In this document: piece by piece, positions 1 to 43,307 of the stretch | Layout of the letters: each line of letters starts with the position of its first letter | Numbering within the stretch: the stretch's first letter is position 1 | Origin: an uncultured bacterium | GTDB taxonomy: Bacteria; Myxococcota_A; UBA9042; PHBI01 | Reading direction: 5' to 3' | NCBI GenBank assembly: GCA_938040325.1 | Contig: CALHXW010000022.1 | Coordinates: 1-43,307 of the forward strand | Length of the DNA: 43,307 nt | Notes under the pieces: model-generated | Database searches by the model: none | Told to the model about the DNA's origin: nothing | Seen by the model: the letters and a program-made list of their open reading frames with translations, nothing else | Program-made: the position numbers and the translations under genes

Positions 1-1
1 A

Positions 2-631
2 GGGGTAACGCCTGACCCAGCGTGGCTTGATGTTGGCGCGATCGAGCGGCTGTGGTCGGCGACGATGGCGAGCAGCTCAGGGGACGTGACGGGGGCCATC
101 GAGGGCCTACTCGAAGTGCCGCGCGCGTCAAGCCGCTGGGCCATGGCTCGACGTGGGCTCGCGCTCGCACAGCTCGACGGTCAGCGTGTGGAGCGCACGC
201 TCAAGATCTTGGGCCTGCTGCCCGGCGGATGGCTCGGCACCCCAAGCAGAAGCCTGATAGCCGCGGTTGCGCTCAGTGCGATCGGGCAGCACGACACGTC
301 CCAAGAGCTCGCACGAGCCGCACAGGCCAAAGCGCGTGCATGGACCCAGGGCAGTGCGTCGATGAGCGAGGTGGTTGCGTGGTGGTCAGCGACGCCCTCC
401 CACGACGACGGCTCTTTCCTCGCGGAGGTTGCGCGGCAGCCGAGCATCGGGCGACTCGCGAAGGAGCTGGCCGTTGCGCGTGTGCAGAGCGGCGGAGGCT
501 ACGTCTCCGCACTCGAGGAGCGCCTCAAGACAGAGGTGACCGACGCCATTATGACGACGCGTCAGGCAGCTCAGCGGGCGCATTCCGATCTTGCCGCCTT
601 CACCGTTGCTGCACCCGAGCCGAAGCCATAG
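2..631 (+). CDS. Unrecognised protein, 5' end outside the window
   Basis: The frame is open from base 2 to a TAG at 629-631, so the gene most likely begins upstream; the first internal ATG is at 65. The product is rich in Ala, Arg and Ser with alternating helical stretches (for example LAVARVQSGGG) and looks like a soluble, possibly alpha-helical repeat protein. I see no signal peptide, metal site or catalytic motif in the visible 209 residues. It converges on the serA-like gene, with about 150 bp between them and no clear terminator. Coding is supported by an uninterrupted frame with the GC3-rich codon pattern of the neighbours. The function is unknown. Confidence 0.5.
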   Translation, partial: GVTPDPAWLDVGAIERLWSATMASSSGDVTGAIEGLLEVPRASSRWAMARRGLALAQLDGQRVERTLKILGLLPGGWLGTPSRSLIAAVALSAIGQHDTSQELARAAQAKARAWTQGSASMSEVVAWWSATPSHDDGSFLAEVARQPSIGRLAKELAVARVQSGGGYVSALEERLKTEVTDAIMTTRQAAQRAHSDLAAFTVAAPEPKP

Positions 632-782
632 CGGAGACGAGCCGTCTTGCGCAGTTCAGGGCGCGCTGAGTGGACGACGTCTGCTTCCAGCAACTCACTG
701 TGCGCGGGCGCGTTTGTTGGTTCGAGCCCGGGGTCTGCTGCGATGGTCACCGCAGCCATGGCGGAATGCTTCGGCGTGTGGG

Positions 783-1943
783 CTATTGCCCGTGCAGGGA
801 CGCCGCAATCACCTTCGGGTCGCGCGTGATCTTTCCGATGATCGATGAGTCCGGCGGTGCCGTGAGCGACACCCGTGCGTAGCCCGAGCCTGAGTCGGTG
901 AAGAGCCGTGTCGAGACGTCGGTTATCGACACACCCGACTCGGCAAGCGTTGTCAGGACCGCGGCGAGCGCGCCGTCCTCACGCTTGTAGCGCACGACGA
1001 GGACGTTCGCGTCGGTCTCGCCGTTGGCAAGGTTGACGCAGCGGTCGATCCCCTGGCGAGTCACGAAGTGCTCGATGGCTGCGACCACGTCGCTCGCGAT
1101 GGCGTCTGTGGCTTGCTGCGTGACCGATGCGATGTGATTGGTTGCGATGACGTTTGGGTAGGCGTCCACAGCGAAGGGAACGTCGTCGCCGTAGTCATCA
1201 GCATCGTAGACGTCGAGCGCGAGGCCCAACGTGCCTTCTTCAAGGCGCTGCTTTGCGGCAGTGAGATCGATCCGACCCCGGTCGGTGAGGTTGACCAGCA
1301 TCGCGTGCTTGGGCATCGACGCAATTCGCTCTGCCGTCGCGATGATTCCGTCGAGGCCATGGCCACTCTGAATCGAGACGATGTCGCACTTGGCGAAGAG
1401 CTGGTCGACGGAGCTGCAGTGATGCAGGCCAGCTTCAGAGGCAAGCGTTGACGTGAGGCTCGGTGCCCACACATGGACACGAACGCCAGCGGCGGATGCC
1501 ACCGCTTGCATCGCTGCAGCGGCCGCGTCGTAGCCGACGAGCCCAAGGCTCCGTCCAGCAAGTCCAAGGGCAGGGGCGGACTCGCTGCCAAACGCCGCGC
1601 GCAGCTGGCGGTCGAGGGCCAAGACCATGCCGCAGGCGAGCTCGGACCGAGCATTGGCGTCAGCACCCGCACAGTCTGCGACGAGGATCCCGCGGCCGGA
1701 TGCGGTCGAGACATCGATCGTGTCGACGCCTGCGCCTGCTCGCACGATAAACGACAGCCGCTTGGCGGCCTCGATCGTACGCTTGGTGACGCGCGTTCGG
1801 CCGACCACAAGGATATCGACATCCTCGACGGCTTCGGGAAGGGCGTGTGCCCCTAGATCGGGCTGGCAGGTCACGGTCATGCCGAGGCCTTCTAGGCCAG
1901 CTTTGACTTCGTTGGGGAGCGCGTCAGCGATCAGCACGTGCAA
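783..1943 (-). CDS. Divergent D-2-hydroxyacid dehydrogenase with C-terminal ACT domain (SerA-like)
   Basis: A 386-residue protein with the layout of D-3-phosphoglycerate dehydrogenase: substrate domain (about 1-95), Rossmann domain (about 96-285), return of the substrate domain, then an ACT-like domain (about 315-386, LVVRYKREDGALAAVL). Family landmarks are present: VRAGAGVDTIDV, NLTDRGRIDL with the substrate Arg, and TNHIAS with the catalytic His. Two landmarks are altered. The nucleotide loop reads GLVGYDAAAA instead of GxGxxG, and the segment that normally carries the catalytic Glu reads LDVYDADD. Family membership suggests serine biosynthesis, but activity is doubtful. The TTG start at 1943 is chosen because AGAGAGG lies just upstream and the N-terminus then reads MHVLIAD, as usual for SerA. 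It is transcribed alone. Confidence 0.8.
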   Translation of the reverse strand: MHVLIADALPNEVKAGLEGLGMTVTCQPDLGAHALPEAVEDVDILVVGRTRVTKRTIEAAKRLSFIVRAGAGVDTIDVSTASGRGILVADCAGADANARSELACGMVLALDRQLRAAFGSESAPALGLAGRSLGLVGYDAAAAAMQAVASAAGVRVHVWAPSLTSTLASEAGLHHCSSVDQLFAKCDIVSIQSGHGLDGIIATAERIASMPKHAMLVNLTDRGRIDLTAAKQRLEEGTLGLALDVYDADDYGDDVPFAVDAYPNVIATNHIASVTQQATDAIASDVVAAIEHFVTRQGIDRCVNLANGETDANVLVVRYKREDGALAAVLTTLAESGVSITDVSTRLFTDSGSGYARVSLTAPPDSSIIGKITRDPKVIAASLHGQ

Positions 1944-2404
1944 CGAGCACCTCTCTCATGCGGGAATCGAAGGTTTTGCCGGCTGGGACAATACCACCCG
2001 GCGGCCGTGATGGGTACCGCACTCCAGGCGCGTCGGAAACGCGAATCTCTTGAACCTGTTCATGGGCCGAGCCACGACCACTCGTTGGACGAGGGAGGGA
2101 TAGTGCGGTGCGTGAGCCCGGACCGCTTTGCGATCAGCAGCCAACGCCTCACCGACTGGCGTCCCGGTGACAGCGTGGCCCAGCGGAACGCCGAACTTGC
2201 GTGTACACGGCCTGTGGTTCGCCAATGCCGTGCCTGGGGTACGATCCGCTCGTGACCCTCGTGTTGGACGGTGGCCGCGGTCGCGACGCCCGTTTGACGA
2301 GCCTATTCCAGAGGCGCGCGCTGAGGTCGCTCTCTCGCCGCCCCAACCATCAACGTTGTGCGTCACAGAGACAGCCTTGTCCGGCAACGCAGCTACAACG
2401 CACA
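1944..2404. other. Intergenic stretch without a recognisable gene
   Basis: It separates the TTG start of the serA-like gene from the end of the cytochrome oxidase operon. The frames present are Arg/Ser/Pro-rich and lack the codon bias of the neighbours. I find no tRNA, riboswitch or repeat. It should hold the serA promoter near its left end; no convincing -35/-10 pair is visible. Confidence 0.5.
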
Positions 2405-2432
2405 AGAGCCCGGCTGATGGCAGCCGGGCTCT
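2405..2432 (-). terminator. Hairpin terminator of the oxidase operon
   Basis: A perfect 12-bp stem (5' arm 2405-2416, 3' arm 2421-2432) with the four-base loop ATGG, 29 bp beyond the stop of the last oxidase gene. Read on the minus strand it is followed by a moderately T-rich stretch (TTGTGCGTTG). Stem strength and position support termination of the long minus-strand run. Confidence 0.75.
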
Positions 2433-2460
2433 CATGGTCGCGTACGCAGTCGCTCGTAGG

Positions 2461-2931
2461 CTACTTGGCCCCAGCAGGCTCCGGAGCCTTGATCTCACCC
2501 GCTCCGGAGGAGCGCGCTTCGATCTTCTTCGGCTTCGGCGGCACGTTCGCTTGAGCGTCGAGCTTCATCCGCTTGTTGCCCCACTCAGCACTCATGGCAT
2601 CTCGCGTGTTGATGTCGGCGAAGGTCATCAGAAAGAAGATGCCGACAAAGAGAATCGTGGAGAAGAACACGAAGCTATAGAAGCGGACGTCGTACTTCAG
2701 ATGCATGAAGTAGCCGACAACAAAGCCCGCCTTGATGAGCGCCACAAGCATCGCGACTGCGAGGCTTGCTGAGCCGAGTCCCGCCTGGCTCACGAGCACG
2801 GTCACGACCGTGAGCACCATGAGCGCGCCGAACACCGCAAGGTAGGTCTTGAGCGGCATCACATGATGGCCCTCGTGCGCCGGCTTGGCCGGCTGACCTT
2901 TGACGTATCCTTTGACGTATTCGTGCGACAT
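2461..2931 (-). CDS. ctaF: Cytochrome c oxidase subunit IV (prokaryotic type)
   Basis: A 156-residue small subunit of the caa3 oxidase. A His-containing N-terminus (HEGHHVMPLKTYLAVF) is followed by three hydrophobic helices (about 27-48, 55-77, 85-105), including the family-typical GYFMHLKYD loop, then a Lys/Pro/Ala-rich cytoplasmic tail with PPKPKKIE. The family is thought to stabilise the oxidase and is not catalytic. The start is ambiguous by one codon: ATG at 2931 overlaps the subunit III stop by one base (TGATG), and GTG at 2934 would overlap by four. It is the last gene of the operon, directly before a strong terminator. Confidence 0.9.
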   Translation of the reverse strand: MSHEYVKGYVKGQPAKPAHEGHHVMPLKTYLAVFGALMVLTVVTVLVSQAGLGSASLAVAMLVALIKAGFVVGYFMHLKYDVRFYSFVFFSTILFVGIFFLMTFADINTRDAMSAEWGNKRMKLDAQANVPPKPKKIEARSSGAGEIKAPEPAGAK

Positions 2932-3644
2932 CACTTCACCAAGTAGAGCAGGGGGAAGAGGAAGATCCAGATGAGGTCGACGAGGTGCCAGTACAGCCCC
3001 ACGTTCTCGACCGGAGTGAAGTACTCGGAGCTAAAGCGCCCGCGGTTGTTCTTCACGAGAAGCCAAACCAGCAGCCCGATACCGATGACCACATGGAGGC
3101 CGTGGAGGCCCGTCATCATGAAGTAGATACCGAAGAAGAGCTGCGGGCCACCCCACCAGCCTTCCTGGGCGTAGTGCGTTCCTTCGACGATGGTGTGCTC
3201 AGCGTATGCAATGCCGGGCAGCAGGCCGTGTTCAATCTTGGAGCTGTACTCGATGTACTTGATGACCATAAAGGCGCAAGCGCACAAGATCGTGATGATC
3301 AGCATCAGCGAGGCTTGCTTTCGGTTGTTTAGCTGTACCGCCCGAACCGCAAGCGCCATCGTGAGCGACGAGAAGATGAGGACGACGGTGTTGACCGAGC
3401 CGAGCTTCCAATCCAGCTGCTCGTGAGCACTCAGCACCATCTCTGGGTACTGGCTCCGCACGATGAAGTAGGCCAGAAACAGCCCGCTGAACATGAGGAT
3501 TTCGGTGGCGAGGAAGACCCACATCCCCAGCTTCGCAGCCGACTCTTGTTGAGCAGGGTTGTCGAAGTGGTGTTGTAGATACTCGGGGTGGTCGTGGTGT
3601 CCGTCGCCATGGGCGTGGCTTTGGGACTCGACAGTGGTGCTCAT
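2931..3644 (-). CDS. ctaE: Cytochrome c oxidase subunit III
   Basis: A 237-residue membrane subunit of the haem-copper oxidase. The His-rich N-terminus (SHAHGDGHHDHPEYLQHHF) precedes five transmembrane helices. Family motifs are visible: KLGMWVFLATEILMFSGLF near residue 40, and GLHGLHVVIGIG plus GLYWHLVDLIWIFLFPLLYL in the C-terminal third. The short, five-helix form lacking the first two mitochondrial helices is common in caa3 enzymes. The ATG at 3644 has AGGAG at good spacing. It follows ctaD by 55 bp and is translationally linked to subunit IV. Confidence 0.95.
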   Translation of the reverse strand: MSTTVESQSHAHGDGHHDHPEYLQHHFDNPAQQESAAKLGMWVFLATEILMFSGLFLAYFIVRSQYPEMVLSAHEQLDWKLGSVNTVVLIFSSLTMALAVRAVQLNNRKQASLMLIITILCACAFMVIKYIEYSSKIEHGLLPGIAYAEHTIVEGTHYAQEGWWGGPQLFFGIYFMMTGLHGLHVVIGIGLLVWLLVKNNRGRFSSEYFTPVENVGLYWHLVDLIWIFLFPLLYLVK

Positions 3645-3699
3645 TGAGTGAACTCCTGCTTAGCTCGACGTCGCTTCGTGTGACAGGGCGCGAGCGAGA

Positions 3700-5391
3700 T
3701 CAGTGGTGCCCCTCGACCATATCAGGGTCGATCTCGGGGAAGTTGTACGGCGACGCGTCGACGTGCGGCGTGTCGTGGAAGTTGTGCTCGATGGGCGGGC
3801 TCGCGGTGGCCCACTCAAGGGAGACGCCGCCCCATGGGTTCGGACCAGCTTTCTTGCCCTTGAAGATGGCGTGCACCAGGTAGAAGAGCGTCCAGAAGAG
3901 GCCGACGGCCAAGATGAACGAGCCGATCGATGAGGCGACGTGATAGCTCTGGAACTCGGGCAAGTACTCCGCGTAGCGGCGGGGCATGCCCTGCGAGCCG
4001 AGCATGAACTGGCTGAAGAACGTCAGGTTGAAGCCGACGAACACAATGAACGCACCGACCAGGCCAGCTTTCTCGTTGTACATGCGGCCAAACATCTTCG
4101 GCCACCAGTGGTGAAGACCACCGAGGAGCGCAATCACCGTGCCGCCCATCATCACGTAGTGGAAGTGGGCCACGACGAAGTAGCTGTCATGGAAGTGAAC
4201 GTCGACCGACAGAGCGCCCAGGAAGACACCTGTGAGGCCGCCGATCGTGAACGTAAACAGAAAGATCAGCCCGTACATCATCGGGGTGTTCCACGAGATG
4301 CTGCCCTTGTAGAGGGTGGCGACCCAGCTGAAGACCTTGATGGCGGTGGGCACGGCCACGGCGAACGTCAGAAACGAAAACAGCGCGCTCGCGAACTCGG
4401 ACTGACCCGACACGAACATGTGGTGGCCCCACACCAGGAAGCTGATGATGGCGATGGACACCGACGAGAGCGCAATCGCCTTGTAGCCGAAGATGTGCTT
4501 CTTGGAGTGCACAGCAATCAGCTCGCTGACGATACCGAAGCCGGGCAGGATCATGATGTAGACGGCCGGGTGGCTGTAGAACCAGAAGAAGTGCTGGAAG
4601 AGCACCGGGTCGCCGCCGTACTCGGGGTTGAAGATGCCGATCTTGAAGAGCGACTCAACAAGCAAGAGCATGAGCGTGATGGCGAGCACGGGGGTCGCGA
4701 GCACCTGGATGACAGCCGTTGCGTAGAGCGCCCAGATGAAGAGCGGCATGCGGTTCCACGTCATGCCGGGAGCGCGCATCTTGTGGACCGTCACGACAAA
4801 GTTGACGCCCGTGAGGATGGACGAGAACCCGAGCACGAAGATGCCGACTGTCGCGAGGATGACCGGTCCAGTACCCGAGCTGGAGTAGGGCGTGTAGAAG
4901 GTCCAGCCGGTGTCGAGCTGTCCCATCAGGATGGCGAAGAGCAGGATGACGGTGCCGGTGATCCAGATGTAGAGACTCGCGAGGTTCAGCCTCGGAAACG
5001 CCACGTCTTTCGCGCCAAGCATCAGCGGAAGGAAGAAGTTTCCAAGGGCCGCGGGAACGGCCGGCACAATGAACACGAACACCATTAACGCGCCGTGCAA
5101 CGTGAACATCTTGTTGTAGAGCTCTTTACCGGCCGCCCAGCCCTCAGCGGTCCCAGCGAGCGCGCCATCGACGAAGAAGTCGATTTCGGGCGTCATCAAC
5201 TCGATACGGAACAGCACCGCGAGCACACCCGCGACGCCGAACGCCGCCATGGTGCCCACCAGGTACATGATACCGATACGTTTGTGGTCGACCGTTGAAA
5301 GCCAAGACCAGAGGCCGCGTTTCGCGGTCCAAAAGCTCTTTTCGTCGTGGTGGTCGTCGTGTCCGTGACCCTCGACAGTTGTCGTCGCCAT
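3700..5391 (-). CDS. ctaD: Cytochrome c oxidase subunit I, A2-type haem-copper oxidase
   Basis: The 563-residue catalytic subunit with about 12 transmembrane helices. It binds haem a, haem a3 and CuB and reduces O2 to water while pumping protons. Visible ligands: His in LHGALMVF (haem a), HPAVY (CuB His and its cross-linked Tyr, near 271-275), the WGHHMFVSG pair (CuB, near 320), and [14 protein letters not shown] (haem a3 and haem a). The K-channel Lys is in [10 protein letters not shown]. The helix VI segment reads YSHPAVY rather than GHPEVY, the signature of the A2 subfamily, in which Tyr-Ser replaces the D-channel Glu. The N-terminus is His-rich. The ATG at 5391 has AAGAGGGG upstream. Confidence 0.97.
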
Positions 5392-5408
5392 GCGAAAACC
5401 CCTCTTGC

Positions 5409-6410
5409 CTAGTCTTTGAGCGTCTTGATGTAGTCAACAATGGCGTTCAGCTGCAGGTCGTCGAGACGACCCCGGAACGCCGGCATGTTCTCACCCTCGT
5501 ACCCGACAACAATCTGCTTCTCCGGGTAGAGAATGGACTCGCGGATGTAGTTGTCGTCGATGAGCGCGTCTGGACCGCCGACGATCTTCTCCATCGTGTT
5601 GTGCTTGCCCCACAGCGTGGGTCCGACCAGGCGTCCGCCGTCCTTCGTGTCGGTGTGGCAGCTCGCGCAGAACTTCTTGAAGAGCCGTGGACCGTAGTCC
5701 GGCGACTCTGGATCGAGGCCCGGGCAGTCCTTGCTGGCAACCCACTTCGCGAAGTCGTCCTGGCTGAGCACCTGGACGGTCCCGCCCATGTTCGAGTGCT
5801 GCTGTCCGCAGAACTCGGTGCAGAAGAACGGGTAGGTGCCGACGCGCGTCGGCGTCACGGTGAAGCCCGTGTAGCGCGACGGCAACACGTCCCGCTTCGC
5901 GCGCATCGCCGGAATCCAGAACGAGTGGATCACGTCCGACGACGACATCGTCGTCGTGAACGGGCGGTCCACCGGGAGCACGAGCTTGTTGGCGCACTCC
6001 TTGTTCAGGGTCGGGTACTGGATGGTCCAGGACCACTTTTGGCCGAGGATTCGGACGTCGAGAGCGTCGGGCGGCGTCTGCGAGAGCGCCGTGAAGTCAC
6101 GGAAGCCCCACGCGAACACAATGACCATCAGAACGGTCGGAATGGCGCTCCAGAGGAACTCGAGCTTGAAGCTGTGATGAATCGGGCTCGTGCGCTGGTT
6201 GTCGTCCTTCTTTTTGTACTTCACCGCGAAGTAGACCGTCAGGCCCATCAGCAGCACGAAGAAGAAGATCGAGCAGTACAGGATGAAGTCGAAGAGTCCA
6301 TCCACGCCGACAGCAAAGTCCGATGCCTGAGGTGGCATCCAGAATCCGCCGCCAGAGCCGTCCGCCACCAAGATGGGAGCAGACGTCAGAAGAGAACCGA
6401 GTGCACTCAT
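5409..6410 (-). CDS. ctaC: Cytochrome c oxidase subunit II with fused cytochrome c domain (caa3 type)
   Basis: A 333-residue subunit that receives electrons. Two transmembrane helices (about 36-62 and 80-105) lead into a periplasmic cupredoxin domain with the binuclear CuA site [12 protein letters not shown] (near 194-205) and then a C-terminal cytochrome c domain with CASCH (near 248) and a probable Met ligand in GENMPAF. The fusion makes this a caa3-type enzyme. I chose ATG 6410 rather than a start 66 bp further upstream, because it forms an ATGA overlap with the SCO gene and removes a basic, Ser-rich extension lying inside that gene. It is 17 bp from ctaD. Confidence 0.95.
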
Positions 6411-7249
6411 GTTGCGGTCTCCAGAAGATTTCGAGGAGAGGTTTCGTCCACTCGATGGCGTCGCTCGCGACGCCACCAGAAGAGCAGCCAGAGGCCCACG
6501 GTCAGCGCGACGAGTGCGCCACCGATTCGCATAAAGCCCCAGGCAAATGCATAGCCGCCGTGCTCAGGATCGAACACGAAGCAGCTCAAGAGGATCTTGT
6601 CGCCCAGCGTGCCGACACGGCCGTTGGAAGCGTCTATCACCGAGAACTCGATGTCACGCGCGTTGTAGGTCAGGCCGTAGACGTAGCGCGAGATGAGCCG
6701 GTCGGCGCCGAGCACGTACACGACGGGTGAGTGCGCGTACTGTCCGGACGACTCATCGTACTTGTAGCCGTATCCGAGCTGCGCGGTGATCGCAGCGATG
6801 GCCTTCGGCCGCGCCGTCAGAAACGACCAGCTCACGTCGTCGCCCTTCCCGAGGGCGTCGACGTAGGACTTTCGCTTACCCTTCGCGATCTCGGGGGTAT
6901 CGCGAGGGTCAAAGCTAACGGTCACAATCCTGAACTCTTTGCCCGGGACCCAGTCCATCGTCTTGAGCGTCCGCAGCAGCTGGTTGAGCTGCGTGGTGCA
7001 GATACCCTCGCATCGGAAGTAGTTGAGGGTCAGCAGGACCGGCGTCTCGCCGTCGAAGTAGTCGCCGATCTTCCTCACGTCGCCCTCTTCATCGAAGACG
7101 GGGATGTTCGCATCGAGAAACTCTCCGAGCCTCTCTTTGATGTCTGCACCCTTGAACTCGATCGGCAGCGGCGGCGCGGCGTGCGCAGCCGTGCACAACG
7201 TTGCTGAGAGCAGCGCTGCGAGTACGAGGGATGGGAAAAGGCGTTTCAT
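6407..7249 (-). CDS. SCO1/SenC-family copper chaperone with C-terminal membrane anchor
   Basis: A 280-residue protein with a thioredoxin-like fold that delivers copper to the CuA site of subunit II. A cleavable-looking signal (LVLAALLSATLCTAAHA) precedes the SCO domain, with the copper motif CEGIC near 79-83 and the distal His in YAHSPVVYVL. Unlike the usual N-anchored SCO, it has a C-terminal helix (about 235-258, RIGGALVALTVGLWLLFWW) followed by Arg-rich residues, so it should be tethered at the C-terminus. This form is common beside ACIII/caa3 genes. It overlaps ctaC by ATGA, consistent with a dedicated role in CuA assembly. A second SCO gene lies at 15859. Confidence 0.93.
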   Translation of the reverse strand: MKRLFPSLVLAALLSATLCTAAHAAPPLPIEFKGADIKERLGEFLDANIPVFDEEGDVRKIGDYFDGETPVLLTLNYFRCEGICTTQLNQLLRTLKTMDWVPGKEFRIVTVSFDPRDTPEIAKGKRKSYVDALGKGDDVSWSFLTARPKAIAAITAQLGYGYKYDESSGQYAHSPVVYVLGADRLISRYVYGLTYNARDIEFSVIDASNGRVGTLGDKILLSCFVFDPEHGGYAFAWGFMRIGGALVALTVGLWLLFWWRRERRHRVDETSPRNLLETAT

Positions 7250-7311
7250 CGTCGGATTTGGTTCAACACTTGTTCGAGTAGGGGAGGGGCACGTTCGGTG
7301 CGCAAGCGCGC

Positions 7312-7740
7312 TCAGTCGTCGGGGTGCTTCCAGTCTTTCGGCGCAGGAAACGCCTTCAGCCAGTTGCCATTGTTGAGCACGCGGCTTCGGGCCTCAACAA
7401 TGGGCATCCGATACAACTCTTGGCCATCGATCGATAGCTTTCCGTATTTGGCCAAAAGCTGTTCATCGGCGGTTCGGGAGTCGATCAGCTGAACGGCCGG
7501 TCGCGCGTTCGCTTGAGCCATCTGCTTCTCGGCTTCCGCAGAGAAGAGCTGATAGATGCCCAGCGCGGAGAGCACGACGACGCCCGCGAGAATCGCCAAG
7601 AAGAGAAAGAGCGTGTTGCCGTTGGGCTCGTCGATCTCGTGTCCACCGTCGGTGTACTTCGAGACCAAGCGTCGCGGACCGATCTCGCTCGTTGGAGCGG
7701 CCGTGCTCTTGTTGTCGTCGTGGTGTTGCGTGTCTGCCAT
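7312..7740 (-). CDS. Small membrane-anchored protein of the ACIII/caa3 locus
   Basis: A 142-residue protein with a hydrophilic N-terminus (about 1-38), one transmembrane helix (about 44-66, LFLFLAILAGVVVLSALGIYQLF) and a periplasmic domain of about 75 residues. There is no haem or metal motif. The periplasmic part contains YRMPIVEARSRVL and ends WLKAFPAPKDWKHPDD. It starts 8 bp after actF with AGGAG before the ATG at 7740 and lies before SCO and caa3. Position and topology suggest an accessory subunit or a factor linking complex III to the oxidase. I do not recognise the family well enough to name it. Confidence 0.8.
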   Translation of the reverse strand: MADTQHHDDNKSTAAPTSEIGPRRLVSKYTDGGHEIDEPNGNTLFLFLAILAGVVVLSALGIYQLFSAEAEKQMAQANARPAVQLIDSRTADEQLLAKYGKLSIDGQELYRMPIVEARSRVLNNGNWLKAFPAPKDWKHPDD

Positions 7741-7748
7741 GACGTCTC

Positions 7749-8981
7749 CTAGAAGTTCTCGTGAGCGAGGGACTCGGCCAAGCGCGGGTCCTTAATCGGT
7801 ACCAAGGCCTTGCTGGCCGTGCGCCAAACGAAGACCGCCAAGAAGAGTCCGCCGATGCCGACGAACGCCAGGATGTCGGCGACATGGAACGAGAAGTGGC
7901 TGTGGCCGAAGTGCTCCATCGTGGGCTGGATAATCCAGAACACGTCGATGTAGTGCGCGAAGGCAAGGATCAAGCAGCCAATGGCGTAGGTGAACTTCTT
8001 TCGCTTGATGTGTCGCGACATCAGGAAGAGGAACGGCACGATGAAGTGGAAGACGGCAAGCGCGAGGGAGACCCACTCCCAGCCGCCGGTCGACCGGTGG
8101 GCGTACCACATCGTCTCTTCCGGAATGTTGGCGTACCAGATCAAGAAGTACTGGCTGAAGCCGATGTAGGCCCAGAACACCACGAAGCCAAAAGCGAGCT
8201 TGCCGAGGTCGTGGTAGTGCTCCGCCGTGATGGCCTTCTCGAGGAGGCCGAGGCGCTGAAGGAACATCGACGCGAGGCTGATGGCGACCATGATCATCAT
8301 CACGCAGCTGGCGAAGTAGTAGACGCCGAAGATGGTGGAGTACCAGTGAGGGTCCAGCGACATCATCCAGTCGATGGCCGCGACAGTGGCGCTCAGCGCG
8401 AAGAAGAGGAATCCGAGTGGCGCTGCCCAGCGCATCTTGTGGCTCAGCTCGTCGCCACCCTCTTCGTCCTGCCGGGTCGACCAGCGGTAGAAGGTCACCG
8501 ACATGATCGTCCACACGACGCCGACGACGATGACGCGGATGATGAACCCACCGGAGTTGAGCCACCAGGTCTTGGCCTGGAGGATCTTGTCGTTGGCGAC
8601 AGCGTCTGCATGGCTCCAGTGGAAGAGGTCATGCATGCCGATGATCAACGGGACCGCGAGCAACGCAAAGAGCGGCAGCGTGATCATGAAGTTCTCGGCG
8701 ATGCGTCGCACGACCGTGCTCCAGCCCGCGCGTGAGCCGTGGTGGCAAAGCACGAAGAAGAGCCCGCCGAGCGCGATCGACAGCCAGTACATCAGCGATG
8801 TGACGTACGAGTAGTAGAACTGCTTGTGGTGCCCGTCGTCGCCGCCGCCTGTAACGTAGGCGAGGGCGAGTCCGATAATGCCGACGATCGCAAGCAAGAG
8901 AGGAGCCTTCCGCAGGATGCTGTCCTTCGGAAGCGTTGCCTCTTCAAGCGTGATGGTCGGTGCGTGTCCGTGAGCGCTCAT
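7749..8981 (-). CDS. actF: Alternative complex III subunit ActF
   Basis: A 410-residue polytopic protein of the NrfD-like group with about ten transmembrane helices. It resembles ActC and is one of the two large quinol-interacting membrane subunits of ACIII. Visible traits include a His-rich N-terminus, LFHWSHADAV after the third helix, WMMSLDPHWYSTIFGVYYF, and FSQYFLIWYANIPEET, which is typical of ActF. GAGGAG precedes the ATG at 8981. It lies 7 bp after actE. In known ACIII, ActC and ActF form the membrane core; which of them oxidises quinol here cannot be read from sequence alone. Confidence 0.93.
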   Translation of the reverse strand: MSAHGHAPTITLEEATLPKDSILRKAPLLLAIVGIIGLALAYVTGGGDDGHHKQFYYSYVTSLMYWLSIALGGLFFVLCHHGSRAGWSTVVRRIAENFMITLPLFALLAVPLIIGMHDLFHWSHADAVANDKILQAKTWWLNSGGFIIRVIVVGVVWTIMSVTFYRWSTRQDEEGGDELSHKMRWAAPLGFLFFALSATVAAIDWMMSLDPHWYSTIFGVYYFASCVMMIMVAISLASMFLQRLGLLEKAITAEHYHDLGKLAFGFVVFWAYIGFSQYFLIWYANIPEETMWYAHRSTGGWEWVSLALAVFHFIVPFLFLMSRHIKRKKFTYAIGCLILAFAHYIDVFWIIQPTMEHFGHSHFSFHVADILAFVGIGGLFLAVFVWRTASKALVPIKDPRLAESLAHENF

Positions 8982-8988
8982 AGTCTCC

Positions 8989-9600
8989 TCACTTCAACTC
9001 GCCGCGATGCGCGGCGGGAATCTCGGCAATGTCAGCGCGATGGCTCGCCTGAAGCACACGTACCCAGGCTGCGACAGCCCAACGGTCTTCGACGTTGAGC
9101 TGCGCTGCGTAGGGTTTCATCGTGCCCTTACCGTTGGTGATGACGTCGTAAAGGTAGCCAAGCGGCATCGCCCGGAGGCGAGGCTCTTGGTAGCTCGGCG
9201 GCGCGACAAGCAGTCCGCGCCGCGCGACCACCCCGTCACCGTAGCCGCTGTTGGCGTGGCATGGGGTGCAGTAGATGGCGTAGCGGTCTTCGCCACGCGT
9301 TAGGAGCTCGTCGTTGAGCTCGATGCCAGCGGGCAGTGCGTCGATGAGTCGACCGTCCGCGCCGCGTCCTTGGTGAAGCGACGCGTCCGCTCGAAGGAAG
9401 CCACGGGCGACGGTGCCTTCCACGGCGGGTCGCATGGCGGCTTGGTCGGCAAACCATTCGTTCTTCGACTGAGCTTCGTACCGCTGCTGGAAGTCCATGT
9501 TCAGGTTCGGGTGAACCGGCGGGACATCGGATTTGTTGCCGCGGCAGCCAAAGCTCATGAGCGAGAGGCCGACCGCAAAGGCGATAAGGGCGAATCTCAC
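8989..9600 (-). CDS. actE: Alternative complex III subunit ActE, monohaem cytochrome c
   Basis: A 203-residue periplasmic cytochrome. A short lipoprotein-like signal (AVGLSLMSFGC, Cys near 19) is followed by a monohaem domain with CTPCH (near 110) and a likely Met ligand in GTMKPYAAQL. It would pass electrons from the ACIII iron-sulfur/multihaem chain towards the oxidase. I chose GTG 9600 over longer upstream starts, because GGAGG lies 5 bp before it and the upstream extension is an Arg/Ser-rich read-through of actD. Only one base separates it from the actD stop. The final residues IPAAHRGEL are typical of the subunit. Confidence 0.92.
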   Translation of the reverse strand: MRFALIAFAVGLSLMSFGCRGNKSDVPPVHPNLNMDFQQRYEAQSKNEWFADQAAMRPAVEGTVARGFLRADASLHQGRGADGRLIDALPAGIELNDELLTRGEDRYAIYCTPCHANSGYGDGVVARRGLLVAPPSYQEPRLRAMPLGYLYDVITNGKGTMKPYAAQLNVEDRWAVAAWVRVLQASHRADIAEIPAAHRGELK

Positions 9601-9601
9601 G

Positions 9602-10138
9602 TTATTCCTCCACCAGCTCGATGTGGGTCGCGCCAAGCTTCTTGAAGAGCTTCTTCGTCTTGCGCTTGTCGTAGAGCGGGTCACGCGCTTCGATCGCAAT
9701 GAAGAACTTGTCGTCGGTGACCGCCTGAAAGCGCTCACTGTTGAAGAGCGGGTGGTTGAACGTGGGCAGTCGGTTGACGCCGAACATGCCAAACACCGCA
9801 CCGAACGCACCGAAGAGGACGGTCAGCTCGAACGTGACGGGCATGAACGCTGGCCACGAAAACATCGGCTTGCCCGCGATGAGAATCGGGTAGTCGATCA
9901 CCGTCGTCCACCACTGGAGGGTGAAGCCAGCAATCCCGCCGAGGATGGCCATTCCAAGCACGATCCAAGGGATCTTTGACGGGGGGAGGCCCATTGCTTT
10001 GTCGAGTCCGTGGACGGGGAACGGGGTACAGGCATCCCAGTGCTTGTAGCCCTCGTCTCGGACCTCTTCGCAGGCGTGATAGATGGCGCGCGTGCTATCG
10101 AACTCCGCGAGCATCCCGTAAATCTTCTTTTCAGCCAT
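9602..10138 (-). CDS. actD: Alternative complex III subunit ActD (DUF3341)
   Basis: A 178-residue protein with a cytoplasmic N-terminal part beginning YGMLAEFDS (typical of the family) and two transmembrane helices (about 60-80 and 95-118). [28 protein letters not shown] is the conserved stretch between them, and the C-terminus is cytoplasmic ([10 protein letters not shown]). It is structural in ACIII and carries no cofactor. The first 8 bp overlap the end of actC, and its stop almost touches the GTG of actE, so translation is probably coupled across all three genes. Confidence 0.93.
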
Positions 10139-11567
10139 GAGCGGTAACCTCCTGGGAACCGGCCTCGTCCGAGTGTCCTGCGCCTTCGTCCTCCGGATGC
10201 CAGTGCGGGTCGGCCTGCGGGAGCACCGTCTTCACTTCGGCGATGGCGACCATCGGGATGAAGCGGATGAAGAGGAAGAAGAGGGTGAAGAAGAGTCCAA
10301 AGCTGCCGATCAGGGTCGTGATGTCCCAGATCGTCGGGCTGAAGTAGCCGTGGGCCGACGGAAGGGGGTCGGCCGAGAGCGACATCGTGATGACGAAGCG
10401 CTCAAACCACATCCCGATGTTGACGAAGATGGACAGCACGAAGAGCACGACGACGTTGCGGCGCATCTTCTTAAACCAGAAGAACTGCGGCGTGATGACG
10501 TTGCAGCTCACCATGATCCAGTAGGCCCATGCGTAGTCGCCAAACATACGGTTGGCGAAGGCGAACTGCTCGTACTGGTTGCCGGAGTACATCGCGATGA
10601 AGAACTCCATCCCGTAGGCATAACCAACCAGCGAGCCAGTCAGGAGGATGATCTTGGCCATGTTTTCGAGGTGCTTGGTGGTCACGATATGTTCGAGCTT
10701 GAAGATTTTTCGAGCTGGAATGATGAGCGTGAGCACCATCGCGAAGCCGCTGAAGATAGCGCCTGCCACGAAGTAGGGCGGGAAGATGGTCGTGTGCCAG
10801 CCGTAGACGTTACTGACCGCGAAGTCGAACGACACGATGGTGTGCACGGAGAGCACGAGGGGCGTCGCCAGTGCGGCGAGGATGAGGTAGGTGCGCTCGT
10901 AGTTGAGCCAGTGGCGCATCGAGCCGCGCCAACCCAGAGCGAAGATGCCATAGGCGATCTTGCGTGCCTTGGTCTTGCTGCGGTCGCGCATCGTCGCGAA
11001 GTCCGGGATGAGCCCGACGTACCAGAAGAGGAGCGACACCGTGAAGTAGGTGCTGACTGCGAACACGTCCCACAGAAGCGGGCTCATGAAGTTCGGCCAC
11101 ATGTCCATCTGGTTGGGGATCGGGAAGACCCAGTAGATCACCCAGATACGGCCCACGTGAATACCGGGGAACATCAACGCGCATATGACCGCAAAGATGG
11201 TCATCGCCTCTGCGTATCTGTTGATAGACGTTCGCCAGTCCTGCCTGAACAGGAAGAGGACCGCGGAGATTAGCGTTCCGGCGTGTCCGATGCCGACCCA
11301 GAACACGAAGTTCACGATCGCCCAGCCCCAACCGACAGGGTTGTTGAGACCCCAGATGCCCGTTCCTTCCCAGATGAGGTAGCTCACCGAGACGAGGAAG
11401 ATGCCGAGGAAGAAGACTGCGACGAGGAAGCAGACCCACCACGCACGGTAGTTGTCGGCCTCGAGCGGCGCTGCGACTGCGTCGGTGATCTCCTTAAACG
11501 TCGCTCCGCTCGTTACGAGCGGCGCGCGGCCTTTAATGGGATCGAGCGTGTCTTTCACTGTAGCCAT
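10131..11567 (-). CDS. actC: Alternative complex III subunit ActC (NrfD/PsrC-like quinol-binding subunit)
   Basis: A 478-residue integral membrane protein with about ten helices, related to polysulfide reductase PsrC/NrfD. Visible family segments are [36 protein letters not shown] (with the conserved His and Arg), [10 protein letters not shown], and [19 protein letters not shown]. It should bind menaquinol or ubiquinol near the periplasmic face and hand electrons to the iron-sulfur subunit ActB. A hydrophilic C-terminal tail contains [10 protein letters not shown]. It sits 12 bp after actB and overlaps actD. Confidence 0.95.
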
Positions 11568-11579
11568 TGTCGTCGCCCC

Positions 11580-14576
11580 CTACGCCAGGTCCGGATTGGG
11601 GTTTCGCAGCTTCGCCAGGTAGGTGGTGCGCGGGCGCGTATTGAACTCGCGGAGCACCTGATAGTTGCGCTGCTGTGAACGCATCTTGGATACCCGGCTC
11701 TCCGGGTCCTTGATGTCGCCAAAGGTGATGGCCCCAACCGGGCAGGTTTGCTCGCACGCGGTCACAACGCCGCCGTCCGGGATGATCCCGTCGCCGTTGA
11801 CCTTTGCGTCAATCTTGGCGCCGTTGATGCGCTGGACGCAGTACGTGCACTTCTCCATCACACCACGGAACCGGATCGTCACGTCCGGGTTCTTCTGCAT
11901 CTGCTGCAGCGGGTGGATGTCGAGGTTGAAGTTGAAGAAGTTGAAGCGCCGGACCTTGTAGGGACAGTTGTTGGCGCAGTAGCGCGTCCCGATGCAGCGG
12001 TTGTAGGCCATGTCGTTGAGCCCTTCCGGGCTGTGGGCCGTTGCCTTGACCGGGCAGACCGCTTCGCATGGCGCGGTCTCGCAGTGCTGGCACGCCAGCG
12101 GCTGCAGGATCGCCTTCGGGTCGTCTTCGTCGCCCGTGTAGTAACGGTCGAGGCGAATCCAGTGCATCTCCCGACCGTTGAGGACCTGGTCCTTGCCGAC
12201 GACGGAGATGTTGTTCTCAGCGGTGCACGCTACGATGCAGGCATTGCAGCCAATGCACGTGTTGAGGTCAATGGCCATGCCCCACTGCTGGGCGCCACCC
12301 ATCTCGAACTTATCGTAGACATGTGACTTGACCTTGTAGGCCGGCATGACCTCATCGAGCTTCTTGTTGAACTGCTCGGGGTCGGCCTTGTAGGAAGCGG
12401 CCGTCGACTCGAGGGCGAGCGGACGCCCACTGAACATCTCTTCGCTGAACACTTTGCCAGGGTCTTGCCGATTGCCCGACGGTTGCGTGTCGGCGAGCTC
12501 GTAGCTACCGCCGTCCGCCGTGACGGTTGCGCTCGCAAAGAGGCTTCCGTCAGCCGGCAGGATTTCGTAGGCGTCAAAGCCTGCGCCCGTCGCGACGGCG
12601 CCGAACTTTCGTCCGTAGCCGAGTGCGAGCGCGCCCGTGCCGTGTGCTTGGCCGGGGGTGAGCTTCACGGCGACCTGCAGCGACTTGCCGCCAACGGTGA
12701 TCGTCGCCAGCTCTTTATCGCCAAGGCCGAGGTCGTTGGCTGTCTTGCGGCTGACAAGGAGCGCGTTGTCCCACGTCAGCTTGGTCATGGGGTCGGGCGT
12801 CTCTTGAAGGATTCCAAGGTTCGCGTACCGGCCGTCGAGCACCGATGGGTCGACGTAGAAGTTGACCTCTAGGTTGCCGCTGCCGGGAGCCTTTGCGCCT
12901 GCAAGCAGAGCCGCGGCTGCGGCCCAGTCCCCAGCCGAGCCAGCCACGACACTCGAGTGCGCGACGATGCCGTCGTGCAGGGCTTTGCGCCAGCTGCCGT
13001 CGTTGAGTCCGGCACGCTTGCTCAGCGCGTCACGGACCAGGGCATAGCCACTGGTGGGTGCGCCAGTCGCGAGCCGTCCGAGTGCTTCCAGCACGCTCGG
13101 CGTGTGAAAGAGCGGCGCGATGAGCGGCTGGACCATGGAGGTGACGCCCGTCAGCGACTGAAGGTCGCCCCAGGCTTCCAGGTAGTGACTTACGGGGATG
13201 TGGAGCTTCGACAGCTGCGCTGTCTCGTCTCGGAACATGCCGAGGTGGACGGTGTAGGCCTTCGCAAGTGCCTCGCCGAGCCCGAGGGCGCCGGATGAGG
13301 TGTAGGCAGGGTTCGAGTCGAGGCAAAGCACCTTCGTGGCCGCGCCGCTGGTGAGAGCAGCCGCAAGCTCAGCCGGTGTCCCGCCGCCCAGCCACGTCTC
13401 GTCCTTGCGCCACACAACGTGCTTGTTGTTGCCAAGTGCGCCGTTGATCGCGAGGCCCAAGGCGTGGACCCAGGCCGGCTGCCGAGACCCGACAACCACG
13501 GCCGAAGCGCCTTTGGCGCCAGCGAGGTCTGCCGCGAGGGTGTTGACGAAGTCGGCGGCCTTCTTGCCGAGTTGCGGGGCAGCGCCGAGCTTGCCAGCAA
13601 CGCCCTTCGGCAAGCTCACGCCTTTGGCGGTCAGGCCGTGGGCCAACGAGAGCAGGATCTGTCCGACGTCGGCGCCTCGCGCCTGGAGTCGATGGTCGGC
13701 CATAGAGCCGGTCAGGCTAAAGACGGGCTCGACGGCGTAGAGCCGGTTGGAAACGTCGCCAGGCGCCATCGTCCGGCGTCCCGCGGCGAAGTCCCGCGCG
13801 ACCTGAAGGCCGTTCGTCTCGGTGAAGAGCATGTCGGCGTCAAACGCCGCGATGACTCTCGCGCCCTCCAGATTGGTGGTGACGTAGCTTCCTTTGCCGC
13901 CGATCGCCTCGGACGCCGCGAACCCGTTGTGGTTGAACGTCGGGTCGGATGTGTAGTGCTTGGCCTTTGGCATCGCCGCAAGCAAGCCGCTGAGTGCCGA
14001 GCGGACCGTTGGTGACATGACCGTTCCGGTCACGATCGCAAGGCCTGCGCCCTCATCTGCCTTGGCGTTCTTGGCAAACGTGTCGAACGCAGTCCAGGCG
14101 AGCTCCCACGTCGCGTCGCCGGTCGCGCCATCCTTTGCGATGGTCGGTGCCTCGGAGCGGTCGAGGTTGTAGAGGTTAAAGACCGACGCCTGAGCCCATG
14201 CAGACGCTGCGCCCTTCGAGCCGGCGTGCTGCGGGTTGCCCTCGATCTTGGTCGGGCGACCGTCATGGCTCTCGACGAGCAGCCCCTCGACGGTCGCACC
14301 AGCGCTGAAGCTGGTAGCGTAGTACACCGGGACGCCTGGGATGAAGTCTTCGGGCCGCTTAGCGTAGGGCACGATCTTCTGCTCGGGCTTGCGAAGACAG
14401 CCGCTCAGCGCGGCAGCCGACGCGACAGCGGCGCCAGTACCTAGGAAGCCGCGACGCGAGACGGCGTCGATAACGAGCTCGCCTGCGGCCTCGCCGAACT
14501 CGCGCCCGTCTGAGTCGCTGGTCCCATCATAGTCGTCGTAGCTCTGCCAGTGACGATCATCGGTAGTCGTAGTCAT
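11580..14576 (-). CDS. actB: Alternative complex III subunit ActB, fused molybdopterin-like and iron-sulfur protein
   Basis: A 998-residue periplasmic subunit. A Tat signal with SRRGFLG (near 40) runs into a lipobox-like LSGC, so export by Tat and lipid anchoring are likely. Residues about 60-730 resemble a molybdopterin oxidoreductase fold; in this family the pterin site is vestigial. Residues about 745-975 form a four-cluster ferredoxin module: CIGCNACIVAC, CQHCETAPCEAVC, CIGTRYCANNC, and CTYC followed by CEQTC. It passes electrons from the quinol site to the haems of ActA and ActE. Fusion of the two halves is normal for ActB. It begins 9 bp after actA. Confidence 0.95.
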   Translation of the reverse strand: MTTTTDDRHWQSYDDYDGTSDSDGREFGEAAGELVIDAVSRRGFLGTGAAVASAAALSGCLRKPEQKIVPYAKRPEDFIPGVPVYYATSFSAGATVEGLLVESHDGRPTKIEGNPQHAGSKGAASAWAQASVFNLYNLDRSEAPTIAKDGATGDATWELAWTAFDTFAKNAKADEGAGLAIVTGTVMSPTVRSALSGLLAAMPKAKHYTSDPTFNHNGFAASEAIGGKGSYVTTNLEGARVIAAFDADMLFTETNGLQVARDFAAGRRTMAPGDVSNRLYAVEPVFSLTGSMADHRLQARGADVGQILLSLAHGLTAKGVSLPKGVAGKLGAAPQLGKKAADFVNTLAADLAGAKGASAVVVGSRQPAWVHALGLAINGALGNNKHVVWRKDETWLGGGTPAELAAALTSGAATKVLCLDSNPAYTSSGALGLGEALAKAYTVHLGMFRDETAQLSKLHIPVSHYLEAWGDLQSLTGVTSMVQPLIAPLFHTPSVLEALGRLATGAPTSGYALVRDALSKRAGLNDGSWRKALHDGIVAHSSVVAGSAGDWAAAAALLAGAKAPGSGNLEVNFYVDPSVLDGRYANLGILQETPDPMTKLTWDNALLVSRKTANDLGLGDKELATITVGGKSLQVAVKLTPGQAHGTGALALGYGRKFGAVATGAGFDAYEILPADGSLFASATVTADGGSYELADTQPSGNRQDPGKVFSEEMFSGRPLALESTAASYKADPEQFNKKLDEVMPAYKVKSHVYDKFEMGGAQQWGMAIDLNTCIGCNACIVACTAENNISVVGKDQVLNGREMHWIRLDRYYTGDEDDPKAILQPLACQHCETAPCEAVCPVKATAHSPEGLNDMAYNRCIGTRYCANNCPYKVRRFNFFNFNLDIHPLQQMQKNPDVTIRFRGVMEKCTYCVQRINGAKIDAKVNGDGIIPDGGVVTACEQTCPVGAITFGDIKDPESRVSKMRSQQRNYQVLREFNTRPRTTYLAKLRNPNPDLA

Positions 14577-14585
14577 CGTCTCCCC

Positions 14586-15260
14586 TTACCGGTGGCAGCC
14601 GGAGCAGTGCTGAGGCGGATCCACCGCCCGCGTCTTGCCGTCTGGCCCAAGGTTGCGGTGTGGGTCGTTAGACCAGTCGTAGGGCGGGTTGGTGCCGTCC
14701 CACGTCATGTTGGTGACCTCCGACTTTGGCCGGAGGTTCGGCTCTGGATTTCGGTGGCAGTCAAGGCACCAGCTCATCGAGAGCGGCGCGTGCTGGTACA
14801 CCACTTCCATCTGGTCGATCCGACCGTGACAGCTCACGCAGCCGACGCCTGCGGCCACGTGGACGCTGTGGTCGAAGTAAGCGTAGTCAGGAAGCATGTG
14901 GACCTTGACCCACTCGAGAGGGGCTTTGCCCTCGTAGGCGTCCTTGACGGGCTGGAAACGTGCCGCGGTCTCGCCCAAGTCGAGCTGCGAGTGGCAGTTC
15001 ATGCAGGTCGCCGGTGGCGGGATCGCTGCATGCCCGGCCTCTTCGACCGTGTTGTGACAGTAGCGACAGTCCATGCCGAGCGCGCCGGCATGCAACTTGT
15101 GGCTAAAGGGCACCGGTTGCTCTGGTTGGTAGCCAACCTCGAGAAACTTGGGTGAGAAGTAGTACCAGACAAAGAAGACAACTCCGCAGAGCACGACCGG
15201 CGCGCCAACGCCAATCATGAAGGGAATCTTGTTTGTCCAACGCGGGAAGATCTGGGCCAC
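14586..15260 (-). CDS. actA: Alternative complex III subunit ActA, pentahaem cytochrome c
   Basis: A 224-residue membrane-anchored multihaem cytochrome. One N-terminal helix (about 14-34) is followed by a periplasmic domain with five CXXCH motifs: CRYCH, CMNCH, CVSCH, CLDCH and CSGCH, the last at the extreme C-terminus. The HKLHAGALGMDCRYCHN opening is typical of class III/multihaem cytochromes in ACIII. It starts with GTG at 15260 preceded by GGAAG. As first structural gene of the act set it follows the lipoprotein cytochrome by 11 bp. Confidence 0.95.
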   Translation of the reverse strand: MAQIFPRWTNKIPFMIGVGAPVVLCGVVFFVWYYFSPKFLEVGYQPEQPVPFSHKLHAGALGMDCRYCHNTVEEAGHAAIPPPATCMNCHSQLDLGETAARFQPVKDAYEGKAPLEWVKVHMLPDYAYFDHSVHVAAGVGCVSCHGRIDQMEVVYQHAPLSMSWCLDCHRNPEPNLRPKSEVTNMTWDGTNPPYDWSNDPHRNLGPDGKTRAVDPPQHCSGCHR

Positions 15261-15271
15261 TGTGTCTTCCT

Positions 15272-15862
15272 CTACGAGCCGTGGGTTGAGGATTCCGAGC
15301 GCGACGGGTGCGCATCGGTCGGTTTTGAGGCGCGGATGACGCCTCGCAGGAATGAATCACTGTTCATCGTGTTCTGACCGCCGCGGAAGCTAGCAGCACG
15401 TCGCGAGGCTGGCAACAAGGTTCGGGCCCTCGTTTTCGGTGTCTCCACCGGGGCACGCCAGCGTGGCGAGAATGCCTTAATATACTGGATGATTGCGATG
15501 AGATCGGCGTCGCGCAGGTGTGCCCACGCTGGCATGCCGGTCCCGGGTACTCCGTGCCTGACGACCTGCAGGAGATCGGCATCGCTCGGTCGTTGGGGGT
15601 TGTCGGTGTGTTTAAAGTCGCCGTCGACGAAGTCTCGTGGACGCGGATCGAGGTTGCGAGCGGCCGAGGTATCGGCGCGCCCGTCATAGCCGTGACACGA
15701 TGCACAGTAGCGATCGAAGAAGTGTTTGCCCTGGTTGAGGGTCTCCGCTGAGACCACAACGCCGTCGAGCGTCAGCGGCTCCTTGAAGGTCTCGCCACCG
15801 CAGGCAGCCATCCATCCGGCGCCTGTCATGAACACCACAGCCAGTGCTGCGCGTGCGGTCAT
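15272..15862 (-). CDS. Lipoprotein monohaem cytochrome c
   Basis: A 196-residue protein. A signal with lipobox-like GWMAAC (Cys near 21) precedes a class I cytochrome c domain: CASCH near 55, a distal Met ligand in GVPGTGMPAWAHL, and IQYIKAFSPRW closing the fold. About 60 further residues are Arg/Ser/Thr-rich with no recognisable domain; this tail may be disordered or may reflect a late frameshift. It probably carries electrons between ACIII and caa3, or serves oxidase maturation, since it is coupled by an ATGA overlap to the upstream SCO gene and lies directly before actA. Confidence 0.85.
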   Translation of the reverse strand: MTARAALAVVFMTGAGWMAACGGETFKEPLTLDGVVVSAETLNQGKHFFDRYCASCHGYDGRADTSAARNLDPRPRDFVDGDFKHTDNPQRPSDADLLQVVRHGVPGTGMPAWAHLRDADLIAIIQYIKAFSPRWRAPVETPKTRARTLLPASRRAASFRGGQNTMNSDSFLRGVIRASKPTDAHPSRSESSTHGS

Positions 15863-16533
15863 GGCGCACCGCCTTCAAGCCGTTCTTCCGCGACGACGTT
15901 GCCGGCGTGGCCTACCAGGGCGCGCCGGCCTTCGCTCGTGGAGTCGAAGTAGTAGCGAATCCAGTGGTCACGATCGACGAGCACAAGCTTCGAGGAGTGG
16001 CTGATGTCGACAACGCCGCCGTCATCGGTCTTGTCGCCCATCGCGGTGTTGAAGCCCTTCACCAGCAGCTTGAAGATCGTGTCGCGATCGCCGGTCAAAA
16101 AGCGCCAGCGTTCCGGATCAGCGTCGTAGGTCCGAGCGTAGTGTGTGAGGGCCTCTGGCGTGTCGCTGCCTGGATCGACTGTGATGCTCACGAGCTTGAC
16201 GTCGAGCCCAGCCTCTTTCAGCTCACGCTGGAGCGCCTGTTTGGCCCGCGACACACGCGGGCAGATGGTCGTGCATGTCGTGAAGAAGAAGCTCGCGACC
16301 CACACCTCACCGCGGAGCTGCTCGCTTCCGTACTCGGCGCCCGTCTGGTCGGTCAGCGTAAACGCCGGGACCTCGTAGAGTCTCGACAGCGGCTTGACGC
16401 GCTTTCCGTCGCCGATGCAAACGCGCATGCCTGTGAGGACCATCACGCCGAAGACAGCCGCGATGAACCAGACCGAGGTGTAGAAGGGCTTGTCCGCAGT
16501 CGGGCGGTCGGTGGTTGGCTCAGTCGTGCTCAT
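15859..16533 (-). CDS. SCO1/SenC-family copper chaperone, N-terminally anchored
   Basis: A 224-residue classical SCO protein. After a hydrophilic stretch, one transmembrane helix (about 22-42, WFIAAVFGVMVLTGM) precedes a thioredoxin-fold domain with the copper motif CTTIC near 90-94 and the distal His in DISHSSKLVLVD. It should insert or reduce copper in the oxidase CuA site. The ATG at 16533 is preferred over a start 36 bp upstream because it makes an ATGA overlap with the permease stop. It differs from the C-terminally anchored SCO at 6407, so the locus encodes two SCO types that could act on different steps or redox states. Confidence 0.92.
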   Translation of the reverse strand: MSTTEPTTDRPTADKPFYTSVWFIAAVFGVMVLTGMRVCIGDGKRVKPLSRLYEVPAFTLTDQTGAEYGSEQLRGEVWVASFFFTTCTTICPRVSRAKQALQRELKEAGLDVKLVSITVDPGSDTPEALTHYARTYDADPERWRFLTGDRDTIFKLLVKGFNTAMGDKTDDGGVVDISHSSKLVLVDRDHWIRYYFDSTSEGRRALVGHAGNVVAEERLEGGAP

Positions 16534-17366
16534 GCGCCGGGCCCCTTGCGTCGACGGCTCACATAGCAAGCGAGCACCAGCATCAAGAGCGCAAACCCGC
16601 CGAGCAGGGCGAACGCGGCTGGCGGGCTGTGGACGTACGTCAGGCCAGCCTCACCTGCAAACGCGCTTCGCAGCCCGTCGACAAACCATGTCATTGGATT
16701 GGCGGCCATGAAGACGCCAAGCGTGCCGCCTGCGGCCGGGAACAGAGCGCCGGAGAGCAGCCAGAGCGGGAGCAGCAGCGCCGCCATGATCGCGTGGTAG
16801 CCATGGGTGCTGGGGATGAGCCACGCAAAGACGAACGATAGGGCGGTCAGGCCGACCGCGCCGAGCACGAGTGCGCCGATGAGCGCTGGCCAGTTGAGCG
16901 CGAGCAGGTCGATGCCGGCAAGCGGGGCGACCGCAAGGATCAGCGCGACCTGAATCAGGGCCATCGTCACCACGCCGAGGGTCTTTCCGACGACCAGGGC
17001 AAGCCGGGAGCCGGGCGCGACGAGCACCTGTTGGAGAAACCCAGCGTTGCGATCCTCGATGACGCTCATCGTGGCGAAGATCGTTGTGAACAGCACCACC
17101 ATCACGATCATGCCCGGGAACATGAAGCCGAACGCGTCGGCACCTGCGCGAGCAGCGAACACATCGTCGAGTCCGGCGGCGATGATCAGCCAAAAAAGAA
17201 GGGGCTGCGCCACGACACCAAACCAGCGCGACTTCTCGCGCCAGAGGTGAAGCATGTCGCGCTTCCAGAGCGTCAGCGCGAGACCGACGTCGGGTGAGCG
17301 TTTCGTGGAGTCGGCCGCGCGGATCCCGGGCCTGCTCGCGTTAGAGGCGGACGTCGAGGCGCTCAT
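16530..17366 (-). CDS. ABC-2 type transporter permease of the oxidase assembly operon
   Basis: A 278-residue membrane protein of the ABC-2 exporter family with six hydrophobic segments. It starts with a hydrophilic Ser/Ala-rich region and ALTLWKRDMLHLWREKSRWFG, as in the DrrB/NodJ group, and contains FPGMIVMVVLFTTIFATMSVIEDRNAGFLQQVLVAP, the family core. It pairs with the ATPase encoded immediately upstream (ATGA overlap) and is coupled the same way to the SCO gene downstream. The substrate is unknown; its place between haem O synthase and SCO suggests a role in oxidase biogenesis. Confidence 0.88.
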   Translation of the reverse strand: MSASTSASNASRPGIRAADSTKRSPDVGLALTLWKRDMLHLWREKSRWFGVVAQPLLFWLIIAAGLDDVFAARAGADAFGFMFPGMIVMVVLFTTIFATMSVIEDRNAGFLQQVLVAPGSRLALVVGKTLGVVTMALIQVALILAVAPLAGIDLLALNWPALIGALVLGAVGLTALSFVFAWLIPSTHGYHAIMAALLLPLWLLSGALFPAAGGTLGVFMAANPMTWFVDGLRSAFAGEAGLTYVHSPPAAFALLGGFALLMLVLACYVSRRRKGPGA

Positions 17367-18319
17367 GCCGCTGCCTCCATCCGTTCGGAGCCCCGCTGGG
17401 ACTCGATCAACGCCAAGACCGCGTCACTGAGCGAGGGGCGGCGCACCGTCAGCTCGGAGATGGCGTCGGTCTCGGTCAGCTCGAAGAGCCGGGCGGCCAC
17501 TGCGGGACCGTCGCTGCAGTGTACGGTCAACGAACCCTCACCGCGGACGACCTGCGCGTCAGCCAGAGCGCTGGCAAGCTGCCGGCTCAGCTCGGCGCTG
17601 TCGCCGCGTGTGGTCAGCTCGACCGTGTCGCCGCCCAGCCGAGCGAGCGTCTCTTCGGGCATCTCGTCGGCCACGAGGCGGCCCTCGTGCATGATCCACA
17701 CGCGATCGCAGCGCTCGGCTTCGTTGGCGTCGTGGGTCGCGACCAAGATCGTGACGTCTGTGAGGCTGTCGAGGAGCTCCCAGAGGTCACGCACCGAGGC
17801 GATGTCGAGTCCGGTCGTTGGCTCGTCGAGAACCAGGAGCGCTGGGCGATGGACGAGAGCACGTGCGATGTCGAGACGTCGGCGCATCCCGCCCGAGTAC
17901 TGCTTGGTGATCTCGTCGCCGCGGTCGGCCAGACGCGCCCATGTCAGCAGCTCAGTCGCTCGAGAGCGTGCCTCCTTTCGGGATAGCCCTTGGATCCGAC
18001 CCGCCATGACGATGTTCTCACGCGCGGTGAGCGTTCCATCGACGCTTGGCGACTGAAAGACCACGCCCATCGACGAGCGAAAGCCGACGTCGACGGGCAT
18101 TAGAGACGTCTTCGCAACCGGAACGGTCATCGTGATCGAGCCTGCGTCTGGGACCAAGAGTCCCGTGATCGCGCTCAAGAGCGTCGACTTGCCGCTGCCG
18201 TTGGCGCCGACCAAAGCGATGGTCTCTCCGGTGTTGACCGACGCGGTGACAGCGTTGACGGCGACTCGCTCTCCAAAGCGCACGGTCAATGCGTCGACTG
18301 CGACGAAGGGCGTGTTCAT
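17363..18319 (-). CDS. ABC transporter ATP-binding protein of the oxidase assembly operon
   Basis: A 318-residue nucleotide-binding protein. Walker A is GANGSGKST (near 37-45), followed by a Q-loop in VVFQSPSVDGTLTARENI, signature YSGGMRRRLDIARAL, Walker B LLVLDEPTTGLD, and the switch His in VATHDANEAE. About 85 residues after the ATPase core resemble the C-terminal regulatory region of DrrA-type exporters. The frame is open far upstream, but ATG 18319 gives the ATGA overlap with ctaB and a normal N-terminus (FVAVDALTVRFG). It works with the permease encoded next. Confidence 0.9.
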   Translation of the reverse strand: MNTPFVAVDALTVRFGERVAVNAVTASVNTGETIALVGANGSGKSTLLSAITGLLVPDAGSITMTVPVAKTSLMPVDVGFRSSMGVVFQSPSVDGTLTARENIVMAGRIQGLSRKEARSRATELLTWARLADRGDEITKQYSGGMRRRLDIARALVHRPALLVLDEPTTGLDIASVRDLWELLDSLTDVTILVATHDANEAERCDRVWIMHEGRLVADEMPEETLARLGGDTVELTTRGDSAELSRQLASALADAQVVRGEGSLTVHCSDGPAVAARLFELTETDAISELTVRRPSLSDAVLALIESQRGSERMEAAA

Positions 18320-19233
18320 CGCAGTGCTACGTCGATGACGAGGCCAGCGACCAGCACCGGCAAGTACACGAGTGACGCAGCGAAGAGGCGGTAGGCCCAG
18401 CGAGCGTCCGAGCGTGCCCAGAAGCCTGCCACCACCACCGCGCCAAAGCCGATGCCGCACGCGAGCGCGGTCCCGCCGTAGATCCAGCCGGCGGTGCCGA
18501 GGGGCAAGAGCGCCATGCTGACCGGAAGCAGAACGACCGTCCAAGCGAGGGCCTGCCACTTCGCAGCACGGTGGCCCCGCACGATCGGCACCGTCTTGAT
18601 GCCCGCGGCACGGTAGTCGTGCTCGCGGAAGATGGCGATCGCGATGAAGTGCGGCATCTGCCACGCAAGAAGCGTCCCGAAGAGCGCGAGCCCGGCGAGG
18701 TCGATGGTGTTGGTGACCGCGGCCCAACCGAGGAGCGGCGGGATGGCGCCCGGGATGGCCCCAACGAAGAGCGCCAGCGGCGAGACATATTTTAGCGGCG
18801 TGTAGACCAAGACGTAGCTGAGCAACGCCGCGGCCGCGAGGGCGGTCGTCCAGCCGTTGGTCCCCAACGCCAACACGACCAACCCGACGATGCCGATGGC
18901 GATGCCGAACACGAGCGCACGCGGTTGCTCAAGGCGTCCCGCGGCGAGCGGACGGTCTTGAGTCCGCTTCATGAGCTTATCGGTCTCGCGCTCCCACCAC
19001 ATGTTGAGAGCGTTGGCAGAGCCGACCGTCAGTGCAGTGCCGATCAGTGCCCAGATGGCCGGACCAAGCGCGATCTGACCAGGAGCGAGCGCGAAGCCAC
19101 CCGCCGTCATCAACAAGCACATGCGATTGATGGACGGCTTGGTGAGCGCGACGTAGTCGCGCATCGACGCGAGCATTCCGCGTGGTGCAACAGCGGTTGT
19201 CGGTGCGACAGATTGCGATGGTAGCTGGGTCAT
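18316..19233 (-). CDS. ctaB: Protohaem IX farnesyltransferase (haem O synthase)
   Basis: A 305-residue polytopic UbiA-family prenyltransferase that converts haem B to haem O for the A-type oxidase. The prenyl-diphosphate/Mg site is in the first Asp-rich motif (NALNMWWERETDKLMKRTQDRPL, shown here in two parts around WERETD and KRTQDR). LTKPSINRMCL marks the start of the membrane domain, and the second motif region is WQMPHFIAIAIFREHDYRAAG. About nine helices are predicted. It overlaps ctaA and the ABC ATPase gene by ATGA at each end, so haem A biosynthesis and the exporter are co-translated. Confidence 0.95.
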   Translation of the reverse strand: MTQLPSQSVAPTTAVAPRGMLASMRDYVALTKPSINRMCLLMTAGGFALAPGQIALGPAIWALIGTALTVGSANALNMWWERETDKLMKRTQDRPLAAGRLEQPRALVFGIAIGIVGLVVLALGTNGWTTALAAAALLSYVLVYTPLKYVSPLALFVGAIPGAIPPLLGWAAVTNTIDLAGLALFGTLLAWQMPHFIAIAIFREHDYRAAGIKTVPIVRGHRAAKWQALAWTVVLLPVSMALLPLGTAGWIYGGTALACGIGFGAVVVAGFWARSDARWAYRLFAASLVYLPVLVAGLVIDVALR

Positions 19234-20234
19234 GCCACCACCTTACGGCTCGGGTTGGGGTTTGTCCGCGCGGGCGATGATGCCGCGGCAGCGTTGTTTG
19301 TGACCGGTTCGCCGAGAGGGCCGAAGCCGATGTAGAGCAGAAACACCGAGGCGAGTAGCAGGCCCCCGACAATGGTGTGGCCCGCGACAATCGCGACCGA
19401 CCGACCTGTGTAGACGGTGAGGAGGCCGAGCGCGACCTGGGCGATGACCAACACAACCGGTGCCCATGCCAGGGTGGCGACCTTGCGACGGCCGGCTTCC
19501 GATGCCTGACGCTTCGCACGCAGCGCTAGGGCGACAACCGCAACGGCAACCGCATAGCCAACGAAGCGATGCAGCATGTGGAGCTGGGCGAGCCCGAGCT
19601 CAGGCCAGAGGCCCTGACCGGCGCACCCGACAACGTCGTCGCCGCAGATAAGCCCAGCCCCAAAGTGGCGAATCGCGCCGCCAAGCGTCGCCTGGAGCAG
19701 CACCAAGCCGAACGCGACCGCGAGAAACACTCGGGCGAGCGTCCGTCCACTGGTCGGGGCGATGCGCCGCTTTGGCAGTGCCCGCCAGACCAAGAGGAGG
19801 GTTAGGCAGAAGAAGATGTAGCCGAGCATCAGGTGGGCCGTCGAGACAACCGGATGGAGGCGTGCGATGACGGTGAGTCCTCCGAGAGCGCCCTGGAGGA
19901 TGACGAGGATCAGCGCGGCTAGCGTGAGCCACTTGGTCGACTTATGGACGTCTTTTGAGAGCCAGGCCCATGCAGCTGTCGCGAGGGTCGCGATGCCCAC
20001 GAGCGTTCCCCAGAGCCGGTGACCGTGCTCATAGAGGACGCCGCCCTCCATCGCTGGGAAGACCTCACCGCGGCAGAGTGGGATGAGGCCCCAGAAGAAC
20101 TCCCAGTTCGGGCATGCGAGGCTCGACCCGGTGGGGTTCACCGTGCTGCCAATGGCGAGCATGATGAAGGTCAGAGCCGCCGTGATTCCCGCGACGATGA
20201 GCAATCCGCGGTGTCGTGCCGTCTTTGCGCTCAT
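19230..20234 (-). CDS. ctaA: Haem A synthase (CtaA/COX15 family)
   Basis: A 334-residue eight-helix membrane protein that oxidises the haem O methyl group to formyl, giving haem A. Two homologous four-helix halves are visible. Conserved residues include Glu and His in AMEGGVLYEHGHRLWG, His in ARLHPVVSTAHLMLG, HMLHRFVGY and VAGHTIVGG. Paired cysteines occur in extracellular loops 1 (CPNWEFFWGLIPLC) and 3 (CGDDVVGC), as in the Bacillus-type enzyme, where such disulfides matter for activity. It is flanked by ATGA overlaps with the Cys-rich protein upstream and ctaB downstream. Confidence 0.94.
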   Translation of the reverse strand: MSAKTARHRGLLIVAGITAALTFIMLAIGSTVNPTGSSLACPNWEFFWGLIPLCRGEVFPAMEGGVLYEHGHRLWGTLVGIATLATAAWAWLSKDVHKSTKWLTLAALILVILQGALGGLTVIARLHPVVSTAHLMLGYIFFCLTLLLVWRALPKRRIAPTSGRTLARVFLAVAFGLVLLQATLGGAIRHFGAGLICGDDVVGCAGQGLWPELGLAQLHMLHRFVGYAVAVAVVALALRAKRQASEAGRRKVATLAWAPVVLVIAQVALGLLTVYTGRSVAIVAGHTIVGGLLLASVFLLYIGFGPLGEPVTNNAAAASSPARTNPNPSRKVVA

Positions 20235-20755
20235 GTTGGCGCCTCGGCTTTGAGGCGGCAGTACTCAAAGAGCGTCCGGTAGGCTGCAACGCAGCTCTTG
20301 CGGATGATCCGTGACGAGCCACGGTTGACGTCGTGTTCCAAGCACTTATCGAACGCCCAGCGTCCGTCTGGGAACTCGTCCTTCATGTGGTCGCACTCGC
20401 CAAACCGGTTCTTGCCGGCAAGGCAGACCTCGACGGTCTTCTCGACACCCTTGAGACAGAGTTCCGGGATCGCGCTCTTCTGGCACTCGTCAAACCACAC
20501 CAACACGTCGCCGATGCACTGGGTCGCCGTGAGGGTCTTTCCGGTGGTCTGCAGCTCGGTGACCTTCTCGGTGATGACGGCATCCGACTGCTTGAAGCTC
20601 GAGTAGGCGAGCACGCCGAGGAGCGATCCGATGGTGATGAGAGCAGCCAGCATGAGGTACGCGCCCTTCGCGGAGCGCTCAGGCGGTTCGGTCACAGGTG
20701 CTGGGCCTTTGGTCGTCACGAGCGGGTCATACGACCTGCGTCGGCGGTCGGTCAA
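20231..20755 (-). CDS. Membrane-anchored eight-cysteine protein with repeated CX10C spacing
   Basis: An unrecognised protein of up to 174 residues, first gene of the respiratory run and coupled to ctaA by ATGA. It has a short cytoplasmic N-terminus, one helix (about 31-52, GAYLMLAALITIGSLLGVLAYSS) and a periplasmic domain with eight Cys. Their spacing is C-10-C-8-C-10-C-9-C-16-C-16-C-10-C, so three pairs share CX10C within helical-looking segments, for example CIGDVLVWFDEC and CVAAYRTLFEYC. This recalls the disulfide-bonded helix hairpins (CX9C/CX10C) of eukaryotic oxidase factors, though homology is not established. Start choice is uncertain: TTG 20755, or GTG at 20719 or 20695. Confidence 0.8.
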   Translation of the reverse strand: MTDRRRRSYDPLVTTKGPAPVTEPPERSAKGAYLMLAALITIGSLLGVLAYSSFKQSDAVITEKVTELQTTGKTLTATQCIGDVLVWFDECQKSAIPELCLKGVEKTVEVCLAGKNRFGECDHMKDEFPDGRWAFDKCLEHDVNRGSSRIIRKSCVAAYRTLFEYCRLKAEAPT

Positions 20756-20806
20756 TCACCATTTGGCGTCATCGCCTTCGGTTATCGGGTGTTGTATGGA
20801 GCACCC

Positions 20807-21775
20807 ATGAGCACCGTCCTCCAACCAACTCCTGGCGCCATCGCCGCGGCGGTTGCGGCCTTACGCGACGGCCAGGTCGTGGGGCTGCCGACCGAGACTG
20901 TCTACGGACTTGCTGCGGACGCCTCCAATCCTGCCGCGATCCGACGCATCTTCGCCGCCAAGGGGCGCCCGGCCGACCACCCGGTGATCGTCCACGTGAG
21001 CGACGCCAACGCGTTCGATCGGCTCGCTGTTGGCGACCTCGGGGCCGCAAATCTCCTCGCGCGCGCCTTCTGGCCGGGCCCGCTCACCATGATCGTCCGG
21101 CGCTCCACACTCGTGGACGACGCCGTCACGGGGGGGCGCGACACCGTGGGACTGCGCGCGCCTCGTCATCCGGTCTTTCGCGACGTACTCGCTCATTTTC
21201 CCCGGGGCCTTGCGGCGCCATCAGCCAACCGTTTCGGTCGCATCAGCCCGACATCCGCACACGATGTTGCGACCGAGCTAGGCGATCGGGTCGACGTTGT
21301 GCTCGACGGTGGCCGGTGTGACGTGGGCGTTGAGTCGACGATCGTGGACCTCTCGGGAGGCCAGCCCGCTGTCTTGCGACCTGGTGCGATCACCGAAGCC
21401 CAGCTCGCAGACTGCCTCGGGCGGCCCGTCTCTTGGAAGCGCGACGGGCCAGTGATCGCGCCCGGACAGCTTGCGAGCCACTACGCACCGCGCACGCCTG
21501 TCACGGTGATCGATGCTTGCGCGGACCTCGCGAGCACGGTGTCGGCGCTTGAGTCAGCCGGCGACCGCGTCGCGTCGATCGGCTCATCGAGACACGCAAC
21601 GATCCTCGTGTCCGACGATCTCGAAGCGTTTGCGCGCGCCATCTATGCTGCGTTGCGTCGCGCAGACACGCTGGGCGTCGACCGCATCGTCGTCCAAGCA
21701 CCACCTTCAGAAGGTATCGGTGTCGCGATCATCGATCGCCTACGCCGCGCTGCCGTCGGCAGCAACAAGACCTGA
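20807..21775 (+). CDS. sua5: L-threonylcarbamoyladenylate synthase (Sua5 type)
   Basis: A 322-residue enzyme that makes threonylcarbamoyl-AMP for the t6A37 modification of ANN-decoding tRNAs. The YrdC domain (about 10-200) shows LPTETVYGLAADA, KGRPADHPVIVH, WPGPLTMIV, PSANRFGRISPTSA and VESTIVDLSG. A Sua5-specific C-terminal domain follows SHYAPRTPV near 225, so this is the long Sua5 form rather than short TsaC. ATG 20807 has GGAG six bases upstream. The frame stays open through the opposite-strand Cys-rich gene, but that extension is not supported. It is divergent from the respiratory run, with only 51 bp between starts. Confidence 0.94.
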   Translation: MSTVLQPTPGAIAAAVAALRDGQVVGLPTETVYGLAADASNPAAIRRIFAAKGRPADHPVIVHVSDANAFDRLAVGDLGAANLLARAFWPGPLTMIVRRSTLVDDAVTGGRDTVGLRAPRHPVFRDVLAHFPRGLAAPSANRFGRISPTSAHDVATELGDRVDVVLDGGRCDVGVESTIVDLSGGQPAVLRPGAITEAQLADCLGRPVSWKRDGPVIAPGQLASHYAPRTPVTVIDACADLASTVSALESAGDRVASIGSSRHATILVSDDLEAFARAIYAALRRADTLGVDRIVVQAPPSEGIGVAIIDRLRRAAVGSNKT

Positions 21776-21805
21776 GCTGACGTGGCCTGTGGCTTGGTCG
21801 GTGGT

Positions 21806-21878
21806 CGTCCCCAGAGGGATTCGAACCCCCGTTACCGCCTTGAAAAGGCGGCGTCCTTGGCCGCTAGACGATGGGGAC
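21806..21878 (-). tRNA. tRNA-Glu (anticodon TTC)
   Basis: A 73-nt cloverleaf on the minus strand. The acceptor arms GTCCCCA and TGGGGAC pair perfectly, the anticodon stem CCGCC/GGCGG closes the loop TTTTCAA with TTC at 34-36, and the T arm carries GGTTCGAATCC. The discriminator base is G, and CCA is not encoded. It lies 11 bp downstream of tRNA-Lys and is probably co-transcribed with it. Confidence 0.95.
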
Positions 21879-21889
21879 TGTGAAGAGGT

Positions 21890-21962
21890 TGGGTCGTGTA
21901 GGACTCGAACCTACGACCATCGGATTAAAAGTCCGGTGCTCTACCAACTGAGCTAACGACCC
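21890..21962 (-). tRNA. tRNA-Lys (anticodon TTT)
   Basis: A 73-nt cloverleaf. The acceptor arms GGGTCGT/ACGACCC and D stem GCTC/GAGC are perfect, the anticodon loop is CTTTTAA with TTT, and the T arm is GTAGG-TTCGAGT-CCTAC. The discriminator is A with no encoded CCA. The anticodon stem CCGGA/TCCGA has a C27-A43 mismatch at its top, a mild oddity. It is the first of a two-tRNA unit downstream of lepB. Confidence 0.96.
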
Positions 21963-22041
21963 GTCCTGGGCGATACGTATTCGCCGACGCCTGCGCCGTC
22001 AAGCGCTGCCTGCGACAACCGTGCGAATCGAGCAGCCCCGA

Positions 22042-23094
22042 TCAGTCGATCCAGTTGAAGAGCCTCGACTTATCGGTGGCCCACCAGATGACGAACGCGG
22101 TGCCTTTGATCCGGTCGAACGGCACGACGCCCCAATAGCGGCTGTCTTCAGAGAAGTCCCGGTTGTCGCCCATGACCAAGACGTGGCCTTCGGGAACGAC
22201 CACGTCGGGCCACTCCGGGTTCATGGCGGCGTAGCCGAAGTACTTGGGCTTGCTGTCGCGTTTCCGCAGCGGACCCGGCCGCGGCGGCTCGCGCTGAGGC
22301 CAGGTGCCCATGCGCGCGATGCGTTGGCCTCCGCAGCTCTCGGGGTTGACGTGGCGCGTGATGTACTCGGTACCGTCGAGCGTCTCGGCCTGGCGCGTGC
22401 ACAAACACTCGGAGCCGAACTCGATGTTGCACTTCACGTCGCCGAGGATGCGGGTCGGTATTGGCTCCCCGTTGAGGATCACGCGGTGATTCTCAAGGCG
22501 AACACGATCGCCTTCTTTCGCGACCACACGCTTGATGTAGTCCTGACCGTCGTACTTCTCGCCTTCATCGACGTACTTGAAGACGATGATGTCGCCGCGG
22601 TCGGGCTGATCCCAAGCGATCAGCCGGCTTGCCGACAGCGGCGTGTACAGGCCGTAGCTGATCTTGTTGACGAAGAGATGGTCGCCCACCTGAAGCGTCG
22701 GGACCATGGACTCGCTCGGGATCGAGAAGGCCTCCAAGAGGAAGAAGCGGATGACGAGCGCGAGCCCAACGGCCCATGCGACCGCCTCGACGAGCTCACG
22801 CGTCATCGACTTTCGGAAGGGTTTGAAGTTGGCCTCAAGGGCGTTGTCGAGAGCCGCGACGCGCTCGCTGAGTAGAGAGGCGTTCAGCGCTCGCTTGTTG
22901 CGCCGCGAGGGCAGGGCAGCCTCGGTGTTCTCGACTTCGCGAAGGACCGACTCCAGCGCGGCGGACGGAGCCCGTCGGCGCCGCTTCTTAAGGAGGCCTC
23001 GGGCTTCCTTGATGAGATCCTTGGCGCGGCGCACGAGCTTTCGCGGAGCGAGCGGCTTGGCCGCCTTGGCGCCGCTGGTGTTGTGCATGGCCAT
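22042..23094 (-). CDS. lepB: Signal peptidase I with extended N-terminus
   Basis: A 350-residue leader peptidase that cleaves Sec and Tat signal peptides at the periplasmic face. The membrane helix (about 104-122) leads into box B with the nucleophile Ser in SIPSESMVPTL, and the general-base Lys is in DYIKRVVAKEGD. The late boxes are VMGDNRDFSEDSRYWG and FVIWW. Before the helix is a basic region of about 100 residues with KKRRRRAPS and a helical stretch rich in Glu/Arg/Leu. A loop inserted after the Lys box has four Cys (KCNIEFGSECLC and ESCGG), possibly disulfide-bonded. ATG 23094 was chosen over an upstream TTG. It is downstream of lepA, a common pairing. Confidence 0.93.
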   Translation of the reverse strand: MAMHNTSGAKAAKPLAPRKLVRRAKDLIKEARGLLKKRRRRAPSAALESVLREVENTEAALPSRRNKRALNASLLSERVAALDNALEANFKPFRKSMTRELVEAVAWAVGLALVIRFFLLEAFSIPSESMVPTLQVGDHLFVNKISYGLYTPLSASRLIAWDQPDRGDIIVFKYVDEGEKYDGQDYIKRVVAKEGDRVRLENHRVILNGEPIPTRILGDVKCNIEFGSECLCTRQAETLDGTEYITRHVNPESCGGQRIARMGTWPQREPPRPGPLRKRDSKPKYFGYAAMNPEWPDVVVPEGHVLVMGDNRDFSEDSRYWGVVPFDRIKGTAFVIWWATDKSRLFNWID

Positions 23095-23236
23095 CGCAGG
23101 GTGTCCCAATCGGTCGAGGTGATGCGCGCATCGCGCGGGCCAGTGGCAGTAACACCGGGCGTCTAACCCGTCGAGTCCGCTCGCGGGTCAAAGCCTCCGT
23201 TCGGCCGCTGCGATGCTGCTGTCAGCGTGTTCGAGC

Positions 23237-25072
<1,836 letters not shown>

Positions 25073-25145
25073 GAGTGTGCGTCCTCGTGGCCTAAGGTGA
25101 TGGAGCGATGGTCTTCATCCGTCCGTAGACCTGCTCTTGAGCAGA

Positions 25146-25331
25146 TCACTCGGGATCGATGGAGAGCCCAAGCTGCACCGGCAAGCGTTCGCGGTGCTTC
25201 TCGAGCAGCAAATCGATCCCTTGGCGAATGAACTGCGCCATAGGGGTACCGGTGGTCTGGCTCAGCAGCTTGAGCTGCCGGTCCTGATCCGCGGTGATAT
25301 AGATGGTGGTCGCGACCTTACGTCGGGCCAT
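25146..25331 (-). CDS. Small ribbon-helix-helix DNA-binding protein
   Basis: A 61-residue protein with an Arc/CopG-like fold: a basic N-terminal arm and beta strand (RRKVATTIYIT), then two helices (ADQDRQLKLLSQTTG and MAQFIRQGIDLLLEKH). Such proteins bind DNA as dimers through the paired beta strands and often autoregulate or serve as antitoxins. No toxin-like partner is adjacent, so an orphan regulator is more likely. ATG 25331 has GAGGAAG upstream; the frame extends further back but without support. It is divergent from the S1-domain gene, with 98 bp between their starts. Confidence 0.82.
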   Translation of the reverse strand: MARRKVATTIYITADQDRQLKLLSQTTGTPMAQFIRQGIDLLLEKHRERLPVQLGLSIDPE

Positions 25332-25429
25332 GACTTCCTCCCGCGGCGAACGTACTACACCGATGCTACCCATACACCCCATTATTGTGCTACCCCGCGC
25401 GACGATTCGATCCTCCATCCCGAGGCAGC

Positions 25430-27142
25430 ATGAGCGACAAGAATCCATCGACACCCGCGCAGGCGGGCCACGACATCACCGTGACCGCGACGGCGGACGG
25501 CATCAAGACCCAGACGCGAGAGGCCGTTGAGGTCGTCTCCAAGGGGGTCGGCCAGCGCGACCTCGCGCCTGCGCAGGTCCCGGTCCCGGCAGCGCCGCCG
25601 AAGGTGACCGTGACGGAGGACGTCGACTTCGAGGCCCTCATGGCGGGCGCGACGGAGAAGACGGACAATGCGTTCGAGCCTGGTGATCGCGTCACTGGCG
25701 TCGTCGAGGTGATCTCGCTTCACGGGCCAGAGGTGTTCCTAGACCTCGGCGGACCGGCGACAGGCTACGTCCTCAAAGAGGAGCTTCTCCGGGACGATGG
25801 CACCTTGAAAGTCAGCCAGGGCGACACGATCGAAGGCATCGTCGTCGGGACCAACTCGAGCGGCGTGCACATCCGCATGAAGCTCGGTGCTGCTGGCGGC
25901 GACATGAGCGCGCTGAAAGACGCTCATGAAGGCAACCTGCCCGTCGAGGGCAAGGTCGTCAGCACCAACAAGGGAGGCTACGAAGTCCTCGTGGCTGGTC
26001 AGCGTGCGTTCTGCCCGTTCAGCCAGATCGACGTCCACCGGCCGGAGGACCCCGAGACCTTCGTCGGACGCGTGATGACCTTCCGGATCACCGAGATTCG
26101 TCCTGGCTCTGTCGTGGTGTCGCGCTTGGCGCTCATGCGCGAAGAGCTGGCCGTCAAGGCCGCTGAGACGATGAAGAAGCTAAGCGTCGGGGCCCGCATG
26201 ACCGGGACCGTCAGCCGACTCCAGAAGTTCGGTGCGTTCGTCGACCTTGGCGGCATCGACGGCCTGATCCACGTCAGCGAGATGAGCTGGAGTCGGGTCG
26301 GCGACCCGTCCAGCGTGTTGTCCGTCGGCCAGAAGGTCGAGGTCGTGGTCCTGGAGATCAATCCCGAAAAGCAGCGCATTGCGCTGTCGCTCAAGCAGGC
26401 TCAAGGCGATCCCTTTGAGGGGGCCGTCGAGTCGATTCAGCGCGGTGCCGTCGTCAACGGCAAGGTCTCGCGACTCACTGACTTTGGTGCATTCATCGAG
26501 CTCGCCCCGCACGTCGACGGTCTCGTCCACGTCTCTGACATGGCGCACCACCGCATCCGGCATCCGAAGGAGCTGCTCACCGTCGGAGACACGGTTCAGG
26601 TGAAGGTGATGGAGATCGACCTCGGGCGCCGTCGCATCGGGCTCTCCCTCAAGGCACTCGCTGCCGATCCGTGGGACAGCATCACGAGCAACTACAAGCC
26701 CGACCAGACCGTGAAAGGGATGGTCGAGAGCATCCAGACGTTCGGCGTGTTCGTCACGCTCGAAGCTGGCGTGACGGCTCTGTTGCCTGCCAGCGAGAGC
26801 GGCGTGCCCCAGGGCAAGCCGCTGACGATGGAGTTCCGGGTCGGTAAGGAGATCGAAGCGAAGATTCTTCGCGTCGATGCCGACAACAGGAAGATCGCCC
26901 TCACCAAGCGCGAGGGACGTCGCTCGGAGCACAGCGGCGGCGGCGGCGGCGGCGGCGGTGGTCGAGGCGGCCGAGACGGTCGTGGACGTGGGCCACGTCG
27001 CGATGGCGGCGGCGGCCGCGGCGCACCGCGAACGTACCTCGACGCCGAGGCCGACAAAGACGGCGAGGGGCTCGGAAGCTTCGGCGCCCTGCTCATGCAG
27101 GCGATGGGCAAAGACGACGACAAGGGCAAAGGCAAGGGTTGA
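25430..27142 (+). CDS. S1-domain RNA-binding protein (ribosomal protein S1 family) with Gly/Arg-rich tail
   Basis: A 570-residue protein. After a low-complexity N-terminus (about 1-80) come five OB-fold S1 repeats: about 85-155, 163-230, 245-320, 332-408 and 418-492. The third and fourth are most typical (FGAFVDLGGIDGLIHVSEMSW; FGAFIELAPHVDGLVHVSDM). The tail has a run of nine Gly, then RGGRDGRGRGPRR and GGGGRG, then an acidic/helical end (GSFGALLMQAMGKDDDKGKGKG). The role is mRNA or structured-RNA binding in translation; it may be the cell's ribosomal S1 or a paralogue. ATG 25430 has GAGG upstream. It overlaps or abuts the lipoprotein gene after it. Confidence 0.85.
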   Translation: MSDKNPSTPAQAGHDITVTATADGIKTQTREAVEVVSKGVGQRDLAPAQVPVPAAPPKVTVTEDVDFEALMAGATEKTDNAFEPGDRVTGVVEVISLHGPEVFLDLGGPATGYVLKEELLRDDGTLKVSQGDTIEGIVVGTNSSGVHIRMKLGAAGGDMSALKDAHEGNLPVEGKVVSTNKGGYEVLVAGQRAFCPFSQIDVHRPEDPETFVGRVMTFRITEIRPGSVVVSRLALMREELAVKAAETMKKLSVGARMTGTVSRLQKFGAFVDLGGIDGLIHVSEMSWSRVGDPSSVLSVGQKVEVVVLEINPEKQRIALSLKQAQGDPFEGAVESIQRGAVVNGKVSRLTDFGAFIELAPHVDGLVHVSDMAHHRIRHPKELLTVGDTVQVKVMEIDLGRRRIGLSLKALAADPWDSITSNYKPDQTVKGMVESIQTFGVFVTLEAGVTALLPASESGVPQGKPLTMEFRVGKEIEAKILRVDADNRKIALTKREGRRSEHSGGGGGGGGGRGGRDGRGRGPRRDGGGGRGAPRTYLDAEADKDGEGLGSFGALLMQAMGKDDDKGKGKG

Positions 27143-27144
27143 GT

Positions 27145-27906
27145 GTGTTGACCCGGTCGCGCGTGAGTCTTCGTCACCAGGCGGGCTCAGGCGGTGCCGA
27201 GGTCAACCGCTGCTCTGTCGGGCGGCGTCGGGCGCTATGGCTGCTGCTCGCGGCGATGCTGCTGACGGGATGTCCCGAGTGGTTTGAGGTCAGCGATCCA
27301 AGCGAAGCGCAAGACGACGAGCTGACGCTGGAGATTCCGTCGTCCGGCCCGGCCGTCTTCCCCAGCGCACCCGCTGTTGTTGGTGGACGTGGGCCGCTCA
27401 TTCCAGGGACACCGGCGCTCCGCGTGCCGGACGCTGGCTACTGGACACGCTGCCGCCTGCACGTTGCCGACATCGTGCTGCCGTACTCGTGGGTCTCGTT
27501 TGTCCAGGGCGCTCGTGGGGTGACGCTGCGCCTCGCGGCGATGCGGCGCGGCGAGGTCGACGGGCCGACGGTTCCGAACCTTCGCGCCGTGGTGCCGATC
27601 GCACTCCCCCGCGGAACAGACGCGACGTCGCTGGCCGGCCTGACGCTGGGGGAAGATGCGCTCAGCAATGCAACCGTGAGCCTACGCACGACGTGGCAAG
27701 ACTCCTACATCGTGAAGCTCTCGCGGCTGACCATCGAGGTCGTCGACGCCTCGGTCGTTGCCGGAACGTTCGAAGGCACCGCAGTGCGCGGCAAGAAGGG
27801 CCGGGTCGCGCGTCGGTTCGAGGCAGGCTTTGTCGCACTTCGCGGTCCGGCCGTTGGTGTCCTCGACCTCGGGCCACCCGCGCCGGAAAATGTCGTCGCC
27901 CCCTAG
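27145..27906 (+). CDS. Predicted lipoprotein of unknown function
   Basis: Up to 253 residues. A basic N-terminus (VGRRR) and hydrophobic core LWLLLAAMLL end in lipobox LTGC, followed by PEWFEV, so the mature protein should be lipid-anchored. The mature domain is beta-rich with Trp/Tyr pairs (PDAGYWTRC, LPYSWVSFVQG, LTIEVVDASVVAGTFEG), compatible with a jelly-roll or beta-sandwich. I recognise no family. The start is uncertain: TTG 27139, GTG 27145 or GTG 27163, all giving a long n-region; the first two lie at the S1 gene stop. It is probably co-transcribed with the S1-domain gene. Confidence 0.75.
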   Translation: MLTRSRVSLRHQAGSGGAEVNRCSVGRRRALWLLLAAMLLTGCPEWFEVSDPSEAQDDELTLEIPSSGPAVFPSAPAVVGGRGPLIPGTPALRVPDAGYWTRCRLHVADIVLPYSWVSFVQGARGVTLRLAAMRRGEVDGPTVPNLRAVVPIALPRGTDATSLAGLTLGEDALSNATVSLRTTWQDSYIVKLSRLTIEVVDASVVAGTFEGTAVRGKKGRVARRFEAGFVALRGPAVGVLDLGPPAPENVVAP

Positions 27907-28115
27907 CCCTAGAACAAGCGCTACTTCCGGCTGCGACTTCCGCGATGCACTCGCCACCAGCGCCTTGCATTCGCTTCACTCACCCGAACTCGACGATGCT
28001 CGCAGGGCCTTCATTCGACCGACGCAGGTGGCAAGCACATCGCCTTCGCCTCGCTCTAAAACAGCGCTTGATTTGGGCCTAGGCCTTGCAACGGTTACCT
28101 GGCCGCTCGGGCTTG

Positions 28116-28130
28116 TGACGCTGCGCGTCA
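28116..28130. promoter_or_regulatory. Inverted repeat upstream of the mcd-like gene, candidate operator
   Basis: TGACGC-TGC-GCGTCA, a perfect 6-bp inverted repeat with a 3-base centre. It lies just upstream of the putative -35 of the mcd-like gene. A near-identical repeat occurs upstream of ccr at 43009. The binding protein is unknown. Confidence 0.45.
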
Positions 28131-28137
28131 AAGTGGG

Positions 28138-28166
28138 TGACCGGAGTGCTTGGTGGTGCCTATAGT
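28138..28166 (+). promoter_or_regulatory. Putative sigma-70-like promoter of the mcd-mch unit
   Basis: A -10-like TATAGT at 28161-28166 with TGACCG (28138-28143) 17 bp upstream as a weak -35. Transcription would start near 28173 and leave a leader of about 36 nt containing the GAGGAGG ribosome-binding site at 28197-28203. Confidence 0.45.
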
Positions 28167-28208
28167 AGGTGAATGAATGACGACTCATTCTCTGGCGAGG
28201 AGGCTGCC

Positions 28209-29885
28209 GTGGAGACCGGATCGAAGCTTGGTGTGGCGTTGGACGAGATGCGCACGGTCTTTGAAGGGATCGCGCTGATCCTGCGCCAGATGACCGCGTC
28301 GTTGGCAGACGCGTGCGCCGAGTCAGGTCGTGTGAGCGTTCCGAAGCTCGATGAGCGGCAGGTCGACGCCTACAACCTGAGCGTCTTGCTCTCTCGCGCC
28401 CAAGCGGGCCGCTCGATCTACAGCTACGCGACCCGACGTCCCGAAGACCACCTGAGCGTCGGGTATGCGCGCCTCTTTGTGGGTGAGCTGACGCGCGACA
28501 TCGTGCAGGCCGTGCTCTTCGATCCCGAGCGCTGGGGCATGACGCTCGAGGAGGTCCAAGGACTGCTCGAGCGTCACGCGTTGCGACGCTTCATGCGGCT
28601 TGCACTGGCGCCAGAGTCTTATGCCGACGTGGCCCGACTCATGCTTGTGCTTGGCGTCAACGACTACGGCCTCGACAGCAACCGCGACATGATTCGGCAG
28701 CAGTTCCGACGGTTCGCCACCGAGGTGGTCGAGCCCGTTGCCGAGCGAGTCCACACCAAAGACGAGCTCATTCCGCCGTCGATCATTTCAGCCGTCGCTG
28801 AGCTCGGCTGCTTTGGGCTCTGCATCCCAGAGCGCTTTGGCGGGCTCCAGCCGGACAACGAACCCGACAACCTCGGCATGTGCGTGGTCACCGAGGAGCT
28901 CTCCCGAGGAAGCTTAGGGGTCGCGGGAAGCCTCATCACCCGCCCCGAGATTCTGTCGAAGGCGCTGCTCAAGGGCGGGACAGAAGCTCAGCAGAACGAG
29001 TGGCTGCCTCAGCTTGCAACCGGCGAGAAGCTCTGTGCCGTCGCGGTCACTGAGCCGGACTTCGGCTCGGATGTCGCTGGCCTCAAGGTCACGGCGACCC
29101 CGGCAGAAGGTGGCTGGCTGATCAACGGCCAGAAGACGTGGTGCACCTTCGGCGGCTACGCGGATGTGCTCATGGTGCTTGCCCGCAGCGACACCGACCA
29201 CAGCAAAGGGCACCGGGGCCTGACGATCTTTTTGGCCGAAAAGCCGCGGTTCGAGGGGCACTCGTTCGAGCACACCCAGGAAGGCGGCGGCAAGATCACC
29301 GGCCGCGCCATCGACACGATCGGCTATCGCGGGATGCACTCGTTTGACGTGTTCTTCGAGGACTACTTCGTCAGCGACGAGAACGTGCTCGGAGGCCTCG
29401 GTGGTGTTGGTCGTGGCTTCTACTATCAGATGGAGGGCTTCGCGGGTGGGCGGCTACAGACGGCGGCGCGCGCTGCTGGGGTGATGCAGGCCGCGCTCGA
29501 TAAGGCCCTGACCTACGCGAAAGAGCGCCAGGTGTTTGGGCAGCCGATCGGCGACTATCAGCTCACGGCATGGAAGCTCGCTCGGATGGGCATGCTCACG
29601 CAAGTCGCGCGTCAGTTCACCTATGACGTGGCGTCGCTGCTCGACATGCACAAGGGGCAGGTTGAAGCGTCGATGGTGAAGCTCTGGGCGAGCCGAGAGG
29701 CCGAGTGGGTCACCCGCGAAGCGATGCAGATCCACGGCGGCATGGGCTACGCCGAAGAGTATGCCGTTAGCCGCTACTTCGTGGATGCCCGCGTGTTTTC
29801 GATCTTTGAGGGGGCTGAGGAAGTCTTGGCACTCCGCGTGGTCGCCCGGCAGGTGCTCCAGCGTGTGATCGACGAGCAGGTCTGA
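28209..29885 (+). CDS. mcd: Acyl-CoA dehydrogenase, probably (2S)-methylsuccinyl-CoA dehydrogenase
   Basis: A 558-residue flavoprotein expected to oxidise methylsuccinyl-CoA to mesaconyl-CoA in the ethylmalonyl-CoA pathway. The first about 160 residues are an all-helical extension, as in Mcd. The ACAD fold follows: AVTEPDFGSDVAGL and TWCTFGGYADV (FAD/substrate segment), GYRGMHSFDVFFEDYFV, FGQPIGDYQLTAWKLARM, and the C-terminal IHGGMGYAEEYAVSRYFVDARVFSIFEGAEEV, which closely fits Mcd as I remember it. GTG 28209 is preferred to ATG 28173 because GAGGAGG lies five bases before it and length then matches Mcd. Context (mch, ecm, ccr) supports the substrate, but a different branched acyl-CoA is possible. 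Confidence 0.82.
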   Translation: METGSKLGVALDEMRTVFEGIALILRQMTASLADACAESGRVSVPKLDERQVDAYNLSVLLSRAQAGRSIYSYATRRPEDHLSVGYARLFVGELTRDIVQAVLFDPERWGMTLEEVQGLLERHALRRFMRLALAPESYADVARLMLVLGVNDYGLDSNRDMIRQQFRRFATEVVEPVAERVHTKDELIPPSIISAVAELGCFGLCIPERFGGLQPDNEPDNLGMCVVTEELSRGSLGVAGSLITRPEILSKALLKGGTEAQQNEWLPQLATGEKLCAVAVTEPDFGSDVAGLKVTATPAEGGWLINGQKTWCTFGGYADVLMVLARSDTDHSKGHRGLTIFLAEKPRFEGHSFEHTQEGGGKITGRAIDTIGYRGMHSFDVFFEDYFVSDENVLGGLGGVGRGFYYQMEGFAGGRLQTAARAAGVMQAALDKALTYAKERQVFGQPIGDYQLTAWKLARMGMLTQVARQFTYDVASLLDMHKGQVEASMVKLWASREAEWVTREAMQIHGGMGYAEEYAVSRYFVDARVFSIFEGAEEVLALRVVARQVLQRVIDEQV

Positions 29886-30033
29886 CCCGCGGAGGACGGG
29901 CGTCTGCTGTGTCGTCGTCCCGCGGATTTCTAGGCGGAAACGACAGGGCTTGGCACCGCACGGTCGCGGCGGTATCGGTGGGTGTCCGTTCGCCCGGGCA
30001 TGATTGCCAACCCCCCATCCGTCGAGGGTCCAC

Positions 30034-31206
30034 GTGAGCACGATCTCCATCGATGCGTCGCCATATGATGTGCTGGCCAGCCAAGTGCCCGTCAGCCTCA
30101 GCGATGTCGACGCGCCGAGCTATGGCCGTTACCTAGAGGACTTCGTCCCAGGGACGGTCTTCGTCCATCCGCGCGGCACCACGATTGTCCGCGGTATGAT
30201 GCTGGCGTACGCCAAGACGTTCATGGAGGCCAATCCCCTCTACCTCAACCAGGCGTATGCGGAGCGGCAAGGGCATCCCTCGCTCCCCGCTGCCCCGCAC
30301 CTTGTGATGAACGTAGCGCTCTCGCTCGGCGTGCAGAACGACAGCGAGAAGGCCATCGCGAACCTCGGCTACTACGACGTCCGCTTTCTGCGGCCGGTCT
30401 ACGCAGGCGACTCGCTCATGGGACGGACTCGGGTCGTCGCGCGACGCGACCGGGGCGTCGGCAAGCCAGGCATCGCCACGGTGGAGACGCTCGCGGTCAA
30501 CCAACGCGACGAGGTGGTCGTGCAGTACCGTCGCAAGATCTTTGTGCCTCGACGCGGCGCAGAGCCCATCGGTGACCACGAGGTCGTCAGCGACGTCCCG
30601 TTTCCTTTCGAGGCGTCGCCGACGCTGAGCTTTCCGTGGTCCGGCGCGGCCAGTGACGGCCTCACGCTCGACACCACCCGCTTTGAGGCCATGCGGCCTG
30701 GACGCATCGTGCTGCACGCGAACGGGCGGACCGTGACCGACGAGCACGTCCAGTGGACCTATCGAGTGATGAACACGCATCCCCTGCACTATGACCGCCT
30801 CTACTCCACGGCACGGAGCGGCCCGATGTCGGGCGAGCCGATCGTGTACGGCGGCTTGGTCTTCGCCTGGCTCCTTGGGCTGTCCAGCCGCGACATCAGC
30901 GAGAACGCGGCGTGGGAGCTCGGCTGGCACAACGGCTATCACACCCAGCCGACCTACGCAGGCGACACGCTCTACGCGATCAGCCGAATTCTGGCCGTCG
31001 ATGATGGGCCCACGCCAGCGCTCGGCAAGGTGCGGCTGCAGCTCATTGGTCTCAAAAACCTCAACCCGCGCGCTGCACTCGATACCCATGGTGCGGATCT
31101 CTTCCTCCAGGAAAACGAGAAGCGGTCCATCGGGTTGGCCAAGATCGAAGAGAAGATCTTTGAGATCGAGCGCGAGATCTTGGTCGTTCGAGGGGACACG
31201 GCATGA
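30034..31206 (+). CDS. mch: MaoC-like hydratase, probably mesaconyl-CoA hydratase
   Basis: A 390-residue protein with two hot-dog domains, expected to interconvert mesaconyl-CoA and beta-methylmalyl-CoA. The first domain (about 30-175) has YLEDFVPGTVFVHP, NLGYYDVRFLRPVYAGDSLMG and the N-Q-R-D-EVVVQYRRKIFV strand, in the order seen in Mch; the second (about 210-385) has WTYRVMNTHPLHYD and GWHNGYHTQPTYAGDTLYA. The usual MaoC NPxHxD motif is replaced by EANPLYLNQ, as expected for this subgroup. The GTG start at 30034 follows GAGGGT. It lies 148 bp after the mcd-like gene and overlaps the deaminase gene by ATGA. Confidence 0.8.
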   Translation: MSTISIDASPYDVLASQVPVSLSDVDAPSYGRYLEDFVPGTVFVHPRGTTIVRGMMLAYAKTFMEANPLYLNQAYAERQGHPSLPAAPHLVMNVALSLGVQNDSEKAIANLGYYDVRFLRPVYAGDSLMGRTRVVARRDRGVGKPGIATVETLAVNQRDEVVVQYRRKIFVPRRGAEPIGDHEVVSDVPFPFEASPTLSFPWSGAASDGLTLDTTRFEAMRPGRIVLHANGRTVTDEHVQWTYRVMNTHPLHYDRLYSTARSGPMSGEPIVYGGLVFAWLLGLSSRDISENAAWELGWHNGYHTQPTYAGDTLYAISRILAVDDGPTPALGKVRLQLIGLKNLNPRAALDTHGADLFLQENEKRSIGLAKIEEKIFEIEREILVVRGDTA

Positions 31207-31688
31207 AAGACAAGCACATTCGCATCCGCATCGAGCAATGCCTGGCGCTGTCGAAGGCGTCGAACTGCCCGCGCCGGAAGTTTGGTGCGTTGCTGCTCGA
31301 CCCCAATCGCAACGTGATCTTGATGGACGGCTACAACGGAGGACCGCGCGGGGGCGGTCATCTCTGCGGTGGCGATGAGTGCTTGCGTGACACCCAGGGC
31401 GTCAAGAGCGGCACGCGCATGGAGATCGGCTGCCACCACGCGGAGATGAACGTGGTGTGCAACGCGGCGGCAAGCGGTGTCGCGACGCGTGGGGCATGGC
31501 TCATCGTGACCGGAGAGCCGTGCACCATGTGCGCCAAGCTCATCCACCACGCAGGCATTGTGCGCGTGCTTGTTGTCGATGGCGGCTACGCCGGCGCAAA
31601 CGGCGTCGACTACCTGCGCGGTCACGGCGTCGAAGTGGTCACGGTGGACGGACCGAAAGACCCGCGGACACTGGCCGTCGAGTCCTGA
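31203..31688 (+). CDS. Deoxycytidylate (dCMP) deaminase family protein
   Basis: A 161-residue zinc deaminase. The catalytic site is HHAEMN (His ligand and proton-shuttling Glu, near 80-84) with the PCTMC zinc pair near 103-107. The N-terminus (CLALSKASNCPRRKFGALLLD) and GYNGGPRGGGHLCGGDECLRD loop are typical of ComEB/dCMP deaminases, with Cys/His that can hold a second zinc. The reaction would be dCMP to dUMP for thymidylate synthesis. It is co-translated with the mch-like gene through an ATGA overlap, an unexpected neighbour for a CoA pathway. A modified-nucleotide substrate cannot be excluded. Confidence 0.88.
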   Translation: MKDKHIRIRIEQCLALSKASNCPRRKFGALLLDPNRNVILMDGYNGGPRGGGHLCGGDECLRDTQGVKSGTRMEIGCHHAEMNVVCNAAASGVATRGAWLIVTGEPCTMCAKLIHHAGIVRVLVVDGGYAGANGVDYLRGHGVEVVTVDGPKDPRTLAVES

Positions 31689-31732
31689 TAGCGGCAGCGG
31701 CTTGCCGTCGCCCGATCGGAAGACAAAAAAGT

Positions 31733-31768
31733 GCCGAGTCGAGGCCCCGTCACGCGCCTCGACTCGGC
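31733..31768 (-). terminator. Strong intrinsic terminator oriented to the minus strand
   Basis: A perfect 13-bp stem (31733-31745 with 31756-31768; arm GCCGAGTCGAGGC) and 10-base loop. The adjoining six-A run at 31725-31730 becomes a T tract only when read on the minus strand, so it terminates leftward transcription, although both flanking genes are on the plus strand. Read on the plus strand it has no T tract. Confidence 0.7.
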
Positions 31769-32120
31769 GAAGGACTGCCATCCTGTAGGGGTCGTCACCG
31801 AAACCCGGGGAACATGGGTCGTGGAGATGGAGGGCAGTCCGCAGTTGCGGGGCGCTTTCAGGGCTCATGAGCCGGAAGCGGCGCCTCGCGATGCAATGTC
31901 AGTCTCTAGTGGAAACACCGACAGGACCCGGAAAAGTTCAGTTCGTGTTAGCGAACGCTTCGAATCCTGCGAGAGAGGTCAGTGCATGTGGCGTGCCAGC
32001 GGCCCCTGGTGAGCATCTAAGCAGCCCGCATAGCCGCACCAGCAATGGCCGCCGAGGGTACTGAGGGGCAGGTCCAGCTGTGGTGCATGCGCTGAGGCTG
32101 ACTCAGCTGGCGTGTCGCGT

Positions 32121-32138
32121 CGCGACATAGATGTCGCG
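32121..32138. promoter_or_regulatory. Inverted repeat upstream of the OPT transporter gene
   Basis: CGCGACAT-AG-ATGTCGCG, a perfect 8-bp inverted repeat with a 2-base centre, 137 bp before the OPT start codon. Its symmetry and length suit a dimeric regulator. It differs from the repeats upstream of mcd and ccr. Confidence 0.35.
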
Positions 32139-32275
32139 TGGCGTTGAGAAACTCGCCACCGGCTGAGGTCTCTGGAGGCGTTGCCAAGCTGGCCGGGTGT
32201 TTGGTAACCCAACAGAACCCCAAACTCGACACTGGCTGTGCGGCGCAAACGGTGCGTGCAGCCTGAGGAGGCCTG

Positions 32276-34066
32276 ATGGCGACACCAAATCCAAGCGAGC
32301 ACCGCGGCAAGGGCTCGCCCATCAAGGTCCCGCCTGGCGCCTACCGCGAGGTGACGATCCCCGCGATCGTGCTCGGGGCGCTGCTCGGCGCGTTCATGAC
32401 CGCGGCGTTCGTGTACATGGCACTGAAGCTCGGCTTCACGCTCTCTGGCTCGACGGTCGCGGCTATCTTGGGCTTCGGCGTTCTGCGTGGGGTGCTCAAG
32501 AACGGCACCATCATTGAGAACAACATCAACCAGACCATCGCGTCGGGTGTGAACAATGCGTCAGCGGGTATCTCGTTTACGCTGCCGGCGCTCTTTCTGC
32601 TGGGTCTCAAGGATGACTCGCTGCTGAACTTCGACATCTGGCCATTCATCCTGGCGGCTGTCGCGGGTACCTTCATGGGAGTCGTGCTCATCATCCCGCT
32701 GCGTAAGCAGATGATCGAGTTCGAGCGCCTACGCTTTCCCAGTGGCATCGCCGTCGCGACGCTCCTGAAGTCGCCTGGCGCCGGGCTGCGGCAGGCGAAG
32801 CTGCTCTTTGGCGGCTTCATCGTCGCGGCACTCTTCACGCTGTCGACCCAAAAGGAGATCGGCCTCCTCGACCACGACCTGGTCGTCAACGGCCTCTTCG
32901 GAATCCCCGCGTACATCCCAATCGCCGTGTCGATCTCGTTTGCAAGCATCGGGGCGGGCCTTCTGAGCGGCAAGGGCGGTCTACCGTTCGTCTTCGGCGG
33001 CATCCTAGCTTGGTGGATCGTCGCGCCAGCGATGGTCGGCATGGGATGGGCACCGAGCATCGACGTCCCCGACAACGATGCGTTCCAGGCGAGCGCGATG
33101 TACGGCGGCATGATTCGGCCGCTCGGTATCGGCATGCTCATCGGCGGCGCGCTTGCAGGCGTCGTGGCAGCTTTCCCGGCGCTGCGTAGCGCCCTCAAGA
33201 GTCTCTCGTCAGCAGCGAAGGTCAAGGGCGGAAAGGGCAGCGACGAGATGTCGACGAAAGTCCTCTACGTCGGCCTCGCGGCGGCCGCGATGGCGCTCTT
33301 TATCGCAGCACTCATCGCGACCCAAGATGTCTCGGTCGGCCAGGCAGCAGCCATGGCCATTATTGGCACGGTCTGGCTGGCGCTAGCGGGACTCATCGTC
33401 GCTCAGGCGACGGGCATGACGGACATCTCTCCGCTCTCGGGCATGTCTCTCATTGCGGTGACGCTCATCTTCTTCGTCTCAAGCCAGAACGTCATCGCTT
33501 CGATCCTGCTCGGTGTGGCCATCTGCATCGGCATCGGCCAGTGCGCCGACATGATGACCGATCTGAAGGCCGGTCACCTGGTGGGCTCAATACCGAAGCG
33601 CCAACAGATGGTGCAGTTCGCGGTCAGCTGGATCGGTGCTCCGGTCGCCATCGGCATCATCTTTCTTCTGTGGGGCCAGGGGCCCGACGGCGTCGGCGGC
33701 TTCGGGCCGGGGTCAGAGTCCGGACTCAGCGCACCCCAAGGTGAGGCGCTGGCTTCCATCATTCACAGTCTCCAAAACGGCAATGTCGCCATTGAGAAGT
33801 ACATCGCAGGTGCCTCGGCAGGTGCGGCGCTTGGCGTCTTGCCCATCGGTGGAATCGGCGTCCTGGTTGGTCTCGCCATGTACCTGCCGCTCGCTGTGAC
33901 CCTTGCGTACGGCGTGGGCTGCATCATCGCGATGATCCTTCAGAAGACGAATGGCCAGGCTTGGATGGGCTCAACGCTGGTCCCGGTGGCTGCTGGGTTC
34001 ATCATCGGTGAAGCGCTGACCAGTCTCCTCTATATCCTCGGCAAGCAACTTGTGGGTGCCGCATGA
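32276..34066 (+). CDS. OPT-family (oligopeptide/metal-chelate) transporter
   Basis: A 596-residue membrane protein with about 14-15 hydrophobic helices and the bacterial OPT/YSL pattern: an N-terminal PPGAYREVTIPAIVLGALLG, then FMTAAFVYMALKLGFTLSGSTVAAILGFG, NNINQTIASGVNNASAGI, and LRFPSGIAVATLLKS. The family imports peptides or metal-chelates by proton coupling; the substrate cannot be read here. GAGGAGG lies directly before ATG 32276. It overlaps the next gene by ATGA, so the two products probably work together. An 8-bp inverted repeat upstream may control it. Confidence 0.9.
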   Translation: MATPNPSEHRGKGSPIKVPPGAYREVTIPAIVLGALLGAFMTAAFVYMALKLGFTLSGSTVAAILGFGVLRGVLKNGTIIENNINQTIASGVNNASAGISFTLPALFLLGLKDDSLLNFDIWPFILAAVAGTFMGVVLIIPLRKQMIEFERLRFPSGIAVATLLKSPGAGLRQAKLLFGGFIVAALFTLSTQKEIGLLDHDLVVNGLFGIPAYIPIAVSISFASIGAGLLSGKGGLPFVFGGILAWWIVAPAMVGMGWAPSIDVPDNDAFQASAMYGGMIRPLGIGMLIGGALAGVVAAFPALRSALKSLSSAAKVKGGKGSDEMSTKVLYVGLAAAAMALFIAALIATQDVSVGQAAAMAIIGTVWLALAGLIVAQATGMTDISPLSGMSLIAVTLIFFVSSQNVIASILLGVAICIGIGQCADMMTDLKAGHLVGSIPKRQQMVQFAVSWIGAPVAIGIIFLLWGQGPDGVGGFGPGSESGLSAPQGEALASIIHSLQNGNVAIEKYIAGASAGAALGVLPIGGIGVLVGLAMYLPLAVTLAYGVGCIIAMILQKTNGQAWMGSTLVPVAAGFIIGEALTSLLYILGKQLVGAA

Positions 34067-34875
34067 AGAACATTGCACTCATTATCGTCGCCCTGGGCGT
34101 CGGTCTGGCCGCTGCGAGCGGCGCACGTAATGCCGACCCGGTGACCCAGCAGGACAACCTCAACGGCCTGACATCCCGTTACTGCAAGGCACCAGCCGAC
34201 CTCTCGGCCGCACGCGCAAAGCAGGTCGCCAACGGCTGCGATGAGTCGGCATGGGATGGCGTCGACGCCGTTCCCGTGGCGGACGTCAGCGCGCTCGAGG
34301 TCCAGTGGGTCGAGGCCAACGCGACGTTCAAAGCCCACGGGTTCGCCAACGACACCGTGCCGGCTGGGACGCGTCTCTCCGGTTGGTGGGACAAGTCCGG
34401 GATCCTGTTCGTCCTTGGTCTTGCGATGATCCTTGGCGGCGCCATGCTCTTCCGTCGCGGCAACGCAAGCGAGACAGCCGGCGGCACGGATGCAGGTCCG
34501 AAGTTTGTCGACATGGGGGATATGCTCACGCGCATCACCTCGGAGCTGAAGGTGCTCGAGACGAACATGGTGCAGACATCGACGCCGACCACCGGTGATG
34601 TCGACTACGTCAAAGAGACGATCGACGGGGTCCTCAATGGCCCCATGGCCGCGATCATCGATGCGCGCGACCAGCTCGTTCAGCGCTACGGCATGGCCGG
34701 GTTTGCGGAGGTCTTTGGACCCTTCGCGGGTGGTGAGCGGAACCTCAACCGTGCGTGGTCCTCAGTGGTCGACTCCCACTGGCCAGAGTCCACCGCGGCG
34801 ATCGGAAACGCCGTCGCGGGCCTCGAGGGCGCGAAGGCGGCTCTCGACCAGCTGGCGAGCGCTCGAAAGGGGTAG
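34063..34875 (+). CDS. Unrecognised membrane protein coupled to the OPT transporter
   Basis: A 270-residue protein. A signal peptide (NIALIIVALGVGLAAASGA) is followed by a periplasmic segment of about 90 residues with two Cys (SRYCKAP and ANGCDES) that may form a disulfide, one transmembrane helix (about 108-128, ILFVLGLAMILGGAMLF) and a cytoplasmic helical domain rich in Ala, Asp and Glu (DMLTRITSELKVLETNMV; DYVKETIDGVLNG). There are no catalytic motifs. The ATG lies in the OPT stop (ATGA), pointing to a stoichiometric partner or regulator of the transporter. I do not recognise the family. Confidence 0.8.
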   Translation: MKNIALIIVALGVGLAAASGARNADPVTQQDNLNGLTSRYCKAPADLSAARAKQVANGCDESAWDGVDAVPVADVSALEVQWVEANATFKAHGFANDTVPAGTRLSGWWDKSGILFVLGLAMILGGAMLFRRGNASETAGGTDAGPKFVDMGDMLTRITSELKVLETNMVQTSTPTTGDVDYVKETIDGVLNGPMAAIIDARDQLVQRYGMAGFAEVFGPFAGGERNLNRAWSSVVDSHWPESTAAIGNAVAGLEGAKAALDQLASARKG

Positions 34876-34877
34876 GG

Positions 34878-34965
34878 CGGCTCGGTGAGCGAGCCGGCGA
34901 GGCCTTCCGCCCCGTCCGGTGGCACGTCCGCTTGGCGCGGCTCCGGTGAGCGACGTTGCTCACCG
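34878..34965. other. Two hairpins after the OPT operon
   Basis: Stem 1 at 34878-34896 (7 bp, CGGCTCG with CGAGCCG, loop GTGAG) begins three bases after the stop codon; stem 2 at 34944-34965 is 8 bp (CGGTGAGC with GCTCACCG). Neither has a T tract. They may protect the mRNA 3' end or act in Rho-dependent termination. The remaining bases to 35159 contain alternating CG tracts (near 34993-35022 and 35065-35090) and no gene. Confidence 0.4.
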
Positions 34966-35159
34966 TCGCCACGAGCCCGTGGGGGATTTACCCGCTCGCG
35001 CGCGCCCGCGTGCGCGCCGCCGGCTTCTTAGCCAGCACGGCAAAGGTCGTGGCGCCGCGTGTTGCGCGAGCAGCGCGCGCGCGTTGCCCCTATCCGCTTG
35101 TCAGCGACGACCTAGTCGGCTTACGATCGATAGCGAAACCCTCAGATCGGGCGTGCGGC

Positions 35160-37076
35160 ATGGGTCAACAGCAGGTCAAAGACCGTCTAGACACAGAAGA
35201 ACTGCGGTCGTTTAGTCGGCGACTCCTAAACGATCTCCGCGGCTTGGAGCTGATGCTTGAGCGCGGGATGTTCGAGACGGGCATCCGGCGCATCGGTGCC
35301 GAGCAAGAGATGTTCATCGTCGACGAGACCGGCAATCCGGCCATGCTAGCCATGGAGCTGCTCGATAAGCTCGACTCGAGCTTCACCACCGAGCTCGCTC
35401 GCTTCAACCTCGAGTGCAACCTCGAGCCCAAGGTCTTTGGCGGCAAGTGCCTTAGCGAGGTCGAAAAGGAGCTCGTGAAGTGCGTCGCTGACGCGCGCCG
35501 TGCGGCGAAGAAGATGGGAGCAAACGTCTTGCTCTGCGGCATCCTACCGACCATCGACAAGTCCCACCTCGGCTTGGACGCGATCACGCCCAACCCGCGC
35601 TACATGCAGCTCAATAACACCCTCTGTCGCATGCGTGGGGGGGACTTCACCGCACACATCAAGGGCTATGACGAGCTGCACATCAGCCACGACAACATCC
35701 TCTTCGAGGCCTGCAACACCAGCTTCCAGGTGCACTTTCAGGTCGCGCCCGACGAGTTCGCGCGCTTCTACAACCTCGCCCAGGTCGTGACAGCGCCGGT
35801 GCTGGCAGCTGCCGTCAACTCCCCAACGCTGATGCAGCGGCGTCTCTGGCGCGAGACCCGGATCGCGCTCTTTCAGCAGTCGATCGACAACCGCAGCCCG
35901 CAACAGTCTCAGCGCGGGCACCGTCCTCGGGTTAGCTTCGGCACGCGCTGGGTCAAAGACTCCGTGGTCGAGATCTTCCGTGAAGACATCGCCCGCTATC
36001 GCATCCTGCTCGCGACGGACGAGGAAGAGGATCCGATCGCGTGCGTGGAGCGCGGTGTGCCGCCGGCGCTGTCGGCGCTGCGGCTGCACAACGGCACGGT
36101 CTATCGTTGGAACCGACCCTGCTACGGAATCCACGAGGGCAAGCCCCACCTGCGGATCGAAAACCGAGTGCTCCCGTCAGGTCCGACACCGGTCGACGAG
36201 GTCGCAAACGCTGCCTTCTTCTTTGGGCTGATGAGCGCGCTGCTCGATGTTCACCCGGATGTCTCGAAGGTCATGGCCTTCGATCACGCCTACGAGAACT
36301 TCATCTCTGCCGCTCACGACGGACTCAAGGCCCAGTTCATGTGGCTCGACGGCAAGCACCATCGCGCCAGCGATCTCATCCTCGAGACGCTCCTGCCGGT
36401 CGCGCGGACTGGCCTCATCAGCAAGGGGATCGATCCCGGCGACACCGACCGGTACTTGGGCATCATCGCCAAGCGTGTCGAGAGCGGCAGGACCGGCGCC
36501 GACTGGGCTCTGCGCTCGCTCAAGGAGATGGGGGGCAACGCCAATCGTGACGAGCGCTACCGCGCGCTGGTGGTGGCGTCGCTGGCACAGCAGGCCAAGA
36601 ACAAGCCGGTCCACACGTGGTCTCTGGCGCAGATCGATGGGTCCCACGACTGGCGTCACAGCTACCGACAGGTCGGCCAGTTCATGTCGACGGAGCTGTT
36701 CACGGTGCGAGCCGAAGACATCATCGACTTCGCCGCAAGCGTCATGGACTGGGAGCACATTCGCCATGTCCCCGTCGAAGACGACGACGGCCGCCTCGTT
36801 GGGCTCGTCACCATGCGCGACATGCTCAAGCTGCTGGCCAAAGGCGCCCGCAGCGACGAGGACAGCGTCAGCAACGTAATGGTGCCGCTCGACAAGCTCC
36901 GGGTCGTGACGCCGGAGACCTCCACGCTTGAGGCCCTGCGCCTGATGCGAGACCACAAGATCGGCTGCTTGCCGGTGGTCAAGGATGAGCTGCTTGTGGG
37001 GCTCGTCACCGACGTCGACCTGCTCGGAGTCGCCACGGGTTGGATGGAGGATCAGCTGGCGTCGCTCAGTGGCTGA
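35160..37076 (+). CDS. GCS2-type carboxylate-amine ligase fused to tandem CBS domains
   Basis: A 638-residue protein. Residues about 20-470 are a glutamate-cysteine ligase 2 (YbdK-like) domain: RIGAEQEMFIVD (metal/ATP Glu pair), FNLECNLEP, YDELHISHDNILFEACNTSFQVHFQV, and the substrate Arg motif LRIENRVLPSGPT. Residues about 510-638 are two CBS repeats (MSTELFTVRAEDIIDF ... GRLVGLVTMRDML; VMVPLDKLRVVTPETS ... LLVGLVTDVDLLG), which usually bind adenine nucleotides. It should ligate an amine to a gamma-carboxylate at ATP cost, with control by CBS ligands; the substrate is unknown. ATG 35160 removes an unsupported basic extension. It overlaps the next gene by 8 bp. Confidence 0.88.
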   Translation: MGQQQVKDRLDTEELRSFSRRLLNDLRGLELMLERGMFETGIRRIGAEQEMFIVDETGNPAMLAMELLDKLDSSFTTELARFNLECNLEPKVFGGKCLSEVEKELVKCVADARRAAKKMGANVLLCGILPTIDKSHLGLDAITPNPRYMQLNNTLCRMRGGDFTAHIKGYDELHISHDNILFEACNTSFQVHFQVAPDEFARFYNLAQVVTAPVLAAAVNSPTLMQRRLWRETRIALFQQSIDNRSPQQSQRGHRPRVSFGTRWVKDSVVEIFREDIARYRILLATDEEEDPIACVERGVPPALSALRLHNGTVYRWNRPCYGIHEGKPHLRIENRVLPSGPTPVDEVANAAFFFGLMSALLDVHPDVSKVMAFDHAYENFISAAHDGLKAQFMWLDGKHHRASDLILETLLPVARTGLISKGIDPGDTDRYLGIIAKRVESGRTGADWALRSLKEMGGNANRDERYRALVVASLAQQAKNKPVHTWSLAQIDGSHDWRHSYRQVGQFMSTELFTVRAEDIIDFAASVMDWEHIRHVPVEDDDGRLVGLVTMRDMLKLLAKGARSDEDSVSNVMVPLDKLRVVTPETSTLEALRLMRDHKIGCLPVVKDELLVGLVTDVDLLGVATGWMEDQLASLSG

Positions 37077-38040
37077 TCCCGGCGCCGCAGGCGGACCAGA
37101 CGTGTCGGCTGTGGTCAGCGGACTCGACGACAGCGGCGTCATCGCCAGCTACGGCCAGCCAGGGCAGGGGCCGCTGGTGCTGGTGCTCTGCGGCATCCAC
37201 GGAAACGAAGCTGCCAGTGTCGTTGCCGCGCAGGCAGTGAGCGACTGGCTGAACCTCGCCAAGCCCACGTTTGTCGGTCACTTCGTCGCGCTTGCTGGAA
37301 ACCTTGCCGCCCTGCGGCTCGGTGAGCGCTGTGTCCAGCGCGACCTCAACCGTGCGTGGACACCCGAGCAGGTCGCCGACGTCCGTGCCCGCGTCGCTCG
37401 GCGCGATGCCCCGATCGACTCCGAAGAGCGCGAGCAGCGCCGGTTGCTCGCGCACTTCGATGCGCTGCTCGAGCAAGCAGAGGGCGATGTGCTCGCGCTC
37501 GATCTCCACAGCTTTTCGTCATCTGGGGCCCCGTTCTCTGTCGTGCCGGACGCACCGCTCGACATCGACCTCGCCCTCGACGTTGGGCTCACGGCGATCC
37601 TCAACCTCGACAAGCACATCCGGGGCACGATCCTAGAGCACTTCACCGGCCTGGGCTGCCCGGTGATGGGGGTCGAGGCAGGCTCGCACTACCACCCGAG
37701 GACAGCCGGCTTTCATGAGTCCGCGATCCTTGTGGCGCTGGTCGCTCGTGGCCTGCTGGAGCCCGCCGACGTTCCTCACTTCGATGCGCGACGGGCCGAC
37801 CTCAAGCGCGCGTCCATGGGGCTCACCGACGTGGTCGACGTTGTCTATCGTCACGCCATTGGGCCCGACGATGCATTCGTGATGCGGCCAGGGTTTCGCA
37901 ACCTTCAGCCGGTCTACCGCGGTCAGCCGCTCGCTGATGACGCCCGCGGCGTGGTGGTTGCTCCCATCGCTGGCTGGCTGCTGATGCCGCTCTACCAGGG
38001 CAGTGGTGATGATGGCTTCTTCATCGCGCTGTCGCGCTGA
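37069..38040 (+). CDS. Succinylglutamate desuccinylase/aspartoacylase-family metallohydrolase
   Basis: A 323-residue zinc hydrolase of the M14-like AstE/AspA group. Zinc ligands are His and Glu in CGIHGNEAA (near 43-51) and a later His in LALDLHSFSS; the substrate motif is RDLNRAW. A C-terminal beta domain (VYRHAIGPDDAFVMRPGF, GVVVAPIAGWLLMPLY) is typical of aspartoacylases. It would cleave an N-acyl or gamma-linked amide. The GTG at 37069 overlaps the ligase gene by 8 bp, so a ligase and an amide hydrolase are made together. It ends 22 bp from the convergent lipoprotein gene. Confidence 0.87.
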   Translation: MADPGAAGGPDVSAVVSGLDDSGVIASYGQPGQGPLVLVLCGIHGNEAASVVAAQAVSDWLNLAKPTFVGHFVALAGNLAALRLGERCVQRDLNRAWTPEQVADVRARVARRDAPIDSEEREQRRLLAHFDALLEQAEGDVLALDLHSFSSSGAPFSVVPDAPLDIDLALDVGLTAILNLDKHIRGTILEHFTGLGCPVMGVEAGSHYHPRTAGFHESAILVALVARGLLEPADVPHFDARRADLKRASMGLTDVVDVVYRHAIGPDDAFVMRPGFRNLQPVYRGQPLADDARGVVVAPIAGWLLMPLYQGSGDDGFFIALSR

Positions 38041-38062
38041 GTGGTGGCGCACCCTGGCTGCG

Positions 38063-38677
38063 TTACTCGTCGCTCGGCGGTCCCTCGCGGCGAAACTCGA
38101 TGAGGTTGTAGCTGTTGGCGCCGTGGTTGCGGACGTGGAAGAAGATAGGCGTGCCGGCAGGGGCCGCCGTCGGCATGGTCACGGTGTCGATGAAGAGTCC
38201 GCTCTCAGACGGGATGGAAAGGCTGCGCTCCCACACACGCTCGTCGCCGATCTGAAGGGCGAGGTGGGCGGTCGCGTCGAGCGGGGCGGTCAGCTCGAAG
38301 TGCCAGAGCCACACGAGCAGCTCGTCGCCGGCGCAGAGATCCACCTGCAGCGCCTGCTCCATGGTGGAGTAGGGGCAGGCGCCGGTCTCAATGCTGTAGG
38401 TCAGCTGACCCGAGAGGTCTTCGATCTCTCGGGCCGTCGGTGGACAGCTGATGTCATCGCCTGGCCGGAACGCAGAGAAGGGGTCGTCGGCGCTGCTGGT
38501 GACCTGCCACAGGCTGTGGTCGACGAGCAGCTCCGGCTCCGTCGCGGGCTCACACGTGGCGCCCTGAGTCTCGTCGCCACACGCCGCGGCCAGGGCTCCG
38601 AGGGCCGCCATGACGACAAGCGCACCGATCACGGAGACGGGCTGGAAGCCGCGGACGAACTGTTGTCTCTGTTTCAC
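38063..38677 (-). CDS. Predicted lipoprotein coupled to meaB
   Basis: A 204-residue protein. A signal with hydrophobic core VIGALVVMAALGALAA ends in AAAC, then GDETQGATC. The mature part looks like a beta-sandwich (ELLVDHSLWQVTSSADDPFSAF; DELLVWLWHFELTAPLDATAHLALQIGDERVWE; TPIFFHVRNHGANSYNLIEFRR), similar in outline to carbohydrate-binding modules, but no family is assigned. It contains four further Cys. GTG 38677 makes a GTGA overlap with the meaB stop, supporting that start over the GTG nine bases upstream. It is last in the ccr-ecm-meaB run. Confidence 0.75.
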   Translation of the reverse strand: MKQRQQFVRGFQPVSVIGALVVMAALGALAAACGDETQGATCEPATEPELLVDHSLWQVTSSADDPFSAFRPGDDISCPPTAREIEDLSGQLTYSIETGACPYSTMEQALQVDLCAGDELLVWLWHFELTAPLDATAHLALQIGDERVWERSLSIPSESGLFIDTVTMPTAAPAGTPIFFHVRNHGANSYNLIEFRREGPPSDE

Positions 38678-39630
38678 GTCAGCCACTCCTCGCAGCGAGC
38701 CAGTGCGTCGTACGGCCCGGCCGGTGCGCTTGCCGCCAGCTTGGCCTGCAAGGCACGTCTGCCACCGACCCTAGCGATGGCAAGCGTGCCAAACAAGCGG
38801 GTCGCTGCAGCCGTGGCAAATGCGGTGAGCTGCTCGGCTCGGGCGCGGACGGCGTCTTGCCCCGCTGGACGCACCGCATCGATCGCGGCGACGAGCGGCT
38901 CAACACCGCTCCCGTCGGTCCCCGATGCCAACACCACCTCGACGTCGGATCGTCCGAGCAGGCTCAGCGCGACCTTGAGGTCCTTGTGGGCTCGGCGGGC
39001 GGGCGCGCCGAGGTCGCTCTTGGTCACGACCAGCAGCTCGAAGCTCTCCATCAAGCCTGATTTGATGAACTGGAGCGTGTCGCCACTGCCTGGCTGGACG
39101 GCGACCACGGTGACGTCGGCGACGCGGGCAATGTCGGTCTCTGACTGGCCAACACCGACCGTCTCGACCAGCACCATGTCGAAGGCTGCTCGCAGCACTA
39201 CCATGGCTTCGAACGCGGCCGGTGAGAGCCCACCAAGCGCACCCCGAGCCGCAAGTGAACGCACGAACACGCCGTCGTCATCAGCGGCCGGGCGGATCCG
39301 TGTGCGGTCGCCAAGCAAGGCCCCACCAGAGCCCCTCGAGCTCGGATCCACCGCCATCACGCCGACGGTGCGGCCAGCACTGCGCCAAGCGGCCACGAGC
39401 TTGCTCGCCAGGGTCGACTTGCCAACGCCTGGTGGGCCGGTCAGGCCAATGACGGCGCCTGGTTGACGGGGCGACGGGTACAGAGCGTCCACCAGCGCAC
39501 GTGTTTCCGGGCGGGTGCGCGTGGCCTCAAGCTCTGCGAGGGCGTTGGCAACGGCGGCTCGGCTTCCCGCGCGGATCGCCTGTGCACGGGCTGTGATGTC
39601 GAGCGCCTGCGGCTCAGCAGCGTTTTCCAC
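38674..39630 (-). CDS. meaB: MeaB-type G-protein chaperone of B12-dependent acyl-CoA mutase
   Basis: A 318-residue GTPase of the MeaB/ArgK/MMAA group, which loads and protects the adenosylcobalamin of its mutase. The P-loop is GPPGVGKST (near 64-72); DPSSRGSGGALLGDRTRI is the family switch region, then ETVGVGQSETDIARVAD (G3) and VTKSDL (G4). It is of standard length with a short C-terminal dimerisation part. It begins with GTG two bases after the mutase stop, so its client is almost certainly the ethylmalonyl-CoA mutase encoded next to it. Confidence 0.93.
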   Translation of the reverse strand: MENAAEPQALDITARAQAIRAGSRAAVANALAELEATRTRPETRALVDALYPSPRQPGAVIGLTGPPGVGKSTLASKLVAAWRSAGRTVGVMAVDPSSRGSGGALLGDRTRIRPAADDDGVFVRSLAARGALGGLSPAAFEAMVVLRAAFDMVLVETVGVGQSETDIARVADVTVVAVQPGSGDTLQFIKSGLMESFELLVVTKSDLGAPARRAHKDLKVALSLLGRSDVEVVLASGTDGSGVEPLVAAIDAVRPAGQDAVRARAEQLTAFATAAATRLFGTLAIARVGGRRALQAKLAASAPAGPYDALARCEEWLT

Positions 39631-39632
39631 GC

Positions 39633-41627
39633 CTACTCAGCCCACTGGGCAGCGCCGAGCTCGGCGATCTCTGTGACGATGCGGTTGAGGTCGAAGTCAC
39701 TCGGCGTAAACACGCGCGAGACGCCGAGGCTCTCAAGCTGTGACCGATCGCCGTCTGGGATGATCCCACCAACAATGACCACCACCCGGTCGAGTCCGCG
39801 AGCTCTCAGCGCGTCCATGACCGCTGGAACCAGCACGTTGTGGCTGCCTGAGAGGATGGACAGGCCCACGACGTGTGCGCTCTCTTCTTCAGCGCATCGT
39901 GCGATCTCGTGCGGTGTGAGCCGGATGCCTTGATAGACCACTTCGATACCGGCGTCGCGGGCACGCACAGCGATCTGCTCGGCGCCGTTGGAGTGTCCAT
40001 CGAGCCCGGGCTTGCCGACGACCAGCTTCAGGCGCCGCCCAATGGCTGCTGTCGCGCGTTCGACCGCGGCCCGCGCCTTGTCGAGGCCGTCGACTGCGTC
40101 TTCCGGGGCGGGGCGCGCGCGCTGGGACACTGCCGCACCGACGCCGGTTGGTGCGCGATACTCGCCAAAGACGTCGCGCATCACCGCCCCCCACTCGCCA
40201 GTCGTGACGCCTGCGTGCGCACACGCAATGCTCGCCGGCATGATGTTGGCGCCGGCGACCGCTGCATCGCGCAGCGCCGCAAGCGTGGCCGTGACACGCG
40301 CATCGTCACGGCTCTGGCGAAACGCGTCCAAGCGCTCGATCTGCTCGCGCTCTGCGGCCGGGTCCACGGTGAGGATGCCGCCATCTGAGCTCTGCGCGAG
40401 CGGTGACGGGGCGCTCTCGGTGAAGGCGTTGACCCCGATGACGGTCTGCTCGCCGCTCTCGATCCGCGAGAGCCGAGCGGCGCCTGCCTCCACGAGCCGC
40501 GCCTTCATCGCGCCGGAGTCCACCGCAGCCAGGACGCCCCCAATCGCTTCGATCCAGGCGAGCTGCTCGTCGACCTCGGCGGTGAGTGCGGTCTCAAGGC
40601 GCGCGATCTCATGGCTTCCGTCGAAGAGGTCACCGTGGTCGAGCAGGTCGGTCTCGTGCGCAACAATCTGCTGGAGCCGCAGCGACCACTGTTGGTCCCA
40701 TGGCCGCGGAAGCCCCAACGCCTCATTCCACGCAGGCAGCTGGACGGCCCGAGCCCGTGCGTTCTTGCTCAGCACGACCCCAAGCATCTCGAGCGCGATG
40801 CGGTAGACGTTGTTTTCCGGCTGAGGCTCGGTCAAGCCGAGGCTGTTGACCTGAACGCCGTAGCGAAAGCGCCGCAGCTTTGGATCGGTGACCCCGTAGC
40901 GCTCGCGGCAGATACGGTCCCAGAGCGACCCCATCACGCGCAGCTTGACCAGCTCCTCGACGAACCGAATGCCGGCGTTGACGAAGAACGAGACCCGGCC
41001 GACCACGCGTGGAAACGCCTCGGCTGGGACGTCGCCCCGAGCCTTGGCCGCATCGAGCAAGCACATGGCGTTGGCGAGTGCGTAGCTGACCTCGAGCACG
41101 GGCGTCGCGCCTGCTTCCTGGAGGTGATAGCTGCAGATGTTGACCGGGTTCCACTTCGGCAAGTGCTCGACCGTGTAGGCCACGACGTCGGTCTGGAGCT
41201 TGAGCGATGCCGCCGGCGGCAGCATGTAAGTGCCGCGCGAGAGGAACTCTTTGACGAGATCGTTTTGGGTGGTGCCGCGCAGCAGCTGCGGGTCCACGCC
41301 TCGCTTCTCAGCCACGGCAATGTAGAGCGCGAGCAGCCACGGCGCCGTGGCGTTGATCGTCATCGAGGTGTTCATTCGCTCGATCGGAATGTCGGCCATG
41401 AGGGTTTCCATGTCGCCAAGATGCGAGATGGGAACGCCGACCTTGCCGACCTCTCCGCTGGAGCGCGGATCGTCGGCGTCGTAGCCGGTCTGTGTCGGCA
41501 GATCGAACGCCACCGAGAGCCCGGTCTGGCCGCGACTCAGGTTCTCCCGGTAGAGCGCGTTCGAGGCCGCTGCGGACGAGTGGCCCGAGTAGGTTCGCAT
41601 TAGCCAGGGTCGGTCGCGTGTCGCCAT
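39633..41627 (-). CDS. ecm: B12-dependent ethylmalonyl-CoA mutase
   Basis: A 664-residue fused acyl-CoA mutase that rearranges (2R)-ethylmalonyl-CoA to (2S)-methylsuccinyl-CoA. The N-terminal TIM barrel begins RDRPWLMRTYSGHSSAAASNALYR, followed by GQTGLSVAFDLPTQTGYD and RMNTSMTINATAPW; the C-terminal B12 domain (about 530-660) carries the lower-ligand motif DGHSNG (DxHxxG) and LSGSHNVLVPAV. The opening and overall length fit Ecm (MeaA) rather than methylmalonyl- or isobutyryl-CoA mutase. ATG 41627 follows GGGAG. It lies between ccr and meaB, the context expected for this enzyme. Confidence 0.93.
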   Translation of the reverse strand: MATRDRPWLMRTYSGHSSAAASNALYRENLSRGQTGLSVAFDLPTQTGYDADDPRSSGEVGKVGVPISHLGDMETLMADIPIERMNTSMTINATAPWLLALYIAVAEKRGVDPQLLRGTTQNDLVKEFLSRGTYMLPPAASLKLQTDVVAYTVEHLPKWNPVNICSYHLQEAGATPVLEVSYALANAMCLLDAAKARGDVPAEAFPRVVGRVSFFVNAGIRFVEELVKLRVMGSLWDRICRERYGVTDPKLRRFRYGVQVNSLGLTEPQPENNVYRIALEMLGVVLSKNARARAVQLPAWNEALGLPRPWDQQWSLRLQQIVAHETDLLDHGDLFDGSHEIARLETALTAEVDEQLAWIEAIGGVLAAVDSGAMKARLVEAGAARLSRIESGEQTVIGVNAFTESAPSPLAQSSDGGILTVDPAAEREQIERLDAFRQSRDDARVTATLAALRDAAVAGANIMPASIACAHAGVTTGEWGAVMRDVFGEYRAPTGVGAAVSQRARPAPEDAVDGLDKARAAVERATAAIGRRLKLVVGKPGLDGHSNGAEQIAVRARDAGIEVVYQGIRLTPHEIARCAEEESAHVVGLSILSGSHNVLVPAVMDALRARGLDRVVVIVGGIIPDGDRSQLESLGVSRVFTPSDFDLNRIVTEIAELGAAQWAE

Positions 41628-41682
41628 TGGAGCTCCCTGACGAGTGCATCGTCAGCCGTCGGCAGTGGAGGAGGGTGAGCGG

Positions 41683-42951
41683 TCAGCTCGACAAGTGCTG
41701 CTGGGCGTTGCGGCTCTCGGCAAGGTTGCGGCAGCCGTCCACCGTCGCGTTGATGTTGACGACCATGTTCCCAGGCGGGTGCTTGTTGTCGATCATCAGC
41801 TCATGGGGAACGGACGTCTCCGCAAAGCTGAACGACTGCGACAGCCCGGTGTGGATCTTCTGGTCCATCACCAGGTGGTTCGCCTCGTCCGCGTCATGCT
41901 TGGAGGCGAAGTGGCTGCCCTGGATACGCTTCTGCCGCATCCACACGTAGCGGGCATCGAAGGTCAGGTTGTAGCCGGTTGTTCCCGCGCAGAAGACCAC
42001 CATGCCGCCACGGCGGACGACGTAGCAGCTGACGGGGAAGGTCTGCTCACCGGGGTGTTCAAAGACGATGTCGACATCGACCTTGCCCGTGATGTCCCAG
42101 ATCGCCTTTCCGAACTTTCGCACCCGACGGATGTAGTCTCGGTAGCCCTCGGGATCGGATGGATCGGGAAGCTTGCCCCAGCAGTCGAAGTCTTTGCGGT
42201 TGATGTAAGCCTTGGCGCCCAGCTGGAGGCAATACTCACCCTTGGAGGCGCTCGACACGACCGCGATGGGGTTGGCGCCCGCGGCCTTACAGATCTGGAT
42301 GGCCATGGTTCCGAGACCGCCGGAGGCGCCCCAGATCAGGACGTTCATGGCGGGCTTGAGCGTGTGTGGTGGGTGTCCGTAGAGCATGCGCCATGCCGTG
42401 GCGTACACGAGCATGTAGCAGCCAGCTTCCGCCCACGTGAGGTGCTTTGGCTTCGGAAGGAGCTGCTGACCCTGCACCTTACAGAACTGGGCGAAGCTGC
42501 CGTGGGTCGTTTCGTAGCCCCAGATCCTCTGGCTCCGGCAGAGCATGGGACTGCCACCGTTGCAGTGGTGGCACTCGCCGCAGCTCTGGTTGCAGTGGAT
42601 GACGACCTCGTCGCCGGGCTTCCAGGTCGTGATGCCCGAGCCCACCTTCCACACCACGCCCGAGGCGTCGCTGCCGGCCACGTGGTTGTCATGTTTGTGC
42701 ACGTCGAGTGGGCTCAGTGGCTCACCGAGCGAGGCCCAGACTCCGTTGTAGTTGACGCCTGCGCTCATCACGTAGACCAAGACCTCATTGGGGCCGACGT
42801 CGGGAACGTCGAGCAGCTCGGCCTGCATCGCGGCCGCCGGGCGGCCATGGCGCTCGCGACGAATGGTCATCGCGTGCATCTTCTCCGGTACCTCACCGAG
42901 CGGTGGGATCTCGCCGATGCCGTAGACGTCTTTGGTGGCGGTGGGTTCCAT
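41683..42951 (-). CDS. ccr: Crotonyl-CoA carboxylase/reductase
   Basis: A 422-residue enzyme of the MDR superfamily that reductively carboxylates crotonyl-CoA to ethylmalonyl-CoA with NADPH and CO2. Visible landmarks: MHAMTIRRERHG, AGVNYNGVWASLGEP (Asn of the CO2 pocket), RIWGYETTHGSFAQF (Glu of the pocket), the nucleotide loop IWGASGGLGTMA (near 204-215), FEHPGEQTFPVS, and MRQKRIQGSHFAS (pocket His). Unusually, residues near 122-136 read CGECHHC then NGGSPMLC, spaced as a structural zinc site. ATG 42951 follows GAAGGG. It is first in the ccr-ecm-meaB-lipoprotein run, 55 bp before ecm. Confidence 0.95.
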   Translation of the reverse strand: MEPTATKDVYGIGEIPPLGEVPEKMHAMTIRRERHGRPAAAMQAELLDVPDVGPNEVLVYVMSAGVNYNGVWASLGEPLSPLDVHKHDNHVAGSDASGVVWKVGSGITTWKPGDEVVIHCNQSCGECHHCNGGSPMLCRSQRIWGYETTHGSFAQFCKVQGQQLLPKPKHLTWAEAGCYMLVYATAWRMLYGHPPHTLKPAMNVLIWGASGGLGTMAIQICKAAGANPIAVVSSASKGEYCLQLGAKAYINRKDFDCWGKLPDPSDPEGYRDYIRRVRKFGKAIWDITGKVDVDIVFEHPGEQTFPVSCYVVRRGGMVVFCAGTTGYNLTFDARYVWMRQKRIQGSHFASKHDADEANHLVMDQKIHTGLSQSFSFAETSVPHELMIDNKHPPGNMVVNINATVDGCRNLAESRNAQQHLSS

Positions 42952-43008
42952 CTTGGCCCTTCGTTTGGCAGGTGAGGCAGCGTCCTTGGATCATGCGTCA
43001 TCGCATCA

Positions 43009-43023
43009 CGACGCGCTGCGTCA
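43009..43023. promoter_or_regulatory. Inverted repeat upstream of ccr, candidate operator
   Basis: CGACGC-GCT-GCGTCA: 5-bp arms GACGC/GCGTC around a 3-base centre, 58-72 bp before the ccr start codon. It shares arm sequence and spacing with the repeat at 28116. A second, shorter repeat (ATGCG-TCAT-CGCAT) lies beside it at about 42993-43006. No clear -10/-35 pair could be chosen. Confidence 0.4.
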
Positions 43024-43154
43024 TTTGAGGCTAACCACTGCTCTGGTCGGGCGCAAGCGAGTTGACGACAGCCATGCGGCTGTCGGTGACTGACAGACTG
43101 CGTGCGACTAGCAACGTTCGGGGAAACCAGAATCCGCATTTGCCGGCAACGCTG

Positions 43155-43307
43155 CTAGCCGATGTTCACAGGCTCGACAGGGCCAAGGTCCACGGAGAAT
43201 GCCCGTTGCGCGGCCCGTGCTGTTGCGTGCTGGTTACCGGTGGTGAGTGCCACGCGACGACCTGGCGGGGACCGAGGATCGTCGGCCTGAACGGGCCAGC
43301 TCGCACC
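43155..43307 (-). CDS. 3' end of an unrecognised gene running off the right edge
   Basis: On the minus strand a frame open to the window edge gives 50 residues ending in TAG (43155-43157). The sequence (RRVALTTGNQHATARAAQRAF, then SVDLGPVEPVNIG) has normal amino-acid composition and GC3 bias. It is too short to assign. It lies upstream of ccr on the same strand, but about 200 bp apart with the putative operator between, so ccr probably has its own promoter. Confidence 0.45.
   Translation of the reverse strand, partial: GASWPVQADDPRSPPGRRVALTTGNQHATARAAQRAFSVDLGPVEPVNIG

Follow-up and report, generated by a model that had tools for sequence, protein, structure and literature searches.

The window analysed here is a stretch of 43,307 nucleotides from an uncultured bacterium of the Myxococcota_A, and its minus strand carries a long series of genes for haem synthesis and respiration (Table 1). 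The first of them encodes a small cysteine-rich protein, after which the gene order is ctaA-ctaB-ABC-Sco-cytochrome c-ActABCDEF-Sco-coxBACD; its upstream neighbour is a divergent SUA5-like gene. A preliminary description of this DNA had placed the cysteine-rich gene at the head of a haem A/caa3 assembly operon, and this is borne out by the Pfam matches of the ctaA, ctaB, Sco, Act and cox genes. The ATGA overlap with ctaA, which had also been described, is present as well: the stop codon (TGA) of the first gene and the start codon (ATG) of ctaA share these four nucleotides, and the ctaA/ctaB junction has the same kind of overlap. The sequence of the junction suggests that the first gene and ctaA are translationally coupled through ATGA. 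An ABC-2 transporter consisting of an ATPase and a permease (positions 16530-18290) lies between ctaB and Sco, and the permease is found in the same place in several genomes (L039, L047, L049, L059, L060, L061).

Table 1. Features of the operon headed by the eight-cysteine gene, with positions in the window; residue numbers are those of the 174-residue translation.
Feature	Position	Strand	Evidence or remark
Eight-Cys membrane-anchored, putatively periplasmic protein, first gene of the operon	20231..20755	-	start TTG 20755 or GTG 12 codons inward
Transmembrane segment, residues 32-50, running on as a predicted helical stalk to residue 74	20606..20662	-	hydropathy; AlphaFold2 helix 29-74
Predicted twin CX10C helical hairpin, C80-C91/C100-C111	20423..20518	-	AlphaFold2 helices 77-94, 97-112, pLDDT about 90; invariant Cys
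Predicted second lobe, C121, C138, C155, C166; last pair CX10C in helix 149-171	20258..20395	-	AlphaFold2 helices 117-125, 132-140, 149-171, pLDDT 67-87; invariant Cys
ATGA overlap, stop of eight-Cys gene/start of ctaA	20231..20234	-	sequence
ctaA, haem A synthase (COX15-CtaA)	19230..20234	-	PF02628 5.5e-39
ctaB, haem O synthase (UbiA family)	18316..19233	-	PF01040 2.7e-55
ABC-2 permease; ATPase gene just upstream (stop at 17363)	16530..17366	-	PF01061
SCO1/SenC copper chaperone	15859..16569	-	PF02630 1.8e-28
Membrane or lipoprotein cytochrome c	15272..15862	-	PF13442
Alternative complex III genes ActA-ActF	7749..15260	-	ActD PF11821 4.9e-70, NrfD, multihaem cytochrome; ORFs
Sco1 and caa3 oxidase structural genes coxB, coxA, coxC, coxD	2461..7249	-	PF02630, PF00116, PF00510, PF03626

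The first gene encodes a protein of 174 amino acids, and its location on the minus strand is the sole amendment to the preliminary description, which gave no strand. Its start codon is uncertain, with two candidates (Table 1). In agreement with that description, the translation has one hydrophobic segment by hydropathy and eight cysteine residues, all of them following this segment, at positions 80, 91, 100, 111, 121, 138, 155 and 166 (gaps of 10-8-10-9-16-16-10). The cysteine-bearing domain would lie on the periplasmic side of the membrane. When the domain was shuffled, three or more CX10C gaps appeared in just 0.13% of trials; conservation of the cysteine residues is a stronger test than this frequency. 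The genome of the window has one copy of the gene.

An initial search revealed homologues in seven further genomes of the window's class, with 22-34% identity and eight cysteine residues in all of them. With a profile of these first eight members, 35 of 379 Myxococcota genomes proved to contain the family, and a profile of 40 members raised this to 40 of the 379 sampled; one candidate (L077, E near 0.005) was dropped as spurious. The alignment of the first eight members offers no conserved stretch by which distant relatives could be reached across GTDB. When a Nannocystaceae sub-alignment was searched against GTDB contigs, only 11 loci were reached, labelled Nannocystaceae, Polyangia, Myxococcales, Deltaproteobacteria, "proteobacterium" or "bacterium". 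With so few loci reached, the family is possibly also present outside Myxococcota. The preliminary description had recognised no family for the protein, and likewise we found no match in Pfam, NCBIfam, PDB sequences or PDB folds, nor any description in the literature or in curated families. Weak Pfam/NCBIfam matches of single members to Rv2743c, Coa3_cc and PglZ were set aside as isolated.

In the alignment of the 40 members, in which mean column identity is about 25%, the eight cysteine residues are the only fully invariant columns, so that the conservation asked for in the preliminary description extends to all 40 homologues. They form the framework C-X10-C-X6..9-C-X10-C-X9..10-C-X15..37-C-X9..31-C-X10-C, the exceptions being X11 in the first gap of two members and X4 in the second gap of one (L069). 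Additional cysteine residues usually come in pairs: the ctaB-adjacent copies of Nannocystaceae have ten, with the extra pair in the C6-C7 loop, and one paralogue (L058) also has ten; the lone exception is L060, which has nine. Because extra cysteine residues have been gained in pairs and no other residue is invariant, the eight cysteine residues probably form four structural disulfides. The extra pair in the Nannocystaceae copies (L079-L089, e.g., L079:5063-5356) gives a lineage-specific K-C-P/A-C-A motif. The same loop is 31 residues long in L074 and L075, both of which are linked to the oxidase locus, and includes a conserved insertion, KPAKGFWDR(M/I)LFGGGRQTP, not seen elsewhere.

A structure was predicted by AlphaFold2 using the window protein and eleven homologues as input. 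The full-length model (pLDDT 81.6, pTM 0.67) has helices at residues 29-74, which include the anchor and the stalk, 77-94, 97-112, 117-125, 132-140 and 149-171, and a model of the domain by itself agrees with it (pLDDT 78.5, pTM 0.74). The predicted architecture is an anchor-plus-stalk helix followed by a symmetric CX10C/CX10C hairpin, whose two helices (77-94 and 97-112) bear C80/C91 and C100/C111, respectively, and by a second lobe of three helices. The CX10C pairs are each on one face of a helix, and the paired helices carrying CX10C cysteines that had been anticipated from the sequence are seen in the model. The turn of the hairpin has its cysteine residues placed symmetrically on either side (80+111 = 91+100 = 191), and an antiparallel arrangement would join C1 with C4 and C2 with C3, an assignment derived from this symmetry only. 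Searches of PDB with the full-length and domain models using Foldseek, which is weak on such short motifs, gave no match at E<=0.001 and listed no CHCH protein.

The genomic context of the family is conserved. In linked genomes the gene is always located directly upstream of ctaA or ctaB, across eight family-level groups, and Sco, cytochrome c, ActA and ActB usually come next. On the tree, this place beside haem O/A synthesis genes is shared by all 28 members that do not belong to one paralogous clade (support 99/97) or to two remote homologues (L069 and L076), and the label "oxidase-linked" needs 2 changes, versus 10.5 when shuffled. The linkage has outlasted rearrangements among the adjacent genes and is kept even where sequence identity falls to about 20%. 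Thus, the co-occurrence with an oxidase-assembly locus suggested in the preliminary description is conserved over many Myxococcota families, and homologues away from oxidase genes, which it would have counted against its idea, are limited to the paralogous clade and the two remote homologues and include no orthologue.

Which of the neighbours is the actual partner? The gene adjoins ctaA in G000, G001, G002, G007, G075, G094, G132, G158 and G307, and where ctaA lies elsewhere it remains with ctaB. In one genome (G365) the gene-ctaB pair is at about 282 kb on a contig of 380,892 bases (C28), at least 98 kb from the contig ends; ActB, both Sco genes and coxA are on another contig (C23), and ctaA is on a third (C32). 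This separation from ActB, Sco and coxA makes haem synthesis the tightest association and haem O synthase the closest partner.

Within the phylum, the nearest homologues of coxA belong to genomes that carry the eight-cysteine gene. The gene does not accompany every copy of this oxidase cluster: ctaB and cox genes occur without it in three genomes of the window's class (G003, G019, G022), several other genomes have ctaB, most of them with cox genes, and lack it, and it is missing from several genomes with a fairly close coxA. In five relatives without the gene (G098, G225, G185, G247, G296), neither a homologue nor a cysteine-rich substitute was found upstream of ctaB. In G003, which belongs to the window's order, ctaB is followed by Sco and a divergent repeat-rich gene replaces the eight-cysteine gene (L120:417-1289). 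Since some relatives have the oxidase without the gene, the protein is not universally required, which points to an accessory role confined to a single lineage of the oxidase. Co-inheritance of the gene and the oxidase is confounded by their shared ancestry.

Members of the paralogous clade have various neighbours, including a sigma-54 response regulator and a secretin (L055), a Na/H exchanger (L056) and other genes. In L055 (positions 1469-7083; Nannocystaceae), the paralogue is directly upstream of the sigma-54 response regulator assigned by Pfam, which is followed by a gene for a 347-amino-acid protein without a Pfam match and a GspD-type secretin gene; in L052 (2148-7707; also Nannocystaceae), it is directly upstream of the same regulator, again assigned by Pfam, and the locus has genes of matching length (343 and 795 amino acids). 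The two remote homologues (L069:6376-6873 and L076:286-720) have the same eight-cysteine framework with second-lobe gaps of X19 and X9-10, away from oxidase genes, and a wider superfamily may exist around them. The location of the paralogous clade away from oxidase genes indicates that the domain itself is not oxidase-specific; it is a reusable envelope module.

What could such a module do at the oxidase locus? On the basis of the gene linkage and the predicted architecture, we propose that the protein is a maturation factor peculiar to this lineage, a periplasmic scaffold stapled by disulfides that assists the haem A/caa3 oxidase served by alternative complex III, a role that we consider slightly on the probable side. 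The N-terminal helix would anchor the protein in the inner membrane, and the helical stalk would raise the small five-helix domain into the periplasm, where the four putative disulfides would staple the helices of the CX10C/CX10C hairpin and the second lobe. The stapled domain would most likely serve as a docking scaffold that keeps CtaB/CtaA, and in most genomes also Sco, near nascent CoxA/CoxB, and ordered insertion of haem O/A and copper would result from this docking. Haem supply, not copper, is presumably the step served: the family has no CC, CXXC or conserved His or Met, and in G365 the gene is separated from both Sco genes, two observations that speak against copper handling. Transfer of haem A from CtaA/CtaB into the oxidase is a poorly understood step, and a dedicated protein genetically bound to ctaB would give a handle on it.

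Other explanations should be weighed against this scaffold. The protein might be a small accessory subunit of the mature supercomplex of alternative complex III and caa3 oxidase, a periplasmic clamp stapled by disulfides and joining the cytochrome c domains, like COX6B or the hinge protein of complex III. In most genomes the gene shares a cluster with those of both complexes, one anchor with a small periplasmic domain is typical of such subunits, and the gene tracks a particular coxA clade. However, it adjoins ctaA/ctaB, which are biosynthesis genes, and lies outside the structural genes of the act and cox sets, it stays with ctaB in G365 while act and cox are on another contig, and sister genomes have the complex without it; we therefore regard a subunit as unlikely. 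The original idea of copper- or thiol-handling chemistry, which can be framed as a counterpart of COA6/COX17/COX19 maintaining the proper redox state of Sco or of the CuA site in CoxB, would suit a periplasmic cysteine-rich domain usually adjoining a Sco gene, and the added pair in the Nannocystaceae copies is CPC or CAC, CPC being the redox motif of Mia40 (PMC4951193). Yet this CXC pair is confined to one lineage and the window protein lacks it, the invariant cysteine residues look structural only, and the motif and linkage data that disfavour copper handling apply here too, so that this idea is unsupported and appears quite improbable.

It could also be argued from the unlinked paralogues, with their regulator, secretin, exchanger and other neighbours, that the protein is a general envelope domain having no role in the oxidase and that its place before ctaA/ctaB arose by chance and was conserved with the order of the operon. 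Such an accident is hard to reconcile with linkage in every member outside the paralogous clade and the two remote homologues, at such low identities and despite rearrangement of the neighbouring genes, and we give it little credence.

The scaffold that we favour would probably be a new family performing a known kind of task. Bacterial oxidase assembly factors known so far include Surf1, Cox11/CtaG, caa3_CtaG, CtaM, Sco and CtiP, as reviewed in PMC9145763, where a search for Myxococcota or CX9C proteins found none. The eight-cysteine protein resembles them in being membrane-bound, in its putative role in oxidase maturation and in a location near cta genes, which is frequent among them, and it matches none of them in Pfam or NCBIfam. 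Plant 2S albumins (Ara h 2 and Ara h 6), which are also small helical eight-cysteine domains, appear in the Foldseek list without significance (E 7.6-9.3); unlike them, the protein has no CC and CXC core, and its context is unrelated.

A further analogy is with the mitochondrial twin CX9C/CHCH proteins. Like the putatively periplasmic eight-cysteine protein, they reside at the p-side of an energy-coupling membrane, and they too have a link with cytochrome c oxidase. Pairs of the CX9C-CX10C type occur in COX6B, COA6 and COA5 (PMC7909247). As in these proteins and in COX17 and COX19, two neighbouring helices, predicted in the present case, each carry a CX9-10C pair arranged symmetrically about a turn. 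The preliminary description had suggested an oxidase assembly factor with a CHCH-like fold; the oxidase-assembly locus and the paired CX10C helices of the model uphold one part of this suggestion, and membership in the CHCH/CX9C proteins is rejected. Pfam hits of the 40 members include no CHCH, COX6B, COX17 or CX9C family at E up to 10, hhalign gave a probability of 0.1% against COX6B1, COX19 and COX17 (of these sequences, that of COX6B1 was checked against PDB), and the PDB-sequence and Foldseek searches were negative as well. Unlike CHCH proteins, the eight-cysteine protein is anchored in the membrane and has eight cysteine residues and a second lobe. A CC pair is the copper-binding motif of COX17; the window protein does not have it, nor is it conserved across the family. 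The resemblance is thus confined to the hairpin and its framework, and by analogy the protein may work as CHCH proteins do, aiding assembly of the oxidase from the p-side with a domain stapled by disulfides. It is tempting to go further, in what can be only a tentative and rather doubtful proposal, and suppose that bacteria have independently evolved a membrane-tethered counterpart of the CX9C/CX10C factors, a stapled scaffold at the periplasmic exit of CtaB/CtaA handing haem A to the nascent oxidase. If so, this Myxococcota protein family, hitherto unannotated and now named, would represent convergence with the mitochondrial factors in an equivalent compartment with no detectable homology, and would provide a bacterial test system for them.
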